Shown: positions 1 to 64,000 of the stretch, piece after piece
Layout: every line of letters starts with the position of its first letter
How positions within the stretch are numbered: the stretch's first letter is position 1
Source of the DNA: a virus
DNA: 64,000 nucleotides
Reading direction: 5' to 3' (one strand)
Virus record (IMG/VR): IMGVR_UViG_3300044970_001297
Location: 1-64,000 of that record
The notes under the pieces: generated by a model
Databases searched by the model: none
What the model was told of the DNA's origin: nothing
The model's input: only the letters and a program-made list of their open reading frames with translations
Program-made: the position numbers and the translations under genes

Positions 1-902
1 AAAAGGGAGAGAGGGGTCCGCAGGGACTCCAAGGTTCAAAGGGCGAGAAAGGCGAGAGGGGCGAGGTAGGATCGCAAGGACCGAAGGGTGATCGTGGTGA
101 ACAGGGAATCCAAGGTCCAAAGGGAGACAAGGGTGACAAGGGAGATGCTGGTGAGGATGCCATCATCGATGTTCAGTATCCACTCGTCTACGACAAGACC
201 AAGAAGATAGTCACGCTCGACAGCAAGAACCTTCTTGATAAGATGGAGAAGGTATTTGCTCCTCTTGCAAACAAGAACTTCGATCTCTCCAAACTAGACT
301 GGCTTGCTGCATCGGGTGGCGGTGTCGGCATAAAGTTGAATGGCAAGTACATTCGATCCACCATCAATGACATAGACTTCCGTGGAAGTGGAGTAACCGT
401 TACACAGGCTGGTGGTGGTGTCATTGTCAACATCACTGGTGGTGGGGGCGGATCGGGTACGGTTCGATTCTACGAGCAGGACAATGCTCCAACGGGAATG
501 TCCGCTGGAGACATGTGGTTCGACACCGATGCTGGTGTTCTGTACCATGCCGTGACCGATGACTCGGGAATCATTTGGGTTGATTTCATCGGCACTGGTG
601 CATTGAACGCAGTTTACAACACAACTGCCGTCACAGGAAATACCTATTATGCCACAGGAAATGATTATTACATTGGTGTTAGTTACAATGGTCCTGTGAC
701 CGTCATACTTCCGTACAACATCGTCAATGGCAAGGAAATGGTTGTGAAGGACGAGAGCGGTCATGCTGGCGATGGAGTCCACAGGCAGATCACCATACAG
801 GGATCCTGTGGTGCAATGATAGACAACAAGAGCAGTGCTGTGCTGAACCTGAACAACGGAGCCATTCAGATGATCTACAGGAATGGATGGAGAATCATAT
901 GA
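1..902 (+). CDS. Collagen-like tail fibre protein, 5' partial
   Basis: The frame is open from the left edge of the window, so the N-terminus is missing. The first ~55 codons read as Gly-X-Y triplets rich in charged residues, for example GPKGDKGDKGDAGED, which is a collagen-like triple-helix stalk. A segment DKTKKIVTLDSKNLLDK follows, then a glycine-rich globular C-terminus of about 200 residues. Phage collagen-like proteins are usually trimeric fibre shafts. It is first in a co-directional fibre block and its stop overlaps the next start as ATGA. A structural fibre role is inferred; receptor specificity cannot be read. Confidence 0.8.
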   Translation, partial: KGERGPQGLQGSKGEKGERGEVGSQGPKGDRGEQGIQGPKGDKGDKGDAGEDAIIDVQYPLVYDKTKKIVTLDSKNLLDKMEKVFAPLANKNFDLSKLDWLAASGGGVGIKLNGKYIRSTINDIDFRGSGVTVTQAGGGVIVNITGGGGGSGTVRFYEQDNAPTGMSAGDMWFDTDAGVLYHAVTDDSGIIWVDFIGTGALNAVYNTTAVTGNTYYATGNDYYIGVSYNGPVTVILPYNIVNGKEMVVKDESGHAGDGVHRQITIQGSCGAMIDNKSSAVLNLNNGAIQMIYRNGWRII

Positions 903-2134
903 GTTATCTTTTCAACAACGAGGTTGGGTTTGTTGGCAATGCCGTGGATGGTTTCAACCGCCTCAAGGTTTCTCAACCATTCACCCTGTTTGACAGTCAG
1001 CACAGATATCAGATGAACGACAAGTGGGACACATTCGGTGTCACTGGTGGAACTGCGACATTTGCCATAAACGAGAGTGCCGTCCACATGGTAGTAGGAG
1101 TTACGGCAGGAAGCAAGGTAACTCGGGAAACCAAGAGAGTATTTGCATATCAACCAGGAAAATCCCTTTTGATAATCAACACATTCGCAATGAATACGCC
1201 AAAGGATGGGCTGTTGCAGCGAGTTGGATATTTTGGAATCTCTGGTGGTGCTACATTCGGTGTTCCCGCAAACGGAGTCTATCTACAACAGGATGGGTTG
1301 ACCCTATCCATATGCCTTGCGAGTCAGTCGTTGAATACAATCACGAAGATCGAACAGTCTTCATGGAACGGAGATAAGTTCGATGGAAGTGGTGCTTCTG
1401 GAAGAACATTCGATGTCACCAAGGGAAACATCTTCTGGACTGACATAGAATGGCTTGGTGTTGGAGATGTCAGGACTGGCTTCTTTGTGGATGGCAGACC
1501 AGTCATAGCGCATACATTTCACAATGACAATGTTCACCCAACGACATACATGACAACAGCAGTTCTTCCATGTCGATATGAACTTGAGAATAAGACTGCC
1601 CAAGCAAGTGGAAGCACAATGCATCAGATATGCTCAACGGTCATGAGCGAAGGTGGATATGAAGGATTCAGCAGAAGATACAATATCACCAAATCTGATT
1701 CAACTCTAGCCACACTCACCACAGCAGGAGTTCAATATCCCATTATTGCACTTCGATTGAATTCACAAAGGTTGGATAGTGTCATTATTCCATCCAACAT
1801 ATCTGCTGTTGTTGAGCCAGGACAAAACAACAAGCCGCAAACTGTGCAATATAGAATTCTGTTGAATCCAACCCTAACAGGAAATACATGGACAACTCAT
1901 TTCAACGGAAATGTCGATTACAACATAACTGCCACAGCAGTCTCCGGTGGAACCGACATCATCGGTGGCTACATCAGTAGCAGTGGATCATTGGATATTT
2001 CCAACATCAATGACTTTAACTTCCAACTCGGAAGAACACAGACGGGGATCAGCGATACTTTTGTATTGACTATGACTCCACTAGTGGATGGAACTGAAAT
2101 AACCGCAGATCTCTCATGGTTTGAACTAGTCTAA
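899..2134 (+). CDS. Putative tail fibre / virion structural protein
   Basis: A 411-residue protein starting MSYLFNNEVGFV. The start at 899 is chosen because it overlaps the upstream stop as ATGA; an in-frame ATG at 887 is also possible. There is no signal peptide or membrane segment. The Gly/Thr/Asn-rich, beta-type composition and its place between collagen-like genes suggest a fibre or adhesin subunit. I recognise no enzymatic motif, and the structural role comes from context. Confidence 0.6.
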   Translation: MSYLFNNEVGFVGNAVDGFNRLKVSQPFTLFDSQHRYQMNDKWDTFGVTGGTATFAINESAVHMVVGVTAGSKVTRETKRVFAYQPGKSLLIINTFAMNTPKDGLLQRVGYFGISGGATFGVPANGVYLQQDGLTLSICLASQSLNTITKIEQSSWNGDKFDGSGASGRTFDVTKGNIFWTDIEWLGVGDVRTGFFVDGRPVIAHTFHNDNVHPTTYMTTAVLPCRYELENKTAQASGSTMHQICSTVMSEGGYEGFSRRYNITKSDSTLATLTTAGVQYPIIALRLNSQRLDSVIIPSNISAVVEPGQNNKPQTVQYRILLNPTLTGNTWTTHFNGNVDYNITATAVSGGTDIIGGYISSSGSLDISNINDFNFQLGRTQTGISDTFVLTMTPLVDGTEITADLSWFELV

Positions 2135-2135
2135 A

Positions 2136-2354
2136 ATGTCTATAAATTTCCCAAACAGCCCCTCCCTGAATCAGACCTATGTGTTCGGAAACATCACATG
2201 GGCATGGAATGGCTCTGCTTGGGACAAGGTTTCGACAGCCACGGGATACCTCGGGGCAACTGGACCGCAAGGACCAACAGGTGCTACAGGAGCAACTGGT
2301 GCCACAGGTGCTACAGGATCAATGCCAGCGATTCTTGATGGTGGTGTATTCTAG
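2136..2354 (+). CDS. Small collagen-like protein
   Basis: A 72-residue protein. The N-terminal half (NITWAWNGSAWDKV) resembles the small beta modules seen in front of collagen stretches in phage fibres. The second half is a Gly-X-Y run of GAT/GPT triplets (GATGPQGPTGATGATG), and the protein ends about ten residues later. It may be a minor fibre component or a remnant of a longer fibre gene. It begins one base after the previous stop. Confidence 0.65.
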   Translation: MSINFPNSPSLNQTYVFGNITWAWNGSAWDKVSTATGYLGATGPQGPTGATGATGATGATGSMPAILDGGVF

Positions 2355-2360
2355 AAGAAA

Positions 2361-2374
2361 TAAATATGTAAATA
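2361..2374 (+). promoter_or_regulatory. Late-promoter-like TAAATA pair
   Basis: Two overlapping TAAATA boxes (2361-2366 and 2369-2374) lie 11-24 bases upstream of the 717-residue fibre gene. T4 late promoters read TATAAATA, so this is a plausible late start for that gene. Confidence 0.4.
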
Positions 2375-2384
2375 AGGGATAAAA

Positions 2385-4538
2385 ATGGCAGATACTACCA
2401 TCAAAATCAAGAGAGGCTTAACTGCGGGGGTTGTTCCCTCTGGACTCACATACGGCGAACTTGCCGTGAATGTGGCAGATGCCATTCTATATGTTGGTGG
2501 TACAACTGGAGAAACCATACAAATAGTGGGTGGCGGTGGCGGTTCTGGTGGTTCTGGTTCTACAGGTGCCACTGGCGCAACTGGTGCCACAGGTGCTACA
2601 GGTCCAACAGGAGCAACGGGAGCCACTGGTCCAACAGGTGCCATTCCAACCGATTATGTAATTTCGTTCAATGGTCTTACTGGTGCAATAGGGATCACCG
2701 CAGGAAGCAATGTAACGATCACACAGAGTGGAAATACATTCACCATTTCCTCAAGTGGAAGTGGTGGTCCTGGTGCCACAGGTGCTACTGGTGCCACAGG
2801 TGCTACTGGTGCTACTGGTGCCACGGGTGCAACTGGTGAGATTGGACCACAAGGACCAACAGGTGCCACTGGTGCCACAGGTGCTACTGGTGCTACTGGT
2901 GCAACTGGTGCTATCCCAACAGATTATGTCATATCCGTGAACGGACAGACAGGTGCAGTCGCGAATGTTGCCAGGACAAATGAAGGAAATACTTTCTCCG
3001 TTGTTCAGGTGATGAATGCTGGCATCACATCCGCTGGTCTGTATGTGACGAGTGGATCTACATTCGATTCAACGATTGCGGCCACATCAGCGACAAACAC
3101 CGTTGATATAATTGCTTCTACAGATGGTGCTGGTTTACGCATCGCACAGGCAACATCTGGTGCAGGAAGTCGAATTGGTGGCATAAGGTTTGGGCGCGCA
3201 TCCACTGCTTCATTTAATTCATATCTTGAGAATGTATCTGGTGTGTTAACTGTGTACAATGGAACATCGAACACAGGTACAAACCTTTTCAATCTCAGCA
3301 CCTCACAGGCAAACTTCGGTGTTCCAGTTGGTGGAACGACATTCGATGGTGTGGTTGTCGCAAATGCTGGTTTGACAGCAACTGTTGCAAATGTCACACA
3401 GACAATCAATGTACCATTTCAATCAGTCGGCAATACCGCACAAAGAGTGAACATCGGTGTCTATGGAACAATGTCTGAGACATCATCCTCCGCAGCATTC
3501 ATCATTGGAAATGCAATTGCGGCATCCAAGCAATCGGCACAGCAGGTGGAGAAGACATCGTTTGATGAAGGTCAGTTCATCAGGATGCGCTATAATGTCG
3601 GCATGTCGTTCCATACTGGAGTGACTGGCAATGCAAACACGGAATATCCGGAAACCGTGAACACAAGAATGGTTGTGGATCTCAATGGAAATGTCGGAAT
3701 AAACACGACTGCTCCATCTTCCAAGTTGGATGTAGTCGGTGGCATCTCTGGCAGCAATCTCTACATCTCTGGTGGTTCCACATTCATCGGAAACATCTTT
3801 GCCCCGAACATCGTGAACTCGGTGAATGGCTTGACTGGTGCGGTTGGAATCGTTGCTGGAACAAATGTGACGATTACTCCAAGCGGAAACACGCTGACAA
3901 TATCCGCAAGTAGCGGTGGTAGCGGAGGTGGTGCGGCTGGATCAACGATCACCACGATAGACTTCTCGCAGTTGGTCAATCAAATCGAACTTGTCATATA
4001 TGGAGTTGGTGGAGATTTTGCGTCTTCGTTGCAGAATATAGAGCAGTATGGTGTTGAGAACACTACTGTTACTGTGGATACTGGATCTTCGAATTACACA
4101 ACATGTGCGTTGGAAAGCATTGAATCGTTTAACGACGACACCAATGGTTGGTCTGCTAGGATTGTGATAAAGCCACCGTTTGTCGGTGGAACAAGCACAA
4201 CAGCGGAAGGTGTGATTGGGGAGACAGTAAGCACCGTTTATGTTAATAATTCTGTTGTTGATGATTATTGGAATGGCATTCAATCGATTCGCCTCCTGCA
4301 CAAGGAAGAGACATATGCAGTCAAGACCATAACTGGTCAGTCGTGGGTCGCAGCAGATACCTTCATAACATGCAAGGTTCTTGGATTGACCTCCGACGAT
4401 CATGACGCAGAGGATGCAATCCTTGAGGGTGTTCGGTTTGAGATAAATAACATAGTCGCTGCGACTGGATTCGACCTCATCGGTCATGCTCCAGAGGGTA
4501 CTTACGGAAAATACAAGATAGAGTGTTTAGGATTCTAA
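2385..4538 (+). CDS. Collagen-like tail fibre protein
   Basis: A 717-residue protein. The N-terminal ~45 residues (KIKRGLTAGVVPSGLTYGEL) resemble the start module of many phage fibre proteins. Three collagen-like runs of GAT/GPT triplets follow, at roughly residues 58-85, 128-152 and 157-177, separated by two copies of a DYVIS(F/V)NG(L/Q)TGA linker. A third such linker (VNGLTGAVGI) occurs near residue 480. The C-terminal ~200 residues are a non-repetitive beta-type domain. The DNA of the Gly-X-Y runs is a near-perfect short tandem repeat, so copy number may vary. A trimeric fibre role is inferred. Confidence 0.8.
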   Translation: MADTTIKIKRGLTAGVVPSGLTYGELAVNVADAILYVGGTTGETIQIVGGGGGSGGSGSTGATGATGATGATGPTGATGATGPTGAIPTDYVISFNGLTGAIGITAGSNVTITQSGNTFTISSSGSGGPGATGATGATGATGATGATGATGEIGPQGPTGATGATGATGATGATGAIPTDYVISVNGQTGAVANVARTNEGNTFSVVQVMNAGITSAGLYVTSGSTFDSTIAATSATNTVDIIASTDGAGLRIAQATSGAGSRIGGIRFGRASTASFNSYLENVSGVLTVYNGTSNTGTNLFNLSTSQANFGVPVGGTTFDGVVVANAGLTATVANVTQTINVPFQSVGNTAQRVNIGVYGTMSETSSSAAFIIGNAIAASKQSAQQVEKTSFDEGQFIRMRYNVGMSFHTGVTGNANTEYPETVNTRMVVDLNGNVGINTTAPSSKLDVVGGISGSNLYISGGSTFIGNIFAPNIVNSVNGLTGAVGIVAGTNVTITPSGNTLTISASSGGSGGGAAGSTITTIDFSQLVNQIELVIYGVGGDFASSLQNIEQYGVENTTVTVDTGSSNYTTCALESIESFNDDTNGWSARIVIKPPFVGGTSTTAEGVIGETVSTVYVNNSVVDDYWNGIQSIRLLHKEETYAVKTITGQSWVAADTFITCKVLGLTSDDHDAEDAILEGVRFEINNIVAATGFDLIGHAPEGTYGKYKIECLGF
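2566..2910 (+). repeat. Tandem GGTGCNACN repeats encoding collagen triplets
   Basis: Arrays of 9-18 bp units such as GGTGCTACTGGTGCCACA occur at about 2566-2640 and 2772-2910, all in frame within the fibre gene. They encode Gly-Ala-Thr triplets. Such runs are prone to slippage and recombination and could change fibre length. Confidence 0.75.
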
Positions 4539-4548
4539 AGGAGAAACA

Positions 4549-6045
4549 ATGGGCGTTCAAATCAAAGGTGGAAATAATACGGCTGGTCTTGCAAATGTGA
4601 GTTCGACATACGAGTTGCAAGTAGTGACTCCACAGGTTGAGGAAAATGCAGGATTTGTCCAGTTGAGTACGGAAGTGGATCCTGGCGATGTGTTGGGAAC
4701 TCGCACCGTGATTCCTCCTGAATGTTCCGATGACTATCGTCTTCGTGTCGGTATTGACCAGACAATGTTCAATACAACCTTTGAAGGAACCGTCATTCTC
4801 ACGACCACATGGTCGCAGTTGCTCACCACAATGACAACCGCACAAGCCAGCGGATTCATGGTTCTAAACAACGGTACATCGACCACATCAGGACATGCCG
4901 CTTATGTTCGTTCACATAGACATTTCTCGACATTCGGAACCTATCCCACCTATGTGGACATGTGGATTCGCGAGACGAATCACACTTCCACGAACTCCGT
5001 CAGCGAATGGGGATTGCTGTATCTTACGGCACAAGCCACAGCGCAACCCATCGACGGTATTTTCTTCCGTCGTATTGCGGGTGGCACCCTGAAGGCAATT
5101 GTCACGAATAACTCTACAGATGTTGCTGATGTCACCATCACCACGACAAATGTTCCTGCGCGTGACGGTGTTGGTACATTTGATCCAACCGAATCCAATC
5201 ACTATCTGATTGTATTCCACAATGATATAGTCCGCTTCTGGATTAATGATGTGCTTGTTGCCGAGATCCCATGCCCCGCTGCACAGGCACAGTTCTCTGC
5301 ATCATCTGGAAATCCTGTTGGATTCCGTGTGGTCAACACTGGTACCGCATCCGCTGCTCGTCAACTTTCGGTTGGTTATGTGAATGTTGGATTTGGTGAT
5401 CAGAATACAAACAAGCCTTGGGCGCATGTTCTGTGTGGTTTGGGCAACGGAGCATATCAGTTCGCAAATGGCAATACGCCAGGACCAACAGTGACCCGCG
5501 CTGGTGCCACATATGGACACCCTGCAAGTGCAACTGCTCGTACTGCTGGTACATGGACCGCAACATCTGCTCCTGCTCTCAATAACCTTGGTGGTCTATG
5601 GACATCTCCTGCGATATCCACACTTACTTCAGACGCTGACTATCCAGTGTTTGCATTTCAGAATCCAACAGGAACTGCCACACTTCCTGGAAAAACTTTA
5701 TACATCACAGGTATTCGTGTTGGAGAAGCATATGTTTCCGCTGCGGCTTCAACCAACTCTATTTTACTATCATACATTGTGATGGTTGGCAGCAGTGCGG
5801 TTGCCACAAGTACAGCAGATGCTGCAACAACTGTTTCGGGAAAATCCATCACGGTGGGCGGACATGGGTTTTTAGCAACTGAAGCAACAGGAAGTTATAA
5901 GCCTGGATTCGAAGTGCAATTTAATTCGCCATTGATGGTTCCGGCAGGACACTACTTCCACTTTGTCGTGCGTCCATTTGGAACCGTGACATCCAACACT
6001 CTTGTGGTCACAAGCAGCCTCGCAGTAAACGGATATTTTGAATAA
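4549..6045 (+). CDS. Putative fibre/adhesin protein, paralogue A
   Basis: A 498-residue protein starting MGVQIKGGN after a strong AGGAG site. It is clearly paralogous to the gene at 6347-7852. Both share VVTPQ, AGF.QLS-type motifs, SDDYR.RVG.DQT.FN.TFEGT, EWGLLYLT.QAT.QP.DGIFFRRI, and the segment PALNNLGGLWTSPAISTLTS. There are no membrane segments or known catalytic motifs. The start of the next gene overlaps its stop as TAATG. A virion structural role is inferred from position and beta-rich composition. Confidence 0.6.
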   Translation: MGVQIKGGNNTAGLANVSSTYELQVVTPQVEENAGFVQLSTEVDPGDVLGTRTVIPPECSDDYRLRVGIDQTMFNTTFEGTVILTTTWSQLLTTMTTAQASGFMVLNNGTSTTSGHAAYVRSHRHFSTFGTYPTYVDMWIRETNHTSTNSVSEWGLLYLTAQATAQPIDGIFFRRIAGGTLKAIVTNNSTDVADVTITTTNVPARDGVGTFDPTESNHYLIVFHNDIVRFWINDVLVAEIPCPAAQAQFSASSGNPVGFRVVNTGTASAARQLSVGYVNVGFGDQNTNKPWAHVLCGLGNGAYQFANGNTPGPTVTRAGATYGHPASATARTAGTWTATSAPALNNLGGLWTSPAISTLTSDADYPVFAFQNPTGTATLPGKTLYITGIRVGEAYVSAAASTNSILLSYIVMVGSSAVATSTADAATTVSGKSITVGGHGFLATEATGSYKPGFEVQFNSPLMVPAGHYFHFVVRPFGTVTSNTLVVTSSLAVNGYFE

Positions 6046-6329
6046 TGGCACTCATACAAATCGTACAAACTCCACACGGTGTTCCTGCGCTATACTGGAA
6101 ACTTGCTTCCGTCACTTTCAACATGAATGGTTCCTGTGCCATCAGGATGGATGGGTATTATGATGAATCTGCCCGTCAACAGGAGTGCGAGGTGTTGCGG
6201 CAGATTACATACACAGTGCAACCCACAGATATGCCAACAGTTTTCCCATCGGGATTTACCATTGCTGATGCATATGCGTATGTAAAGACTCAAGTTGAGT
6301 TTTCTTTTGCTGCTGTTGATGTACTCTGA
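6045..6329 (+). CDS. Hypothetical protein between two fibre paralogues
   Basis: A 94-residue protein whose ATG overlaps the preceding TAA. It has no motif I recognise. It is translationally coupled to the first of two tandem fibre paralogues, so it may be a small structural partner or chaperone. It is soluble by composition and has no signal peptide. Confidence 0.55.
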   Translation: MALIQIVQTPHGVPALYWKLASVTFNMNGSCAIRMDGYYDESARQQECEVLRQITYTVQPTDMPTVFPSGFTIADAYAYVKTQVEFSFAAVDVL

Positions 6330-6346
6330 TTGGAAGGAACTATAAG

Positions 6347-7852
6347 ATGGGCGTAAAGATTACAAGCGGAAACAGTTCGATTGACTTGGTGGATTTGGAT
6401 TCATATCACCAACTCAAGGTGGTGACACCCCAAGACGGAGTGACTGCTGGATTTGCTAGTTTGAGTGCAGAAATAGATCCTGGTAGCATTCTCGGTTCGC
6501 GTAGTTTAAAAGCCATTGAGTCTTCTGATGATTACCGCGTTCGTGTGGGAACCGACCAAACTGTCTTCAATGCGACATTCGAAGGAACCACAATACTCAG
6601 TACACATTTCAGTACTGCCACAACAACTACTGGTGCTGTACAGGCTAACGGATTTCTTACGGTCAATTCTGCTGCGGCTGCTTCGATGATACAAAGCGGT
6701 GCTGCTGCATATGTCAGAACATGGAGAACTTTTCCTACATTCGGAACCTATCCTCTCTATGTGGATATGTGGATTTCCGAAGGTGGACCTCTAGCGGTGA
6801 ATGCAATAAGCGAATGGGGATTGTTATATCTTACGACACAAGCCACACAACAACCGCTTGATGGAATCTTTTTCAGACGCATTTCGGGTGGTCAACTGAA
6901 GGGCATCATCACAAGCAACACAATTGATATTACAGAAATAACATTAGACACACGCAATGTTCCTTCCCGAGATGGTTACGGCTCGTATGAGCCAGTAGAA
7001 ATGAACCACTACCTCATCACGGTTGACAACAATATTGTGAACTTCTGGATCAATGATGTACTCGTAGGAAGCATTCGATGTCCATCATCGCAGTCACAGT
7101 TTGCCAGTGCATCGGCTTTGCCTGTCGGATTCCGAGTGGTGAATATAGCAGTTGCATCGGCTGCTCGACAAATCAATGTCGGTTGTGTGAATGTTGGCTT
7201 TGGTGATCAGAACACAGATAAGCCTTGGTCAGATACAATGGTAGGAAGCGGTGCTGGAGCATACCAACTACAGATTGGAAACACGCCAGGACCAACGGTG
7301 ACTCGCGCTTCTGCTTCCACGGGACACCCTGCAAGTGGAACCGCTCGTACCGCTGGTACATGGACTGCCACATCTGCTCCAGCATTGAACAACTTGGGTG
7401 GGTTGTGGACATCTCCTGCCATCTCCACCCTGACATCCAGTGCGGACTATCCAGTGTTTGCATTTCAGAATCCAGCAGGATCCGCTACGCGACCAGGCAA
7501 AACCCTATACATCACGGGTGTTCGCATTGGAGACACAGTTCCATCCGTCGTAGCAGCAACCAATCCCATCTTCATATCATATATTGTGATGGTTGGTGGC
7601 AGTGCTGCCGCAACCAATACGGGAGATGCGGCAACGACCGTTTCTGGCAAATCCATTGTAATCGGTGGTCATGGGTTTATATCAACTGAAGCGGTTGGTA
7701 GCCACAAACCAGGATTTGAAATGAATTTTACATCTCCGCTCATGGTTCCTGCGGGACACTTCATCAGTTTGATAGTGCGTCCATTTGGAACCGTGACTGG
7801 CAACACGATGGTGTTGCGCGGAAGCGTTTTTTTCAATGGATATTTTGAGTGA
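6347..7852 (+). CDS. Putative fibre/adhesin protein, paralogue B
   Basis: A 501-residue tandem paralogue of the gene at 4549-6045, with the same order of motifs from MGVKI to the C-terminal NGYFE. Identity is high in the C-terminal half (SPAISTLTS, ADYPVFAFQNP, GKTLYITG) and lower in the N-terminal half. It is the last gene of the fibre block and is followed by a 177-base intergenic region. The tandem copies suggest gene duplication for receptor diversification, which is an inference. Confidence 0.6.
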   Translation: MGVKITSGNSSIDLVDLDSYHQLKVVTPQDGVTAGFASLSAEIDPGSILGSRSLKAIESSDDYRVRVGTDQTVFNATFEGTTILSTHFSTATTTTGAVQANGFLTVNSAAAASMIQSGAAAYVRTWRTFPTFGTYPLYVDMWISEGGPLAVNAISEWGLLYLTTQATQQPLDGIFFRRISGGQLKGIITSNTIDITEITLDTRNVPSRDGYGSYEPVEMNHYLITVDNNIVNFWINDVLVGSIRCPSSQSQFASASALPVGFRVVNIAVASAARQINVGCVNVGFGDQNTDKPWSDTMVGSGAGAYQLQIGNTPGPTVTRASASTGHPASGTARTAGTWTATSAPALNNLGGLWTSPAISTLTSSADYPVFAFQNPAGSATRPGKTLYITGVRIGDTVPSVVAATNPIFISYIVMVGGSAAATNTGDAATTVSGKSIVIGGHGFISTEAVGSHKPGFEMNFTSPLMVPAGHFISLIVRPFGTVTGNTMVLRGSVFFNGYFE

Positions 7853-7993
7853 CGCTATAATAATCAAACACAACAAGCGTTTGAAGTATCCTAAAAACAA
7901 TCTATAAAGCAATATTTTAGTATGCTTGAATCCAAGTGGATTCGGTGTACGATATCCATCGCTCAACGCTAAATAGACATATCGGAGATTATA

Positions 7994-8001
7994 TATAAAT
8001 G
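7994..8001 (+). promoter_or_regulatory. Late-like promoter before first HNH gene
   Basis: TATAAATG matches the T4 late box TATAAATA at seven of eight positions and lies 29 bases upstream of the HNH start, with a GGAG site between them. A small inverted repeat ATATCGG / CCGATAT brackets the box (7980-7986 and 8014-8020). Confidence 0.4.
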
Positions 8002-8029
8002 AGATAAACCCCCGATATGGAGTTGATGA

Positions 8030-8599
8030 ATGGAACCGACATATAAAGGATCATCTTGGTTGAACAGAGAAGTTGGCAACTACACAATCATTGGTATCGG
8101 AGATAAAATAAAATATCCAAGTCAGAAAGATCCGACTCAGATGTGGAAAGTTAGATGCAAGTGTGGGAAAGAAAAACAGATCAGCAAGTGGCATTTGATC
8201 TACGGAAATATTGCAGGATGCTCGGATTGCATCGGTGAGAGAAATAGATTTGAAAAAAGTCCAAATTGGAATTCCAGTGCAAAGAATGTTACTGGAATGT
8301 ATTTTGCGAAGATTAAAAAGTGTGCTGAAAAGCGTAATATCCCCTTTGAACTCTCCAGAGAAGAACTTGATTCAATATTTCAAAAACAGAATGGTCTATG
8401 TCGATACACCAAGATGGAACTTTTATTTGAATCTCATGGATGCAAAGGTACAGCGTCTCTTGATCGGATAGATAGTTCTCTCGGGTACACCAAAGACAAT
8501 GTTCAATGGGTTCATAAGGATGTGAACACGATCAAATGGGATCTTTCACATGATCAGTTTGTAAAACTTTGTAAGACTATAACGGAGAATTTTGAATGA
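8030..8599 (+). CDS. HNH homing endonuclease (free-standing)
   Basis: A 189-residue protein. The N-terminal third carries a cysteine cluster (RCKCGKE... GCSDC) that looks like a zinc finger. The C-terminal half holds the HNH-type core: CRYTKMEL, then SLDRIDSSLGYTKDNVQWV, then a conserved HKDVN. Such proteins cut DNA at a specific site and spread into allelic copies. The gene is more AT-rich than its neighbours, which fits a recent mobile origin. Its stop overlaps the start of the ribonucleotide reductase as ATGA, so it sits directly upstream of a classic homing target. It is related to the HNH protein at 10596-11249. Confidence 0.85.
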   Translation: MEPTYKGSSWLNREVGNYTIIGIGDKIKYPSQKDPTQMWKVRCKCGKEKQISKWHLIYGNIAGCSDCIGERNRFEKSPNWNSSAKNVTGMYFAKIKKCAEKRNIPFELSREELDSIFQKQNGLCRYTKMELLFESHGCKGTASLDRIDSSLGYTKDNVQWVHKDVNTIKWDLSHDQFVKLCKTITENFE

Positions 8600-10560
8600 G
8601 TGACAAGAAAACCCTTCCTACTTCCTACCAACACTTTATTTTTATCTCTAGGTACTCAAGATGGCTAGAAAAGGAGGGTAGGCGAGAGACATGGGAAGAG
8701 ACTGTGGAACGCTACTTCAAGTTCTTCGATGAACATCTTGCGAACAATAGGAAATACAACCTTGATCCTGCGCTTCGTCAGGAACTCAAGACCGCTGTCC
8801 TCAACCTTGAGATCATGCCTTCCATGCGTTCTCTCATGACCGCAGGAGAAGCACTCAAGCGAGACAATACCGCTGGCTACAACTGTTCATATGTTGCCGT
8901 AAACCGTGTCCGTGCATTCGATGAGATCCTCTACATATTGATGTGCGGCACAGGCGTAGGCTTTTCTGTGGAGAGGCAATATGTCGAGAAACTTCCTACA
9001 ATCGCTGAAGCATTCACTGACTCTGATACCACGATTGTGGTGCAGGATTCGAAGGCGGGTTGGGCAAAGGCTTTCAGGGAACTCGTCTCTCTTCTTATTG
9101 GAGGTCAAGTACCCCAATGGGATCTGTCAAAGATTCGTCCTGCGGGAGCAAGACTTAAGACTTTTGGAGGTCGCGCGAGTGGACCAAAGCCATTGGAGGA
9201 TCTGTTTAGATTCACCGTTGACACCTTTAGAAGAGCAGCAGGGCGGAAACTCACTAGCATCGAATGCCATGATATCGTCTGCAAGGTTGCGGAGATTGTC
9301 GTCGTCGGAGGAGTACGACGCTCTGCTCTTATCTCGCTTTCAAACCTGACTGACGAGAGAATGCGCGATGCAAAGACAGGTGCATGGTGGAACGACAATC
9401 CACAACGCGCACTTGCAAACAACTCAGTTGCATACAAGGAGAAGCCCGAGATCGGCGTGTTCATGGACGAGTGGGTTTCCCTCTACAAGTCCAAGAGCGG
9501 AGAGCGTGGAATCTTCAATCGTGCGGCAGCACAAAAGACCGTTGCGAAGTTGGGTGATCGTCGCGATCCAAACTACGAGTTTGGAACGAATCCATGCAGC
9601 GAGATCATCCTTCGTGATTGCGAGTTCTGCAACCTCACGGAAGTCGTTGTTCGCCCTGAAGACACTTACGAATCACTCCGTCGCAAGGTTAAACTTGCAT
9701 CTATTCTGGGAACATGGCAAGCATCGCTGACTCATTTCCCATACCTCTCATCGTCATGGCAGAGGAACTGCGAGGAGGAGGCACTCCTTGGTGTATCGCT
9801 CACAGGCATCCTTGACAACAAGATGATGCGTGGTGAGGATGGTTCACTGGAAAACATCCTCACGGGTTTGAGAGTTGAAGCAGAAGAGACAAACAAGGCT
9901 TGGGCAGCAAACATTGGAATCAATCCTGCTGCGGCAATCACATGCGTCAAGCCGAGTGGAACTGTGTCTCAGTTGACCGATTCGGCATCGGGTATCCATC
10001 CTCGCCACAACGAGTACTACATCCGTACCGTTCGTGCGGATCGCAAGGATCCACTATGTCAGATGATGATCGACATGGGATTCCCCGCAGAGCCTTGTGT
10101 GATGAAGCCAGACCACACGATGGTCTTCTCGTTCCCAATGAAGGCAGAGGGTTCCGTGACACGCAACGACCTGACTGCAATCGAACATCTTCAGTTGTGG
10201 CTTGAGTATCAGCGTCATTGGTGCGAACACAAGCCATCAATCACCATCACCGTGCGCGAGCATGAGTGGATGGAGGTCGGCGCATTCGTCTATCGACACT
10301 TCGATGAGATCAGCGGCATTTCCTTCTTGCCCATGGACTTGGGTACATACCGACAGGCTCCTTATCAAGATTGCACTAAGGCTCAATATGAAGACCTTCT
10401 TGCAAAGATGCCAACGGGCGTTGATTGGGCAACATTAAAGCAGTATGAGAAACAGGATAATACTGCTAGTTCTCAATCATTCGCTTGTTCGGCTGGATCG
10501 TGTGAATTGGTAGATATAACATCCGATTCCGACAAGACCGCATTTCCCACACAGAGATAA
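8596..10560 (+). CDS. Adenosylcobalamin-dependent ribonucleoside-triphosphate reductase (class II)
   Basis: A 654-residue protein resembling the monomeric Lactobacillus leichmannii type RTPR. It reduces ribonucleotides to deoxyribonucleotides for phage DNA synthesis, using adenosylcobalamin instead of a beta subunit. Visible active-site residues are C97 (TAGYNCSYV), C334 and E336 (NPCSEIILR) and C345 (CEFCNL). These would be the C97/C345 redox pair and the C334 thiyl residue. The C-terminal swinging tail has a C631-x4-C636 pair (ACSAGSCELVDIT). An extra 16 residues follow that tail. HNH genes flank it on both sides, and the downstream one carries a second copy of the tail. Confidence 0.9.
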   Translation: MSDKKTLPTSYQHFIFISRYSRWLEKEGRRETWEETVERYFKFFDEHLANNRKYNLDPALRQELKTAVLNLEIMPSMRSLMTAGEALKRDNTAGYNCSYVAVNRVRAFDEILYILMCGTGVGFSVERQYVEKLPTIAEAFTDSDTTIVVQDSKAGWAKAFRELVSLLIGGQVPQWDLSKIRPAGARLKTFGGRASGPKPLEDLFRFTVDTFRRAAGRKLTSIECHDIVCKVAEIVVVGGVRRSALISLSNLTDERMRDAKTGAWWNDNPQRALANNSVAYKEKPEIGVFMDEWVSLYKSKSGERGIFNRAAAQKTVAKLGDRRDPNYEFGTNPCSEIILRDCEFCNLTEVVVRPEDTYESLRRKVKLASILGTWQASLTHFPYLSSSWQRNCEEEALLGVSLTGILDNKMMRGEDGSLENILTGLRVEAEETNKAWAANIGINPAAAITCVKPSGTVSQLTDSASGIHPRHNEYYIRTVRADRKDPLCQMMIDMGFPAEPCVMKPDHTMVFSFPMKAEGSVTRNDLTAIEHLQLWLEYQRHWCEHKPSITITVREHEWMEVGAFVYRHFDEISGISFLPMDLGTYRQAPYQDCTKAQYEDLLAKMPTGVDWATLKQYEKQDNTASSQSFACSAGSCELVDITSDSDKTAFPTQR

Positions 10561-10563
10561 ATA
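10558..10563 (+). promoter_or_regulatory. Late-like TAAATA box before second HNH gene
   Basis: TAAATA overlaps the stop codon of the reductase gene, and a GGAGG ribosome-binding site lies before the ATG at 10596. It could give the HNH gene its own late transcript. Confidence 0.35.
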
Positions 10564-10595
10564 TGTTTATACATATCTGTGTGGGAGGATAGTAA

Positions 10596-11249
10596 ATGCG
10601 TAAAATAAGAACTTGTTGGGAAGAGAAAAAGCCTCTGTGCTTGTATAAAGGCGAAAGTCTTCTGAATAAGCAGATAAATGATTGGAAAATTCTTGGATAC
10701 CATTCAACCAAAGAAAAACCCAGTGGGTCGAGGGTAGATTGGTTGTGTCAATGTATGAATTGTGGCATGGAAAAACCTATTCCAATGTACAATGTAATTT
10801 CTGGCAGAAGTAAAATGTGCTTTTTGTGTGCAAATAAAGATAGGCATGGAGAAAAAAATCACAATTGGAAGGGTACAGGGTGTATACCATCTAGTGTAAT
10901 AACATCCATAAAAAATAGTGCTAAGTGTCGAAACATACCAATGGAAGTTACTCCTGAATATTTGAATACAATATGGGACGAGCAAAAACATAAATGTGCT
11001 TTGACTGGACTGGATTTGATTATGAAAGCAAAATCGAAAACCGATACACCTTGGTCAAATACAGCGTCTTTGGACAGAAAAAACTCATCCGTTGGTTATG
11101 TGATTGGAAATGTTCGATGGGTTCATCCAGTCATCAATATGATGAAAAATCATTTTAGCGACGAAACATTTATTTCTATGTGTAATAGAGTTACAAGTTG
11201 GGTTGCTTGCTCTGGTGACAAGTGTGAAATCGTGGATCTTACAAACTAA
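10596..11249 (+). CDS. HNH homing endonuclease carrying a second ribonucleotide-reductase tail
   Basis: A 217-residue protein. The N-terminus has a cysteine cluster (CQCMNCG... CFLCANK). The HNH core is CALTGLDL, then ASLDRKNSSVGYVIGNVRWV. After the normal end of such an enzyme (ETFISMCNRVT) the frame continues into SWVACSGDKCEIVDLTN. That segment matches the reductase C-terminus just upstream (ACSAGSCELVDIT) and keeps the C-x4-C redox pair (C205, C210). The two tails differ at many third codon positions, so this is not a recent duplication. The simplest reading is that the element inserted at the 3' end of the reductase gene, brought its own version of the tail, and left the original tail fused to itself. 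RNA splicing is an alternative. Confidence 0.85.
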   Translation: MRKIRTCWEEKKPLCLYKGESLLNKQINDWKILGYHSTKEKPSGSRVDWLCQCMNCGMEKPIPMYNVISGRSKMCFLCANKDRHGEKNHNWKGTGCIPSSVITSIKNSAKCRNIPMEVTPEYLNTIWDEQKHKCALTGLDLIMKAKSKTDTPWSNTASLDRKNSSVGYVIGNVRWVHPVINMMKNHFSDETFISMCNRVTSWVACSGDKCEIVDLTN

Positions 11250-11263
11250 CAAAGGGAGAGACA

Positions 11264-12808
11264 ATGTCAATAGCAGACAAACTCGCAAAACTACTCAATG
11301 ATTGGGGAAAGACCCTGTCCATCTATGACCTGAATAAGGACAACATCGTGGATGCAACGGATCTTTCCATGCTTCTATCGGGATATGATCCCGAGGTCAT
11401 CGACCCCGATCCAATTGGAACACCAGATGATCCTGGGTACGATGCAACGGCAGTTGCTCGTTGGACATGTGTGCCATTCAGGGAGATCAAGCAGACCGCG
11501 AAGATCGGTGTTGCCGCATTCCACATGAATGGAATCGACAGGGTCGAGTTCTCCGTGAACAAGGGAGCATGGCAAGTAGTTCGTGAGCCAGCACTCAACA
11601 CCGACAATGGAGTCGTGGAGTACTTCATTGAAATCGATCCATCGCAGCACGAAGACGGAACCGTGGAGATCTACGCGGTTGCCTATCCAAGAATAGGCAT
11701 TCCACGGGTTCTACAAGGAAACTTCAACAACTCCTTTGTTGGTGGAGAGAACTCCCTAAAGATTCGCAATGGAATCCATTCGATGTTCGTCGTGTGCAAC
11801 GCAAACGGGACATTGAAGAATTGGGATGTATATGCATCTCCCGTTGGAAACGACGATACTGGCGACGGAACCAAGGCAAATCCATACAAGACGATTGCAG
11901 GAGCCTTGAGCGCACAGACCGCAATTCATGGCGACTGCGATGGACTCACCCTCTATCTTGAGGAGGGAGACTACGACTATGTCGGACCAAAGTTCCCCAA
12001 GAAGGTCGTGACGAAGAACAGATATGCCACCGTCTGCTCTGCTCCTGGCACGAACCGCGAGAATGTCCGCATCGTCATGGCAACAACAGGTGGGTTGGCA
12101 ACCAAGTTCATCTGCATGAGAAATCTCCTGTTCGTTGGAAATGTCAAGATGCGTACCCCGAACATGGATTCGTTTGCATGGATCGATGGGTGCAAGGCAA
12201 CGGCAGCAAGCCATGAGATCGGTGGTGGATTCGCATCGGGTGCATGGTCGATGGTTGCATTCACCAACTGCGAGGCTTACAATGTCAGGGATTGCTTCAG
12301 GAGCGGAAACCTTGCGGTGAACTGCTCTGGCAGAAAGTTCAGCGATACGCCACTTGGTCAGGACTGCGTCGTGATCAACTGCTCGTTCGATGAATTCATC
12401 CGCAACTCAAACGGAGATCATGCGGATGTGTTCCACTGGTTCTACACGAAGCCTGGATATCGCGAGAACAGGCTGATCTATGGACTTGATGTGAGGAACT
12501 TCTCGTTGCAGGGTTGGCAAGTGAATCCCATACGCGGCGGTGGGCAGCAACTCGACAATGTCGCTCTTGTCGATGTGAGGATCAGCAAGGACATCTCCAA
12601 TGTCGCTGGTTCGTGGTGGTACATGGACACCAACCATCTGTACATGAAGAATGTCAACCTTGTCGATCAGACCTTGCGTTGGAAGGTGCATGGTCAGGAT
12701 GAGGATGGAAAGATGGTTCTTCGGAATGTCGTGCTTGAGGATTCCAACTTCAGATCGATGACATGGCTTCCAGCGGAAGTCATCTTGAAGAACACCACCA
12801 TCGGGTGA
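11264..12808 (+). CDS. Putative beta-helix fibre/spike protein with dockerin-like N-terminus
   Basis: A 514-residue protein. Residues 22-38 (DLNKDNIVDATDLSMLL) match a single dockerin type I/EF-hand-like calcium loop, with D22, N24, D26, D30 and D33. From about residue 190 the motif VYASPVGNDDTGDGTKANP is typical of proteins that enter a right-handed parallel beta-helix (DUF1565/pectate-lyase-like fold), and the rest has short Asn/Val-rich strand repeats. It is probably a spike or depolymerase-like virion protein; no catalytic residues can be assigned. A strong terminator follows 42 bases after the stop. Confidence 0.6.
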   Translation: MSIADKLAKLLNDWGKTLSIYDLNKDNIVDATDLSMLLSGYDPEVIDPDPIGTPDDPGYDATAVARWTCVPFREIKQTAKIGVAAFHMNGIDRVEFSVNKGAWQVVREPALNTDNGVVEYFIEIDPSQHEDGTVEIYAVAYPRIGIPRVLQGNFNNSFVGGENSLKIRNGIHSMFVVCNANGTLKNWDVYASPVGNDDTGDGTKANPYKTIAGALSAQTAIHGDCDGLTLYLEEGDYDYVGPKFPKKVVTKNRYATVCSAPGTNRENVRIVMATTGGLATKFICMRNLLFVGNVKMRTPNMDSFAWIDGCKATAASHEIGGGFASGAWSMVAFTNCEAYNVRDCFRSGNLAVNCSGRKFSDTPLGQDCVVINCSFDEFIRNSNGDHADVFHWFYTKPGYRENRLIYGLDVRNFSLQGWQVNPIRGGGQQLDNVALVDVRISKDISNVAGSWWYMDTNHLYMKNVNLVDQTLRWKVHGQDEDGKMVLRNVVLEDSNFRSMTWLPAEVILKNTTIG

Positions 12809-12849
12809 TACATATTCACAGATTCCCTTGAGATAGCATCTCTTGGCCG

Positions 12850-12880
12850 ACAACCTCCAGAAATGGGGGTTGTTTCTTTT
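12850..12880 (+). terminator. Rho-independent terminator closing the rightward fibre block
   Basis: A 9-bp stem (ACAACCTCC / GGGGGTTGT with one G-T pair), loop AGAAAT, then TTCTTTT. It separates the rightward block from the convergent leftward gene that ends at 12879. Confidence 0.85.
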
Positions 12881-15800
12881 ACGGATTCTCCAGAGTCTTG
12901 TACTTTATGTGGAGTATCGGCAGATGAGACACATTCTCAATTGTTATTGAGGTCAATTCATCTTGATTTTCTGGTGTTATGTCTCTGCTCAACTCAAGAT
13001 ACTGATACTCTGTCCCATTGGTAGCACCAAATTTGGTGTTTGATGGAGTGTCCGATTCTATTCCATCCTGCACAGAAAGAACCTTGTATATTCCATCATT
13101 TGAGGAAGAACCAATTATGCGAATATATGAACCAGCCGCTATGTCAAGGTTATTGGATCCTCCAAACAATCTTTTAGTTATCGATGAGTTCACTCTAAAA
13201 GCAAGTAGGTTCTTTGTTCCGACATTTGCAGGAACCTTCAAGCGAAGTGCCATTTTTTGATTTGGATTAATCTTGGGTTTTCCAACACCAGATGTCTCAG
13301 GTCCACCACACAATGTTGTCTTTGCCGGATTTCCAGTATGGAAGTATGGGTTGTCATTGAGTATGCCGCTGAATAAAGCAGAGGGATTTAGCGTGGTTGA
13401 AAGAATAAAACCACCAAATCCTAAACTGCTGTTATAAGAGAAAGAATATGATTGAGATGTACAAGACACAATATTTGGTATTGTGAGATCTGAAGGTAAA
13501 CTTTTTGATGCTGTGGTTATTTCACCATATTCATTGACCGTGAGGGTGACTCCAGAAGTAGCGGACAAAGAAACCAGTGTGCTTATGAAATTGTTCATAG
13601 CCGCCGTTCTGGTAGAGGACCCATTTAGCAATATGGTTGCAGTATTTCCACTACTTGAGGTAAACCTAAAATCTTGTATTGCGGCAAAATCAAAGGCGGC
13701 TGCATCTGCATTGACATACAGGTGGTGTGGATGCTTTCTAAAGGATATTACGGTTGTTGATAATGGTGCTACTGAAGATGGACTTTCCTTGCTGTTGAAA
13801 GCAATGTAGGAATTGCTCTTGTAGAACTCATCAAGCACCCCGGGGGTGTCGTTTCCATAGATGGTCTTGAACTCTCCATGCTCCACCGAAGGATCGCATT
13901 GACCATGCATGATGAGGCTCATTGTCTGACCAGCATTTGCCTTGCCAAGTTGCATGAAGTCCTTGACCTGTGTGGTGACATTCAAATCGTTTCTTGAGCC
14001 AATGCCTGTCTCTTGCAGGGTGTAGTTCCTGTTCGCAAACTGTTCCGATATGATGAATACTCCACCACCAGACGATCCGTCGATCTCGTCTTGAGTGGAT
14101 GGGCCGATCTCATCATTGTTTTCGGGATTGCTATATGAAGGTATATTACCCATTATGTTTGGTATTTTGAGAATATTGTCATCTGGGTAGATTCCATCCC
14201 CACTATGCCCATCAAATCCATTCTTTGTCATCCAAGTGACATTTTCGGTCAAGTCCGTTGTGGATAGATTTATGGTTATGGGGTGGTTTGGAATCGGTGG
14301 TGGGTTAGGTATTATTCCATCCACTGGTGCTGGTATCCAAAATTCAGCCAATCTGTTTTCAAGTTCTTCAATTGTTGTATTAACAGTGATGGGTGGTATT
14401 GAATATGGTAGTCGTGTTCCAATTTCGCTTGGAATTGGTGTCCCATCCCACGCTGTTATACCCTCTTTGATCGTAAAATCTCCATTTTCATAATCTACAA
14501 ATAATCTAGGATAGATCGCCGCATTTCTCATCAGTGAAAATATCTCCCCTTGTTCCGGAGTGGGGAAGGTTTGACCCTCAAGGGCTGGTGGGTATCCTGC
14601 TAGTAGGGGCCAATTTATTCTTGCAAGTTCGCTGTTAGTTCTAGGTCTATACAAAGGATCATTGTTGATTAGATATGTGCTGGTTTCTGCGTATGGATAC
14701 TTTATCGCGCCGTTGGCATCCCGATCTGGCTGATATAAATTTGGAGCAATATTGTTGTGCCAATTTGGTAATCCATCATTATTCAAATAATTGTGCGAGA
14801 AATATGTGTAAAATTCACCAGATGGTCCACGAAATTTGTTTGCAATATCAATGAACTCCTGCGGCATAGTGACACTAGAATTTCCAACAAACACATTATA
14901 TGAGTTTCCACTTGCCGGTGATGCAGTTTGTACATCCATCCAATCCGACAAATACATCATAACATTGTTTCGGAAAATATATTTTGTGGTATCCCACCAA
15001 AGCCAGTCTGCCGGTCCATTGAGTTGGTAAACCTTGGGTTTTCCTTCCGTATTATTGATGCCAAATGTATTATTTTTGCATATTAAGCCGGTGGGTGAAT
15101 CTGTATTTCTAAAGGCGTTTGAGAATCCCGACCGCGCAACCATATTATTGATAAATTTGCATGGAACAGAGCCTGGTGTAGCATCAAGAAAGTTAAGTGC
15201 CAAACCAATAAGACTTGGTGTGTGAAAATAGCAGTCTCGCACCTCAACATCGCTTGAATTTTCATAAATCGCAAGAGCATCTCCATGTGCCACTCGTCCA
15301 ATAGTGTACACTTTGTTTGCAATTGCTCTAACTCCCTTGGAGTTGGATAAGTAAAGTGCAGCACCCCTCCTATGATTTATTGATATATTGTTGTAGAATA
15401 ATGCTGGTTGATTAAAAGGCCAGGTAGGATGACCCATGTTATCCATGCGCCTTGATATTGTAAAAGCGCGATCATCACCCCTCAATCCCAAATTGTTGGA
15501 TGCTTCGACTTTTCCATAGCCATCAAGAAGAATACAAGCCTCGTTCAATGTATCGGAGATAAGATTACAACTCAATTTTACATTTACTGGTCCTTTGGAA
15601 TTCTCAGCAACGGAAGCGTTATTATTAACAATGGCTGGTCTCGCACCCACCATACAAAAACCCACCACATTAACATTTTTTGTAAAGTTTACATTATTTG
15701 ATCCTTCTGGATTGGTAATAACCATAGAACCACTAGTGCTGTGTTGTTTTATCAAAAATGCATGCATATTCGTCTCAGACGAAAAAACTTTTGGACTGCT

Positions 15801-17111
15801 GGTTTCAAAACCTGTAGGAGGCTTTACATAAAGTTTACCGTCTTCGAATGCGTATTGACTTGGTCGGTTTATGAATCTTCTGTTGATGAATGCGATGGTA
15901 TTGGTCGGGTGAGCCACTGTACCAGGCCGTGTATTTTGTATTCCATTCCACCAGATTTCATCTCCAAACCATGTTGCGGGTTTTTCCACCGTAAACCTAC
16001 CATTTTCAGCATCCATACTAAGAATTCTTGTGATATGAACATTGCTGTTTCCACCCACAAAAGCCACGGAGGAATCTGCCCAACAAATACCGGGGAAATC
16101 ATCATTCATTTCCACCAAGATATCTTTCAAAAATTTTGGTGGAATGGTTGTATTCTGAAGCCAGTATGTGTTTCCATTTGGACCTGGAAGCAGTTCGTCT
16201 CGTTGACGAACTACTGCACCTGTTATACCTGGCCCAATGGAAACAAAATCATATGTCAATCCCAATCCGAAACGATTATTATCATATCGATTCCAAGTCC
16301 ATTGCGCTACATTTGCCGTCCAATTTGCCTCTTCCCACGGATTATTAGGATCCTCGACTTCTGGTGGGGCATATTTGTATATCGCTGGATATGCATTTGT
16401 ATCATTTGCCGCAAATTTTGGGAGTTGTGATGTATCGGCAAAAGTTACTACGGCTTCAATTGGGTTTCTTCTTGGTGGCGGAAAAAATTGAATTTGGTTG
16501 GAGGGTGTACCTGCCGTGACACCAGGTTGTGTGACATACTGACCGTAAATAATGTCCTGTGGTATATTTATAGATCCAATGCCTGGAATGCCTGAACTAG
16601 AGCGTGATGCATTGAGGAATACTACTTTAGTATCGTTTGTAAGAGCATCCACCTCATAAACATGATGTTCTGTTTGATACGGATCATTCTGTCCTGGGAA
16701 CAGAGTGCCTGTTTTTTCGCAGTTAATTAGGCAATTTATTTTTGCACCGAGTGGGTTTTCAGACATCAGTGTTACATTTTGAAGAATATCGGGATTCATC
16801 AAACCAACTCTTCCTTGTGACTGAAATGTACACTGTCCAACAGTTCCAAAAGCACTTCCCGAAGATGGATTTTTTTGGTTGGTGTAGTCATAGACTCCAT
16901 CAAGTGCTATGAGATAGCCATGAGCAGTCGATCCCCCGTTGGCAATTCTCCAACCTGTCAGACCCCGATATGCTCTGGTGAATGTTCTGAATGGATTATC
17001 TCTTGTTCCATTTCCAATAGTATCGTTGCCAGTTGGACTAATATAAAACGAAGTCTGTGGATTTGGTACTGGATAGACTGTTTGAAAATTAATTCCGTCG
17101 ATATATGACAT
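12879..17111 (-). CDS. Large tailspike/fibre protein with beta-helix-type N-terminal region
   Basis: A 1410-residue protein. Residues 20-50 (SFYISPTGNDTIGNGTRDNP) match the entry motif of right-handed beta-helix proteins. Residues of about 450-800 contain many short strand repeats with Asn ladders (NNISINHRRGAALYLSN). The last ~400 residues are a different, Ser/Thr-rich region that may be one or more carbohydrate-binding or trimerisation domains. Its length is in the range of large phage tailspikes. It is the last of three leftward structural genes (20061 to 12879) with 3-10 base spacing. Capsule or polysaccharide degradation is possible but no active site can be assigned. Confidence 0.6.
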   Translation of the reverse strand: MSYIDGINFQTVYPVPNPQTSFYISPTGNDTIGNGTRDNPFRTFTRAYRGLTGWRIANGGSTAHGYLIALDGVYDYTNQKNPSSGSAFGTVGQCTFQSQGRVGLMNPDILQNVTLMSENPLGAKINCLINCEKTGTLFPGQNDPYQTEHHVYEVDALTNDTKVVFLNASRSSSGIPGIGSINIPQDIIYGQYVTQPGVTAGTPSNQIQFFPPPRRNPIEAVVTFADTSQLPKFAANDTNAYPAIYKYAPPEVEDPNNPWEEANWTANVAQWTWNRYDNNRFGLGLTYDFVSIGPGITGAVVRQRDELLPGPNGNTYWLQNTTIPPKFLKDILVEMNDDFPGICWADSSVAFVGGNSNVHITRILSMDAENGRFTVEKPATWFGDEIWWNGIQNTRPGTVAHPTNTIAFINRRFINRPSQYAFEDGKLYVKPPTGFETSSPKVFSSETNMHAFLIKQHSTSGSMVITNPEGSNNVNFTKNVNVVGFCMVGARPAIVNNNASVAENSKGPVNVKLSCNLISDTLNEACILLDGYGKVEASNNLGLRGDDRAFTISRRMDNMGHPTWPFNQPALFYNNISINHRRGAALYLSNSKGVRAIANKVYTIGRVAHGDALAIYENSSDVEVRDCYFHTPSLIGLALNFLDATPGSVPCKFINNMVARSGFSNAFRNTDSPTGLICKNNTFGINNTEGKPKVYQLNGPADWLWWDTTKYIFRNNVMMYLSDWMDVQTASPASGNSYNVFVGNSSVTMPQEFIDIANKFRGPSGEFYTYFSHNYLNNDGLPNWHNNIAPNLYQPDRDANGAIKYPYAETSTYLINNDPLYRPRTNSELARINWPLLAGYPPALEGQTFPTPEQGEIFSLMRNAAIYPRLFVDYENGDFTIKEGITAWDGTPIPSEIGTRLPYSIPPITVNTTIEELENRLAEFWIPAPVDGIIPNPPPIPNHPITINLSTTDLTENVTWMTKNGFDGHSGDGIYPDDNILKIPNIMGNIPSYSNPENNDEIGPSTQDEIDGSSGGGVFIISEQFANRNYTLQETGIGSRNDLNVTTQVKDFMQLGKANAGQTMSLIMHGQCDPSVEHGEFKTIYGNDTPGVLDEFYKSNSYIAFNSKESPSSVAPLSTTVISFRKHPHHLYVNADAAAFDFAAIQDFRFTSSSGNTATILLNGSSTRTAAMNNFISTLVSLSATSGVTLTVNEYGEITTASKSLPSDLTIPNIVSCTSQSYSFSYNSSLGFGGFILSTTLNPSALFSGILNDNPYFHTGNPAKTTLCGGPETSGVGKPKINPNQKMALRLKVPANVGTKNLLAFRVNSSITKRLFGGSNNLDIAAGSYIRIIGSSSNDGIYKVLSVQDGIESDTPSNTKFGATNGTEYQYLELSRDITPENQDELTSITIENVSHLPILHIKYKTLENP

Positions 17112-17121
17112 ATTAAATCTC

Positions 17122-18438
17122 TTATGCTATTTCTGGTGGAGTTCTTGTGGGTGGGCATGGATATGCGTCTGGTTTTGCCACGAATCCTGGTGGCGCATAT
17201 CTGAAGTTCTTCCACCACAGGTCTGGATTCCTTCTGAAATCTGGATCATCTTGATTCCACCGAGCGGGTCGTGATATTCCGTCTGGAAAGTATTCTATGT
17301 CATCGTTGACAACTTCTGGCCACCACGGAGTTAAGAATGGTTGAAGCGTTTCATCCTGAAACCATTCCCCAAGGCTACCGTTTCCTCCGATGGGAACCCC
17401 AAGACCAGGAACATATGGTATCCATACTGGCAATATAAATTTGTCGGGGTTTGATGTGTTGTTTACACCATGAATCCAATCATCAAGGAACCACCATCTT
17501 CCCCTGGCGTCTCTGTACCACCATCTCGACCCATTTCCTCTGTAGATTTCCCCAAAGCGATTCAAGTCTTCGATGACATAATCGGGACACCTTCCGTTGT
17601 ATATGTCGGGAACCTCATTTTCGCATGGAATCAGTATTGGACTTATTGGATACTTTGGGTGGACATTCCCATTATCCTGCTGCCTTGTGCATGGCAAGTA
17701 CCAGCCTTCGGGAGACCAACCATCAACTTCGGTTTCATCGTCCCACCACAGGATTCCTGGAATCTCTGGATCATATATTTCTATAGGAAAACCCAATGTA
17801 AATCCTGGTGGAGTGCTTGGCTGCACTGGCTTTGGATCATCTTTTGAGGGTGCGCCCGAGGCATAGATTTCAAGATCTCTTTCCAGACGAGCGAGCATCT
17901 CCTCTCTTGTCTTTGGTGGAGGGAGAATCGGGCTGACGCGGTAGTAGGATCCTTCTTTGGTGAATTCAACCCTTGGAGATTGCGCTGTTCGTTGCTCTAT
18001 CGATGAGCGCAGTTGCGGAGTATCAGCCCAGTTCTCCGAACTGGACACGGTGAGCATCAATGTTGCCTCCGTGATGTTCGCAGCCGTTGGGACACCGCTC
18101 AAGTCAAAACCCATCACGATTCTTGTGGGAGTTCGCACCGCGAGTGTCGTAGATGGTCCACTACCTGGTGGTGGCAATAGTCCACCCGAACCTTGGTCAT
18201 TGTAATCATTCCATGGGTTCAGAAGACCTATCGGAAGTTGTGATGAGAATTTTGCCCGAGACTGCTCATCGACTCCCAATGCATTTGACCACCTGTCATT
18301 GCCTGGTACAGACGAGTGCCATATGAATGTATCGAATGATGGAATGAGTATGATCTCACCGTCAACAAGTGTGGGTTGACTATTGGGAGTCTGTCTTCTC
18401 CTGTTGATCAGTCTTTTGTTTATGAAGTCGCTACGCAT
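17122..18438 (-). CDS. Virion structural protein with DNRLRE-like domain and Trp/Pro-rich tail
   Basis: A 438-residue protein. Residues of about 30-145 (DTFIWHSSVPGNDRWSNALG, then RIVMGFDLSGVPTAANITEA) resemble the DNRLRE-type beta-sandwich found in secreted bacterial proteins. From about residue 200 the sequence is unusually rich in Trp, Pro and Asp (WWDDETEVDGWSPEGWYLP). There is no signal peptide. It lies between two fibre genes in a tight operon (3 and 10 base gaps), so a fibre or connector role is inferred. Confidence 0.55.
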   Translation of the reverse strand: MRSDFINKRLINRRRQTPNSQPTLVDGEIILIPSFDTFIWHSSVPGNDRWSNALGVDEQSRAKFSSQLPIGLLNPWNDYNDQGSGGLLPPPGSGPSTTLAVRTPTRIVMGFDLSGVPTAANITEATLMLTVSSSENWADTPQLRSSIEQRTAQSPRVEFTKEGSYYRVSPILPPPKTREEMLARLERDLEIYASGAPSKDDPKPVQPSTPPGFTLGFPIEIYDPEIPGILWWDDETEVDGWSPEGWYLPCTRQQDNGNVHPKYPISPILIPCENEVPDIYNGRCPDYVIEDLNRFGEIYRGNGSRWWYRDARGRWWFLDDWIHGVNNTSNPDKFILPVWIPYVPGLGVPIGGNGSLGEWFQDETLQPFLTPWWPEVVNDDIEYFPDGISRPARWNQDDPDFRRNPDLWWKNFRYAPPGFVAKPDAYPCPPTRTPPEIA

Positions 18439-18441
18439 GTG

Positions 18442-20061
18442 TTAGGTCGCAAAGTAGTGTAGGGTGTTTCCTGCCGTGTCTGCTCTGAAGAACATTTTGC
18501 TGGTGCTGTCAGTTTCTATGAAAAGTTCATCACCGGCATAGAGTGGGAACCCGTGGGCTTCCGCTGCGGCAAATGATGGTGTCATTGCGGTCTGATTTGT
18601 TCCAACTATGATTGTTCCACTATTGGTCGTCCTTGACTTGAGGTGAACTCCACTCTTCACAACAAATGTTCCCGGTATTTGATTAGCACCGGCTGTTGAA
18701 ACAGATATGGTTCCAGAGGTCACTCCATCTGGCTGTGATATCCTCTTGACATCGACCTTTACAAGGCTCTCTCCACTGGCATTGGAAACAATTGGTGGGA
18801 CACCCGTCGATGTTTGGGATGTATCTATAATTGCTCTTACTGCTGCGATATTTGTGGCAAGATTTGCTATATTTGTATTGATTTGTGGACCATTAACATC
18901 TAGTGTCAGCAATGAACTTGAAGAAAATGTCATCAGATTTATCTTGTCACGGACATCTCCAGTGATGCCGATGTAGTCTCCCGATGCTCCAAGAACCCTT
19001 CTGTTGGATGTGGATATCTCGCTGAGATAGGTAAGACCTTGACCGAGCAGGGAAACCGATCCAGTGACTGCTACTGGTATCGTGTCCGCGCCAGTGTAGC
19101 CGACGATGGAGACCGTCTTGGAAAGTGCATTGGGATATCCAAGGGAGATTCCGCTGATGGTGACATTACCTATGTTGAGGCTTCCAACATCGGCTGTCAC
19201 GGAGATGGATCCGCTTGCAAGGTTCACGAACAACGCACCAGTGCTGTCCACATTGAACGGCAACTTGGTGTCGTAGTTGTTGATGTTTGTTAGACCATGG
19301 GAGAATACAGAAACAGGCCATGCACCAGAGAGACCAACGACACGGACGGTGTCTTCGGCGTTAGTGCTGGTCTGCGTTGAAACAATAAGATTATTATTAA
19401 GTGGAGTAGCAGATGTAGTGGATCTCAATAATCTTATTGGAAATCCAGAACCAACAGTATCTGCAAAAGGATTTGAGGTTGGTATAACTGAAACTGTGTT
19501 CAACACAGAGACGCTGTCGGATCCATATGTCAAGGAACGAATGTCCAGATCTGTAGCCGTGACTCCAATGGGCCATCCACCAGAGTACCCGACGATTCTG
19601 ACGGTATCCTGTCCTGCTGCACCCGCAGTGGTTGGATCCCCCGCAGTCAATGCACGGATTCCGAAATTAGTTGCTGTGACTCCAACTGCCCATCCGCCCG
19701 AGTAACCGACGATTCTTACGAAGTCTGCACCAGGTGCCAATCCTAGGGTTGGGTCTCCAGCGGTGAGTGAGCGAATGTCTAGGTCTGTGGCTGTGACTCC
19801 AGAGGTTCCGCTTATTGCCACGGTTCCCGTCACGGTCACTGTCGGTATGCTGGAAACTACCACTGTTGGGTTGTTTATAATCGAAACTGGCAGCGGAGTG
19901 GTGCTGGTGACTCTGGTGGCACTTCCAGTAACGCCAGAGGTTCCATATGCGATCTTCATGACTTGGAAGTGATTGGATTCTGTGGAGACGAAATCGGTTG
20001 CAATTACCGCCTCTCCAGAAAATCCCTGAACTATCACATTGTTGTCCGTATCGTAAGCCAT
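18442..20061 (-). CDS. Fibre protein with internal VRIVGYSGGW repeats
   Basis: A 539-residue protein and the first gene of the leftward fibre operon. It has three tandem repeats of about 45 residues around (V/I)RA or IRSLTAGDP ... VRIVGYSGGW(A/P) between residues 90 and 185. Related VR(V/I)VGLSGAW and VSIVGYTGAD motifs occur near residues 245 and 310. The last ~80 residues (HLKSRTTNSGTIIVGTNQT) look like a beta-type cap. The start has a good AGGAA site and a consensus late promoter 34 bases upstream. A structural role is inferred. Confidence 0.6.
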   Translation of the reverse strand: MAYDTDNNVIVQGFSGEAVIATDFVSTESNHFQVMKIAYGTSGVTGSATRVTSTTPLPVSIINNPTVVVSSIPTVTVTGTVAISGTSGVTATDLDIRSLTAGDPTLGLAPGADFVRIVGYSGGWAVGVTATNFGIRALTAGDPTTAGAAGQDTVRIVGYSGGWPIGVTATDLDIRSLTYGSDSVSVLNTVSVIPTSNPFADTVGSGFPIRLLRSTTSATPLNNNLIVSTQTSTNAEDTVRVVGLSGAWPVSVFSHGLTNINNYDTKLPFNVDSTGALFVNLASGSISVTADVGSLNIGNVTISGISLGYPNALSKTVSIVGYTGADTIPVAVTGSVSLLGQGLTYLSEISTSNRRVLGASGDYIGITGDVRDKINLMTFSSSSLLTLDVNGPQINTNIANLATNIAAVRAIIDTSQTSTGVPPIVSNASGESLVKVDVKRISQPDGVTSGTISVSTAGANQIPGTFVVKSGVHLKSRTTNSGTIIVGTNQTAMTPSFAAAEAHGFPLYAGDELFIETDSTSKMFFRADTAGNTLHYFAT

Positions 20062-20094
20062 CTTTGATTCCTTTTTTGATTCAGTGGTACTTTC

Positions 20095-20102
20095 TATTTA
20101 TA
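20095..20102 (-). promoter_or_regulatory. T4-type late promoter
   Basis: The minus strand reads TATAAATA exactly, 34 bases upstream of the ATG at 20061, followed by a purine-rich ribosome-binding site. This is the canonical late promoter box read by phage gp55/gp33 with the host polymerase in T4. Confidence 0.8.
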
Positions 20103-20106
20103 CTCC

Positions 20107-20133
20107 TTGACATGACGATACATACTCTATAAT
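20107..20133 (+). promoter_or_regulatory. Sigma70-like promoter for the gp33 gene
   Basis: TTGACA, a 15-base spacer, then TATAAT. The ATG of the next gene is only 7 bases after the -10 box, so transcription from here would give an almost leaderless mRNA. Confidence 0.6.
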
Positions 20134-20140
20134 CCTCATC

Positions 20141-20356
20141 ATGATCGACCCAGCACAGATATCCAACCTCATAGAACGAATGGTTTCCAACAGAAAAATC
20201 TCCTATATGGAGGCTGTTTTGGAGATCTGCGAGGAGCATTCGATTGATGCCTCGCTTGTGGCAAAGCACCTGTCTCGTCCCATCATTGAGAACATTGAGA
20301 ACGAGGCACGACAGGTGAATCTATTGCCACGCAAGAAATCCCTGCCATTCGCTTGA
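20141..20356 (+). CDS. 33: Late transcription co-activator gp33-like
   Basis: A 71-residue protein. It aligns with the conserved part of T4 gp33: IERMV....ISYMEAVLEICEEHSID, then AKHLSRPIIENIENEA and NLLPR. T4 gp33 bridges the polymerase flap and the gp45 sliding clamp at late promoters. It is shorter than T4 gp33 (112 residues) because the N-terminal extension is missing. It sits directly before gp32, close to the T4 arrangement. No Shine-Dalgarno site is visible, and the near-consensus promoter lies so close that the message may be leaderless. Confidence 0.8.
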   Translation: MIDPAQISNLIERMVSNRKISYMEAVLEICEEHSIDASLVAKHLSRPIIENIENEARQVNLLPRKKSLPFA

Positions 20357-20380
20357 CACACGCCGTACACGCTGTATACT
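20353..20380 (+). promoter_or_regulatory. Sigma70-like promoter for the gp32 gene
   Basis: TTGACA, a 16-base spacer, then TATACT, starting within the gp33 stop codon. It leaves a leader of about 40 bases before the gp32 ATG, with AAAAGGAG as ribosome-binding site. It resembles a host-type early promoter and would let gp32 be made independently of late transcription. Confidence 0.7.
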
Positions 20381-20427
20381 CAGCACATTGTCAGATACTC
20401 AGTACACCTAGCAAAAGGAGCAATACG

Positions 20428-21363
20428 ATGTCAGATTTCGCAAGTTTCAAGAAGAGTTCAAAGAACAACCTTGGCAAGATTGCCAAGGAACTGGAGAAGG
20501 TCACGAAGGGTGGAGGCGAGAACTCCTACAAGGATGATCGTCTCTGGCAGCCCGAGGTTGACAAGACGGGCAACGGGTACGCAGTCATCCGTTTCCTCCC
20601 CGCTCCTCCAAGCGAGGATCTCCCTTGGGTTCGTGTCTTCAGCCACGGATTCCAGTCGAAGGGTGGTTGGTACATTGAGAACTGCCCCACCACAATCGGA
20701 CAGAAGTGTCCTGTTTGCGAGGCAAACAACGAGTTGTGGAACAGCGGAAACGACGATGACAAGAACATTGCGCGTGATCGCAAGCGCAAGTTGTCGTACA
20801 TCAGCAATGTCCTTGTGATCGATGATCCCGTGAATCCTGCCAACAATGGCAAGATCTTCCTCTACCGCTATGGCAAGAAGATCTTCGACAAGATCAACGA
20901 CAAGATGAATCCTCAGTACAAGGACGAGGATGCTGTGAATCCGTTCGACTTCTGGCAGGGAGCGAACTTCAAGATCAAGATTCGCAATGTCGATGGATAC
21001 CGCAACTACGACAAGTCGGAGTTCTCTGCATCGTCACCTCTCCTCGACGGAGATGACAAGGCACTTGAGGCTCTATGGCGCAAGGAATACCCGCTTGTTG
21101 ACTTCGTGAAGCCCGATCAGTTCAAGGCATACGGAGAACTCAAGACCAAGTTCCAATCGGTCATCAATGGTTCTCAGTCTCAGAAGGCAGAGGACATGGA
21201 TATTTCAGAGGAAGAGGAGGATGCTTCGGAGAAGAAGTTCACCCCGAAGTTCCCAACTGCTGAAGCGAAGGCTCCTGGTCGGGAAGCAAAGCCCAAGACC
21301 AAGGCGAATGAGGACGACGAGGATGATGCCCTCGACTACTTCAAGCGTCTTGCGAACGAGTGA
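20428..21363 (+). CDS. 32: Single-stranded DNA-binding protein gp32
   Basis: A 311-residue protein. It coats single-stranded DNA in replication, recombination and repair. The N-terminal basic region (KKSSKNNLGK) matches the cooperativity domain. The core has the zinc ligands H73-x12-C86-x7-C94-x2-C97 (T4 pattern H-x12-C-x9-C-x2-C). The C-terminus is acidic (ISEEEEDASE, then DDEDDALDYFKRLANE) like the T4 partner-binding tail. The start at 20428 is chosen for its AAAAGGAG site; an upstream in-frame start at 20353 lies inside the gp33 gene and the promoter. A terminator follows at 21491. Confidence 0.92.
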   Translation: MSDFASFKKSSKNNLGKIAKELEKVTKGGGENSYKDDRLWQPEVDKTGNGYAVIRFLPAPPSEDLPWVRVFSHGFQSKGGWYIENCPTTIGQKCPVCEANNELWNSGNDDDKNIARDRKRKLSYISNVLVIDDPVNPANNGKIFLYRYGKKIFDKINDKMNPQYKDEDAVNPFDFWQGANFKIKIRNVDGYRNYDKSEFSASSPLLDGDDKALEALWRKEYPLVDFVKPDQFKAYGELKTKFQSVINGSQSQKAEDMDISEEEEDASEKKFTPKFPTAEAKAPGREAKPKTKANEDDEDDALDYFKRLANE

Positions 21364-21490
21364 GTTTTATACATATTGTTGTTCGCCCCAGTCTTCTCAC
21401 TGAGTCGGTCGTGGGGACGGTGCAAGCGTGATTACGCTATTCACCGCGCGTCGGGAACTAACTTAACCCGCACAAGGAACTTCGCTACCG
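21364..21490 (+). other. Structured 3' region after gp32
   Basis: A 127-base non-coding stretch between gp32 and its terminator. It has several small inverted repeats, for example CGGG..CCCG around 21452-21470 and GCGTGATTACGC at about 21426-21437. It is neither a tRNA nor an ORF. It could be a long 3' UTR or a small RNA that shares the terminator. Confidence 0.35.
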
Positions 21491-21522
21491 GACACCCCTC
21501 AGAAATGGGGGGTGTCTTTTAT
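21491..21522 (+). terminator. Rho-independent terminator after gp32
   Basis: Stem GACACCCC / GGGGTGTC extended by a TC/GG step, loop AGAAAT, then TTTTATTT. The loop is the same as in the terminator at 12850. Confidence 0.88.
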
Positions 21523-21539
21523 TTCAGAACATGACAAGG

Positions 21540-21546
21540 ATAAATA
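21540..21546 (+). promoter_or_regulatory. Late promoter box, probably giving a leaderless mRNA
   Basis: ATAAATA ends 6 bases before the ATG at 21552. In T4 the start site lies about 6 bases after this box, so transcription would begin at the A of the ATG. Confidence 0.45.
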
Positions 21547-21551
21547 AGGGT

Positions 21552-21758
21552 ATGAAGAAGAGCAACAAAGATTTGATTGAATCGCTGAAAGCAATCCTCT
21601 CGTCCGATGATGAGATGAAGAAGGATAGGACAAAGATGCTCATCGACATTGGATTTTTTGGCTTGAACGAAAAGGAAAAGGCATCGTTGCTGAATCCAAA
21701 GCCCACTAGAAAGAAGAAGACAAATGGCACAAAAGAAGAAACTAACAGAGACTCATGA
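21552..21758 (+). CDS. Small basic hypothetical protein
   Basis: A 68-residue protein, MKKSNKDLIESLKAI..., rich in Lys and Glu, with a KPTRKKKTNG tail. The start at 21552 is preferred over 21531 because the ATG at 21531 lies upstream of the apparent late promoter box. It overlaps the next gene by 35 bases in another frame. I recognise no family; it lies between gp32 and an exonuclease, where T4 carries replication accessory genes. Confidence 0.5.
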   Translation: MKKSNKDLIESLKAILSSDDEMKKDRTKMLIDIGFFGLNEKEKASLLNPKPTRKKKTNGTKEETNRDS

Positions 21759-22026
21759 GTCCGACTATCAGTTTGCTCGTCGTTGTGCCGATAGAATGAA
21801 TCTCCCGTGGCAAGCAATAGTTTCTAATCAGAAGTATGTTGACATCATCAGAGAAGCGCGTTATAGTAACATGAGCGTAAGTGAAACCGTGGCTTACTTC
21901 AAGGAAGTCATTTCCGAGAAGAAAGATATCGAAAAGAAGACCAAGGTGAAGACACCTGGTCAGACCATGGATATATCAAAGAGGAGCAAGGATTTTCCCA
22001 CTCCTCCCTGTGAAATGGATAGATGA
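21724..22026 (+). CDS. Hypothetical protein upstream of exonuclease
   Basis: A 100-residue protein, mostly helical (SDYQFARRCADRMNLPWQAI), with a Lys-rich C-terminal third. Its stop TGA directly abuts the TTG start of the exonuclease gene, so the two are likely co-translated. There is no recognisable motif and no membrane segment. Confidence 0.6.
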   Translation: MAQKKKLTETHESDYQFARRCADRMNLPWQAIVSNQKYVDIIREARYSNMSVSETVAYFKEVISEKKDIEKKTKVKTPGQTMDISKRSKDFPTPPCEMDR

Positions 22027-22704
22027 TTGAAGACATACAACTACCAACCAACACAACTAAATCTTCCTGAACTCCGTGTGCTTGAGAATAAGCACGGGAG
22101 AGTCTACATCACACCTTCGGGAAAGCATCTGCCGTCTGTCACGACGGTCACGGGCTTCGAAGGCAAGGATGGCATAGAGATTTGGCGCAGGGCAAATCCA
22201 CGCGAGGCTCAAAGAGTCTGTGATCGCGGAAACATCATCCACTCAATGATGGAACATCTCCTCAAGAACGAGGATGTTGTTCTTTGTGAACATTCCGATG
22301 TCAATGAACTCTATGAAATGCTGAAGAGTCATGTCGAGACAAAGATCGACAATGTCTATGCACTTGAGCAACACATGTGGAGCGAGAGCGTAGGACTCGC
22401 TGGCAGAGTTGACTGCATCTGCGACTACGACGGGAAACTTTCAGTTGTTGACTTCAAGGGTTCAACGCGGGAGAAGTATCCAAGTGGAATCAAGAACTAC
22501 TTTCAGCAAGCCACGGCATACTCTTTGATGTTCCAAGAACTCACGGGTCGAAAGGTCGAGCAGATCGTGATTCTTGTGGCTTGCGAGACGGGTGTCCTAC
22601 AGGAGTTCGTAAAAAAGCCCGTGGAATATGTCCCCGGGCTTCTTAGTTCTCTTCAGTTGTACAACCAGTGGTATCAGTTGAATCCAGTCACCGTCGAGTT
22701 GTGA
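22027..22704 (+). CDS. PD-(D/E)XK family exonuclease
   Basis: A 225-residue protein. The core is GLAGRVDCICDY (metal ligand D), followed 9 residues later by LSVVDFKGS, the D/E-x-K half. An upstream helix ANPREAQRVCDRGNIIHSMM carries the conserved RGN.IH motif of the MGME1/RecB-like group. These enzymes degrade DNA ends in recombination or host DNA breakdown and are common in T4-like cyanophages. The start appears to be TTG immediately after the upstream stop. The last 31 bases overlap a convergent small gene. Confidence 0.8.
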   Translation: MKTYNYQPTQLNLPELRVLENKHGRVYITPSGKHLPSVTTVTGFEGKDGIEIWRRANPREAQRVCDRGNIIHSMMEHLLKNEDVVLCEHSDVNELYEMLKSHVETKIDNVYALEQHMWSESVGLAGRVDCICDYDGKLSVVDFKGSTREKYPSGIKNYFQQATAYSLMFQELTGRKVEQIVILVACETGVLQEFVKKPVEYVPGLLSSLQLYNQWYQLNPVTVEL

Positions 22705-22898
22705 TTGATATAGCGAACCTTCACTGGGAGGATCTCTCCTGGTGCAAGGCTGATTCTTCTGGCGGCTGTGGCTGAATCGTCGCGCCAAAGGCGAACATCT
22801 GCGGTGATTCCTGCTGTGGTTCCGTTTAGGATTCCGCTTGCGCCACCCGTCCATCCACCCGTTGGGATGGTAAATGATTCTGTGTAAGTCCTGTCCAT
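22674..22898 (-). CDS. Small hypothetical structural-type protein
   Basis: A 74-residue protein on the opposite strand to its neighbours. It starts after a clean AGGAGG site and a late promoter box. The composition (TGGWTGGASGILNGTTAG) is Gly/Thr-rich and beta-type, as in minor virion proteins. The 3' end overlaps the exonuclease gene tail to tail by 31 bases. Function unknown. Confidence 0.6.
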   Translation of the reverse strand: MDRTYTESFTIPTGGWTGGASGILNGTTAGITADVRLWRDDSATAARRISLAPGEILPVKVRYINHNSTVTGFN

Positions 22899-22914
22899 AG
22901 TAATCCTCCTGTCA

Positions 22915-22921
22915 TATTTAG
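22915..22921 (-). promoter_or_regulatory. Late promoter box (CTAAATA)
   Basis: CTAAATATGACAGGAGG on the minus strand places the late box just before the ribosome-binding site of the gene starting at 22898, giving a leader of about 11 bases. Confidence 0.55.
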
Positions 22922-22998
22922 CAAAGCAACGATTTAGGAAATCTCAGAATGGGTCTATACATAGAGGTACATGGTTTCATTTTATAAAGGAGAACCAA

Positions 22999-23112
22999 AT
23001 GGAAGATTTTCTAGGTACGGCTTGGTGGAGCATTCTCATGTTTGTCGCTGGTGCTGCAATCGGCACCCCACTCTGGAATTGGGTTTCGAAGAAACTTCCC
23101 TGGAATAAGTGA
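22999..23112 (+). CDS. Small membrane peptide (37 residues)
   Basis: The frame reads MEDFLGTAWWSILMFVAGAA, then IGTPLWNWVSKKLPWNK, with an AAAGGAG site 6 bases before the ATG. Residues 9-27 form one hydrophobic segment, and the C-terminus is basic. It is followed at once by a terminator, so it forms its own short transcription unit. Function unknown. Confidence 0.6.
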   Translation: MEDFLGTAWWSILMFVAGAAIGTPLWNWVSKKLPWNK

Positions 23113-23137
23113 TAGACAACCAAGTCTTCTCTAAGGG

Positions 23138-23168
23138 ACACAGCGGCTTTTTGCCGCTGTTTTCCTTT
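23138..23168 (+). terminator. Rho-independent terminator
   Basis: Stem ACAGCGGC / GCCGCTGT with loop TTTTT, then TTTTCCTTT. It closes the small membrane-peptide unit. Confidence 0.82.
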
Positions 23169-23200
23169 ATACATACTTTTACGAAATCACGGAGATTCAA

Positions 23201-23719
23201 ATGAACCCATTCACTCGCAGAGACTCATTATCCAATGCTGCCGCAAACACTCTTGACAAGAGCAAGAATCAGACTCTTGTCGAGGCACTATTGGAATCCA
23301 CATACAACACAAACCACCGCTCTGCGTTGGATGACAGGGCATTGTTCTATGTCGAGAAGCCAGAGAACATGCAAACCATCAATGCATTCATCAAGAGATT
23401 CCTCACGGGTCAGCACCTTGATCCAATGGATCGATTGAACCGCCTATTCCTTCAGTTGCAGACAATTGGTCTTCATGTGGACGATGGTGATATGAATTTC
23501 GGTGTCAAGGATGCCACAAACGGCACATTCAATGTCTATCAGTACGGAAGGCGCGAGAGCGACCATCCAATTTCAGGATCTCCATACATCGATGACGAGA
23601 TCTTCCTCCGTTCCCGTATGCATGGAAAGTTGAAGATCCGCACTTCCTTGGTTCCTGGTGGACTATACATGATCGATGCGGAACTCTACATGACAACAGA
23701 CAAGAAGAACCACGACTGA
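23201..23719 (+). CDS. Hypothetical protein
   Basis: A 172-residue protein starting MNPFTRRDSLSNAAANTLDK, preceded by GGAG and a TATACATA box about 30 bases upstream. It is soluble, with no signal peptide or known motif. It is followed closely by the gene at 23727. Position at the head of a unit that leads to probable virion proteins suggests a late role. Confidence 0.6.
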   Translation: MNPFTRRDSLSNAAANTLDKSKNQTLVEALLESTYNTNHRSALDDRALFYVEKPENMQTINAFIKRFLTGQHLDPMDRLNRLFLQLQTIGLHVDDGDMNFGVKDATNGTFNVYQYGRRESDHPISGSPYIDDEIFLRSRMHGKLKIRTSLVPGGLYMIDAELYMTTDKKNHD

Positions 23720-23726
23720 GTTTCTA

Positions 23727-24104
23727 ATGTCGGACAACCGTATTCGTGATGAAGACTTTCTGACCTTCGCACTTGAACACTATGACAATCCGCAATGCTC
23801 CTCGCTTGAGGAGTTCTATGAGGATATAGACAGGATCAAGTATCTGAAGAGATTGATGAATCGCGATGAGGGAGACATGGGTCAGAGGAACAGGCTGATA
23901 CTGAACCATCTCATCATAATGACGAATGTGTTTGGGATAGAGGTTGGAAACAGGATATTGTTTCACAGGATGGAGGAGAAGTTTCATCCAAGGCTCAAGA
24001 CATTCCTGTATTATCTGAATGTGCTTCGTCATGAAATACCAGAGGCCGACATTGCCACAATACCCATGGAAGATTCCCTTTTGCAGGAACTGAGGAAAAT
24101 ATGA
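23727..24104 (+). CDS. Conserved hypothetical protein of T4-like cyanophage type
   Basis: A 125-residue helical protein. The pattern EHYDNPQCSSLEEFYEDIDR, KYLKRLMNR, then LILNHLIIMTNVFG matches a family I know from marine T4-like phages (DUF7207-type), whose role is unknown. It overlaps the next gene start by 4 bases. Confidence 0.7.
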   Translation: MSDNRIRDEDFLTFALEHYDNPQCSSLEEFYEDIDRIKYLKRLMNRDEGDMGQRNRLILNHLIIMTNVFGIEVGNRILFHRMEEKFHPRLKTFLYYLNVLRHEIPEADIATIPMEDSLLQELRKI

Positions 24105-24880
24105 ATCAGACATACCAGAACTTCATGAGACAAAACCTGAGCGAGGAAGCCCGAAGGCTGATGTCCGAGGCACTTGAGGATCAGGACAAGATGGACATCC
24201 TTGAGATCCTGCTTGACGAGGAAGTTGCAAACACGGCATCTGCTCCTGGCATTGCAATGGTCTCCAATGGCGAGCCTGTTTCGCCAAAGTACAGCCAAAA
24301 GGAGTTCGGCAAGGGAGTCTGGCGAAGAAAGAAGAAGAAAGCACCGATATTCGAAGCAACGCAGAAGAAGCCAACGAAGCCAGCAAAGAAGGCGAAGCCA
24401 TTCACTGGACACCTTGAGCATGTAGGAGACATGATCTATCACGGAAACCCAAGCGAGGCACTCAGGCACATGACTGCCATGCATCAAAGGTTCAAGGGAA
24501 AGCACACCAAGGGGCATGAACCTTCTCTCAAGGTCGATGGTGGAATGAGTGTCGTGGTAGGCAAGGAGCATGATGGAACCCATTTCGTCAAGTCAAAGCA
24601 TGGACAGGTCGAGCATGTCTTCAAGACACCAGAGGATGTTCATGCAACTGGCAAGGAACACTATGTCAAGCACCTTGTCCCTCTCCTTCATCATGTCAAG
24701 ACCATGAACATCAAGCCAGGTCATGCGTTTCAGGCAGACCTTGTGCATCATGAGGCAGATGGTGAGAATCAGACCACGGCAAAGCCAAACACAATCACAT
24801 ACAAGGTCAAGAGTGGAAAGAAACTCACACTAGCAGCACATTCGCAATATGCTCTTCCAAAGCCAGGAGCAAAGGCATGA
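24101..24880 (+). CDS. DUF6267-like (ligase-fold-like) protein, N-terminal part
   Basis: A 259-residue protein. Residues 1-30 contain two (L/M)-S-E sites (QNLSE and RLMSE) that resemble prohead-protease cleavage sites. At about residue 140 the motif SLKVDGGMSVVVGKE resembles the K-x-D-G nucleotidyl-transfer motif of ATP-dependent ligases. It is followed by PGHAFQADLV and KPNTITYKV, in the order seen in the DUF6267 family of T4-like phages. The rest of that family's length appears to be in the next gene, reached through an ATGA overlap. Whether it still binds nucleotide is unknown. Confidence 0.6.
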   Translation: MNQTYQNFMRQNLSEEARRLMSEALEDQDKMDILEILLDEEVANTASAPGIAMVSNGEPVSPKYSQKEFGKGVWRRKKKKAPIFEATQKKPTKPAKKAKPFTGHLEHVGDMIYHGNPSEALRHMTAMHQRFKGKHTKGHEPSLKVDGGMSVVVGKEHDGTHFVKSKHGQVEHVFKTPEDVHATGKEHYVKHLVPLLHHVKTMNIKPGHAFQADLVHHEADGENQTTAKPNTITYKVKSGKKLTLAAHSQYALPKPGAKA

Positions 24881-25890
24881 AAAAGATCACTAGCCACCCA
24901 GATGTTTCTCAGTTGCAGGGAGAGGGCATTCATGCTCCCGATCTTGCCATCAGGAAGACAACCAAACTATCCTTGTCTGCAAAGAGAGATGCCGCTATCA
25001 AGAAGCATCTCGCCGCTGCACATAAGCACCTGACACCAGAGGTACATGAGTTCTCCCGCAAGTTGGTTGGCAACAAGAGACTTCACGGCATCGTCAGGCA
25101 GTATTCGAACACCGCAGCACGAACAACTGGCGATAGAAGCGTCGAAGGACTCAAGGCACACGCGCAGAAGTTCGTACACAAGACGAACAAGAGCGAGAAG
25201 GGTCGTGCCAAGGCACTCACTGCCCTGCATGGCGAGATAGATTCCAATGCACATCACTTTCATGCCATGTTCCAGGCACATCACCACATAAATCAGGCAA
25301 AGCACCACATGCTTGATCAGTTCAAGGAGCATGGACATCAGTTCGACATCGGCACCCATGGTGGCGAGGAACACGAAGGTCTCGTCTCCACGATGGGCAA
25401 GGGGAAGAAGGCAGTTCAAGTGAAGATGGTGCGCGAAGGGCCAGGCGGATTCCCCGCAAGGAACTTTGCAAATCCAAGGTTCAGCAAGGGACAAGAGCAG
25501 ACGAACGAAGATGTTGGCATGAAACTCTCGCTTGACATCGCAAACACATCGCTGATGGAAACCCATTATGTGGTGTATGGTGTCGAGGACATCAGCGTCG
25601 ATCAGGTGCTATCGCTCATTCCATCCGAGGAACTTGAGATGCTTGCCGAGGGAGCAAAGCGCAAGATCGTCATTCGTGGTGGAAAGAAGAAGATAGTCTT
25701 CAAGTGTCCAGAGGGACAGAAACTCGCGAAGAAGGGCGGGAAGGCTTGCATAAAGATGGGTGGAGCAGAGAAGGCTCGTCGCTCAAGGCAAGCAAAGAAG
25801 TCTGCGAGGAAGTCCAAGAAGAAGAGGGCAGCAGCAAATCGCAAGAGAGCAAAATCCATGAAGCGAAGAAAGTCGATGGTGAGGGAATGA
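24877..25890 (+). CDS. DUF6267-like protein, C-terminal part, with basic tail
   Basis: A 337-residue protein. The first ~200 residues are helical and His-rich and end in EEHEGLVSTMGKGKKAVQVK, which matches the C-terminal HEG-V...KLV motif expected in the DUF6267 family. It therefore continues the gene before it. The last ~80 residues hold KIVFKCPEGQ.....GGKACIK, a small Cys-containing motif, then a strongly basic tail (RSRQAKKSARKSKKKRAAAN) suited to nucleic acid binding. Start and stop overlap both neighbours as ATGA. Confidence 0.6.
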   Translation: MKKITSHPDVSQLQGEGIHAPDLAIRKTTKLSLSAKRDAAIKKHLAAAHKHLTPEVHEFSRKLVGNKRLHGIVRQYSNTAARTTGDRSVEGLKAHAQKFVHKTNKSEKGRAKALTALHGEIDSNAHHFHAMFQAHHHINQAKHHMLDQFKEHGHQFDIGTHGGEEHEGLVSTMGKGKKAVQVKMVREGPGGFPARNFANPRFSKGQEQTNEDVGMKLSLDIANTSLMETHYVVYGVEDISVDQVLSLIPSEELEMLAEGAKRKIVIRGGKKKIVFKCPEGQKLAKKGGKACIKMGGAEKARRSRQAKKSARKSKKKRAAANRKRAKSMKRRKSMVRE

Positions 25891-26756
25891 ACAGCACAAT
25901 GAAAAGAATCGCACTGATCCTTTCGATGGGAATAATGATGATCGGTGCAAAATGCACATCGGCTCCAAAGGTCGAGAAGCCAGCGACTCCCGTAGCAACC
26001 ATTGTATATGACGATGTCAAGAAGGTGACCGAGTCCAACGAAATCGTCAAGACAACTGCTCAGGAGATTCAGCAGTCATCTGCCGCGATCACTCAATCTG
26101 CCACCGTCATCAAGGACAAGACCGAAGATCCAGTGGTTGCCGAAGAGGCAAGCAAGATAGTTGTCGAGAGCAACAAGGTGGAGAATGCCTCCATCTCAAT
26201 ACAGAAGGAAGTTGACATGGTGCAGAAGGATCTTTCTGCCGAGAATGTGCAGCCTCTTCTTGAGCAGATTGAGCAACTTGAGAACACCAACAGCGATTGG
26301 AAGAAGAAGTACGACGATCTCGTCGCAGCATCGACCGCAGAGATTCAGAAGATTGTGAGAATCTTCTGGATGGTTGGGTTTGCAATGATCGTGGCAGGAA
26401 TGATCGTGGCATACTTTCACAGGGTCATCGGTGGAATCATCCTGTGCGCGGGATTTGTTTCCGTTGGTCTTGCAGCAGCAAACCAATACTACTATCAGGA
26501 GATCGCCACGGTTGGTCTTGTGGTATTCATAATCGGATTCCTCGCATCTGCGATTTCAGTTGGCTACTTCATCTTCAGGAACAAGAAGACGGAAGAAGCA
26601 GTCGCAGACAATGTCAAGTTGCTTGAGGACATCAAGACCGAGATTCCCGAAGAGGCAAAGATCAAGATCTTCGGTGACGATGGTATTGCCAAGAAGGTTC
26701 AGAAGCAATCCACTCAGAGGCTCGTCAAGGAAATCCGCTCAAAGTTGGTCAAATAG
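25887..26756 (+). CDS. Membrane-anchored coiled-coil protein
   Basis: A 289-residue protein. The start at 25887 overlaps the previous stop as ATGA. The N-terminus MNSTMKRIALILSMGIMMIG followed by AKC looks like a lipoprotein-type signal, although the lipobox is imperfect. Residues 50-150 are a long helical region (EIQQSSAAITQSATVIKD, LLEQIEQLENTNSDWKKK). Three hydrophobic segments follow (about residues 155-225), then a soluble tail. It could be an envelope protein used in lysis or superinfection exclusion. It is convergent with the RuvC-like gene and overlaps it by 8 bases. Confidence 0.6.
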   Translation: MNSTMKRIALILSMGIMMIGAKCTSAPKVEKPATPVATIVYDDVKKVTESNEIVKTTAQEIQQSSAAITQSATVIKDKTEDPVVAEEASKIVVESNKVENASISIQKEVDMVQKDLSAENVQPLLEQIEQLENTNSDWKKKYDDLVAASTAEIQKIVRIFWMVGFAMIVAGMIVAYFHRVIGGIILCAGFVSVGLAAANQYYYQEIATVGLVVFIIGFLASAISVGYFIFRNKKTEEAVADNVKLLEDIKTEIPEEAKIKIFGDDGIAKKVQKQSTQRLVKEIRSKLVK

Positions 26757-27324
26757 CGGAGAGAAGAATCTCGCTGTGAATCTTCTTGCAGATGTAGTAG
26801 GCATCTATCACATCTGACACTGGAGATGCAACATCTCTCTTGTCGGGTGTCATGATAGACTTGAGGTCTATGCCAGTTTCCTTCAGGAATGCCTCATGCA
26901 TGGCGGCTTTGTCCCCGTTTCCCTTGCCACAACCAAACTTCTTCACCTCTGTGGGTGGGATGATGGTGACGGGTATGCTCTCTTGGAACAACTTGTACTT
27001 CAGTACGCCAGTGTTCTCAGCGATATGAAACACCTTGCCCGTTGCCGAGTACGCATAGCCTTCTAGGGCGACTTGCTTGACATCCTTGAGAATGTCTATT
27101 GCCCAATCAGCAATGCTCTGATACCTCTCCATGTCCTCTTCCCATTCGGAGAACAACTCTCCATGAATGTTTCCCATGAAGACCTTGGCATACTTCTTGG
27201 TATCGGTGAGGAAATAGAAGCAGCAGTCATCGAAGGAGAATCTTCCACCGCCTTCGAAGACGCAGATGCAAGGACCACAGAGAGAGTAGTCGATTCCCGC
27301 GATGCTGTGGAGTTCATGTCCCAT
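26749..27324 (-). CDS. RuvC-like Holliday junction resolvase / RNase H-fold nuclease
   Basis: A 191-residue protein. Residues 8-13 (IAGIDYSL) give the first catalytic Asp of the RuvC/RNase H fold. VALEGYAYSATGK gives the Glu, and SDVIDAYYICKK supplies the C-terminal acidic residues. EVKKFGCGKGNGDKAAM matches the basic helix of the phage subgroup. It would resolve branched DNA before packaging, the role filled in T4 by the unrelated gp49. It is first in the leftward direction after a convergent boundary. Confidence 0.75.
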   Translation of the reverse strand: MGHELHSIAGIDYSLCGPCICVFEGGGRFSFDDCCFYFLTDTKKYAKVFMGNIHGELFSEWEEDMERYQSIADWAIDILKDVKQVALEGYAYSATGKVFHIAENTGVLKYKLFQESIPVTIIPPTEVKKFGCGKGNGDKAAMHEAFLKETGIDLKSIMTPDKRDVASPVSDVIDAYYICKKIHSEILLSAI

Positions 27325-27334
27325 GCAAGAGTAT

Positions 27335-28687
27335 TTAGGACAAGATGTAGTTCAATGTTCCCTGAGACGCATCGATATTCGTGTATGCGGATTTTGTTCC
27401 TATCATCTTGAACGATGCAATATCACCAGGCACTTTGGTGGCAGTAAACTTCAAAGATCCCGATTTTACTGATTTTACATCCAAGTTTATCTGATAGAAG
27501 TTCTTTTCTCCCAGTGCAGTCAACGCAGCATCTATGCTTTTTGGGTCGGCATTGAACTCATTTGCCATATTCTTGCAGAAGAAAACGGTTGTGGATGCGT
27601 CAAGTCTGGCCAAGGCAACCTCATCACCGAGTTCTTTCATCTTCTTCTCCAATGCCGAATAAACAACACGGACATCTGGTGAATACTGAGACATCTTGTC
27701 GTACTTCTTGAACTCTTCGAACACTTTGTATGTGTTGCCTATCTTGGACTTTCCCAAGCCAAGGATGTTTCTTATGCCATATTCGTATATGATCTTCTTC
27801 GCATCTTTTTCAGTTGCACCTATGTTGGTGGCTGCTTCCCATATCTTTTTGATCACGCTTCCGTCTGGTCTGTATTTCTTACTCTTTGTCACGATTGGAT
27901 ACAGGTTTCCAAAGAAACTTGCTGCCGCACCAGTACCCGCTTTCAAGGACAATGGAATCATGTCCCCATCTCTTGTTTCTGCTATGGCATCCGCTCCTTT
28001 GAAGGATTCGGACAAGGGGTAGATCATTCTCTTGACTTTTTTCCCTACAAATGGATTTACTCCAGATATGGCTTGTGCTGTTTTGTTTTCAAGAAGTATT
28101 ATACCAATGCAAACTTCACCAAGATACTTGAACTCTGCTATCTCTCCATCGTCTATGGCACCTATCCATTCAATCTTTGTGTGGTTGTCTCCGTCGAAAT
28201 ATTTTTCTAGAGATTTCTTGAAGTTCTTGTTCTTGTCCAACAACTTGTTCGTTCTGATATAAGCATTGCAAGACTCGGTAAGTTCCGATGTTTTGTTGAA
28301 CACAGCACACGCCACATTCTTATCACCAAAAATGTCGAGTTTGGTGATTGTTGCCTTGCTCAACATGTTGCTGGTCTGCAACTTCAGATCTATTCTGCCA
28401 GTTTTGGATGGCTTTGACATATTCTCTATGGTGCAGAGATATTCTTTGTTTTTGTATTCGACTGGAATCCACGCAACAACCTTTGGTCCCGTCCTACCCC
28501 CTGCGTAGGAGAGATATTCCTTCTCGTTCTTGAGGGATTTCAAGGTCACGGTATCTCCTTCGCGGAGAGATACCGCTGTGTGTTTGCCAACTGGCTTGAG
28601 TGTTGTGGCCTTTTTCAGAACTACAGGAACATCTCCCTTACCCTCAAAGTACTTCTTCCATGTGGCAAGACCCGCTGTACTGGCCAT
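27335..28687 (-). CDS. Conserved T4-like phage protein, possible nuclease fold
   Basis: A 450-residue protein starting MASTAGLATWKKYFEGKGDV. It belongs to a group I know from T4-like phages that begins W.KYF.GKG and has unknown function. Residues of about 230-255 (KGADAIAETRDGDMIPLSLKAG) show an acidic residue followed by an S-x-K on a beta strand, which faintly resembles a PD-(D/E)XK site. It lies at the end of the internal-protein region but has no leader ending in (I/L)-x-E. Confidence 0.6.
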   Translation of the reverse strand: MASTAGLATWKKYFEGKGDVPVVLKKATTLKPVGKHTAVSLREGDTVTLKSLKNEKEYLSYAGGRTGPKVVAWIPVEYKNKEYLCTIENMSKPSKTGRIDLKLQTSNMLSKATITKLDIFGDKNVACAVFNKTSELTESCNAYIRTNKLLDKNKNFKKSLEKYFDGDNHTKIEWIGAIDDGEIAEFKYLGEVCIGIILLENKTAQAISGVNPFVGKKVKRMIYPLSESFKGADAIAETRDGDMIPLSLKAGTGAAASFFGNLYPIVTKSKKYRPDGSVIKKIWEAATNIGATEKDAKKIIYEYGIRNILGLGKSKIGNTYKVFEEFKKYDKMSQYSPDVRVVYSALEKKMKELGDEVALARLDASTTVFFCKNMANEFNADPKSIDAALTALGEKNFYQINLDVKSVKSGSLKFTATKVPGDIASFKMIGTKSAYTNIDASQGTLNYILS

Positions 28688-28690
28688 AGT

Positions 28691-29158
28691 TTACTTCCTC
28701 TTGCGCGGTGATCTGGTTGATTTTTTCTTCGAAGATGTGTTCTTTATGGTGAGACGAACCTTTTCTGGCACACCGCCACCAGCACGGACAAGCCTCTCGC
28801 CTGTTCCCTTGGCAATCTCTCTGGTTGCCAACTTGCGAATCTGAGACAAAGTACCGACACGCGCATTCACGGGTGTCTTTGCATATGCAAGGCACATCTT
28901 TCCAGCGCAACGAGACATGAACTTGCCGACACGCCCAGCGAAGTCCATTACGCCCTCGCTGAGTTCCTTTGGACCACCGACGATCTCTGCGCTTGGTATG
29001 GTCGCGAGTGCCGTCCTCTTGGCATCTGATTGGTTCAAAGCCTGAATCACGACCTTGCGTGGGCTTCTGCCCTTTTCACCAGGCAACCTGTACCGAACAA
29101 GGTAGTTCTTCTCGTTGCTGTCCTTCTCGTCCTTGCTTGTTTCTTTCTTTTCAGCCAT
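28691..29158 (-). CDS. Basic hypothetical protein
   Basis: A 155-residue protein. The N-terminal half (YLVRYRLPGEKGRSPRKVVI) looks like a small beta domain. The middle (DFAGRVGKFMSRCAGKMCLA) contains two close cysteines, and the tail is Lys/Arg/Ser-rich. The high positive charge suggests nucleic acid binding inside the head. It is spaced 3 and 5 bases from its neighbours. Confidence 0.55.
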   Translation of the reverse strand: MAEKKETSKDEKDSNEKNYLVRYRLPGEKGRSPRKVVIQALNQSDAKRTALATIPSAEIVGGPKELSEGVMDFAGRVGKFMSRCAGKMCLAYAKTPVNARVGTLSQIRKLATREIAKGTGERLVRAGGGVPEKVRLTIKNTSSKKKSTRSPRKRK

Positions 29159-29163
29159 GTGTC

Positions 29164-29724
29164 TTATCCTAGCATTGGCCTGTCGCCATTGTTGAGTTTT
29201 GATAGGTCGATCTTTTGATTCGTTGCGGGGCGGAAGGAGTTGATTGTAGGCTCCGTCCTCTCTGGCTGTGTCGTGGGCATCCCCTGCATTGGTTGGTTTC
29301 TGAATCTTTCTCTGCCGTTCAGGACACCCTCCAGAACAGAGCCAGCCTTGGGTGTCTTCTGCTGTGGCTTCGAAGCCCTTGGCATTTCATTCACAACCTG
29401 TCTGTGCTGTGGTTCCTCTCGTCGTGCTGGTTCGTGTGTCCGAACTGAGATTGTTTCCTTCGGCACATTGAACTTGCGCTCTATTGATTCTGAAAGTTTC
29501 TTGAAAGTCGTGTTCTCTGGTAGTTTCGATGCGCCAAGACGCTTGATGCCGTCGTTTGATGTAAACTTGTATTTCATGGCTTCAAAGGTTTCCCTATCCT
29601 CAAAGATGTGCAATACAGAAGTGTTGTCTGAATAAAGAGTGAACAATGTATACTTCCCCGATAGATCGGGGTCATTGCTTTCCAAAAGAACGCGAGTGAT
29701 GCTTGATGTTAAAGAATCGGCCAT
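29164..29724 (-). CDS. Putative internal virion protein
   Basis: A 186-residue protein. The start at 29724 is chosen because it follows GGAGG and a CATAAATA late box. The N-terminus MADSLTSSITRVLLE|SNDPDL ends in V-L-L-E, an (I/L)-x-E site as cut by T4 gp21-type prohead protease. The following ~70 residues (GKYTLFTLYSDNTSVLHIFE) look globular. The C-terminal half is Pro/Arg/Gln-rich and probably disordered. Head location is inferred. Confidence 0.5.
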   Translation of the reverse strand: MADSLTSSITRVLLESNDPDLSGKYTLFTLYSDNTSVLHIFEDRETFEAMKYKFTSNDGIKRLGASKLPENTTFKKLSESIERKFNVPKETISVRTHEPARREEPQHRQVVNEMPRASKPQQKTPKAGSVLEGVLNGRERFRNQPMQGMPTTQPERTEPTINSFRPATNQKIDLSKLNNGDRPMLG

Positions 29725-29744
29725 CTCAGATGAATCCTCCGATT

Positions 29745-29752
29745 TATTTATG
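29745..29752 (-). promoter_or_regulatory. Late promoter box (CATAAATA)
   Basis: CATAAATA on the minus strand, followed by AATCGGAGG, lies upstream of the gene starting at 29724. Confidence 0.55.
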
Positions 29753-29811
29753 AAACAACAAAGGAGAGGTTTCCCTCTCCTTCGTGTGCATACCACCTTG
29801 TAGCCTAAGGT

Positions 29812-30765
29812 TTATTCGTCGCTGAGAAGAAGTGCGAGTTCGTCTGAAACCTCGCCAGTCTCTGCGAAATCAGCAAGGATCTCTGCAAGACCTTCTTCGC
29901 CATATAGTTCGATTCCCTCTGCGAGGATCGCGTCGAGGATGTCAAAATCCTCTTCCTCTGCAACCTCTTGACGAGTTGCACTGGTTCCTGTGGTTCCATA
30001 GGTTGCGCTGGAGCCAGTTGGACGACCAGAGCCTAGGTTTGTCTTGCGACTCTTTGGAGCCTTTGAGGTTGTAGTACCACCAGAACCAAATGTTCCGCTG
30101 CCCAATGCTCTTGCTAGGTCGTATCCACTCTTCATGCCAGAGAATCTACCTTGATTCCAATACTCAGCACCAGCCTCTGCAACCTCTTGACGAGTTGCAT
30201 TGGTTCCTGTGGTTCCATAGGTTGCACTGGAGCCAGTTGGACGACCAGAGCCTAGGTTTGTCTTGCGACCACCCTTTGGACCCTTTCCAAGGGTGTTGCT
30301 TCCACTGAATGTCTTTCCAGCATTCAATGCCTTTGCTATGTCATATCCACTCTTCATGCCAGAGAACTCACCTGTATTCCATGATGCTTCGTCGAGGATT
30401 GCCAACGCTTCCTCAATGTCGGCTTCTGTGATCGCACCCCTCTTGGCTGCTGTTCCGACAGATGCCTTAGCAGAAGACGATCCCTTGCCACCCTTGACGC
30501 TTGTTCTGTTGGATGAGGCAAAGTTGCCGCGACCACCGCTCTTGGCAGCAGTAGTGAATGCGTTTGGACTTGGCTTTCCACCACCCATCTGAGATGCAAG
30601 CCATTGAGCCAACTGCATGGCATTCATTGCACCACCGATTGATGAATGTCCCCATTGAATTCCAGATGTGCCAGAACCATCTGTTGCGGTTCCTGCTGTT
30701 GATGTGGAAACTGCCTCTTGGACAGATTCGATTAGTGATGCGTAGCCGTCGCGGTTGATTGCCAT
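29812..30765 (-). CDS. Repeat-containing putative internal virion protein
   Basis: A 317-residue, Gly/Ser/Thr/Ala-rich protein. The leader MAINRDGYASLIESVQEAVS contains L-I-E and V-Q-E sites. Two copies of a 73-residue unit containing FSGMKSGYD, then KTNLGSGRPTGSSATYG and ATRQEVAE occur in tandem (about residues 130-280). Another A(I/L)LDEA site lies at residue ~122. The C-terminus is acidic (LAEGIELYGEEGLAEIL). It may be cut into fragments in the prohead like T4 scaffold-associated proteins. That role is inferred. Confidence 0.55.
   Translation of the reverse strand: MAINRDGYASLIESVQEAVSTSTAGTATDGSGTSGIQWGHSSIGGAMNAMQLAQWLASQMGGGKPSPNAFTTAAKSGGRGNFASSNRTSVKGGKGSSSAKASVGTAAKRGAITEADIEEALAILDEASWNTGEFSGMKSGYDIAKALNAGKTFSGSNTLGKGPKGGRKTNLGSGRPTGSSATYGTTGTNATRQEVAEAGAEYWNQGRFSGMKSGYDLARALGSGTFGSGGTTTSKAPKSRKTNLGSGRPTGSSATYGTTGTSATRQEVAEEEDFDILDAILAEGIELYGEEGLAEILADFAETGEVSDELALLLSDE
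29955..30269. repeat. In-frame direct repeat inside the gene at 29812-30765
   Basis: Two 96-bp copies (29955-30050 and 30174-30269) differ at only a few positions and are 219 bp apart (73 codons), so the repeat keeps the frame. It encodes a GSGRPTGSSATYGTTG-type unit. Confidence 0.8.
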
Positions 30766-30821
30766 GTTCTTACCTTTCGTAGTTTCGAAACTTTATGAAT
30801 GTGCTGATAGGTTCTAGAATA

Positions 30822-30956
30822 TCAACACTTGTTTGAATATTTAGCATTTCTTGAATTGCAACCCTCAAGGTTCTTCTTTCGGTTCAGACTCTTCACGAAG
30901 ATCTGATGCTTGAGGTCACGGATTCTTGGTCTTGCTGGTGTCTTCACTTTTGCCAT
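30822..30956 (-). CDS. Small basic peptide (44 residues)
   Basis: The frame starts MAKVKTPARPRIRDLKHQIF after AAAAGGGGAC. It is very Lys/Arg-rich and lies in an otherwise empty gap between two probable internal-protein genes. It has no (I/L)-x-E leader. It could be a small DNA-binding head component or a remnant. Confidence 0.4.
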   Translation of the reverse strand: MAKVKTPARPRIRDLKHQIFVKSLNRKKNLEGCNSRNAKYSNKC

Positions 30957-30970
30957 GATATAGTCCCCTT

Positions 30971-32182
30971 TTACTTGGTCTTGAGTTTACCAGTTCTCTT
31001 TAGATAGTTATAGAGTGGACGCATACCCTCTTGGTTGTTCTGTCCGAAGTCGCCGCTACGAGCGCGGTTTCTGAAATCACGCATTGCTGCCTGAGCCTCG
31101 CGCTTCTTGGAAATCTGGCTCTTTGTCATCTTTGGCTTCTTGCCCTGCAAGCGATTTGCCATTGCCTCGACCGAACCAGAACCTGTGTCTCTTGCCACTC
31201 CCCTATCGATATTCAGGTTGCGGAATGATGCGATGGCTTTGCTGCGCTGATTGGCAAGGTTTCCTGCCTTCTGAGTGTACTTTCCACTCTTGCCTATGAG
31301 ACTTCCGCCACCCTTGACTGCCTCGGCAGATGCTCCACCCTTCATTGCCATTCTTGCAGCAACCTTGGATTGGAGTTCCGCTGCTGCTCTTGCGACCTTT
31401 GGATTTCCTGTGTCATATGCCTTACCTCTGAGGCGCATCAACTTCTTGTAGCCAGCCTCATCCAACTGCTCGGCTTCAGCAAGACCCTTTGCCTTCATAG
31501 CAGAGTGCTTGAGTGCGGCTCTTCCAAGAACTGCCGATGTTGCTCCACCAAACTTTTCCTTGTCCTTGTAGAACTTCTTCTTGAAGGAACGCTGCATGAA
31601 GTCTGCGACTTCGCCTTTGATGGGCTTCCCTGAAACATTGTGCTTGCGAATGATTCGCATACGCTTTGCACTGACTCCCTCTGCAAGCCCAACATCTTCT
31701 TTGGTTAGAATAGCGGTAGCACGCTTGACTCCGCGCTTTCTATTTTTCATCTTTCGTTCTGCTTCATCTGAAAGGCCCGATCCCACCATCTGGTTGTAAG
31801 CAGACAACTCACCATAATCTTTCATTGACTTGTTGATGTAGGAACCAAGAGTCTTCTTGTTCAACTCGTCCAGTTCTTCAACTTCCTCATTCACACCCAA
31901 CTCCTTCTCCTTCTTGGCAAGGTTCCAGGATCGTGCATACATGACTTCCTTCCACCTCTTGCCGTATTGCTTCTTGAAGGATGCCTTGACCTTGGGATCG
32001 GATGCCCAATCCTCCATGCCAGGTGCTGCCTTCTCTTCGATTGTCTCCTCGCAGATCTGACGAGCCTTCTCTGTGAGGGAGTTGAGGTAGCCCTCTTGGA
32101 GAGCCTTTGCGCGGTCAGCATCCACTGGATCGACCACAGATGCGATTGTCTCGTTGAGTGCCTTGATATCTCTTGTACGCAT
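30971..32182 (-). CDS. Basic internal virion polyprotein, probable prohead-protease substrate
   Basis: A 403-residue protein. The leader MRTRDIKALNE|TI ends in L9-N-E11. Further (I/L)-x-E sites lie at LAE168|G, LAE236|A and LDE242|A. Between them are strongly basic segments. GVSAKRMRIIRKHNVSGK (169-186) matches GVKRMRRLRRAHVSGK in the protein at 32456-33670, also just after an (I/L)-x-E site, and a KGGA motif is at 281-284. The pattern suggests a polyprotein cut by a gp21-type protease into basic peptides that stay with packaged DNA. That is an inference. Confidence 0.6.
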   Translation of the reverse strand: MRTRDIKALNETIASVVDPVDADRAKALQEGYLNSLTEKARQICEETIEEKAAPGMEDWASDPKVKASFKKQYGKRWKEVMYARSWNLAKKEKELGVNEEVEELDELNKKTLGSYINKSMKDYGELSAYNQMVGSGLSDEAERKMKNRKRGVKRATAILTKEDVGLAEGVSAKRMRIIRKHNVSGKPIKGEVADFMQRSFKKKFYKDKEKFGGATSAVLGRAALKHSAMKAKGLAEAEQLDEAGYKKLMRLRGKAYDTGNPKVARAAAELQSKVAARMAMKGGASAEAVKGGGSLIGKSGKYTQKAGNLANQRSKAIASFRNLNIDRGVARDTGSGSVEAMANRLQGKKPKMTKSQISKKREAQAAMRDFRNRARSGDFGQNNQEGMRPLYNYLKRTGKLKTK

Positions 32183-32194
32183 TTGTATTTCCTT

Positions 32195-32443
32195 TTAGAA
32201 CTTTCTACCTGTGATCATGTAATCGGTGTTGTCTTGTGGAGTGCCAAGTGTGTTCACGACGCCGCCAACCACGCGCTTCACGGCACGGCCAGCCTTCTTC
32301 AACTTGCGAAGCAACTTCTTTGCATCCTTTTCGTTTGGCTTTCTTACTTCCTGAATGTCCTCGGCGGGAACAAAGATGTTTGTATCCTTTGCCCTGCCCT
32401 GTGGAGTGATGGAGTTGAGGTGTTGTAGGAACTGATTGTTCAT
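32195..32443 (-). CDS. Small internal virion protein with shared leader
   Basis: An 82-residue protein. Residues 1-32 (MNNQFLQHLNSITPQGRAKD, NIFVPAEDIQE) are nearly the same as the start of the much larger protein at 37397-38737. That leader ends in I-Q-E|V, a prohead-protease-type site. The body is basic (KKLLRKLKKAGRAVKRVVGG). It appears to be a short basic peptide targeted to the head by a copied leader. It is 12 bases from each neighbouring gene. Confidence 0.55.
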   Translation of the reverse strand: MNNQFLQHLNSITPQGRAKDTNIFVPAEDIQEVRKPNEKDAKKLLRKLKKAGRAVKRVVGGVVNTLGTPQDNTDYMITGRKF

Positions 32444-32455
32444 GTTGGTTCTTTC

Positions 32456-33670
32456 TTAGTTTCGTGGAGACTTTATGCCTTGATCTCGCTTTCGCATTCC
32501 GCGAGCCATGAAATTCTGTCTTGCAGTCGTGATCTCTGCCTTGTCGTGATAACCGCCTCGCGCATGGATCGCAGGGTAACTTTTGAGTATTTCATTGGAA
32601 GCACCACCACGGCGAAGGGTAGCGACTTTTCTTTTCAAGTCTGCTAGATCGTATTCTGGTCCGTGTCCAAACTTACGATAGGCTTTTCCTACCTTGGAGC
32701 GAGTTGCTTCATTGACTTTACGAGGAGACTTCTTGCCATCCTCCCTGCTTCTCGTTGCCTTTCTTGCAAAGCGATATGTTGCCATTGAAGCATCATGTGG
32801 ATTATATGTTGGATCGCGCGGCTCATTGCGATTGAATCGCCCTTGGGCAGCAGCGGCTTTCTTCATCGTCTCTGCATCGGCACCACCGCGCTGAAGCATA
32901 GCCACCTCCCGCTTGAGTCTTGCCAAGTTCAATGCTTTGCTCTCATCAGAGCCGACCTTGTGCTTGCCATATACCTTGAGATACTTGGAGCGAGTTGCTT
33001 CCTTGAGTTGCTCCTCTGCATCCTTCTTGTTCTGCATCCAGAACTTTGCTTCTTCCTTGTCGCCCTTCTTTACTGCCTTGACGATCTCGCGTTTCGATCC
33101 CTTGATTGCCTTCTTGAGTTCACCCTTTGAGTGGACATAGGAACCCTCATCAAGATCCACATCTTCGAAGATCTTCTTGCCCTTGGCATTTGCCTTATCC
33201 ATGGCACCCTTGCTGAATCTTTCATATGCCTTGTCTGCTGCTGGTGTGGTGGGCTTGTCGGTGAAGAAGCCACGAATTGTCTGCTTTCTTGCTCCACCAC
33301 GACGAAGACGGCTTGCAGACAACTTGGAAAGTTCCTTGTCATATGCATCGGCGGTTTCGCGAGAAGCCTTTCCACTCACATGTGCGCGGCGAAGCCTACG
33401 CATTCTCTTCACGCCTTCAGAGATGGACTCTTCGTTCGTCTCTTCCTGCTTCTTTTCGGCGTTCTTGTCTAAAGGAGCCTTTTTGCCCTTCTTTGCAAGC
33501 CAAGCCTTTCCAGCAGCCATGTTTTCTCTTCTAAGTTGTGCTTCTGTCTTGGAGAAAGGCACTCCTCTACGACGAGCCTCGTTCATCTCAGGATGATCGA
33601 AAAGTGTATCGGTATTCTCGTTGAGTGCCTTGGCGAGATAGAGCCTCTGCTGTAGATTTGGTGAGTTCAT
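32456..33670 (-). CDS. Basic internal virion polyprotein with repeated modules
   Basis: A 404-residue protein. The leader ends at LNE18|N. Further (I/L/V)-x-E sites are ISE85|G, LDE175|G, LKE224|A and VNE321|A. The last two are each followed by ATRSK and a related ~60-residue basic module that ends in LQRGGA (259-264) or LRRGGA (352-357). A third RGGA motif (RRGGA, 123-127) ends the module that starts GVKRMRRLRRAHVSGK. The layout of cleavage site plus repeat suggests that it is processed into several histone-like peptides in the prohead. Confidence 0.6.
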   Translation of the reverse strand: MNSPNLQQRLYLAKALNENTDTLFDHPEMNEARRRGVPFSKTEAQLRRENMAAGKAWLAKKGKKAPLDKNAEKKQEETNEESISEGVKRMRRLRRAHVSGKASRETADAYDKELSKLSASRLRRGGARKQTIRGFFTDKPTTPAADKAYERFSKGAMDKANAKGKKIFEDVDLDEGSYVHSKGELKKAIKGSKREIVKAVKKGDKEEAKFWMQNKKDAEEQLKEATRSKYLKVYGKHKVGSDESKALNLARLKREVAMLQRGGADAETMKKAAAAQGRFNRNEPRDPTYNPHDASMATYRFARKATRSREDGKKSPRKVNEATRSKVGKAYRKFGHGPEYDLADLKRKVATLRRGGASNEILKSYPAIHARGGYHDKAEITTARQNFMARGMRKRDQGIKSPRN

Positions 33671-33707
33671 GCTTCTTCCTTATTTGCCTATTTTAGAACG
33701 CTTCTAT

Positions 33708-33715
33708 TATTTATG
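33708..33715 (-). promoter_or_regulatory. Late promoter box (CATAAATA)
   Basis: CATAAATA on the minus strand lies 38 bases upstream of the ATG at 33670, with AAGGAAGAAG near the start as ribosome-binding site. Confidence 0.55.
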
Positions 33716-35105
33716 ATTTCCGCAAAGGTCGGATGACGAGCCGTGAACCAAGAACCCGCCTATGTTCAGGATCACTTTCTCTGGTCGTGGGTAAAAATGA
33801 TGGAGTTCCCTTGCTCTTTGCGACTTTCGGTTCGTGTGGCAATGTATCGCTTGCCCATATGCGCTTTTCGGGAACATCATGTGCGGGAACTTCCCCCTTC
33901 GCGGTGTGGTGGAAGACTCTACCCTTCATCTTTGGATCCTTGCGGAGCCTGTTCCACACGGATGCGCCACCAGGGCTTTGCAATCCACTGCTCCAAAGGT
34001 TTCCCTTCTTCTTGGCAATGTGCTTGTATGCGAGTGCCGCAAGGGACTTACCGATTTTCTTTCTTGTGTGCAATCCATGAACTTCCGTATGAATGACTTG
34101 ATGCTCGTCTCCATGGGACACCGTGGACACCTCACCCGCGACATGACCAGTCTGATCATGGACGATGTAGTGAGTCTGAACCTTTGGATCGTCCTTGTGT
34201 GTGCTTGTATGGAGTGTGTATCCCTTGGCTACTCTTCCCGATCTCTTCGTGGGATTGCCTGTTCTCTCCACGGTCTTTGCGAAGTTTCTTGCACTGAGCA
34301 ATCCACCTCTCGGCTTTTCAAGGACATTTGCAATCTCAATGTCCTCCCCAATGAAATCAAGGAACGACATGTATCCTTCCTTGACGAGTGCCTTCTTCTT
34401 TGGCTTTGCTACCCGTGCCTGTTGCTTCTGTATCAGGCTAAAGTACTTCGGCTTGTTGATGTGCTTTGGCATGAGTTCATGGGCGAGTTCTGTGTCGCCA
34501 GATGCAACTGCCTTGCGAAGCCTTCCTGCCTTTGCCACGCTCATGTCTCCCTTGCGAAGCCTTGCAAGGACTTCGTGCCTTCGCATATCTCCTTCATGCC
34601 TCTCTGCACCCATCTGATGGAAACTCACCGTTGCCTTGTGAACCTTGCCATCCTTGTCCAATATTCCACCGTACTTCTTCACATGCCCCTCTATTGCGGT
34701 CTTGACACCACCTTTTTTCATCTGATCCGATCCAAGACCGATGGTGATGTGCTTGTGTCCCTGTCTTGCGAGATGCGCCAGTTGATGGAATGGACTCACA
34801 TGTTCCTTTTCGGTTGTGCGAAACTGCATTCCCTTGTGTTCCTTGGCAATGTTCCTGTGACCAGAACGAATGACGGAACGCTTTTGTCCATGCGTCAACG
34901 GATCATCTGCCGATTGCTTCGATGCGGCACCGATGCCATGGTAGAAGTGCGTATGACCCGTCGAGGCAGCATGTGCAGCGGCTTGCCTTGCCATCTCATG
35001 GTGTCCAACGGTGTATGGGCTGTAGGAGCCAGGAAGGAGGAATGCCTTGCCAGATGGCTTGGGCTTGCTTGCTTCATCAATGGGAACTATGTGTATTGTT
35101 TTCAT
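33711..35105 (-). CDS. Internal virion protein: nucleotidyltransferase-like plus GNAT-like
   Basis: A 464-residue protein. The leader MKTIHIVPIDE|AS ends in I-D-E. Residues 25-35 (PGSYSPYTVGH) match the G-x-F-x-P-x-H/T-x-G-H motif of cytidylyl/adenylyl-transferases, and KAGRLRKAVASGDTELA (about 190-206) resembles the C-terminal S-G-T-x-x-R region of that fold. From about residue 260 a second domain starts after another leader-like IGEDIE. LHTRKKIGKSLAALAYKHI and SPGGASVWNRLRKDP place it with the GNAT-like proteins at 36397 and 38742. Start 35105 is chosen because a terminator and a late promoter box lie immediately before it. Confidence 0.65.
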   Translation of the reverse strand: MKTIHIVPIDEASKPKPSGKAFLLPGSYSPYTVGHHEMARQAAAHAASTGHTHFYHGIGAASKQSADDPLTHGQKRSVIRSGHRNIAKEHKGMQFRTTEKEHVSPFHQLAHLARQGHKHITIGLGSDQMKKGGVKTAIEGHVKKYGGILDKDGKVHKATVSFHQMGAERHEGDMRRHEVLARLRKGDMSVAKAGRLRKAVASGDTELAHELMPKHINKPKYFSLIQKQQARVAKPKKKALVKEGYMSFLDFIGEDIEIANVLEKPRGGLLSARNFAKTVERTGNPTKRSGRVAKGYTLHTSTHKDDPKVQTHYIVHDQTGHVAGEVSTVSHGDEHQVIHTEVHGLHTRKKIGKSLAALAYKHIAKKKGNLWSSGLQSPGGASVWNRLRKDPKMKGRVFHHTAKGEVPAHDVPEKRIWASDTLPHEPKVAKSKGTPSFLPTTRESDPEHRRVLGSRLVIRPLRKS

Positions 35106-35109
35106 AATG

Positions 35110-35150
35110 ATATTTAGAAAAAACAAGGTGGGGGATCGTGTCCCCCACCT
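35110..35150 (-). terminator. Rho-independent terminator
   Basis: A perfect 10-bp stem AGGTGGGGGA / TCCCCCACCT with loop of 5, followed on the minus strand by TTGTTTTTTCT. It ends transcripts from the gene at 35222-36028 and isolates the next gene. Confidence 0.88.
35111..35117 (-). promoter_or_regulatory. Late promoter box probably giving a leaderless mRNA
   Basis: CTAAATA on the minus strand ends 6 bases before the ATG at 35105, where a T4 late transcript would begin. No Shine-Dalgarno site fits, and the box overlaps the T-run of the terminator upstream. Confidence 0.5.
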
Positions 35151-35221
35151 GTGCGTCTGACTGGGTTAGTCTTCTTCGTGTTCCGACATATACCACCATT
35201 CGGCAGTATCGAATCCACCTA

Positions 35222-36028
35222 TCAAACCGTCCACGGTTTGATTTCGATTGGTTCCATCTTTGAATGACTTGATCGGTTTGCATTTGACCATGCTTTTGCT
35301 TCCTTGGCAGTCTTGGCAACATGAAGTTCCTTGCTTCTCTGCCAATCATAGACTGTCCAACCTCGTTTGCCTTGCTTTTCAATGGAATGATTTCCCTTCA
35401 CCCATCTGCGATGACCTAGTCCACGGCTATGAATCCACCCATCCTTGGCTTTGCTACCGTATGCTTCTTGAATCTTCTTTCGAACCTTGAATGCGGATGG
35501 TGCTTCATGCGTCGAGGGATCTATGATCGGATCACGGGCATAGTCGCTGTGCTTTCGCGAGTCCTTGGTTCCAAGATCGTCAGACTTGAACTTTCTTCGT
35601 GCGGACTTGCTGAGATTTGCGATTGGGAACTTCACAACATGAATGTTTTCGTAGTCGCGCTCACCAACCTCATGCTTGCGGCGATTGACTGCATGGGCTG
35701 TCTGATCCACCCAATACCCTACGCCATGATGGTTGGTCACGAATGCGTGTCCCTGCGTGTGTTCCTTCTGGCTTGGGTAGTTGGTGCGTCCCTTTGGACT
35801 TCGTGGCTTGAGTCCACCCTTGACGATCTTCGCGGCTCTTGCGGCTGTGGTCGCATGGTAGACATACTTCTGCTTTTCTGAGTTAGGCATCTCATGGAAG
35901 TCATGTGCATACGACCAGTTCTCATTGAGTTCGTTTCCATGTCCATCATGAATGAAGTGCTTTGGATATGCACGGGCAATCATCCTGACTGCCGTTGCCT
36001 CGACTATGAACTCCCTGTAAGTCTTCAT
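35222..36028 (-). CDS. Internal virion protein, possible ADP-ribosyltransferase fold
   Basis: A 268-residue protein. The leader MKTYREFIVE|AT is almost the same as the T4 capsid-targeting sequence MKTYQEFIAE. At about residue 56, YVYHATTAARAAKIVKGGLK resembles the first beta-helix motif of ADP-ribosyltransferases and related NAD-binding toxins (Y-H-x-T ... I...GL). T4 packages the ADP-ribosyltransferase Alt with a similar mechanism to modify host RNA polymerase, so this could be an analogue. The catalytic Glu cannot be assigned with confidence. Confidence 0.55.
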   Translation of the reverse strand: MKTYREFIVEATAVRMIARAYPKHFIHDGHGNELNENWSYAHDFHEMPNSEKQKYVYHATTAARAAKIVKGGLKPRSPKGRTNYPSQKEHTQGHAFVTNHHGVGYWVDQTAHAVNRRKHEVGERDYENIHVVKFPIANLSKSARRKFKSDDLGTKDSRKHSDYARDPIIDPSTHEAPSAFKVRKKIQEAYGSKAKDGWIHSRGLGHRRWVKGNHSIEKQGKRGWTVYDWQRSKELHVAKTAKEAKAWSNANRSSHSKMEPIEIKPWTV

Positions 36029-36031
36029 GTA

Positions 36032-36400
36032 TTATTCCTCGTAGAAGCCTTCGTTGCTTCCGCCATACAACCGAATAAGACGACCAGCGAGTGCATTGGC
36101 TTCGTCCTCGCATGGTGATCCCGTGTCTCCGTCGAGTTCATCACCACATTCATCCTGCATCTGATGGACGAGTTCGTGTGCAATGGAACGGCAGATGTCG
36201 AATGTGGCTCTGTTGCCACTCACAACACGAATGCTCTTGTCTGCTGGACAATACGATGCCGTGGTCATGCCATTCTCACGCACCTGAACCAAACGAACAT
36301 TCGGTGTGTTTGCAAGACCAAGTTCCTGTGCGGCAAAGTCAACGAAGTTTTGAATCGTCTGCTCGTTTGCCTCTGCGATGAAACGATTGAATGACTTCAT
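36032..36400 (-). CDS. Internal virion zinc-metallopeptidase-like protein
   Basis: A 122-residue protein. The leader MKSFNRFIAE|AN ends in I-A-E. The zincin motif is IAHELVHQMQDE (H-E-x-x-H) near residue 79, followed by GSPCEDEANALAGRLIR, where E or D would be the third zinc ligand. Proteins with this pattern are frequent in T4-like marine phages. It may cleave a host protein or the wall during entry. That function is inferred. It overlaps the next gene start by 4 bases (ATGA). Confidence 0.7.
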   Translation of the reverse strand: MKSFNRFIAEANEQTIQNFVDFAAQELGLANTPNVRLVQVRENGMTTASYCPADKSIRVVSGNRATFDICRSIAHELVHQMQDECGDELDGDTGSPCEDEANALAGRLIRLYGGSNEGFYEE

Positions 36401-37083
36401 TTCTTCTTTGCCTTGAGTATGAGTTGAGTTCCAAATGCCCTGGTTGCCTTGGGCGACGAATAATCGTGCATTCGGATTCCCTTGGATGCTGCCTTGCGTC
36501 TGACTCCCCCACTACCAGAAGTCCATATGTCAGCGGGATTCATCTTGGATGCCTGTCCGATGTCCTTTATGTCTCCATCCCCTTTTCTACTAACGACCGC
36601 ACGGACATGCTTCTTGGTCTTGGGATCCTTCATCAGGTGCTGCCATACTGATGCACCACCCATACTCTGTTGAATGCCGCTATGAATGGTATAGCCGTGC
36701 TTTCCATGAAGATGCTTGTATGCTGCCACGGCAAGCGAATGCCCTATCTTCTTCTTCGAATGATGCGGGTGGATGGCTAGAAATCCTACCCGCAAGTGCT
36801 TACTCGTTTCCGGATTATCACTCACATGATCATTTTCTATGTGTCCAACCACTTTCTTGCTTTTATCGTGGGTTATGAAGAAGTCATTACCATTGTGGTT
36901 TCGATGGATAGAATATTCTTTATGAATCTTACCAAGTTTATGCATACGAAGCGAAGGAAGGCTTCGCGCGGCTTCAATATCCGAATGGAACTCATCATGA
37001 ATACCTTTCCAGTCTTTGCGGTTTAATCTACTAATATTTGGTTCTAGTTGTATGTCCTCAAGTAGTTGGCGATAGGTCTTCAT
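36397..37083 (-). CDS. Internal virion protein, GNAT-like
   Basis: A 228-residue protein. The leader is MKTYRQLLEDIQLE|PN, ending in Q-L-E, so the site is slightly different from its neighbours. Residues of about 95-150 (VGHIENDHVSDN, VGFLAIHPHHSKKKIGHSLA, AAYKHLH) match the GNAT acetyltransferase core, with a Q/R-x-x-G-x-G/A-like loop KKKIGHSLA. MGGASVWQHLMKDP follows as in two other proteins of this window. It may acetylate a host target after injection; inferred. It overlaps both neighbours by 4 bases. Confidence 0.6.
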   Translation of the reverse strand: MKTYRQLLEDIQLEPNISRLNRKDWKGIHDEFHSDIEAARSLPSLRMHKLGKIHKEYSIHRNHNGNDFFITHDKSKKVVGHIENDHVSDNPETSKHLRVGFLAIHPHHSKKKIGHSLAVAAYKHLHGKHGYTIHSGIQQSMGGASVWQHLMKDPKTKKHVRAVVSRKGDGDIKDIGQASKMNPADIWTSGSGGVRRKAASKGIRMHDYSSPKATRAFGTQLILKAKKK

Positions 37084-37394
37084 TTATTTCCCTTTGCCAT
37101 GTGGTGTGCAGTATGCATATATGCATTATGAATGGCATCATTCATCGTCTTATGAGTTCCATGTATGGTATTTAGACCAATGTCCTTACCATTCACACGA
37201 ATGTTCCCTGCCTGATATCCCCAACCACCCATGCGACTCCATCCCTTGACCACATGACCGACGATGCCACGATGCGAGAACATGGATGTGGTGTCATTGA
37301 TCTTGCGAATGTTCGCACCATGACCAGATTGCTTGATCTTCACATATCTTTCATTGGAAGATGCTTCAGTGAGAAACTGACTGAATGACTTCAT
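37080..37394 (-). CDS. Small internal virion protein
   Basis: A 104-residue protein. The leader MKSFSQFLTE|AS ends in L-T-E. The body (KIRKINDTTSMFSHRGIVGH) is basic, with many His and Gly residues, and matches no family I know. The start at 37394 gives a GAGGACG site. The gene overlaps the GNAT-like gene by 4 bases and follows the next upstream gene with a 2-base gap. Confidence 0.6.
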   Translation of the reverse strand: MKSFSQFLTEASSNERYVKIKQSGHGANIRKINDTTSMFSHRGIVGHVVKGWSRMGGWGYQAGNIRVNGKDIGLNTIHGTHKTMNDAIHNAYMHTAHHMAKGNK

Positions 37395-37396
37395 GT

Positions 37397-38737
37397 TCAA
37401 TCGTCCTCGTAATCGTCCTTCTCGTTCTTGTGTTCCTTCTCAATGTCACGAAGGACATTCTTTGGAACTGCCATGCCAATCCTCTTGTGGCGACGGGCAA
37501 CCAAACGGGCAATCATGCTCTTGGTCGATTCTCTCTTTTCCTCTTCCTTTTCCTCTTCTTCGGATATCGAATTTGGAGTATTGGAAAGGTAGTCTTTCAC
37601 CGAAGAAATGTAATCTGCTGATTTCGTGATCTTGGACTGAACCCATCCCTCAAGTTGGGAATCAGACTTGAGCATCGACATGATGTCGTTGGCATTTGCA
37701 ATGATGGACTTGAGTTCACCCATTGCCATTCCACCCTCATCATCGACTTCCTTCTGCTCATGAAGATTGCCGTGGTATGTGTGGAAAGACATCTGAATGG
37801 CATTGGAACCTTCCGCATGTGAACCCATCAGTTTAGGAACATTATGCTTTTGAAGAATACCCTGAATGCTTTGATGAAGTTTCGCTGAATTCTTCGCCCC
37901 GATTCCCCCGATTCCCTTAGCATGTCCACCAGTACGGGCAAGTATCTTGCCGTGCTTTGCCTTGAGTTCACGGATTGCACCCTTTGGAAGATCATACAAC
38001 CAATCTTCCATGGATGCCTTCACTGCACCTTCATATACTGGTATTGGATTCTTCCTACCCTTACCGACGAACTTCTTCAACCCATCAGCATCTCGCTTGT
38101 GCTTGTTGCTATAGGTGAGCATGAGAAGTTCAGGAACTGCGGGAATGGCATACTGTGCATACTTGGGGGCTTCCGTCATTGGAAACAAACGCCCAGTCTT
38201 GCCAGCGCGTGATGCGGCACGGGAACGCATTCCAACCTCGCGATAGTACCTTTGTCTGCCCTCTGGACTCAAGCCACGAAGTCTCTTCTGTAGTTTGCCA
38301 GAGAAACTCTTGATCTCACCCTTGGTGTACTTGTCGTATGGATCCTGTCCTGGTGGAAGTATGGGCTTTGCTCTCCCCGAACGACCACGATTTGGATCAT
38401 TGGTCGAGACTGCTTCCTTGAGTGGAATGCCTGTCCTTGCGGAGAAGTCTCCAAGTGCGCGGTCGAGTTTCTTTCCATACCGCTTGGCATTGCTGCTCAT
38501 CTTCTTGCCCCAACGCTCCCTTGCGGCTTCATAGTCCTTGAGGCTTCCGCTACCCTCTCTCCAGTTGCGGGATGCATGTGCAAGTTTTCTTGCTGCCTTC
38601 CTTGGCATCCCCTTGAGGTTCTGTCCGACATCGGGAACGGCTTCGCTGATGTCCTTCGCGGGAACAAAGATGGATGTATCCTTGGCTCTACCCTGAGGTG
38701 TGATTGAGTTTAGGTGGTTTAGGAATTGGTTGCTCAT
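37397..38737 (-). CDS. Internal virion protein with long shared leader
   Basis: A 446-residue protein. The leader MSNQFLNHLNSITPQGRAKD, TSIFVPAKDISE|AV ends in I-S-E and is nearly copied in the 82-residue protein at 32195. A second site IPLKE|AV lies near residue 112. The C-terminal part has LKSDSQLEGWVQSKITKSAD and YISSVKDYLSNT, a motif I know from T4-like marine phages near the end of large putative capsid proteins. An acidic segment EEEEKEEEKRE and a basic tail follow. The start at 38737 is chosen because the leader begins there. Confidence 0.6.
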   Translation of the reverse strand: MSNQFLNHLNSITPQGRAKDTSIFVPAKDISEAVPDVGQNLKGMPRKAARKLAHASRNWREGSGSLKDYEAARERWGKKMSSNAKRYGKKLDRALGDFSARTGIPLKEAVSTNDPNRGRSGRAKPILPPGQDPYDKYTKGEIKSFSGKLQKRLRGLSPEGRQRYYREVGMRSRAASRAGKTGRLFPMTEAPKYAQYAIPAVPELLMLTYSNKHKRDADGLKKFVGKGRKNPIPVYEGAVKASMEDWLYDLPKGAIRELKAKHGKILARTGGHAKGIGGIGAKNSAKLHQSIQGILQKHNVPKLMGSHAEGSNAIQMSFHTYHGNLHEQKEVDDEGGMAMGELKSIIANANDIMSMLKSDSQLEGWVQSKITKSADYISSVKDYLSNTPNSISEEEEKEEEKRESTKSMIARLVARRHKRIGMAVPKNVLRDIEKEHKNEKDDYEDD

Positions 38738-38741
38738 GTCT

Positions 38742-39323
38742 CTATGCCTTTGCTGTTGTTTTCCTTGGGTGCAAGTACAGGTGGTGCTTGTATCCTGTCC
38801 TTCGACCATATGCCAGTTTCTCATGCTGTTCGGGATCGTATTGCTGCATCTTGGGCTTCTTGCCCCATTGCTCCTCTGCAAACTTCACCCTCTTCTTTGC
38901 CGCGAGTTGCCGCCAGATGTGGCGACCACCCTTTGTCTGTGCGTCATCGCTTCTTATCGTGTGTCCCGTCTTGTCTGCCAACATCATGTATGTCTTTGCC
39001 ATCAGCCCTCGCACCAATGCCTTCTTTCCCCTGTGGCTTGGATGCAAGGAAGGACCACGCGGGATGATTTGCTTCTTGTGCTTGTTGTATGGAACATGAC
39101 CAACCGATTCGCCATTGTGCATGATGTGGACTATTCCATAACCACTCTTGGCCCCTCGGTGTCGTATCTCGTATGGACCGACCTTGCCCATGCGCTTGGT
39201 TCCATGAGCAGACTCTGGATAATGCTTAGAATCCCCGTAGTCAAGGACGGGTTCTTCGTTCAATAGACCAAGTTCACGAAGTGCTGCCTCTGCCAAGATC
39301 TTTCGTGCTTCTGTGTATCTCAT
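38742..39323 (-). CDS. Internal virion protein, GNAT-like
   Basis: A 193-residue protein. The leader MRYTEARKILAE|AALRELG ends in L-A-E and is shared with the protein at 39405-39701. The middle (SVGHVPYNKHKKQIIPRGPS, LHPSHRGKKALVRGLMAKTY) has a GNAT-like core, and KGGRHIWRQLAAKKRVKF matches the GG-x-x-(V/I)W-x-x-L motif of its two paralogues. Internal head location and injection are inferred from the leader. Confidence 0.6.
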   Translation of the reverse strand: MRYTEARKILAEAALRELGLLNEEPVLDYGDSKHYPESAHGTKRMGKVGPYEIRHRGAKSGYGIVHIMHNGESVGHVPYNKHKKQIIPRGPSLHPSHRGKKALVRGLMAKTYMMLADKTGHTIRSDDAQTKGGRHIWRQLAAKKRVKFAEEQWGKKPKMQQYDPEQHEKLAYGRRTGYKHHLYLHPRKTTAKA

Positions 39324-39356
39324 TGTCCTAGTTCCCTTAAAGTGTTGAAAGTGAAA

Positions 39357-39386
39357 GTTCCATTTGATGTTCCCACCAAATGGAAC
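39357..39386 (-). terminator. Possible terminator hairpin
   Basis: A perfect 10-bp inverted repeat GTTCCATTTG / CAAATGGAAC with a 10-base loop lies between two internal-protein genes. The following minus-strand sequence is only moderately T-rich. Confidence 0.4.
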
Positions 39387-39404
39387 GGTGAGTTTCTTCT
39401 TTTC

Positions 39405-39701
39405 TTAGTTCTTTGGTTTGAGAACCCTTTTCGTCTCTTGACCAGCAACATTGATGTTCCTGTATGCCACACCCTTTCGCAACTTCACCTTCTTGCCACC
39501 CTTGCCAATGAGGTTGGGTGATGCTCGCTCCCTATCGTCTCGCATCAATTCGCGATCAGCGTTCTGACGCCTTGCAAATGCGGTGTTGATTGCCCTGCGG
39601 TTCTCTAAATCTCGTCCTGGTGTGGTATAGTCTTCATCCAATAGACCAAGTTCAAGAAGTGCTGCCTCTGCCAAGATCTGTCGTGCTTCTGAGTATCTCA
39701 T
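39405..39701 (-). CDS. Small basic internal virion protein
   Basis: A 98-residue protein. The first 22 residues (MRYSEARQILAEAALLELGL) are the same cassette as at 39323, with L-A-E and L-D-E sites. The body (RRAINTAFARRQNADRELMR, IGKGGKKVKLRKGVAYRNIN) is basic and suited to DNA binding. The reuse of the leader on unrelated bodies shows that it acts as a targeting tag. Confidence 0.6.
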   Translation of the reverse strand: MRYSEARQILAEAALLELGLLDEDYTTPGRDLENRRAINTAFARRQNADRELMRDDRERASPNLIGKGGKKVKLRKGVAYRNINVAGQETKRVLKPKN

Positions 39702-39796
39702 TTTTCCATCTCCTTATGAAAGTTTAGGTAGTTGATGTGGGTTTATAGGTTTACAAATACCTTTATATGTAGAAAAAATATGGGTTGACCGTGAAA

Positions 39797-40087
39797 TCAG
39801 CCATTACCCCATACGGTGCCACGACGAGATGCGGCTTGGTCGAGGTTCTCTCTGAATCGTTTGGGAACGCCCTTGGAGACCTTCTTCATGACCTCTTTGA
39901 AATCTGCACCGGGGGTCAGGTTCATATCCACTGCTGCTGCGGGTGATCCGATCCAATCCCTTTGAATGGATTCAGAGACACCACAATGGGGACATGGATG
40001 GGAGCATGGGGTATCACGATTCGAAATGGATTGGAAAAGTTCGAATGAGTGATCGCAACGGGAACATCGGTAGTCATAGGTTGGCAT
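39797..40087 (-). CDS. FmdB-type zinc ribbon protein
   Basis: A 96-residue protein. The N-terminus MPTYDYRCSRCDHSFELFQS with CPHCG about 20 residues later is the FmdB/CxxC zinc ribbon, widespread in bacteria and in T4-like cyanophages as a putative regulator. The C-terminal half is helical. It has an AGGAGG site 12 bases from the ATG. DNA binding is inferred from the family. Confidence 0.8.
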   Translation of the reverse strand: MPTYDYRCSRCDHSFELFQSISNRDTPCSHPCPHCGVSESIQRDWIGSPAAAVDMNLTPGADFKEVMKKVSKGVPKRFRENLDQAASRRGTVWGNG

Positions 40088-40113
40088 GATGAAAAAATCC
40101 TCCTGTCAGGTAT

Positions 40114-40569
40114 CTATTTCGATTCCTGACGGAGGTATGCGATGTATGCACGGGATCTTTTACGAATGGCAGAATGATTGACGGGTAGGTGCCACTCTCG
40201 TATGAGTCTGAGGGAATCCCGTTCGGTGTGTTCCTCTAGGGTGACATAGGATTCCCCTTCGATGGATTCGCCGTCATGGAGTTTCTTCCAAATCGAATCC
40301 CCGTTCTTCCATTGAAGGAAATGGCAATACTCATGTATGAGATTCGTCAGAACATTGATGGGTTTTCTATTACCCGTTCCTACTCTGATGATGCCCCATT
40401 GGGATCCTCTCGGTTCTTCGAAGTACCCCGCTGCGGAGTGTACATTGTTGAACCTGACGGATCTACCCTTGGAGAACTTGAGATGCACTCTATGAGTTTG
40501 GAGGTCGTGACGAATGAACTTTAGGAAGTTCTTCGCTTCGGGGCTTGAGTTGCTGAGTGTACGAATCAT
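40114..40569 (-). CDS. Zincin-like metalloprotease (HEYCH)
   Basis: A 151-residue protein. The motif LIHEYCHFLQW (H-E-x-x-H) near residue 79 is followed by LEEHTERDSLRLIREW, which carries the third ligand region typical of ImmA/IrrE-like zincins. There is no leader or signal peptide, so it probably acts in the cytoplasm. The target is unknown. Family members often cleave repressors or host regulators. Confidence 0.7.
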   Translation of the reverse strand: MIRTLSNSSPEAKNFLKFIRHDLQTHRVHLKFSKGRSVRFNNVHSAAGYFEEPRGSQWGIIRVGTGNRKPINVLTNLIHEYCHFLQWKNGDSIWKKLHDGESIEGESYVTLEEHTERDSLRLIREWHLPVNHSAIRKRSRAYIAYLRQESK

Positions 40570-40602
40570 GGCGTATTCCTCATCTCATTTCCCCTCCTAG
40601 TT

Positions 40603-40920
40603 CTATCTAGGAATCTTTGCCCATTCCTCTTCGTACTTCCATCCATCCGAAAGGAAGAGTCGCCACATCACCCTTGCCTGTTCCAGATTCCATCTGGTGC
40701 TTAGACCAGTGGTCACCATGCGGTTTCCTAGAAGTCGGACTTGCTTCGGCCCATCGTATGAATAGCCATCTTCGTACTTCGTATACGCGGCCATCATGAT
40801 GAGAGGGGTTTCGTAATCCTTGTTTTCGATGATCAGGAAGAGCAGCCCCTGATCCCCCTTGGTGAGCCAGTGGGATTCGATTGCCTGTTCGTCTTCGGTG
40901 AGGTGGGTTGCGATGGTCAT
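40603..40920 (-). CDS. Hypothetical protein
   Basis: A 105-residue protein with a mixed alpha/beta pattern (MTIATHLTEDEQAIESHWLT, RMVTTGLSTRWNLEQARVMW). The stretch RWNLEQARVMWRLFLSDGWK is a helix typical of small phage proteins of unknown role. It has an AAAGGAGG site. It lies directly downstream of the CobT-like gene. Confidence 0.6.
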   Translation of the reverse strand: MTIATHLTEDEQAIESHWLTKGDQGLLFLIIENKDYETPLIMMAAYTKYEDGYSYDGPKQVRLLGNRMVTTGLSTRWNLEQARVMWRLFLSDGWKYEEEWAKIPR

Positions 40921-40940
40921 TGTGGGTTTCCTCCTTTGGT

Positions 40941-43436
40941 TCAGGCGACGATGTCCATGAGGCGGTTGATGAACATGCGGTTCGTCTCGTCGCGCTTCAT
41001 GGCAGCGATGAAGGCACGGGTCGCAGCGACCTTCCTGTTCTTCAACTTCTCAAACTTCGCATCCTCGTTCTTCGCGATCTCCTCGGCGCGACGGCGATCC
41101 TGCACCTGGACGAAGAAGTAGGAAGCGTATCCCGAATTCGGGTTGTTGATCGCGACGAACTTCTCGGCATCGAACTTCTCACGGAGGACCTTCGTCTTCT
41201 CCAAGCGGGTGGTGTAATCGTCCTTGTCGGCAGTCGCGAGACGATCAAAGGTCGAGCAGTACGAGAGGCTCTGCATCATCATGATGCCGACCACATCGCA
41301 TCCCGTGGCATCCTTGAACATGTTGACCACCGCGGTGTTGCCGTGACCCGTATGACGGCGACCGTTGGCGGCATCGATCATCACCTTGGAGACATGGCGG
41401 TAGTGACCACCGGTGTTCTTGCTCTTGCTGAGATCCTCAGGAGTGTTGACGCGGTTGATGACGCTCATGCCTTCGCCATCGGTGAGGGTGATGAAGGTCA
41501 CCTTGGTGTTGCTGGACTTTCGGAAGTTGTTGACGATGTCACGCATGGCAAGGATCGACTCGTCAAGCGGGGTCGTGCCAAGCATCAGCGAGTCAACGCA
41601 CTCGACCTGAGAGTAGCGACCGCTGACCATCTTGGCGAGGAGCGAGAGGCGACCCATCACCCGCGCGAACTTCTTGTTGTCCATGTTCTGGTTGTAGACC
41701 TGAACAAGGCTGAACGCCTCAAAGGTTGCCGTGTATCCCTTCGCAACGGTGCCAGCGGGGAGGTTGCAGACATGCTCGGTGAAGAGGCGACGCTCGTCAA
41801 GCGCACACCAATTCACGCGGGACGATCCACCGTAGCGAAGCGCGTCGGCGCGGGTCGGCTTCTTGCCGTCCTGATCCGCAGGGAAATGCTTGTTGTTCTT
41901 CGCGAAGAGGTCATCCGCGAACTTGCTGTACATGCTGTTGAAGAAGTAGACCTCGGCAGGGATTCCGACGCGACGGCAGAACATCAGGAGAGCCGCGAGT
42001 TGGCTCACGGTGTCGTTGAGCATGACGCTCATCGAACCCGACCAGTCGAGGAGGATCACGATGCCGTGGTTCTTCTCGTCGCGCTTGATGGTCATGCGCT
42101 CAAAGATGTCCTCGCTGAACTTGTACTTGGCAAGGTTGCGGCAGGAGATGCGACCCGTCTTCGCGCTCGACTCGCGAGCGTAGTTGCGAGCCGCACGACG
42201 CACTTCGAAGCGACGGCACATCTGGTCGACCGCACGACGGTTCTCCGCGACGAGTTCCTTGAAGGCTTCCGCTGCCGCCTTGTCGAGGTGTTCCGACACG
42301 CTGCCCGTGATCTTGTGGTACTTCGACGGAACGCTCTGGTTCATCAGGTCGATGAACTCGTCGCTGCTCACGACGATCTTCGAAGTGTCGATCTGCGGGA
42401 CGCGGATGGCGTGTTCGACAACCTGGTTGTTGACGAACTTCTTCATGGCCTTCTCCATCTCGCCAACGGTCGAAGCCGCATCGGGAGCGTACTGCTGCGC
42501 CTCGACCTCTTCCTTGCCGCCATCGGTCTCGTCTGAGGCTTCGGCAGTCGAGCCATCGTCCTGAGCCGATTCGTCGCCGTCGTTGCCACTGGACGAATCC
42601 TCGCGCTCGCCGTTGCCCTGCTCGTCGCTACGCTCGCTCTTGTCCTCGGCACCCGCTTCGCGAGTCTCGGACGAATCGGTCTTGTCGTTGCCGTCCTCGC
42701 GGGAAGCAGCACCTTCGCGCTTCTCCTCGCCGTTGTCGCCGTCCTGCTCGGACGAAGCCGAACCGCTCTGCTGCTTGCCGTCGCTCTTGGTCTGGTTGGT
42801 GCGGCTTCCCTCGCCCTGCTCCTCCTCGCGCTCGCGCTTCTGGTTCTTCGCGAACTCGTAGACCTCGGCAGCGATGGCGGTGACATCATCGAAGGTACGC
42901 GCCGCGTTGATCGCGTCCACGAACTTCATCTCCTCCGCGCTGAAGGGAACCTGAACGCCAAGGTGGATGCCCATCTTGAAGTGGATGTTCAGGCGGTCGA
43001 TGGTCGAGAGGGAAGCGAGGTCGCGACCCTTGAGGTTGAAGGCATCCATGGTGCTGAGGGCCTGGTAGCCGTTGATGAAGTCGCGGCGAAGACCAGGAAA
43101 CTCGCGCTTGATCATGCGCTCAATGCGAGCGTCTTCGATCACATTGATGTAGTCCTTCGCGACCATGGCATTCTTGGTGCCGCCGATGCGGATGCTGGCT
43201 TCCTTCCACGCATCGGCAGGAGTGTACTTGGCATGGCCGACCTCATGGCCGACAAGGAAGTCATAGACGCTCTGGTCCTTGTTGTCCCACTGCGGCAGAA
43301 CAAGCCGACGCGAGTCGAGTTCGAAGTAGGCAGTCTCGCACTCATGCGAGTGTTCGACGGTGAGGTTCTCCGACGCGAGCAGACGCGCCATGATGGAATT
43401 GCGAGCGGTGTTTGCGGTGTTCATGGTAGTAGCCAT
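40941..43436 (-). CDS. cobT: CobT-like VWA-domain protein
   Basis: An 831-residue protein. Residues 64-68 (GHEVGHAKY) form an HExxH-like motif seen in CobT-type proteins. A long Ser/Glu/Asp/Gly-rich linker spans about 195-320. The C-terminal von Willebrand A domain carries the MIDAS motif D464-W-S466-G-S468. In aerobic B12 synthesis CobT pairs with the AAA+ protein CobS to drive cobalt insertion with CobN. A CobS-like gene is 5.6 kb away and a B12-dependent reductase is in the same genome, but no CobN is seen. The pair could instead be a MoxR-VWA-type remodelling chaperone. The start is at 43436, 9 bases after a -10 box. Confidence 0.75.
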   Translation of the reverse strand: MATTMNTANTARNSIMARLLASENLTVEHSHECETAYFELDSRRLVLPQWDNKDQSVYDFLVGHEVGHAKYTPADAWKEASIRIGGTKNAMVAKDYINVIEDARIERMIKREFPGLRRDFINGYQALSTMDAFNLKGRDLASLSTIDRLNIHFKMGIHLGVQVPFSAEEMKFVDAINAARTFDDVTAIAAEVYEFAKNQKREREEEQGEGSRTNQTKSDGKQQSGSASSEQDGDNGEEKREGAASREDGNDKTDSSETREAGAEDKSERSDEQGNGEREDSSSGNDGDESAQDDGSTAEASDETDGGKEEVEAQQYAPDAASTVGEMEKAMKKFVNNQVVEHAIRVPQIDTSKIVVSSDEFIDLMNQSVPSKYHKITGSVSEHLDKAAAEAFKELVAENRRAVDQMCRRFEVRRAARNYARESSAKTGRISCRNLAKYKFSEDIFERMTIKRDEKNHGIVILLDWSGSMSVMLNDTVSQLAALLMFCRRVGIPAEVYFFNSMYSKFADDLFAKNNKHFPADQDGKKPTRADALRYGGSSRVNWCALDERRLFTEHVCNLPAGTVAKGYTATFEAFSLVQVYNQNMDNKKFARVMGRLSLLAKMVSGRYSQVECVDSLMLGTTPLDESILAMRDIVNNFRKSSNTKVTFITLTDGEGMSVINRVNTPEDLSKSKNTGGHYRHVSKVMIDAANGRRHTGHGNTAVVNMFKDATGCDVVGIMMMQSLSYCSTFDRLATADKDDYTTRLEKTKVLREKFDAEKFVAINNPNSGYASYFFVQVQDRRRAEEIAKNEDAKFEKLKNRKVAATRAFIAAMKRDETNRMFINRLMDIVA

Positions 43437-43444
43437 ATGCTGTA

Positions 43445-43473
43445 AGTATACATTACATCGGCACTTAGGACAA
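43445..43473 (-). promoter_or_regulatory. Sigma70-like promoter for the CobT-like gene
   Basis: Minus strand TTGTCC, a 17-base spacer, TATACT. Only 8 bases separate the -10 box from the ATG at 43436, so the mRNA may lack a leader. Confidence 0.6.
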
Positions 43474-43510
43474 CCCACTTGAGCGTAGGGAATGAAATAC
43501 GGGCAAGATT

Positions 43511-43537
43511 GTAAGTCTTGGGAATATCAGGACTTAC
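43511..43537. promoter_or_regulatory. Inverted-repeat element upstream of the CobT-like gene (copy 1)
   Basis: GTAAGTC...GACTTAC, 27 bp. It starts 75 bp from the CobT-like ATG. The outer 9 and 11 bases on each side are the same as in the element at 50390-50416, which lies 76 bp from the CobS-like start. No T-run follows, so it is not an ordinary terminator. It could be an operator or an activator site. Confidence 0.65.
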
Positions 43538-43843
43538 GCAGAATGGCTGAAATCGGGCTGATTCGGGGGCATTATTCGGACGCGGGACGGGGCAAGAATC
43601 TTTGGAAATCTTGCTGGGAACAGTGTTTTCGGGCTTGACGGCGGGTCTGGAATTTGGCATTGCCGTCTTCCCCATTTCCCACTCCCAGACATTTCCCAAA
43701 CTCCCCATCTCTTCCTATCGCATTCACTCAGACACCCCCCTACCCCCTCCCCCCACTTTTATTTTGCCCTATGTTGAAAATGCAAAATCGGCTTGGCAAT
43801 TTTTTCTCACCAAACCGATTTCCCAAAGTTCCCATTCCTGTTC

Positions 43844-44020
43844 CTACTTGCCTCTGCGGAGTGCGGCTACCTTTCCAAACAGGTACTCCACCGCATCATA
43901 GACGAACAGAGCCACATTCACCACAACGACTGAGGCTAGGAGCATCGTGTACATCGGAATGTACAGAAGCGCATCCTCGGTCTTCCACTTCAGCAGTTGC
44001 CATCTTGTCGGTGTTTGCAT
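43844..44020 (-). CDS. Small membrane protein (58 residues)
   Basis: The frame starts MQTPTRWQLLKWKTEDALLY and has one transmembrane segment, MLLASVVVVNVALFVYDAVE, then a basic tail LRRGK. GGAAGGGG lies 10 bases before the ATG. It overlaps the 3' end of the metallophosphoesterase gene by 31 bases in another frame. Function unknown. Confidence 0.6.
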   Translation of the reverse strand: MQTPTRWQLLKWKTEDALLYIPMYTMLLASVVVVNVALFVYDAVEYLFGKVAALRRGK

Positions 44021-44754
44021 AGTTCCAATCCCCTTCCGATGTCACGAATGTATGTGAGGTTCTCCTCATCCGTCCAACACCCGCAGTTCATGTAGTGGAT
44101 CTTTCCGATCATCTTGTCCGCTGGCTCATGGATGTGTCCGCAGATCACTCCATCGTACCCATGCTTCTCTGCGTACTCGGCAAGATGCCTTTCGAAACTT
44201 CCTATGAACATCGTTGCCTTCTTGAACTTGACCTTTATGAACTTTGACAATGACCAGTATCGAAATCCAAGTTTCCGCCTCACCCAATTGTACCAGTCGT
44301 TCACCTCTATCAGGAGTTCATACCCGATGTCCCCGATCTTGGAGACGAATGTCCCGATCTTGTACTTGCACACCAGATCGAACTGGTGTCCGTGCAGGAC
44401 AAGGTAGCGGCGACCGTCTGATGCCGTGTAGTCGCACCGCTCATGCAGATGGATTCCACCGAACGACCTCGACTCTGAGAACCGATGCATGAACTCGTCA
44501 TGGTTTCCCCAGATGTAGTGGACTTCACCAGACTTCCCCTTCTTCAGCAACTTCCGTATGCAATCGACATGGTCTGTCTGTGTCTTTGCATCCATTCGAA
44601 ATGCCTGTTGGAATCGCCAGATGTCGAGGATGTCGCCCACAAGGAAGACATTGTTCGATTCGTCCTCCTTGAGGAACTCCTTCAGTCTTGCGGCTTTGCA
44701 CTTGTTCGATGCGAGGTGGAGGTCTGAGATGAAGAGAGCGGTCTTTGTGGGCAT
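43990..44754 (-). CDS. Metallophosphoesterase, LpxH-like
   Basis: A 254-residue protein starting MPTKTALFISDLHLAS. All five calcineurin-type motifs are visible: D-x-H (SDLHLAS), GD-x-x-D (VGDILDIW), GNHDE, the HGHQFD region and GHIHEP. The closest known group is LpxH/UDP-2,3-diacylglucosamine pyrophosphatase, with its conserved HGHQFD-type motif, which acts at the inner membrane in lipid A synthesis. A phage copy could alter host envelope lipids or have a nucleotide substrate. The substrate is not proven. Confidence 0.75.
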   Translation of the reverse strand: MPTKTALFISDLHLASNKCKAARLKEFLKEDESNNVFLVGDILDIWRFQQAFRMDAKTQTDHVDCIRKLLKKGKSGEVHYIWGNHDEFMHRFSESRSFGGIHLHERCDYTASDGRRYLVLHGHQFDLVCKYKIGTFVSKIGDIGYELLIEVNDWYNWVRRKLGFRYWSLSKFIKVKFKKATMFIGSFERHLAEYAEKHGYDGVICGHIHEPADKMIGKIHYMNCGCWTDEENLTYIRDIGRGLELCKHRQDGNC

Positions 44755-44765
44755 GTTGCAGATAT

Positions 44766-44891
44766 CTATCGCCTCAACATGTTGTCCATGTCCTTGCGGA
44801 TCTCCTGCACGATCATGTGGATCTTTCCAGCGTACCACCCCGCACCGAATGAACAGATTGCGAGTCCGATTGTGAGAATCATCTCTGTCAT
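44766..44891 (-). CDS. Small membrane peptide (41 residues)
   Basis: The frame is MTEMILTIGLAICSFGAGWY, then AGKIHMIVQEIRKDMDNMLR. It has one N-terminal hydrophobic segment and an amphipathic helix. Its ATG overlaps the upstream stop as ATGA, which indicates translational coupling. Role unknown. Confidence 0.5.
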   Translation of the reverse strand: MTEMILTIGLAICSFGAGWYAGKIHMIVQEIRKDMDNMLRR

Positions 44892-45118
44892 GGCTGTTCG
44901 CCTCCGTAGTTAGTGAACCGTCTCCAACTCCTGCCCTGCAACACCTTGTATGCGTCTTCTACGAGTTTCGCAAGTTCCACGGTGTTGCCCGTTCGCGTCT
45001 CTGGGTTGTAGTAGCCGTCCCAATCCACAAGCAGGATCGAAGCGTTCGTGATCCGCTCCTCAAGGTCCTTGACCCGATTCTGAAGATTGGTGATTTCGGC
45101 ATCAGGCATTGATTGCAT
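44888..45118 (-). CDS. Hypothetical protein
   Basis: A 76-residue protein starting MQSMPDAEITNLQNRVKDLE. The N-terminal 30 residues form a coiled coil, then WDGYYNPETRTGN. The start at 45118 is chosen because AAGGA lies about 9 bases upstream; 45109 is possible. It overlaps the upstream gene by 17 bases. Confidence 0.5.
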   Translation of the reverse strand: MQSMPDAEITNLQNRVKDLEERITNASILLVDWDGYYNPETRTGNTVELAKLVEDAYKVLQGRSWRRFTNYGGEQP

Positions 45119-45473
45119 AGTTGTATCCTTGGCTGGAGTTCGCATCGTCTCGCGCACAGAACTCATCCTGCACCATCTCAATGTGTGGGCTGTAGTCTGT
45201 CTTCGCAAAGCCTTGCTCCAGCAGGGCAGTGTAGATCTCCCGTGCCACATCGATGTGCATCTTTCGCACTTCTCCCGAATGCCGAAAGACGAACTTGCAG
45301 TACGAGTATTCGCCCTTGATGAATATCTGATATCCCGTCACGGGGTCGAAGAAGATCTGGTTTCCATCCACTCGGACCTGGTAGTGATCTCCCCAATCCT
45401 GAAACGAGAAGACGAGATTGGGGCGACCTTGCGAATCGTTTAGCAGCAGGGTGTGTGTCTTTACTTCCTTCAT
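45102..45473 (-). CDS. Hypothetical protein
   Basis: A 123-residue protein with beta-type sequence (NLVFSFQDWGDHYQVRVDGN, GEYSYCKFVFRHSGEVRKM). There is no recognised motif. It overlaps the next gene by 4 bases (ATGA), and both belong to the run of small early-type genes. Confidence 0.6.
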   Translation of the reverse strand: MKEVKTHTLLLNDSQGRPNLVFSFQDWGDHYQVRVDGNQIFFDPVTGYQIFIKGEYSYCKFVFRHSGEVRKMHIDVAREIYTALLEQGFAKTDYSPHIEMVQDEFCARDDANSSQGYNYAINA

Positions 45474-45823
45474 TGCTTCGAAACCTCATACTTCTTTCCG
45501 TTGAATCCTTCGTGGGCAACCATCGACTTCCAGAGTTTCCTCAACACTTCGATGTCGTAGTACTTGTTCCCGATGAAGTCCTTGTTCTCCTCCTGCACAT
45601 CGGTCAGGCATGACCATGAGAACACCATGGTCGGTTCGCCAGGCTCTTGTCCGCAGTACTGCACGACCTTTCCGCAGTACGGAGTTCCATGATAGTCATT
45701 GTAGATCGTGAACACCATCATGCTTCGCGGACGAGAGTACTGTCCATTCTCAAGCACCTCCTCGCGGACAAGGATATGAATCGAATCGGCAGGAGCGAGG
45801 TCGTGAAGATCGTACTTGCTCAT
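45470..45823 (-). CDS. Hypothetical protein
   Basis: A 117-residue protein starting MSKYDLHDLAPADSIHILVR after GGAGAATCC. Cysteines in CGKVVQYCGQE and FSWSCLTD are not arranged as an obvious zinc site. Mixed alpha/beta, cytoplasmic. Function unknown. Confidence 0.6.
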   Translation of the reverse strand: MSKYDLHDLAPADSIHILVREEVLENGQYSRPRSMMVFTIYNDYHGTPYCGKVVQYCGQEPGEPTMVFSWSCLTDVQEENKDFIGNKYYDIEVLRKLWKSMVAHEGFNGKKYEVSKQ

Positions 45824-45836
45824 TGTTGGATTCTCC

Positions 45837-46148
45837 TCAGGCGTTGGAGCGGATCGCGGAGGGCATGGTCGATGCCGCATGGATGAACTTCGCGACCTCG
45901 TTCGTTGTGAGATGCCCAAGGACATTATCGCTGTTGTAGTCGAAGCCCGTGACATGCACCCACTCATGCGTATCGGCATCCCATGCCGCGACCTCTGCGG
46001 TGGTCTTGCCATCGGAGTAGTTGTGGTTTCCCCAACGGATGGAAACGGTGATGCGGTTCGCGAAGGTCATCGTGAAGCCGCGATTGTAATCGGTGGTGAC
46101 AAGGTTCAGACGGTTGAGGGAATCGGAGATGGAATTCTTGTTCGTCAT
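45837..46148 (-). CDS. Conserved hypothetical phage protein
   Basis: A 103-residue protein starting MTNKNSISDSLNRLNLVTTD. The segment FTMTFANRITVSIRWGNHNY followed by TAEVAAWD resembles a family of small phage proteins with F-x-N-G-x-T-V-S-I-Q-x-G-x-x-N-Y. It uses the GGAAACACACA-ATG leader repeated in this cluster. Role unknown. Confidence 0.65.
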   Translation of the reverse strand: MTNKNSISDSLNRLNLVTTDYNRGFTMTFANRITVSIRWGNHNYSDGKTTAEVAAWDADTHEWVHVTGFDYNSDNVLGHLTTNEVAKFIHAASTMPSAIRSNA

Positions 46149-46170
46149 TGTGTGTTTCCTTCTGTGAGTT

Positions 46171-46383
46171 TCACCGACCACGCGCATACTCGCGCTCAAG
46201 CCTCTCTGCTCCCCGCGATGTCCGTGCCACGAAGAGTTCACCCGCGGTCTTGTGCGAGTAGATGATTCTCGCATGGTACTTGAATGTGTGCTTGTCGCTG
46301 CACTTCACGCAGTGCTTCGTCTCTGGCAGGAACTCAAGTCGGGCATTCGGGATCTCGTTTCCGCAGTCTTCGCAATCACGCAT
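46171..46383 (-). CDS. DksA/TraR-type zinc finger protein
   Basis: A 70-residue protein. CEDCGNEIPNARLEFLPETK followed by HCVKC is the C4 zinc finger of the DksA/TraR family (C-x2-C ... R-L ... C-x2-C). Small family members bind the secondary channel of RNA polymerase and change transcription. At 70 residues it fits TraR-like phage proteins, although the coiled-coil tip is not obvious and most of the C-terminal part is basic. Confidence 0.75.
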   Translation of the reverse strand: MRDCEDCGNEIPNARLEFLPETKHCVKCSDKHTFKYHARIIYSHKTAGELFVARTSRGAERLEREYARGR

Positions 46384-46576
46384 ATGCGATCCTTTCGAAT
46401 GAGAACTTCACGGTCTTGCGTTCGATCCGCGCCTCTGCATCGTCGTGCATCTTGCGCTGCTTGATGATGCCCTTGCCGTTTCCGAACGGCTTGCAGATCG
46501 TGCGGTTGTGCTTCGTCACCGCTGTACCTTCGCGCTCCGCTTCCAAGTCGAACCTGTCGATGACTCGCTTCGGCAT
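46376..46576 (-). CDS. Basic hypothetical protein
   Basis: A 66-residue protein, MPKRVIDRFDLEAEREGTAV, with a basic C-terminal half. It has a strong AGGAGG site before the ATG and overlaps the DksA/TraR-like gene by 8 bases. It is probably co-translated with that gene. No motif is recognised. Confidence 0.5.
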   Translation of the reverse strand: MPKRVIDRFDLEAEREGTAVTKHNRTICKPFGNGKGIIKQRKMHDDAEARIERKTVKFSFERIAYA

Positions 46577-46599
46577 TGCGAACCTCCTGTACGACCATC

Positions 46600-46671
46600 T
46601 TACCTCGGGGCGAAATCCATGTCAAGCCCCAAGACGAAACCAAGAAAGCACACGAAAAGATTCAGAACCAT
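46600..46671 (-). CDS. Possible 23-residue hydrophobic peptide
   Basis: The frame MVLNLFVCFLGFVLGLDMDF, then APR, starts exactly after the GGAAACACACA leader used by neighbouring real genes. It is hydrophobic through residue 16. It could be a tiny membrane peptide or the start of a decayed gene next to the tRNA. Confidence 0.35.
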   Translation of the reverse strand: MVLNLFVCFLGFVLGLDMDFAPR

Positions 46672-46702
46672 TGTGTGTTTCCTTCTGTGAGTTTTCTCAA
46701 AC

Positions 46703-46774
46703 GCTCCCGATAGGATTCGAACCTATGACCTGGTCTTTAGGAAAGACCCGCGCTATCCTCTACGCTACGGGAGC
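46703..46774 (-). tRNA. tRNA-Arg (anticodon CCT)
   Basis: The minus strand folds as a cloverleaf with acceptor GCTCCCG / CGGGAGC, anticodon stem GGTCT / AGACC around loop TTCCTAA, and T-arm with loop TTCGAAT. CCA is not encoded. It reads AGG, a codon that is rare in many hosts. Confidence 0.88.
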
Positions 46775-46781
46775 AGTCCAT

Positions 46782-47147
46782 TCACGCGCCCTTGACGAGC
46801 ATCGAAGGCAACTTCCACTCTTCGATGTTCTTGCTGTCCCGCACCCAATAGAACACGGAGTCGTTGTCATCCACCATGAGGGTGCCGTGGCATTCGCGCA
46901 GCATCTCGTCGCACTCGCTGAGGATCGCGGTCCTCGTATCCTTCGGGAGGTCGAGGATCTCGTCCTCCGTGATGATGATGTTCGCGAAGGAACCAGGCGG
47001 AAGCCATGCAATCGGATCCTCTGAGAAACACGCATTCCCCCGAATGCCCTCAAGCCATGCGACGAGATCGCAGACCTGTTCGAAGGGCGTGGTCACGATG
47101 TACGAAATCAGATTCTCCGCGACGAGAAGGAACTTCACCTTATCCAT
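46782..47147 (-). CDS. Hypothetical protein
   Basis: A 121-residue protein starting MDKVKFLLVAENLISYIVTT. It has a mixed fold with three cysteines in SECDEMLRECHG and an upstream ACFSED. The start is 47147, with AAGGTG upstream; it overlaps the previous gene by 8 bases. Function unknown. Confidence 0.6.
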   Translation of the reverse strand: MDKVKFLLVAENLISYIVTTPFEQVCDLVAWLEGIRGNACFSEDPIAWLPPGSFANIIITEDEILDLPKDTRTAILSECDEMLRECHGTLMVDDNDSVFYWVRDSKNIEEWKLPSMLVKGA

Positions 47148-47544
47148 TCGCAGCACCTTCCTTTCCGATCAGTTCACGAAGCAGGAGATCGTCGCCATCG
47201 GTGTCGTTGAGGATGCCCTCGACACGGAGCATCATCGTCTCACCGAAGTTCTCCTTCATGAAGTTGGTGAGTTGGAGGTTGAGAGACTTCGACTTCGGAT
47301 CCATCGGAATGTTTGCATTCTGATAGACGATGTAGTTGTTTTCGATGATCTTCGAAAGGATCTTCGAAATCTCGTTGAGAGAGAACACAGAGATTCGCGC
47401 CTCGTTGTACTTGTTCTTGAGACGGCGATTCTCATCATTGAGCGCGAGGATCTTGGAGACGATGATCTTCTTGCCCACCTCGCTCTCCATGCACTTGAGG
47501 ATGGCAGTTTCGGCAACGGTCTTTGCGGTGGAGTTGCTGCTCAT
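47140..47544 (-). CDS. Hypothetical helical protein
   Basis: A 134-residue protein starting MSSNSTAKTVAETAILKCME. It is predicted to be mostly helical with a coiled-coil segment (ILALNDENRRLKNKYNEARI). The start follows the AGGAAAC-type leader. Function unknown. Confidence 0.6.
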   Translation of the reverse strand: MSSNSTAKTVAETAILKCMESEVGKKIIVSKILALNDENRRLKNKYNEARISVFSLNEISKILSKIIENNYIVYQNANIPMDPKSKSLNLQLTNFMKENFGETMMLRVEGILNDTDGDDLLLRELIGKEGAANG

Positions 47545-47599
47545 TGCGAGTTTCCTTTGTTTGTTTTCGTGTTCTCGGAAAGACAGACTACGCACTCAC

Positions 47600-47896
47600 T
47601 CACTCGTCATCGTCAAAGTACTCATCTTCGTCCTCGCCCTCCCACTCTTCCTCTTCGTCATCTTCGAACTCGTCTTCCTCTTCCTCGCAGTCGAGGTCTT
47701 CCCACTCGTTCTCCTCTTCCTCGTCTTCGAAGTCATCATCGTCATCGAACTCGTCATCGTCTTCGAAGTCTTCGCCGTCCTCGTCTTCGTCCTCCTCCTC
47801 GTCCCACTCGCTCTCGTCATCGTCGTAGTCCTCCTCAAGCGCAATGAGGGTGCGGTCGAGGTGGTCGCGGTAGAAAGTATCTTCGTCGTTGCTCAT
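47600..47896 (-). CDS. Extremely acidic protein, possible DNA mimic
   Basis: A 98-residue protein. After the first ~20 residues (MSNDEDTFYRDHLDRTLIAL) about 62 of the last 78 residues are Asp or Glu, with scattered Trp, Phe and Tyr. This composition is typical of DNA-mimic or histone-sequestering proteins, such as phage inhibitors of restriction or of nucleoid proteins. It uses the conserved cluster leader, so the gene is likely expressed. No specific target can be read. Confidence 0.6.
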   Translation of the reverse strand: MSNDEDTFYRDHLDRTLIALEEDYDDDESEWDEEEDEDEDGEDFEDDDEFDDDDDFEDEEEENEWEDLDCEEEEDEFEDDEEEEWEGEDEDEYFDDDE

Positions 47897-47920
47897 TGTG
47901 TGTTTCTCTCTTTCTCAGTT

Positions 47921-48208
47921 TCAGGAGGTGACGGTTGCAAGTTCGCGAAGCATGTCGGCAATCTGCTGCCAGTTGATCGTCGGGTCATCGACCTTGACTC
48001 CATCGGGAGTCTCTTGCTTGCGGTAGTGGTCATCGAACGCGATGCTGACGAACGCCTTTGCCCATGCCGCAGTAGGAAGATTACCACGGGCATGGAGCCT
48101 GTCAACAGCCTTCACGGAAGTCTTGTAAAGATTCTCGTCGTTCGAAAGCCAGAGCGAAATGTTCCATGTGCTGTGGTTCGACCAACCATTGTAAGTTTCA
48201 GAACTCAT
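47921..48208 (-). CDS. DUF7249-like conserved phage protein
   Basis: A 95-residue protein. The start [20 protein letters not shown], then LSNDENLY, matches a widespread phage/plasmid family (YNGWxNxxTWxxxLWLxND). The C-terminal part ([30 protein letters not shown]) also fits. Function of the family is unknown. Confidence 0.7.
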
Positions 48209-48228
48209 TGTGTGTTTCCCTCTGTGTT

Positions 48229-48519
48229 TCAGGAGTTGGTGTTCTCGTTGCTGCCGTTGCCGTCCTGTTCCGTCGTGTTCTGCGGAGCGACGGGTGCGGG
48301 TGACGGAATCGGGTTGTTGTTCCACACGATGCCACCGACCGCACGACCGCGCTTGAGCGTGATGCGGGTTCCATAGCGCGAGAGCATCAGGCGACGGATG
48401 GTGGACGCGGAAACGCCAGTCAACTTGCCAAGGGTCTTGAAGTTCGTCTTGCCGTTGTTGAGGGTGTTCTCGACGGTGTTCCAATCAATGATGTTCGGGT
48501 TGATGGGCTTACGAGCCAT
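48229..48519 (-). CDS. Small DNA-binding (helix-turn-helix) protein
   Basis: A 96-residue protein. [20 protein letters not shown] at about residues 27-46 looks like a helix-turn-helix, followed by basic LKRGRAVGG. The C-terminal tail is Asn/Pro-rich and probably disordered. It may regulate the small-gene cluster. That is inferred. Confidence 0.6.
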
Positions 48520-48598
48520 TGTGAGTTTCTCCTGCTGAAGTTTGAAATTTGAAAAACAGAAAACGAATTTTGAGTTTGCGGTCGCTTACAAGTTCAGT

Positions 48599-48973
48599 TC
48601 ATGCGAGATCTCCGTACTGAACTCCCGTCTGCGGATCGCTGTCTGAGGGAGTGTTGCAGCACGATGCACTGCGTCGAGCCTGTGCTGCGATTCGGACATT
48701 CTGTCGTTCGATCACGCGCTGAAGAGCCGCGTTCCGCTCGCTGAGATTGCGAACTTCTTCCTGAAGATCACGGATCTTCTTCTCGTCGCCCTCACACGCC
48801 TCGACTTCGTTCTTCCACCCAGTTGCCTTGCGAACCGCATCGGCGGCAACACGCTCAAGACGCGCATTGTCCTCGCGCAGTTGAATGATGATCTTCTCGC
48901 GGTTCTGAATCGTCTCCGCGAGGGACTCGACCACGGTGCCGCACACATCGCTGAAAGAGGGAATGTTGCTCAT
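48599..48973 (-). CDS. Coiled-coil hypothetical protein
   Basis: A 124-residue protein starting MSNIPSFSDVCGTVVESLAE. A long coiled coil spans about residues 18-95. A CC pair occurs near the C-terminus. Function unknown. Confidence 0.6.
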   Translation of the reverse strand: MSNIPSFSDVCGTVVESLAETIQNREKIIIQLREDNARLERVAADAVRKATGWKNEVEACEGDEKKIRDLQEEVRNLSERNAALQRVIERQNVRIAAQARRSASCCNTPSDSDPQTGVQYGDLA

Positions 48974-49042
48974 GATGAAAACTCCGAATGTGAAATTTAG
49001 AACTGCGAAATGGGCGGTCGCATCGCCCACCGATGGCGTAGG

Positions 49043-50314
49043 TCAGAACGGGACAGTCTGATCCGACTTCTCGTCCGACTTCGCGCCCTTCTGCGCGTCG
49101 GTCGAGGTGTCCGCGATCTTGTTGTAGAACGAGTAGAACGACTCGCGGGTGTTCTCATCGAACCGCGCAAGCGCGAGGTTCATCGCCGTCTTGAGATCAC
49201 CGAAGATCACATAGCCTTCGGCAATCGCGACGAGACGGCGAGTCGAGACGAGATCCTCGACCGCACCCGCCTCATACGCCTTGCGGACGGAGTCCGACCA
49301 ACGCGAGAGGTTCTCCGACAGAGTGGTAGCGACCGCAGCATCGACACCAAGCGCGTCGAACGCCTTGCTGAGGATCGCGATTTCCGTCGCGACGGGCGGG
49401 TACGGCTGATCGACGGTGATCTTGAACCGCTCAAGCAGGGCCTCGTTCTGCACACGGGTGCCGACGAAGCGACCATCGTCGCTACCCTTGCCCTTGGTGT
49501 TCGCGGTCGCGAACACGGTGAAGCCGCGCTCGGGCTTGATGAAGCGACCGACCTTCTTGAGGAAGACGCCCTTGCCCTCAAGCACGGGCTGAAGGCACAT
49601 CGTCTTGAACGACCCAAGGTCGAGTTCGTCAAGCAGGAGAACCGCACCGCGCTTCATGGCTTCGACCACGGGACCATCGACCCACACGGTGTTGCCGTTG
49701 ATGAGACGGAAACCGCCAAGGAGATCGTCCTCATCCGTCTCTTCGGTGATGTTGACGCGGAAGAACTCGCGACCCTCCTTCGCGCAAATCTGCTCGACCA
49801 TCAGGGTCTTGCCGTTGCCCGAAAGGCCGTTGATCCACGCGGGGAAGAACACCTTCGACTTGACGATGGAGCGCAGGGTCGAGAAGTGACCCCACGGCAC
49901 ATAGATCGGATTCGTCGCGGGGACGAACTTCTCGACCTCGGTGACGAGAGCCGCGACCGAAGTGGGCGCGGGTGCCGACTCGACAACCGCAGCGACCGCC
50001 TTGGCGCGGACCTGAGGTGCGACGGGCGCAGACGCAGCGCAAGCAGCGACGGCTTCGGGGATGCTGTAGAGGCCGCGACCCGCACGACGCTTCGCGTCGT
50101 TCGTGACCCACACGGGCGCACCGCTCATGCCGCACTTCTCAGCAGCAGCGAGAACCTGAGTACGAGTGTAGTTGTGTTCGCCGTCGCCGTTCCCGTAGAG
50201 CGAGACGATGGTGTCCACGAAACGACGCTGACGAGTCTGAAGGTTGCCGTACATGGTGACTCCGTTGTTGGTGTTGCGGATGGGCTTGGTGCTGTTGGTG
50301 ATCTTCATCGACAT
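49043..50314 (-). CDS. cobS: CobS-like AAA+ ATPase (MoxR family)
   Basis: A 423-residue protein. Walker A is GLSGNGKT (163-170), Walker B is GAVLLLDELD (223-232), and an arginine-finger region lies in ANTKGKGSDDGRFVGT and ALLERF. The N-terminal ~130 residues carry a YSI- and Ala-rich linker seen in phage CobS proteins. CobS with CobT forms the ATP-driven part of cobaltochelatase, and T4-like cyanophages commonly carry cobS. The CobT-like gene lies 5.6 kb downstream and has the same upstream element. The start may be 50314 or 50254; the latter has a GGAG site. Confidence 0.8.
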   Translation of the reverse strand: MSMKITNSTKPIRNTNNGVTMYGNLQTRQRRFVDTIVSLYGNGDGEHNYTRTQVLAAAEKCGMSGAPVWVTNDAKRRAGRGLYSIPEAVAACAASAPVAPQVRAKAVAAVVESAPAPTSVAALVTEVEKFVPATNPIYVPWGHFSTLRSIVKSKVFFPAWINGLSGNGKTLMVEQICAKEGREFFRVNITEETDEDDLLGGFRLINGNTVWVDGPVVEAMKRGAVLLLDELDLGSFKTMCLQPVLEGKGVFLKKVGRFIKPERGFTVFATANTKGKGSDDGRFVGTRVQNEALLERFKITVDQPYPPVATEIAILSKAFDALGVDAAVATTLSENLSRWSDSVRKAYEAGAVEDLVSTRRLVAIAEGYVIFGDLKTAMNLALARFDENTRESFYSFYNKIADTSTDAQKGAKSDEKSDQTVPF

Positions 50315-50320
50315 GCCATA

Positions 50321-50349
50321 AGTATCTGATACTTTGATTCGTCTGTCTA
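50321..50349 (-). promoter_or_regulatory. Promoter-like region of the CobS-like gene with palindrome
   Basis: Minus strand TAGACA, a 17-base spacer, GATACT. A perfect 7-1-7 palindrome AAGTATCTGATACTT (50320-50334) covers the -10 box, so it could be an operator. Confidence 0.5.
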
Positions 50350-50389
50350 CGGGGTCGGACGAAAATCCGCGAAAAAAGTCCAGATTTCT

Positions 50390-50416
50390 GTAAGTCTTGG
50401 TCTGGTAAGGACTTAC
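50390..50416. promoter_or_regulatory. Inverted-repeat element upstream of the CobS-like gene (copy 2)
   Basis: The second copy of the GTAAGTC...GACTTAC element found at 43511-43537. It has the same 27-bp length and nearly the same distance (76 bp) from its gene. The central 7 bases differ. The matched spacing supports a regulatory site. Confidence 0.65.
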
Positions 50417-50435
50417 GGAGAAACAATCCGTGGTT

Positions 50436-50861
50436 TTAGTCGAGGTTTTCGCGCACCTTGCGCCAATAACTCAGAGTTGAGGGCTTTTTCCAACCTTTTG
50501 GACCGCCATTGTGTACGCGGGAGAGGGTTTCGAATGACCAATTCGGTGCGTAGCGAGTCCAGTACGCGATGACGATCTTCCTCGCGTAGGCTTCGTTCTT
50601 GCAGTCTGAGTACTTGCCACCGATGGAAGTATCGAAATCAACCGCGTCCTTCCAATACGAATAGTGAATTTGCAGAGGACCGATTGCCTTGCCGCCGTCA
50701 CCGACAGCGTTTGCGGGATCCTTCGATCCGCCCGTCTCAACTTTCTGAACCGCGTCGAGGATGTTGTCGAAGTCGAAGTTTGCGGGAGGAGGAACCGCGA
50801 CTGCCGATGCGGTCACGATGAAGGCGAGGATGGTGGGGAGAGTGAAGTTCGTATTCTTCAT
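50436..50861 (-). CDS. Secreted lysozyme-like enzyme (i-type/destabilase-like)
   Basis: A 141-residue protein. Residues 1-26 form a signal peptide (TILAFIVTASAVAVPPP). The mature part has VQKVETGGSKDP (E42) and GDGGKAIGPLQIHYSYW (D55), which resembles invertebrate-type lysozymes that cut peptidoglycan. The C-terminal helix SFETLSRVHNGGPKGWKKP also fits that family. It would act in the periplasm, probably in host lysis. It is translated from the cluster-type leader. Confidence 0.7.
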   Translation of the reverse strand: MKNTNFTLPTILAFIVTASAVAVPPPANFDFDNILDAVQKVETGGSKDPANAVGDGGKAIGPLQIHYSYWKDAVDFDTSIGGKYSDCKNEAYARKIVIAYWTRYAPNWSFETLSRVHNGGPKGWKKPSTLSYWRKVRENLD

Positions 50862-50872
50862 TGTGAGTTTCC

Positions 50873-51184
50873 TCAGAGGTTGATGCCGCTCTTGCGAAGA
50901 TCAGCGATGATGGAGTCCGCGACATCCGAAATGCTGTCCTCCTCCTGCTTGGTCACGATGTCGATTCCCTTCTTGATGAACTCGGTGCCTTCGTCCTTGA
51001 GGATCTCGCCGTCGCGGATGGTCGAGTAGACGCGGCACTCAGCGATCAGGAGCGCGAGCAGCGATGCCGTCGAGGGGTCGATGCTCTGTCCCTTCGTGAC
51101 ATACGACACGATGGTCTTGCCGATCAGGTCGATGTTGGTGATGTTCTGCTGCGCGGTGATGATGTCGTTGTTCTTGTCGTTCAT
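50873..51184 (-). CDS. Hypothetical protein
   Basis: A 103-residue acidic protein starting MNDKNNDIITAQQNITNIDL. It is helical and has one cysteine. It uses the GGAAACACACA-ATG leader. It lies directly upstream of the lysozyme-like gene, so a lysis-related role is possible but there is no membrane segment. Confidence 0.55.
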   Translation of the reverse strand: MNDKNNDIITAQQNITNIDLIGKTIVSYVTKGQSIDPSTASLLALLIAECRVYSTIRDGEILKDEGTEFIKKGIDIVTKQEEDSISDVADSIIADLRKSGINL

Positions 51185-51201
51185 TGTGTGTTTCCTTTGT
51201 C

Positions 51202-51516
51202 TCAGGACATGTCGGTCGAACGGAACAGATTGTTGTTGGCGTTGGCTTCGCGCTCCTCGCGGAGTCGAGCAATCTCCTTCCGAAGCGAATCATTGTCCGC
51301 TTCGACTCCTTCTGCCCATGCGGTGAGGTCATTCACCGCTTCACGAAGATCGCGAATCTCCTGTGCTGCCTCACAGAGATCAGTGTTCGTGAGGATGTGT
51401 AGTGGAGGCTTGGTCAGAAGCCTATCAACGATGTCTCGCTTCGTTCCGCCATTCGCAGCGAGTTCGTGGAAGAGCATATGCGAAGCGGTCTTGGGCGTGT
51501 TGTTCTCGTTGTTCAT
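51202..51516 (-). CDS. Coiled-coil hypothetical protein
   Basis: A 104-residue protein starting MNNENNTPKTASHMLFHELA. Residues 50-90 form a coiled coil (REAVNDLTAWAEGVEADNDS, LRKEIARLREE). It uses the repeated leader. Function unknown. Confidence 0.55.
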   Translation of the reverse strand: MNNENNTPKTASHMLFHELAANGGTKRDIVDRLLTKPPLHILTNTDLCEAAQEIRDLREAVNDLTAWAEGVEADNDSLRKEIARLREEREANANNNLFRSTDMS

Positions 51517-51537
51517 TGTGTGTTTCTCCTTGTTTGT

Positions 51538-51852
51538 TCAGAGAGTCGAATCGCAGTTGTCGCAGATCTCGACCGCACGGTCGAAGCATCCGCACGACTT
51601 GTAGTAGGTCGCGTTGTCGAGGTGCGTGAGCGGCACCATCATTGCCATCGAATTCTTGAACTTGCCATCGGAGTACAACTTGCCGACCTTCGCACGGAGT
51701 TCGCGAATCCGCGCCTCTGCCTGTTCGCGGGTGTGGTTCTGCGGTCCAGGCTTGTCGAAGATCAGCGACGGCTCTGCGGTCTTCGTCACCTTGACGGAAA
51801 CCTTGGTGCGGACGGGCTTCGCGGACTTCTTTGCAGTCTTGGTCTTGCTCAT
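51538..51852 (-). CDS. Small protein with C-terminal cysteine cluster
   Basis: A 104-residue protein. The N-terminal 30 residues are basic (KTKTAKKSAKPVRTKVSVK). The C-terminus YYKSCGCFDRAVEICDNCDS has C-x-C and C-x2-C pairs suggestive of one zinc site. It may bind nucleic acid. The start at 51852 follows AGGAGTTTTC. Confidence 0.55.
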   Translation of the reverse strand: MSKTKTAKKSAKPVRTKVSVKVTKTAEPSLIFDKPGPQNHTREQAEARIRELRAKVGKLYSDGKFKNSMAMMVPLTHLDNATYYKSCGCFDRAVEICDNCDSTL

Positions 51853-51871
51853 GATGAAAACTCCTAGTTGT

Positions 51872-52243
51872 TCAGTGCTTGCGAACGATCTTGCCAGAGA
51901 GTTGCCGATCCCTGCGATTGGAACGATAGTCATGCCGTCCCTCGGAGTCGCCCCAACTACTAGAACGCACAGCCCCAAGGGTCATGGGTGCGAGTTCCAC
52001 CCGATCCCCGACGCGCACATCGGGAAGCCCCTCCTGCGTCTGAGACTTGCCGATGTATCCCATGAGTACCCATCCCTCATCGGTGCGAATGCGGACCCAC
52101 ATACGCCACACCTTCGGACCAGTGCCGAACGGAACGGTGGTGCCATACACCGCCTTCTTCGCGACGATCTTCCCGCTGAAGGCGTGAGGAGTCTTGAAGT
52201 ACTCCATCTTTGGCATTGGTTGGGGTGAATTGCTCTCGTTCAT
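51872..52243 (-). CDS. Hypothetical protein
   Basis: A 123-residue protein starting MNESNSPQPMPKMEYFKTPH. Beta-rich (VWRMWVRIRTDEGWVLMGYI, VGDRVELAPMTLG), possibly an SH3- or OB-like barrel, with a basic tail. Function unknown. Confidence 0.55.
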   Translation of the reverse strand: MNESNSPQPMPKMEYFKTPHAFSGKIVAKKAVYGTTVPFGTGPKVWRMWVRIRTDEGWVLMGYIGKSQTQEGLPDVRVGDRVELAPMTLGAVRSSSWGDSEGRHDYRSNRRDRQLSGKIVRKH

Positions 52244-52253
52244 CGTCGTGTTC

Positions 52254-52451
52254 TCAGAAAGGAAGGTCGAAGAGGTCGCCAAGGTCGAGTTCGCCGCCCT
52301 TGAGGTGTGCGCGTTCGCGGTCGCGGCGGTCGCACTCCTCATTGTAGGCATTCCACTCTTCGCGCGACTTGAACCTTTCGGGGTATTCGCGCTGCATTGC
52401 GTCGTTGGTGAGCCGTTCGAAGGCGCATGGGTTGTTGGTGTCGCTGCTCAT
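52254..52451 (-). CDS. Small hypothetical protein
   Basis: A 65-residue protein, MSSDTNNPCAFERLTNDAMQ, with a charged helical centre (REEWNAYNEECDRRDRERAH) and an acidic C-terminus GELDLGDLFDLPF. It may be a peptide inhibitor. No family is recognised. Confidence 0.5.
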   Translation of the reverse strand: MSSDTNNPCAFERLTNDAMQREYPERFKSREEWNAYNEECDRRDRERAHLKGGELDLGDLFDLPF

Positions 52452-52539
52452 GATGTCCCACTATGACAGAAAATCGTCCGAATGCAAGCCCCAAATGAGT
52501 CTGAGGCACGAAAAAAACGAAAAAAGGTGAAAATTGTCT

Positions 52540-52554
52540 CCGAATAGTTCGGAA
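52540..52554 (-). terminator. Possible weak terminator
   Basis: Stem TCCGAA / TTCGGA with 3-base loop, followed on the minus strand by an AT-rich stretch ending in TTTTTT. It would end transcripts from the gene at 52609. The rest of 52452-52608 shows no gene. Confidence 0.35.
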
Positions 52555-52608
52555 TTTTGACCGATAATGTGATTTTTGCCCCAAATTAGCATTTTCACAC
52601 TTCGAAAT

Positions 52609-52845
52609 TCACATTTTGTCATCTTTGTGGCATGGGCAAGGGTACTTCGCTTCGTCCTTGATGCCCTGCAAGACTATGAAGTTGGATGGGATGTCCTCGG
52701 GATTGCGTAATGCTCTCGCAACTCCGTTGTCGAACTCGCTCTTGGTGAGCAAAAGTTCAAACTGATAGCCTTCGGAGTTCACATGTGTGCATAGAAAGTA
52801 CTCGTCTGCCTCTCTCGCGGACTTCTTGTTGAGATTCTTTGCCAT
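52609..52845 (-). CDS. Small hypothetical protein
   Basis: A 78-residue protein starting MAKNLNKKSAREADEYFLCT, ending in YPCPCHKDD, a C-x-C-H cluster that may bind metal. It has an AGGAGG site and a CTAAATA late box. It forms its own short unit between two hairpins. Confidence 0.6.
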   Translation of the reverse strand: MAKNLNKKSAREADEYFLCTHVNSEGYQFELLLTKSEFDNGVARALRNPEDIPSNFIVLQGIKDEAKYPCPCHKDDKM

Positions 52846-52863
52846 GTTTCAATCCTCCTATGA

Positions 52864-52871
52864 CTATTTAG
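52864..52871 (-). promoter_or_regulatory. Late promoter box (CTAAATAG)
   Basis: CTAAATAGTCATAGGAGG on the minus strand sits before the gene starting at 52845 and just after a terminator. Confidence 0.6.
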
Positions 52872-52879
52872 AGTTCTGA

Positions 52880-52910
52880 AACAAAACAAGAGGCTTTTGC
52901 AAGCCTCTTG
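52880..52910 (-). terminator. Rho-independent terminator
   Basis: A perfect 10-bp stem CAAGAGGCTT / AAGCCTCTTG with loop TTGC; minus-strand T-run GTTTTGTTTC follows. It ends transcripts coming from the tRNA and small-gene cluster. Confidence 0.85.
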
Positions 52911-53137
52911 TGGTCGATTTACTCGACCTATGAATGATGACACTATGATGGATTACACCATCTTTTCTTGCTTTGTCGGTCGATTGACTAGTATAGACCG
53001 TTTTACGCAAGAGCATCTCTTGTCAAGACCGCGTTTTCGTCAGAACGCCACTAGTGTCGAATGGAGTCGGGGGGATTCGCACCCCCGTGCATTGGGATTG
53101 TTTGCAAAGATCAACGATGTCGAGTCTATGTATCGCG
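52911..53137. other. Gene-free stretch between terminator and gene at 53138
   Basis: No ORF with a start site is seen. It holds a small GATGG / CCATC hairpin near 52945 and, at 53062-53100, a tRNA-like 3' half (T-arm GGGGG-TGCGAAT-CCCCC and CGACTCC). A complete cloverleaf cannot be folded. It could be a decayed tRNA. Confidence 0.4.
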
Positions 53138-53395
53138 TCACTCGACTTCGACGCGAATCTTGAAATGTCCTTCCTTGTGCGGTTCGATTCGAATCGACTT
53201 GATGACACCGAAGCCGTAGTCCGATCCAACGGTAATGAATGGACCACCTTCGGGGTCGAAATACGCAATCTCTGTGTTGTCCTCGTTCATGCCAGCCCGA
53301 CCGAAGCGAGACTCACCTTCGATTGTGAAGATGTTGTGTCCGTTGTCGGTGATGTTGCGAGGTTGTCCGTAACGAGACTTCAACTTGGTAAGCAT
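53138..53395 (-). CDS. Hypothetical protein
   Basis: An 85-residue protein starting MLTKLKSRYGQPRNITDNGH. Beta-rich (HNIFTIEGESRFGRAG, GPFITVGSDYGFGVIKSIRI). The start has a CAGGAGAAAG site. Function unknown. It lies between a tRNA-like remnant and tRNA-Arg. Confidence 0.6.
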   Translation of the reverse strand: MLTKLKSRYGQPRNITDNGHNIFTIEGESRFGRAGMNEDNTEIAYFDPEGGPFITVGSDYGFGVIKSIRIEPHKEGHFKIRVEVE

Positions 53396-53430
53396 CTGCT
53401 TTCTCCTGCTTGAGTTCTCTCTGTCAGAAG

Positions 53431-53504
53431 CACACCTGGCTGGATTCGAACCAGCGACAAACGGATTAGAAATCCGTTACTCTATCCTGCTGAGTTACAG
53501 GTGT
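53431..53504 (-). tRNA. tRNA-Arg (anticodon TCT)
   Basis: The minus strand folds with acceptor ACACCTG / CAGGTGT, anticodon stem ACGGA / TCCGT around loop TTTCTAA, T-loop TTCGAAT and discriminator G. It reads AGA. With tRNA-Arg(CCT) the phage covers both AGR codons. Confidence 0.92.
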
Positions 53505-53515
53505 GTGTAAGGATT

Positions 53516-53653
53516 CTACTTCGGCTTCTTGGGGGAGGTCTTTCTCTTTGGCTTCTTCTTGCCAAAGATTCTATCCCAATTCTCTGCCCACTTCTTCTGG
53601 TCTACGGGGCGATACGAATCACCTTTTCCTGCGCTGTGCCGTCTGTTTTCCAT
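53516..53653 (-). CDS. Small basic protein (45 residues)
   Basis: The frame MENRRHSAGKGDSYRPVDQK followed by KWAENWDRIFGKKK matches a small phage protein I recall with the core GDSYRPVDxKKxxENxxRIFGKKK. GGAGAG lies before the ATG. It is strongly basic at the C-terminus. Role unknown. Confidence 0.65.
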   Translation of the reverse strand: MENRRHSAGKGDSYRPVDQKKWAENWDRIFGKKKPKRKTSPKKPK

Positions 53654-53664
53654 GCAGTCTCTCC

Positions 53665-53702
53665 ATAAAAAGGGAACGGCAGGGGGAGTTACCCCCTGCC
53701 GT
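53665..53702 (-). terminator. Rho-independent terminator
   Basis: A perfect 11-bp stem ACGGCAGGGGG / CCCCCTGCCGT with 5-base loop; the minus-strand 3' side is TCCCTTTTT. It ends the transcript of the gene at 53793-54086. Confidence 0.88.
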
Positions 53703-53708
53703 CGTTCT

Positions 53709-53724
53709 AGTCTAGATCTAGACT
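53709..53724. repeat. 16-bp perfect palindrome
   Basis: AGTCTAGATCTAGACT is a perfect 16-bp palindrome in the spacer between a terminator and the gene at 53793. It could be a protein-binding site. Confidence 0.5.
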
Positions 53725-53792
53725 TCTAGTATCGGAGCATCCGCTGACCCCGACTGCCGTTCCCACGCGGACAATAATTATATTCTGTCAGT

Positions 53793-54086
53793 TCAAAGCA
53801 GGAAGCGATTGCCCTGGGCATCGAAGCCGTAGGTGCGGGTGCCGGGGTGCGTGTCGATCATGCTGTAGACCGTCTCGCCACGGCTGTTGGTGTTCGACTC
53901 CACGATCCAGTTGCCGTGCGTCTCGACGCGCTCACGGATGCTGGAGATCATCGCACGGAAGTTCTTCACGCCGAACTTGCTGTTGGCCTGAGCCGAAGTG
54001 AGCGACTTGCCCGAAGCGAGGTAGTTGATGACCTGACGGGTCTTGGTGAGCGAACGGGTCGAACGGGTCTTGGTGGCAGTAGCCAT
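53793..54086 (-). CDS. Small DNA-binding-like protein
   Basis: A 97-residue protein. It starts MATATKTRSTRSLTKTRQVI, then INYLASGKSLTSAQANSKFG, which resembles a winged helix or HTH with a basic N-terminal tail. An AGGAG site lies before the ATG. Role unknown, possibly a repressor or nucleoid-binding protein. Confidence 0.6.
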   Translation of the reverse strand: MATATKTRSTRSLTKTRQVINYLASGKSLTSAQANSKFGVKNFRAMISSIRERVETHGNWIVESNTNSRGETVYSMIDTHPGTRTYGFDAQGNRFLL

Positions 54087-54257
54087 ACTCTACACTCCTA
54101 AACATTGACTGCTTCACTTTGAAAGAGGAGTTCGCACCGCAGTCCCGTGCGTTCCTCAACTGTTGTGCTACAAGTATATCTCTGAATCGTCTGCTGTCAA
54201 TATCTGTCGAACGCGAATCGAAAAGAATCTTACTTTGCTTCTATTTGATTCTGAATC

Positions 54258-54467
54258 TTACGCGCTCTTGGCAGGAGAGAGATATTGTTCAAAATCCTCT
54301 CCGTAGATCTCGACTCGCTTTGCTGGACTCAGAGATTGAAGTTCAGCAACCTTGTCGATTCCATATTTCGCAACCCGCTCATCGGCAGTCATGCGAAACA
54401 GGTTCTTGTCAAACACATGCTTTCCTTGAAAGCAACTCTGCACCCATCGTCTAAAAAACTCACTCAT
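54258..54467 (-). CDS. Hypothetical protein
   Basis: A 69-residue protein starting MSEFFRRWVQSCFQGKHVFD. It ends with two similar motifs, LQSLSPAKRVEIYGEDFEQY and LSPAKSA. The start at 54467 has GGAGGT 8 bases upstream and lies 1 base after the next gene's stop. It has no leader ending in I-x-E. Confidence 0.55.
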   Translation of the reverse strand: MSEFFRRWVQSCFQGKHVFDKNLFRMTADERVAKYGIDKVAELQSLSPAKRVEIYGEDFEQYLSPAKSA

Positions 54468-54468
54468 C

Positions 54469-55002
54469 TCATGCACCTCCACCTACTATGAACTTCTTGC
54501 CCTTCAACCGCGTGTTGAAGTCGCCAACATTGGTGCTGATGCCAGCACCACCGATACGCGCTCTCTTTCCCTTCGGAACCCAATCCGACTTGCCAGTTCC
54601 GTGGAACACGCTGCCGTGCTTCTTGGAAACAGAGAGAACGGTGTCTTGACCAAACTGCTCCCCATGCTTCTTGAGATCCCTAAGAAGAGTAGCATGATCT
54701 CCTACGCTACCCCGTTTGGGTGCGGGAAGTTGACCAGAATGAACCATGAAGGTCTTCTCCTTCACCTTCTTCTTCTCTCCATTGTGGTCTTCGATGTACT
54801 CGCCCTTGACTGGAACAGGAGTGTATCCATGCTGCTTGAGGCTTGCCCTGAGTGCCTTCGTCCTCTTGTTGTTCTCAGCGGGAGAAAGATTCCCACGGCT
54901 TGCTGATATGAAACCCACCATGTGACCACCTTCGATGTGACCATGTAGACGGGAAAGGGAACGCCTTGCTGCCTCTGAAATGAACTCTCTATATGACTTC
55001 AT
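54469..55002 (-). CDS. Internal virion protein with capsid-targeting leader, DUF3293-like
   Basis: A 177-residue protein. The leader MKSYREFISE|AA ends in I-S-E, like the T4 internal proteins, although this gene is 15 kb from the main cluster. The middle (FISASRGNLSPAENNKRTKA and LRASLKQHGYTPVPVKGEY, then KEKTFMVHSG) matches the pattern of the DUF3293 family. A late promoter box TATAAATA and AGGAGG precede it, which supports late expression. Confidence 0.65.
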   Translation of the reverse strand: MKSYREFISEAARRSLSRLHGHIEGGHMVGFISASRGNLSPAENNKRTKALRASLKQHGYTPVPVKGEYIEDHNGEKKKVKEKTFMVHSGQLPAPKRGSVGDHATLLRDLKKHGEQFGQDTVLSVSKKHGSVFHGTGKSDWVPKGKRARIGGAGISTNVGDFNTRLKGKKFIVGGGA

Positions 55003-55025
55003 GGAAAAGTCCTCCTGTATGGAGA

Positions 55026-55033
55026 TATTTATA
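55026..55033 (-). promoter_or_regulatory. T4-type late promoter
   Basis: Minus strand TATAAATA exactly, followed by TCTCCATACAGGAGG. It lies 24 bases upstream of the leader-tagged gene at 55002. Confidence 0.8.
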
Positions 55034-55244
55034 CTAGCCCGTTTTCCTCATCAAACTTAGCAATCCTGTCCATGGCGCAATTGCTGAGTTCTTTTTGAGT
55101 TTCCTTGAGTTTCCTCTGAAGTTCCATGATCTCCCCATATGCGTCCCCAATCAGAATGAGGACATCCTTGGGAAGGTCCGTGCGCTTGGTGGCAACGCGA
55201 AGGCGGTAGTCGATATGCAGATGATCGTCATCTTGCCACATCAT
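55029..55244 (-). CDS. Hypothetical protein
   Basis: A 71-residue protein. The N-terminus MMWQDDDHLHIDYRLRVATK is followed by a coiled coil (GEIMELQRKLKETQKELSNC). It overlaps the next gene by 4 bases (ATGA). The tail overlaps the late promoter at 55026. Function unknown. Confidence 0.55.
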   Translation of the reverse strand: MMWQDDDHLHIDYRLRVATKRTDLPKDVLILIGDAYGEIMELQRKLKETQKELSNCAMDRIAKFDEENGLV

Positions 55245-55621
55245 GCATCCTTGCCCTTGATCTTCTCCTGCTCTGCCTTGAGATCTTCCTTACGAGCCTC
55301 CTGCAAGATCTTCTCGCGGTCTTCGTCTAATTGAGCGTCGATCCTGTCAAAGATCTTGCCAAGATGCTTTGCCTCAATCGTAGCACCGTCCTCTGCCTTT
55401 CGTGCAGTGAAATATAGTGCTTCGCGCATCATCTGGTACTTCCAGCGAATATGCTCAAGTTGCAGGACAACATTGCAATCCTGCACGGTTATCTCATCGG
55501 CATCCTGCATGTGTTTTGCCAATGTCTGCATCTTTTCATCGCTGATCTCCGTGAACGGGAGAATCGGCGGTTCTGGTACGAATGCTACGGATGCTGCTGT
55601 TAGAATTGCTGCGAGTTTCAT
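55241..55621 (-). CDS. Exported helical protein
   Basis: A 126-residue protein. The N-terminus MKLAAILTAASVAFVPEPPI looks like a short signal peptide. The rest is helical and charged (KILQEARKEDLKAEQEKIKG). It could be periplasmic, for example a spanin-like or lysis partner of the membrane peptide encoded just upstream. No motif confirms this. Confidence 0.5.
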   Translation of the reverse strand: MKLAAILTAASVAFVPEPPILPFTEISDEKMQTLAKHMQDADEITVQDCNVVLQLEHIRWKYQMMREALYFTARKAEDGATIEAKHLGKIFDRIDAQLDEDREKILQEARKEDLKAEQEKIKGKDA

Positions 55622-55737
55622 GATTTACTTCCTCCGTCGATTGGTTGAAATGTTAGCAATTGCGAGTAGAGCAGTGACACCACGACGAATCCGACTGTGG
55701 AAAGCCCAAGCAAGATGTTGAGAGTGTGTGGGGTCAC
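55618..55737 (-). CDS. Small membrane peptide (39 residues, GTG start)
   Basis: The frame VTPHTLNILLGLSTVGFVVV, then SLLYSQLLTFQPIDGGSKS, has one transmembrane segment. The GTG start overlaps the previous stop (GTGA) and has AAGGAG 8 bases upstream. Its stop overlaps the next ATG (ATGA). The two-way coupling supports a real gene. It could be a small i-spanin-like or holin-like peptide. Confidence 0.5.
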   Translation of the reverse strand: MTPHTLNILLGLSTVGFVVVSLLYSQLLTFQPIDGGSKS

Positions 55738-56018
55738 TTGCTTTTCTCCTTGTAGCAGTCCCAACCCAAAGCGTGTGCAATATCTTCCTTTGATGAATTT
55801 TCCGATCCCCGTTCATTGTACTCCGCAAAACCACAATACATCCGTCTTGCCTCATTCCGTTCATCTGTTCTTTTTGCGAGTTCGGCACGAAGAGACTCAA
55901 TCTCTTTGGCACAACTTGTCAGACATTCAGTTGGCATACCATCCATCATTTCCACCATCCACTTGCGATTTGCTACTATCTCGTCAAGTATCCAAGGATT
56001 TGGGGTGTAATCAGCCAT
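55734..56018 (-). CDS. Hypothetical protein with coiled coil
   Basis: A 94-residue protein starting MADYTPNPWILDEIVANRKW. The centre has CLTSCAKEIESLRAELAKRT, a coiled coil. It is coupled to the next gene by GTGA. Function unknown. Confidence 0.6.
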   Translation of the reverse strand: MADYTPNPWILDEIVANRKWMVEMMDGMPTECLTSCAKEIESLRAELAKRTDERNEARRMYCGFAEYNERGSENSSKEDIAHALGWDCYKEKSK

Positions 56019-56277
56019 TGCCGTCCTCCATCAAGAAGTTTTTCTCGGTGAGTTTTTCAAATCGCTCGTCAAGAGCCTTTTGCATCTTTTTTCCATCTTC
56101 CGATTTCTTCCATGTTTCGATGGCAGGATGGCTACAAGAACAGACAAGTGCTTCGTCAGTGTTGGGACCGACAAGCATTCCATCCCACTCTCCGCACCAA
56201 TGCCAGCCCTCCTCCCACTCTTCCTTGGTGAGTCCTGTTCCTGATCGGTCAAGTTCGATGTAGCGTTCTCTGTTCAT
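56011..56277 (-). CDS. Hypothetical protein
   Basis: An 88-residue protein starting MNRERYIELDRSGTGLTKEE, with WHWCGEWDG and CSCSH motifs. The start at 56277 lies 2 bases after the end of tRNA-Leu, so processing of the tRNA would affect the mRNA 5' end. It overlaps the next gene by 8 bases. Confidence 0.55.
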   Translation of the reverse strand: MNRERYIELDRSGTGLTKEEWEEGWHWCGEWDGMLVGPNTDEALVCSCSHPAIETWKKSEDGKKMQKALDERFEKLTEKNFLMEDGNG

Positions 56278-56279
56278 AA

Positions 56280-56364
56280 TACCAGCGACAGGATTCGAAC
56301 CTGCATGATCAATTACGATCAGCGCATTTTGAGTGCGCCGTGTATACCGTTCCACCACGCTGGC
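56280..56364 (-). tRNA. tRNA-Leu (anticodon CAA)
   Basis: A class II tRNA: acceptor GCCAGCG / CGCTGGT, anticodon stem GCGCA / TGCGC around loop CTCAAAA, long variable arm (TGATCGTAATTGATCA region), T-loop TTCGAAT, discriminator A. It reads TTG. Confidence 0.9.
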
Positions 56365-56374
56365 GTAAATATCA

Positions 56375-56731
56375 TTAAGAGGAGTAGTGTTCTTCTCTAT
56401 GACAATTAGCACATAAAATTACACATTTACTCATTTCTTCTTTTAGAGTATCTAAAGAGAAGCAGGATTTGGCTAGTTTTGCAACATTTTTAGTTTTTGC
56501 TTCAACATGATGAAAGTCTAATGCACAAGCATGTTTTTTGTAACCACATTTGGTACAGCCAGTTTGGACTTTGTATTCATTTATGAATTTGGTATTTCGT
56601 TTTCTTGCAGTTCTGTTCCTATCACGAAACTTGTCCTTGTTATCAAGGTAGTATTCATGTGCTTGCTCTTTTGTCCGTTCGTAGTATGCTTTTCTATATC
56701 TCTTCTTTTCTTCTGGATCTTTATATGGCAT
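56375..56731 (-). CDS. HNH endonuclease next to tRNA-Leu
   Basis: A 118-residue protein. TGCTKCGYKKHACALDFHHV, then ILCANCHREEH is the Cys-flanked HNH core. It begins with a Lys/Arg/Tyr-rich helix (KDPEEKKRYRKAYYERTKEQ). It is more AT-rich than its neighbours and lies between two tRNAs, a common site for phage homing genes. A CTAAATA box and GGAGG precede it. Confidence 0.85.
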   Translation of the reverse strand: MPYKDPEEKKRYRKAYYERTKEQAHEYYLDNKDKFRDRNRTARKRNTKFINEYKVQTGCTKCGYKKHACALDFHHVEAKTKNVAKLAKSCFSLDTLKEEMSKCVILCANCHREEHYSS

Positions 56732-56750
56732 GGATTCAAACCTCCATGCT

Positions 56751-56758
56751 TATTTAGG
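56751..56758 (-). promoter_or_regulatory. Late-like promoter box (CCTAAATA)
   Basis: CCTAAATAAGCATGGAGG on the minus strand lies before the HNH gene. Confidence 0.5.
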
Positions 56759-56796
56759 AATCCGAGAAAGTTCACCGCGCCACATTCACACATCAA

Positions 56797-56870
56797 TGCC
56801 CCCCCTGGGACTTGAACCCAGACAATGCGGTTTAAAAGACCGCTACTCTAGCCAATTGAGTTAGAGGGGC
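56797..56870 (-). tRNA. tRNA-Lys (anticodon TTT)
   Basis: Acceptor GCCCCTC / GGGGGGC with one T-G pair, anticodon stem GCGGT / ACCGC around loop CTTTTAA, T-arm with TTCAAGT loop, discriminator A. It reads AAA/AAG. Confidence 0.9.
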
Positions 56871-56881
56871 AGTATTTTCAC

Positions 56882-57148
56882 TCAGCCATTCAAAGTAGTT
56901 CCAACCTTGCGGAACGACTTGATGGTATTCACATTGAACGACCGCCATTGTGCGGCATCCATGTCCCACACGGGAATGACATCTGGACCGCTGCCATCCT
57001 CCGTGAGTAGTGTCTTCGGATTCGCAATCGGTGCAATGCTTGTCGAGCGAGTGCAGCGAAGTGTCCGTTCGCTTCCGTCTGCCTTGGTGAAGACCACCTC
57101 ACAGACACCTTGATGAAGCGATTCAACGATTTGAGTCTTCTCTAGCAT
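56882..57148 (-). CDS. WYL_2 / Sm-like SH3-barrel protein
   Basis: An 88-residue protein. GVCEVVFTKADGSERTLRCT, then PVWDMDAAQWRSFNVNTIKS matches the small SH3-barrel family (DUF2693/WYL_2) seen in T4-like marine phages. The start at 57148 is chosen for that alignment. These proteins may bind nucleic acid or ligands; no function is proven. Confidence 0.75.
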   Translation of the reverse strand: MLEKTQIVESLHQGVCEVVFTKADGSERTLRCTRSTSIAPIANPKTLLTEDGSGPDVIPVWDMDAAQWRSFNVNTIKSFRKVGTTLNG

Positions 57149-57246
57149 TTGCTTGTTCCTTCCTGTCCATTGCTTCTTCTTGGGTGTTCCATTCTCCTCC
57201 ACGGGAGACGGAGTTCGATTGTACGATCCGTAGAGTGTACGCAAGA

Positions 57247-57465
57247 TCATGCACCCCCGATTGCGGGGATCCCCCCTGACGGGTTAGATACGGCTGACGG
57301 GGAAGCCCCCGTCAGGGGGGATGTTGGTCGATCAAAGATGGACTTCTTCTTCTTTGGAGGTGCCTTGACCTTAGCCTTGGCTCGACTCTCTTGAACCTTT
57401 GTCTTCCATCTGTTCTTTGCCTTGCGGTGCTTCTTTGCTACACTTCTTGCCTTGCTGTTTGGCAT
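57247..57465 (-). CDS. Basic hypothetical protein
   Basis: A 72-residue protein. The N-terminal half is Lys/Arg-rich (SVAKKHRKAKNRWKTKVQES, KAPPKKKKSIFDR). The C-terminal ~25 codons lie in a 54-bp inverted-repeat region (57269-57322), so the end of the protein is of unusual composition (Pro, Gly, Ser). Function unknown. Confidence 0.5.
   Translation of the reverse strand: MPNSKARSVAKKHRKAKNRWKTKVQESRAKAKVKAPPKKKKSIFDRPTSPLTGASPSAVSNPSGGIPAIGGA
57269..57322. repeat. 15-bp perfect inverted repeat inside a gene end
   Basis: ATCCCCCCTGACGGG (57269-57283) pairs with CCCGTCAGGGGGGAT (57308-57322), leaving a 24-base loop. The GC content is far above that of the surroundings. It could form a very stable hairpin in the mRNA or be an inserted palindromic element. 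Confidence 0.7.
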
Positions 57466-57466
57466 C

Positions 57467-57790
57467 TCATTGGCTCCTTGAGTTTTGAATCACTTCAACG
57501 ATGCCGTTGCCGACATCGCCAACCTTCTTGTTCACTATGGTAAGTTCTCCACGGATGGAGTCAAGACGCTTCATGCACTCATTGAGAAGAATGTTTGGAT
57601 CGTTGTCCTTGAGGGAGTGAATCTTTTCCAACTCCGCAATGTCGTACTCAGATGGGAAGTGCTTGAGTCGATCCCTCGCTCGCTTTCTTATTTCTCTTGG
57701 AACCTTTGGAGTTTCCTTCGGATCCATCAACGCCAGCATGAAGTGCCGTGCGTTTCGTATAGCCTGAAACATCTCGCTTGGTAGCGTCAT
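57467..57790 (-). CDS. BPSL0761-like small protein
   Basis: A 107-residue protein. The start MTLPSEMFQAIRNARHFMLA followed by PKVPREIRKRARDRLKHFPS matches the BPSL0761 pattern (MTLPxER..A...R.FL, PRVP...R..A...LRHYP). The C-terminal half (SLKDNDPNILLNECMKRLDS) is helical. The family's function is unknown. The first 143 bases overlap the next upstream gene in another frame. Confidence 0.65.
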   Translation of the reverse strand: MTLPSEMFQAIRNARHFMLALMDPKETPKVPREIRKRARDRLKHFPSEYDIAELEKIHSLKDNDPNILLNECMKRLDSIRGELTIVNKKVGDVGNGIVEVIQNSRSQ

Positions 57791-58010
57791 CTTCGTACTC
57801 CTGATCGTAGATCACTGAAAAAGATTTCCAGTCCTTCTCATCTATCTTGCAGACTGAATACACTTGTTCCAGTTTCATGGATTTTCGGAGTGCATTCATT
57901 GAATCGCACATTTGGATTGCGAGATTCTTTTTCTTGAAGAACAAGAAACCACCCCCATCTCTCAGGAGGTGTTCCTTGTCTTCGCGGATTGAGATTGCAT
58001 AACATGGCAT
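57648..58010 (-). CDS. Hypothetical protein with long overlap
   Basis: A 120-residue protein starting MPCYAISIREDKEHLLRDGG. The first 77 residues look coding (QMCDSMNALRKSMKLEQVYS). The last 43 residues lie over the start of the gene at 57467-57790 and are of low-complexity, Ser/Lys/Gly-rich composition. Either the two genes truly overlap or the C-terminus is altered by a frameshift. Confidence 0.45.
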   Translation of the reverse strand: MPCYAISIREDKEHLLRDGGGFLFFKKKNLAIQMCDSMNALRKSMKLEQVYSVCKIDEKDWKSFSVIYDQEYEDDATKRDVSGYTKRTALHAGVDGSEGNSKGSKRNKKASEGSTQALPI

Positions 58011-58017
58011 GGAAGAA

Positions 58018-58092
58018 TGATCCTGTGGGGATTCGAACCCCAGTTGGGAGATTGAAAGTCTCCAGTCCTAGACCAGACTAGACGACAGGACC
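58018..58092 (-). tRNA. tRNA-Glu (anticodon TTC)
   Basis: Acceptor GGTCCTG / CAGGATC, D-arm starting GTCTAG as in tRNA-Glu, anticodon stem GGAGA / TCTCC around loop CTTTCAA, T-loop TTCGAAT, discriminator A. It reads GAA. Confidence 0.9.
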
Positions 58093-58095
58093 GAA

Positions 58096-58167
58096 AGCCA
58101 CTTGTGAGATTCGAACTCACGACATTCACATTACAAATATGACGCACTACCTCTGTGCTAAAGTGGC
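58096..58167 (-). tRNA. tRNA-Thr (anticodon TGT)
   Basis: Acceptor GCCACTT / AAGTGGC, D-stem GCAC / GTGC, anticodon stem TCATA / TGTGA around loop TTTGTAA, T-stem GTGAG / CTCAC. It reads ACA. Confidence 0.9.
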
Positions 58168-58172
58168 TTGAG

Positions 58173-58254
58173 TGGTTGCGGAGGGATTCGAACCCCCGAA
58201 GACTATGTCAGGAGTTTTACAGACTCCCCTCGTTGACCACTTGAGTACACAACC
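58173..58254 (-). tRNA. tRNA-Tyr (anticodon GTA)
   Basis: Acceptor GGTTGTG / CGCAACC, anticodon stem GGAGT / ACTCC around loop CTGTAAA, long variable arm, T-loop TTCGAAT, discriminator A. It reads TAC/TAT. Confidence 0.9.
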
Positions 58255-58257
58255 GAA

Positions 58258-58328
58258 TTGTCCGACCTAGATTCGAACTAGGACAAAGAGAACCAGAATC
58301 TCTTGTGCTACCGTTACACAATCGGACA
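58258..58328 (-). tRNA. tRNA-Gln (anticodon CTG)
   Basis: Acceptor TGTCCGA / TCGGACA, anticodon stem AGAGA / TCTCT around loop TTCTGGT, T-stem CCTAG / CTAGG. It reads CAG. Confidence 0.88.
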
Positions 58329-58329
58329 A

Positions 58330-58416
58330 CGGAAGATGTGGGATTCGAACCCACGGTACACTTACGCGCACACAGCATTTCCAATGCTGCTCCTTCAACC
58401 ACTCGGACAACCTTCC
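58330..58416 (-). tRNA. tRNA-Ser (anticodon GGA)
   Basis: A class II tRNA: acceptor GGAAGGT / ATCTTCC, anticodon stem CAGCA / TGCTG around loop TTGGAAA, long variable arm, T-stem GTGGG / CCCAC, discriminator G. It reads TCC/TCT. Confidence 0.9.
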
Positions 58417-58422
58417 ACGAAA

Positions 58423-58493
58423 AGCGGGTAACGGGATTCGAACCCGTGAGGAAAGTTTGGAAAACTCACATGTTGCCGCTACATCATACCCGC
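58423..58493 (-). tRNA. tRNA-Gly (anticodon TCC)
   Basis: Acceptor GCGGGTA / TACCCGC, T-stem CACGG-type with loop TTCGAAT, discriminator T as usual for Gly. Anticodon loop TTTCCAA gives TCC; the anticodon stem TGAGT / ACTTT has one mismatch at its outer end. It reads GGA. Confidence 0.8.
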
Positions 58494-58565
58494 AACGAAA
58501 TCGCGTTATTCGCAGAATGCGCGAACCCTCTGCCGCCACTTATGGTAGACGGACACCATCAGTCA

Positions 58566-58889
58566 TCAGCGACTGCGCTTGCACGAATCAGCGCACTTGC
58601 TGTCGATGGTGTCGTGAAGATCGCGCTCGACATCGTCAATGCGCCGACCGATCTCGCTCTGCACATCATCGATGCGACGATGCATCGCGTCGTTCTCACA
58701 GAAAGAACGCTCCTGCTTGAACTGCGAGTAGTAGTACAGGGCGAGTGACGCGAAGAGGGTGATCAGCCCGTAGTTTGCCTTCTGCGCTGCGTTTGCGCTC
58801 TCGGGGGAGAGGAAGGTGAACCACACGAAGACGAGAGCGGAGAGAACACCGACATACTTGAACACGCTGTTGTTGCTAAATCCAAACAT
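58566..58889 (-). CDS. Membrane protein with coiled coil
   Basis: A 107-residue protein. Two hydrophobic segments (KYVGVLSALVFVWFTFL and YGLITLFASLALYYY) are followed by a charged coiled coil (IDDVQSEIGRRIDDVERDLH). The C-terminus has CADSCKRSR. It could be a holin- or exclusion-type protein. It stands alone between tRNA genes. Confidence 0.55.
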   Translation of the reverse strand: MFGFSNNSVFKYVGVLSALVFVWFTFLSPESANAAQKANYGLITLFASLALYYYSQFKQERSFCENDAMHRRIDDVQSEIGRRIDDVERDLHDTIDSKCADSCKRSR

Positions 58890-58965
58890 TGCAAAAATCT
58901 CCTGTGAGTCGCGAAGGTTCGGCTTCTGTCGCAGCGACTCATGTGCGACAAGCCTGTTTGAGAAA

Positions 58966-59040
58966 TACGCCGTGTTGGATTCGAACCAACTCTTATTCGG
59001 TTATAAATCGAACTGAGGATGCCAAGACCTCCCACGGCGC
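58966..59040 (-). tRNA. tRNA-Ile (anticodon TAT)
   Basis: Acceptor GCGCCGT / ACGGCGT with one G-T pair, D-stem GAGG / CCTC, anticodon loop TTTATAA (TAT) on stem TTCGA / CCGAA with one mismatch at the inner end, discriminator A. It would read ATA, a rare codon. Confidence 0.82.
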
Positions 59041-59049
59041 GTTGTTCAC

Positions 59050-59319
59050 TTACTCTATCGTGTCTTCGGCTGCTGTCAACTCCCTCTTCAGAAGAATCTT
59101 TGACTTCTTGTTGCTGACATGTCCGTTCTCATTCTTGTCGAGATAGTTAGACTTCTGACGATCATCGTCGTGACCAAGGCGATAGTTGATGGTATCGGCT
59201 TCGGTCTTCACACCCGACATCAGAATGTTTTCGATGGCAGACATGATCGCAAGGCTGTTCTTGAGCGCATTATCTTCGGTGAGGTTCAGCGGAATGTCAA
59301 TGTGTAGTCTGTAGCCCAT
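59050..59319 (-). CDS. Hypothetical protein
   Basis: An 89-residue protein starting MGYRLHIDIPLNLTEDNALK. It is helical and charged, with YRLGHDDDRQKSNYLDKNEN in the middle. Its start overlaps the previous stop by 1 base. No family is recognised. Confidence 0.6.
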   Translation of the reverse strand: MGYRLHIDIPLNLTEDNALKNSLAIMSAIENILMSGVKTEADTINYRLGHDDDRQKSNYLDKNENGHVSNKKSKILLKRELTAAEDTIE

Positions 59320-59801
59320 TAGACTCCTCCTTCGGGAGCGGGTTGAGCCGTGACTGCCTCCTTCTTGGATTCATTGATTGCCCATATGTACGCAGGACCT
59401 GTCCAATGGCAGTGCTTCAGACCATTGTCCTCGTCGTAGAGGTTCCCGCGAATATGGTTGAGGCAGGGAGCCTTCCAACTCGCGGCACGGAAGATGTCTC
59501 CGCTGCGCTTGTCAATGAAGCCCCATGCAGTCTTCTGCTTCACCCCGTTGTAGTCACTGGTGAGAACGATGCGGATGTACTTGTATCCCTCCTCATAGGA
59601 GGTGGTCCAAGAGTAGGGATTTCCGCTTGGGTGCAATTGGGTATTCGTCTCCGTGGTCTTTTCGCGAACAATGTCCGCCAACTTGTCCATGAATGTTCCG
59701 AATACCGCCACGAAACGATGATCTAGTTCCATCTTCATGCTGAAGCCCTCATTTTGTATTTTGTTCAACCACTCTTCGAATCTGCTTTTCAGTGGATGCA
59801 A
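59319..59801 (-). CDS. Conserved hypothetical phage protein
   Basis: A 160-residue protein. The segment AWGFIDKRSGDIFRAASWKA, then LNHIRGNLYDEDNG and GPAYI, is the hallmark of a conserved small phage family (FIDK.TGDI.KAASWKAPA...RGNI.D). Its fold is beta-rich. It is coupled to neighbours by overlaps on both sides. Function unknown. Confidence 0.7.
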   Translation of the reverse strand: MHPLKSRFEEWLNKIQNEGFSMKMELDHRFVAVFGTFMDKLADIVREKTTETNTQLHPSGNPYSWTTSYEEGYKYIRIVLTSDYNGVKQKTAWGFIDKRSGDIFRAASWKAPCLNHIRGNLYDEDNGLKHCHWTGPAYIWAINESKKEAVTAQPAPEGGV

Positions 59802-60015
59802 GTATGTCGCACCACATCTGATCTCTTGAGTTCACCTTTGTCATTGCCGACTTCACCACTAGGATGAGATCGTGGATTAGTGCTTCTCGACGGGAGTCGC
59901 TGACTCCTTCGAACATGTCCTTCTCCTCCATTATACTCTTCTCCTTTCCTTTGACAATGGGGACATCGTCATCTGGGTTGGAGTCAGTATCTATGAGCAT
60001 TCGGAACAACTTCAC
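59749..60015 (-). CDS. Hypothetical protein
   Basis: An 88-residue helical protein starting MKLFRMLIDTDSNPDDDVPI. It overlaps the next gene by 53 bases at its 3' end and the upstream gene by 4 bases. No family is recognised. Confidence 0.55.
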   Translation of the reverse strand: MKLFRMLIDTDSNPDDDVPIVKGKEKSIMEEKDMFEGVSDSRREALIHDLILVVKSAMTKVNSRDQMWCDILASTEKQIRRVVEQNTK

Positions 60016-60227
60016 AAAGCCACCAATCTTCCTATATCTATGCGTCGAGGAGTCCCTCCCTCAACAAGTGCGGTCTGAAAGGCCACCACGACCTTCATCG
60101 ACACAAGAGTATCGTCTACTTTAGGGAAGTCAAGGAAATGAGAGAAAGAATGTTTTGCTCCCGTTGCAATCGATTCTGAATCAAACGATCCAAAGATTTG
60201 ATTCACCATGCTGCTTGACCCATACAT
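60012..60227 (-). CDS. Hypothetical protein
   Basis: A 71-residue protein starting MYGSSSMVNQIFGSFDSESI at 60227. It is the first leftward gene from a divergent region, with TATAAT on the minus strand overlapping its start region. Mixed alpha/beta. Function unknown. Confidence 0.5.
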   Translation of the reverse strand: MYGSSSMVNQIFGSFDSESIATGAKHSFSHFLDFPKVDDTLVSMKVVVAFQTALVEGGTPRRIDIGRLVAL

Positions 60228-60244
60228 TATATGAGGGTATGGTG

Positions 60245-60379
60245 ATGAGCATGGCAGACGATGACAAGGACGATGAGACGGAGATGGTGGCGATGGGCTT
60301 CGCAAAGACAATCGTGTTCTTCCTGTTCACGATGGTGTTGCTCTCCGCAATCGCAAAGGCATCAATAACATTCTTTTGA
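60245..60379 (+). CDS. Small membrane peptide (44 residues)
   Basis: The frame MSMADDDKDDETEMVAMGFA, then KTIVFFLFTMVLLSAIAKAS has an acidic N-terminus and one transmembrane segment. GAGGGT lies 6 bases before this ATG; starts at 60239 or 60245 are both possible. It is divergent from the gene at 60227. Confidence 0.5.
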   Translation: MSMADDDKDDETEMVAMGFAKTIVFFLFTMVLLSAIAKASITFF

Positions 60380-60420
60380 ATTCGAATAGAATGTTTTCAG
60401 AGTGGTTCCCGATAGCCTAC

Positions 60421-60426
60421 TAAATA
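60421..60426 (+). promoter_or_regulatory. Late-like TAAATA box
   Basis: CTAAATAGGAG lies 32 bases upstream of the deaminase-like gene at 60458. Confidence 0.4.
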
Positions 60427-60457
60427 GGAGTGTCGGGATTGGACAAGAATCTTTATC

Positions 60458-60850
60458 ATGGTTGATCCCGAAAAACACCGCAAGTTGATTGACTTCGCCT
60501 ATGCGAAGTGCCTTGAGATTCCTCGCAGGAAGAAGCATTGCAGCATCATCCTGCACAAGAACCGAATCCTTGCCGTTGGCGTAAATCGTTTCAAGACGCA
60601 TCCGCTTGCCGTCAAGCACGGCTACCTCTTCGGTGAGGTGCATTCCGAACTTGATGCTTTCCTGAAGTGCAACAGGCGCGAGGGGCTTGAACTATGGAAC
60701 TTTCGTTTCAATAGCCATGGACAGATGCGTATCTCGCGTCCTTGCCCCAAGTGTATGCCATGGTGCGTGAAGTGCTTCGACAAGATCTACTACACGATGG
60801 ACGATGGCATCCATGAGTTTGAGATTGACCTTGCAGACCTCAGGTCTTAG
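60458..60850 (+). CDS. Cytidine-deaminase-fold protein
   Basis: A 130-residue protein. Zinc ligands are H62-S-E64 (GEVHSELDAFLK) and P95-C96-x2-C99 (RPCPKCMPWC), the signature of the CDA superfamily. Known phage members deaminate dCMP to make dUMP for thymidylate synthesis; base- or RNA-acting members also exist. Its short, single-domain length and extra cysteines (C103, C106) are closer to phage proteins of unknown substrate. It is convergent with the gene at 60847. Confidence 0.75.
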   Translation: MVDPEKHRKLIDFAYAKCLEIPRRKKHCSIILHKNRILAVGVNRFKTHPLAVKHGYLFGEVHSELDAFLKCNRREGLELWNFRFNSHGQMRISRPCPKCMPWCVKCFDKIYYTMDDGIHEFEIDLADLRS

Positions 60851-62766
60851 TACGCAAGTCCCATCCTGAAAGCCCTCTCGTCAATGTCAACACCCGTTCG
60901 TGTGGTTGTCAGCGAAGACATCCACGATGTGGTGTTGTTGTTCGTCACGACGGCGTTGTTCGTTGGGGCTACCACTGTTGCTGGCGGTGGAGTGGACTTG
61001 AGATAGGCATAGTCAGACTGAAGACTCGACAGCGTTGCCGACGATGACGGTGTGGTCGCTGGCACAAGCGCACTCGCACCTCCCTCCATTCCGACAGGAA
61101 TCCTTCCGCCTTCCACTCCAGTCGGTATTCCACCACCCTCCATGCCTGTTGGTATTCCGCCACCTTCCATTGGAGTTGGCGGTGTTGCTACCGTTTCGCC
61201 TGGCTTTGGAACCATTGGTTCAGATGGTTGTGCGGTCGCGGTTGTTGGCGGTCCAACAACCGATGAAGTTGGCGATGTTACAGATACCGAGTTTACTTCA
61301 CTCTCTGTTCTTTTTGGGACTTCCAAGAAAGATCCCAACCCAGGAATTTGTGTCGCAAGGTCATAGATCTTTTCTCCACCAATCATCGATGCAAGGAATT
61401 CTCCCAATGCACCAGGACCATATCCCAAAGCATCAAGTGCGCCTACAATGGCATTTCCTGGACCAGGAGCGAGTAGGAGAGCAGCAATTTGCGATCCGAT
61501 GGAAGTCAAGGCACCAGCAAATTTGAGTCCTATCTGTTCTTTCTTTTCTTGATCGGATAAGTTTGGATTTTCTTTAATATCCGAGATAGCCATGTAGCCC
61601 TGTACTGCGGAAAGTACTGGTCCCAAGACTGAGAATATCGTCTTAGCCAGTGGTCCTACCCCGAGTTTGACCAATCCAGCACCAGCATTCTTCACAGCAC
61701 CCAAGGCTTTCCCGCCATAGTTCAATGCACTGCTACCGACAGATTTAATGCTTGCACCAATTCGCGAGAATAACCCTCCCCCACTTGCTGCACTTCCCGC
61801 TGCACTAGACGCACTTCCTGCTGCTTGAGATCCAGCACCCGCTATACTCCGAATTCTCGCTGGCGCATCGGCTCCTTCAAGTACCGCCGTACTTAAGGGA
61901 ACGGCGGGAACCATCCGTGTCGCCGCACCCGCTGCACGGGCCGTACCCGCTGCACCAGCAGTAGCCGCACCACCCGCCCCAAACATTCCTGCCACTCTAC
62001 CCAATCCAGGAATTTTACCCAGAAGCCTTCCTGCACCAAGGGACTTGGCATCGCTGAGGAAGTCGAATGTGTTTGCTATTTTGCCGAACAGCCCTTCGCC
62101 CTTTGCAGCAACAGCAAGTTGCTCTTGGTCGTTCTTTCCATTGCCAAAATACTTCTCAAACAAGTCTTTGAAGAAAGTCTCTTCCTTTTCCTGCTTCTCT
62201 TCCTGAATCTCCCTATCTTTTTGCTGCTGTTCCAGCAACTTCTCTTCTTGTGCAAGGCTATCTGGTGGTGGAGGAACCTCGTCAGCAAGTGCATATGCAC
62301 CCTCGCCATCCGCAGATGGAGTCAGTCCCTTTGCTTTATCCTTCTTCGTTGTTCGTTCTGTCTCTTGGCTTGATGGTCCAAAAGTCCTTGTCAATATGTC
62401 GAGGATTTCGTAGACCGAGTCTCTAATGTCGCCCATGGCACCCATGGACTTCTTTCTCAATTCCTTCTCCTCAAGTTCTCCCTTGGTGAGTTTCTTTCCC
62501 GTGAGGGGATCGCGACCCTGTTCTTCGAACATCTCGCGCTTCTTGAGGTCGATCTTGTCTGCAAGACCCTTGCCGACCAGCGGTATCTTCTCCAGAAACT
62601 TCATCTGCATGGTCATGACGCTTGACTTGAGGCTTGTGGTCACAGCCTCCTTGAATGTCAAGTTGACTTTCCTGAATCCCTCTTCCATGGATTCTACTAT
62701 AGCGTCTCCCGCATTCATTGCGGGTGCATTTTGGGGAATATTTCCTGATGGGCTTGGTAGTGGCAT
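60847..62766 (-). CDS. Large tail/hub-region protein, possible tape-measure-like
   Basis: A 639-residue protein. The N-terminal ~150 residues are helical and charged, then a coiled coil (AQEEKLLEQQQKDREIQEEK) spans about residues 165-205. The centre is Gly/Ala-rich with hydrophobic helices (GAGGAATAGAAGTARAAGAA). The C-terminal 170 residues are Pro/Gly/Thr-rich with four GME(G)GG-type repeats (TPMEGGGIPTGMEGGGIPTG). Its size and position next to the gp51 and gp26 hub genes suggest a gp29-type hub or tape-measure role. That assignment is tentative. Confidence 0.5.
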   Translation of the reverse strand: MPLPSPSGNIPQNAPAMNAGDAIVESMEEGFRKVNLTFKEAVTTSLKSSVMTMQMKFLEKIPLVGKGLADKIDLKKREMFEEQGRDPLTGKKLTKGELEEKELRKKSMGAMGDIRDSVYEILDILTRTFGPSSQETERTTKKDKAKGLTPSADGEGAYALADEVPPPPDSLAQEEKLLEQQQKDREIQEEKQEKEETFFKDLFEKYFGNGKNDQEQLAVAAKGEGLFGKIANTFDFLSDAKSLGAGRLLGKIPGLGRVAGMFGAGGAATAGAAGTARAAGAATRMVPAVPLSTAVLEGADAPARIRSIAGAGSQAAGSASSAAGSAASGGGLFSRIGASIKSVGSSALNYGGKALGAVKNAGAGLVKLGVGPLAKTIFSVLGPVLSAVQGYMAISDIKENPNLSDQEKKEQIGLKFAGALTSIGSQIAALLLAPGPGNAIVGALDALGYGPGALGEFLASMIGGEKIYDLATQIPGLGSFLEVPKRTESEVNSVSVTSPTSSVVGPPTTATAQPSEPMVPKPGETVATPPTPMEGGGIPTGMEGGGIPTGVEGGRIPVGMEGGASALVPATTPSSSATLSSLQSDYAYLKSTPPPATVVAPTNNAVVTNNNTTSWMSSLTTTRTGVDIDERAFRMGLAY

Positions 62767-62767
62767 C

Positions 62768-62962
62768 TTATCTACTTCTTTGCTGCAACTGCTGCTGCTT
62801 CAGTCGCTCGTTTTCTTCCTTTATGTGATTCACCAGCAGATTTACATAAACTTCTCTTTCCCAAGGCATCATATATTCCAACTCTGTCAGCGAGTACTTA
62901 TGGTGCTGTAGCAATGCGAAGTTCGTGTTGTACAGATTCGCAAGGCTATCGTGACAGAGCAT
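62768..62962 (-). CDS. 51: Baseplate hub assembly protein, gp51-like
   Basis: A 64-residue protein. LANLYNTNFALLQHHKYSLT, then ELEYMMPWEREVYVNLLVNH, is the short helical pattern I know from gp51-type proteins of T4-like marine phages. T4 gp51 is a catalyst of baseplate hub assembly. Directly after gp26-like, as in the T4 order 26-51. TAATG overlap with its neighbour. Confidence 0.65.
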   Translation of the reverse strand: MLCHDSLANLYNTNFALLQHHKYSLTELEYMMPWEREVYVNLLVNHIKEENERLKQQQLQQRSR

Positions 62963-63663
62963 TATGTAAAAAAATCCTGCAACCCGCTGAAGAATGCCTT
63001 GAACTCATGTCCGCACGAAAGGCATTTGCAATCCGCTTCCTTCCTCACGGTTGGCATATTGAGGTAGAACTTTCCCACCAACTCAAATTGACTGTTTGTC
63101 ATCGACTCAATGAACTTCTGTATCTCTTCCTTTGTGAAGTCTTTCTTTGTGTAGACATTGTTCTCATCAAACACGGTTTCAATGGAGTCTGTCACGAATT
63201 CCAAAACTTCATCGACGGACATGTCGCTCATGTTTGGTCGTGCATCGGTCATGCATGGATACCTTATGATGATGCCGACCTTGTCATTCAACATTATCCT
63301 GTTTGATGTGTTCTCTGGAAACTTGACCTCTATTTCGTCAAGGTTGACGGTGATATCATTCGGCTTTTCGCACTTTGGGCATTTTGTTCTCAGTTCAAGC
63401 ATTTCGCCAACTGACTTTGCCCGTATCTTCATGAACAGATATTCGATGTCGAACATCGCCATCTTTTCTGGTTGATCCACCCCATCGACGCAACCCTTTA
63501 TGAGGTCGCACATCGCACTAAGTATCTGCTTCTCGTCCTGACTTTCCAGTGCCATGTACAGCACCTTCTGCTCCTTGACCAGAAATGGCCTGAAGGTTGT
63601 CTCCTTCTTGGTCGAAGGTATTGTGATTCTGTATTTTGGTATTCCAAGTGACGGTAATGACAT
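62962..63663 (-). CDS. 26: Baseplate hub subunit, gp26-like
   Basis: A 233-residue protein. The start MSLPSLGIPKYRITIPSTKK, then FRPFLVKEQKVLYMALES and FDIEYLFMKIRAKSVGEM matches gp26-type hub proteins. Two C-x2-C pairs (CPKCEKPND near residue 95 and CKCLSCGHE near 215) probably form zinc sites. In T4, gp26 is needed for central hub assembly of the tail baseplate. Followed by gp51-like. Confidence 0.8.
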   Translation of the reverse strand: MSLPSLGIPKYRITIPSTKKETTFRPFLVKEQKVLYMALESQDEKQILSAMCDLIKGCVDGVDQPEKMAMFDIEYLFMKIRAKSVGEMLELRTKCPKCEKPNDITVNLDEIEVKFPENTSNRIMLNDKVGIIIRYPCMTDARPNMSDMSVDEVLEFVTDSIETVFDENNVYTKKDFTKEEIQKFIESMTNSQFELVGKFYLNMPTVRKEADCKCLSCGHEFKAFFSGLQDFFT

Positions 63664-63689
63664 AATTTACTCCATGTGTTAAAGTTGCT

Positions 63690-64000
63690 TCATCTTCCAC
63701 CCAACAGTTCTTGTCTCAGGTCTCCGATTCTCTGTGCGGCCCTGTCCTCGCGTACCCTGTGAATCTCTCTTGCATTTGCCACAGATGTATTTACTATAGA
63801 CTTGGCTGTGGTTGATTCTTCGGTTTCACCGCGGTCGAACCTTGTGTTGTATGGGAAGGTTCTCTTACCTATCACCTGGTATTCCGAATATGCCAGCGTC
63901 ACATTGATGGTGACTATCTGATCGGTGGAATCGGTGGACAATTCTATGTCTGCAATGCTCTTGCAGAATACATTGTACAACTCGGTGCAGTAGATCTTCA
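63690..64000 (-). CDS. Tail-tube-like protein, C-terminal part (5' partial)
   Basis: The frame runs past the right edge, so the N-terminus is outside. The visible 103 residues contain ELYNVFCKSIADIELSTDST, then QIVTINVTLAYSEYQVIG, the terminal pattern of T4 gp19/gp54-type tail tube proteins (F-x-x-S-I-x-D-I-x-L-S ... F-x-V-T-x-A-Y). Its location next to gp26 favours a baseplate tail-tube initiator (gp54) or tube protein. Confidence 0.6.
   Translation of the reverse strand, partial: KIYCTELYNVFCKSIADIELSTDSTDQIVTINVTLAYSEYQVIGKRTFPYNTRFDRGETEESTTAKSIVNTSVANAREIHRVREDRAAQRIGDLRQELLGGR

Follow-up and report, generated by a model that had tools for sequence, protein, structure and literature searches.

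A 27-bp palindrome shared by the cobS-like and cobT-like genes of an uncultivated T4-like phage, a putative regulator site upstream of sigma70-type promoters

The cobT-like and cobS-like genes described here are located on the minus strand of an uncultivated, T4-like phage, within a stretch of 64,000 nucleotides (the window) that forms part of a 92,788-b virus record. Each of the two genes is preceded by a promoter-like core and, further upstream, by a 27-bp inverted repeat. The features of the locus are as follows:

40941–43436, minus strand: cobT-like gene (831 aa), with GHEVGH and DWSGSM motifs, PHROG 459 peptidase
43442–43468, minus strand: possible degenerate second palindrome, CTAAGTGCCGATGTAATGTATACTTAC, with three arm mismatches, overlapping the cobT promoter and of doubtful significance
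43445–43450, minus strand: cobT -10-like hexamer TATACT, followed by TACAGC-AT-ATG, with a predicted start at most 2 nt from the ATG
43468–43473, minus strand: cobT -35-like hexamer TTGTCC, 37 bp 3' of the palindrome, with a 17-b spacer that includes TGCCGAT
43511–43537, minus strand: cobT-side 27-bp inverted repeat preceding the gene, with the coding-strand sequence GTAAGTCCTGATATTCCCAAGACTTACA / GTAAGTCCTGATATTCCCAAGACTTAC
48229–48519, minus strand: candidate regulator of 96 aa, predicted to be a winged-helix protein, whose gene lies about 520 bp past the cobS stop
49043–50314, minus strand: cobS-like AAA+ gene (423 aa), AAA_5, PHROG 249
50321–50326, minus strand: cobS -10-like hexamer GATACT, followed by TATGGC-ATG and predicted to be leaderless
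50344–50349, minus strand: cobS -35-like hexamer TAGACA, 40 bp 3' of the palindrome
50390–50416, minus strand: cobS-side 27-bp inverted repeat preceding the gene, with the coding-strand sequence GTAAGTCCTTACCAGACCAAGACTTACA / GTAAGTCCTTACCAGACCAAGACTTAC

Both repeats lie where the preliminary description had placed them, and the distances of 75 and 76 bp that it gave to the start codons also hold (43511 to the cobT ATG at 43436 and 50390 to the cobS ATG at 50314). The palindrome has the general form GTAAGTCCT-N7-CCAAGACTTAC, and its 7-bp arms are exact in both copies; 22 of 28 coding-strand bases are identical between the two sites, the mismatches being at position 10 and positions 12–16. The motif GTAAGTC-N13-GACTTAC is found exactly twice in the entire record, as opposed to about 6.5e-5 exact occurrences expected by chance per 64 kb (order-1 composition), and the pair is thus not a product of chance. 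The window contains 14 perfect 7-bp inverted repeats with an N13 center, of which GTAAGTC is the only arm common to two.

The palindromes are not themselves promoters. A separate sigma70-like core is located between each palindrome and its gene, TTGTCC-N17-TATACT for cobT and TAGACA-N17-GATACT for cobS. The sequence TATACTTACAGCAT at the cobT -10 region is identical in three lineages, and the GATACT of cobS together with GGCATGTCGA is retained in loci L006 and L007. If these cores are used, the cobT and cobS mRNAs would start on the start codon or within 2 nt of it. Other leaderless-looking promoters without the palindrome are present in the relative G003, which indicates that the palindrome is restricted to a few genes.

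In each of four lineages, represented by the window phage with G001, by G002/G003, by G004 and by G006, the palindrome precedes cobS as well as cobT; for cobT these comprise all lineages whose upstream region was read (G000/G001, G002/G003, G004 and G006). The cobS palindrome is kept at CobS identities of 83% (G002/G003), 70% (G004/G005) and about 50% (G006). At the level of individual loci, it is retained on the cobS side in L005/L006, L007/L008 and L014, and on the cobT side in L005/L006 as GTAAGTCCTGATATTTCCAAGACTTAC and in L007 as GCAAGTCCTGATTTACCAGGCACTTAC. Three-way alignments show constant arms and -10 regions, with flanks and spacers that vary. A sequence similar to the degenerate second palindrome is also present in L005/L006.

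Throughout the window group the palindrome is always upstream of the -35 hexamer, at 40, 40 and 37 bp for cobS (19 bp in G006) and at 37, 36 and 33 bp for cobT. In G006 the cobT and cobS genes are divergent, each with one palindrome and one promoter, with 18 and 19 bp to the -35. A third palindrome-bearing gene occurs in G004 and G006, its site in G006 being just 5 bp from the -35; the window homologue of this gene (52254–52451) has no palindrome. The palindrome is also absent from the more distant CobS phages, marine ones included. A spacer motif GCCGATA, typical of the promoters described below, is mostly missing from the window group, where TGCCGAT appears only in cobT of G000/G003.

The palindrome is widespread in other uncultivated phages. 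A degenerate scan of viral contigs returned at least 120 stretches, and many of the matches, among those listed, precede cores of the TTGACA-GCCGATA-TATAAT type. When only the core was scanned for, 29 of 110 distinct TTGACA-GCCGATA-TATAAT promoters had a palindrome upstream (score of at least 14/19, within 200 bp), compared with about 0.3 in shuffles, and the distances were grouped about 30, 41, 51, 59, 71, 81, 93, 103 and 115 bp. In a non-redundant set of 140 promoters whose spacer includes CGAT, the distances from palindrome to -35 peak at 29–31, 39–41, 49–51, 60 and 70–72 bp. Their phasing at 10.5 bp gives R=0.62, with p about 9e-24 if the promoters are independent; the best period for this set is 10.3 bp (R=0.63), within an overall range of 10.3–10.6 bp. 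With each record limited to one promoter, R is still 0.55 (p about 2e-9 for n=66, a value that likewise presupposes independence). The 89 cores without CGAT serve as an internal control, and their phasing is not significant (R=0.16). Spacing at multiples of the helix repeat thus characterizes the CGAT-spacer promoters of other phages; within the window group this phase holds for cobS, but cobT is 3–7 bp off the main one.

Whole-record scans of eight palindrome-rich phages revealed 7–24 sites per record, mostly in one block, as opposed to 0–1 in shuffled sequence, and an identical 27-mer is shared by G006 (at 52680) and the palindrome-rich G021 (at 13851). The -35 hexamers of cobT, cobS and the class promoters are TTGACA-like, with spacers of 16–18. 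Palindromes in other phages may be paired, with a lineage-specific spacing of 42, 45, 50, 52–53 or 58 bp. A rule of whole helical turns, suspected from the spacings of 42 and 52–53 bp, was dropped since the other three are also found by lineage. BLAST of palindrome or promoter queries against named phages gave no convincing match, the weak ones having E >0.1, and literature searches by exact sequence strings (judged on the titles listed) and by topic returned nothing relevant and no description of such a regulator.

The preferred reading, with a probability of about 0.68, is that the 27-bp repeat is the putative site of a dimeric, sequence-specific regulator, which acts on a sigma70-type promoter 37–40 bp downstream and so co-expresses cobS and cobT. 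A dimeric DNA-binding protein would occupy the palindrome and, when bound, would contact RNA polymerase or a promoter-bound factor from one face of the helix. Such contact would probably activate rather than repress, and the cobS (AAA+ MoxR/CobS-like) and cobT (peptidase/VWA-like) genes would thereby be co-expressed. The site is taken to have the same meaning in the window phage and in the other phages, as their sequence identity suggests. Support at the level of sequence comes from the element itself, which is exactly repeated and is retained ahead of each of the two genes in four lineages, from the promoter-like cores and from the phasing seen elsewhere. Against it stand the cobT site that is off phase, the third G006 site that is so near its -35, the scarcity of GCCGATA spacers in the window group, the third-target homologue that has no palindrome and the lack of a small regulator common to this group and the palindrome-rich phages.

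The preliminary description had proposed a dedicated co-regulator or a phage-specific promoter class, an idea that many further copies at unrelated positions would have undermined. This idea is supported, apart from the division of labor between palindrome and core noted above, by the four lineages in which cobS and cobT have kept the palindrome despite diverged flanks, by the palindrome promoter class with helical phasing in many uncultivated phages, and by the scan of all 92,788 b, where zero further exact copies were found. It is also supported by the helix-turn-helix (HTH) protein encoded at 48229–48519, which that description had suggested as a candidate and which is the sole small protein of the window that has relatives in the three other palindrome lineages.

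The alternatives are not mutually exclusive. The first two deal with the identity of the reader, and the others with the nature or effect of the site. As to the reader, it is possible, at somewhat less than even odds, that this predicted winged-helix protein of the phage itself controls cobS, cobT and possibly its own gene. Among the window proteins of up to 260 aa, it is the only one with relatives in G003 (74%), G004 (67%) and G006 (34%), and in each of the four lineages its gene follows cobS at a distance of about 210–1800 bp. Among 49 CobS loci with sufficient flank, the HTH gene is present in 5/5 palindrome loci; of the remaining 44, 43 have neither palindrome nor HTH gene and one has the HTH gene only. 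Moreover, detectable relatives in IMG/VR are found exactly in the palindrome-bearing contigs. The co-occurrence is, however, confounded by relatedness, which inflates these counts. In the AlphaFold model, three helices are followed by a wing (beta hairpin), in the order H-H-H-E-E and with moderate confidence (mean pLDDT 71.5, and 82–87 over residues 11–50). The top Foldseek matches in the PDB are mostly winged-helix regulators (FadR, BirA, IscR), none of them significant and none with E <0.1, and Pfam HTH families are matched only at E 0.015–0.02. Two observations oppose this assignment: in a fifth lineage, L015, which encodes the protein and has cobT and cobS in divergent orientation, there is no palindrome, and in the palindrome-rich phages the palindrome occurs without any relative of the protein.

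These same two observations make a host regulator, whose site would be borrowed by unrelated phage lineages infecting similar hosts, a serious rival, at odds slightly below those of the phage protein. Identical palindromes are present in T4-like and in unrelated large phages that have no common small regulator; a regulator that the palindrome-rich phages would share with the window group was sought and not found, only replication and metabolism genes being common to the two. In addition, in bacterial genomes that have a perfect copy (Planctomycetes, Fibrobacter, Treponema and Verrucomicrobia), the palindrome core with up to two mismatches occurs in 1–12 copies per genome, with almost none for the reversed control. 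However, perfect stretches numbered only 39 in 257 Gb of genomes from bacteria and archaea, several of them on short contigs that resemble misbinned phage. None of the 31 genomes with a perfect copy that were examined has a large dispersed regulon, and the GCCGATA promoter core was found in one of them, on one contig.

It is unlikely that the same protein site represses instead, through looping between two operators or an upstream block. The degenerate second palindrome at 43442–43468, which lies over the cobT -10, and the palindrome pairs of other phages would suit such a mechanism, as would the many class promoters that are already near consensus. The second copy is clear only at the cobT promoters of G000/G003, however, and the phasing links the palindrome to the promoter, with a pair spacing that is lineage-specific and not always of whole turns.

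An RNA hairpin, terminator or processing signal that ends the upstream transcript is a very improbable explanation. The palindrome does follow closely after upstream genes (a lysozyme-like gene ends 20 bp before the cobS-side copy), and the copies of other phages often follow tRNA or gene ends and flank a GC-rich linker. The arms, however, do not behave as paired RNA: in a set of partner palindromes located by position (spacings of 42, 52 and 53), with bases 5–8 left unselected, equal arm words were found in 7 of 213 as opposed to 27 expected from shuffling, and there were no compensatory arm changes. The halves are also unequal, one being strong (GTCC/GTCG) and the other weak (ACCC/CCCC), which, together with the lack of co-variation, favors protein half-sites. 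A T-run is absent directly after the cobT-side palindrome, and Rfam at the gathering score returned only tRNAs for eight loci. The hairpin was rejected on account of the arms without co-variation and of the phasing of the palindrome with the next promoter. A recombinase core of lox/dif type is scarcely credible, even though the site has a 10-7-10 geometry, its inverted arms of 10 bp flanking 7 variable bases, and several of the copies in bacteria lie next to the 3' end of a tRNA, a common integration target, since in the window group it always precedes the same genes and promoters, the sites are phased with promoters and weak arms are frequent.

A tentative proposal, somewhat short of an even chance, is that unrelated large uncultivated phages, both T4-like and others, have one regulatory code in common, a 27-bp palindrome and, in helical register with it, a sigma70 promoter that often has a GCCGATA spacer, and that one regulator reads this code in all of them. 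If that is true, a new global switch of phage transcription is still to be found. The palindrome and core provide a sequence-defined promoter architecture for phages known solely from metagenomes, and the palindrome can be used as a probe to fish out the regulator. They would also tie cobS and cobT into a single regulated unit, in support of a joint action of phage CobS (AAA+) and CobT (peptidase/VWA-like).

Several known systems show partial similarity to this architecture. The NtcA box is GTA-N8-TAC, and the outer GTA and TAC of the palindrome are 21 bases apart, which does not correspond to it. Paired NrdR boxes are likewise palindrome pairs at near-fixed spacing before promoters, but their sequence is different, the window phage has no pairs and the spacing in other phages is 42–58 bp by lineage. 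The T4 middle promoters (MotA/AsiA), where a MotA box of about TGCTTTA near -30 replaces the -35, are likewise a class of phage promoters, they have an additional motif close to the -35/-10 spacer and they occur in a T4-like context. Here, however, the large class keeps a TTGACA -35, the main element is a far-upstream palindrome, and a MotA box was absent from the cobT, cobS and class promoters. The phiC31 CIR palindromes and the stoperators of mycobacteriophage L5 are repressor sites at or near promoters, and they too are many copies of one conserved site at the promoters of one phage group, but the site described here lies about 30–50 bp 5' of the -35, in helical register. The class I sites of sigma70 activators, such as those of the CRP type and of Fis at rrn P1, resemble it in having a dyad-symmetric site 5' of the -35 and an action that depends on helical phase. 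The differences are that the palindrome matched no known factor, that it is 27 bp long with 10-bp arms and that the large class adds GCCGATA in the -35/-10 spacer.

Modules composed of two palindromes separated by a GC-rich linker are repeated many times within phage genomes (loci L192, L207 and L222, genome G023 and others). The GC content of the linker is 72–79% where measured, and the length of the module is specific to the phage lineage, at 42, 45, 50, 52–53 or 58 bp.

Among bacteria, the Verrucomicrobiae chromosome OX638380.1 contains six scattered copies of the palindrome (loci L226, L244, L251, L253, L256 and L260), each located within a longer repeated sequence, which is perhaps the end of a mobile element. 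The 0.4-Mb Patescibacteria genome that holds locus L234 (G037) carries eleven palindromes on ten contigs, with 10 of the 11 palindromes having the form GCAAGTCGTTA-N5-TAACGACTTGC.

On several Planctomycetes and Treponema MAG contigs among the GTDB loci L223–L261, the palindrome is positioned a few bases past the 3' end of apparent tRNA genes (for example L231, L235, L236, L241, L243, L249, L254 and L258). Sequence resembling tRNA also adjoins the palindrome in the phage loci L123, L124 and L218. The window itself has 11 tRNA genes on the minus strand, within 46701–59040.

The window contains other repeats as well: a single coding region holds two 96-base direct repeats (29955–30050 and 30174–30269), which are 98% identical, and collagen-like Gly-X-Y repeats lie in tail-fibre-like ORFs (2253–2931). 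Within 8030–11249, one HNH endonuclease-like ORF is found on either side of a reductase-like ORF:

8030–8599, HNH homing endonuclease-like ORF
8596–10560, ribonucleotide-reductase-like ORF
10596–11249, HNH homing endonuclease-like ORF
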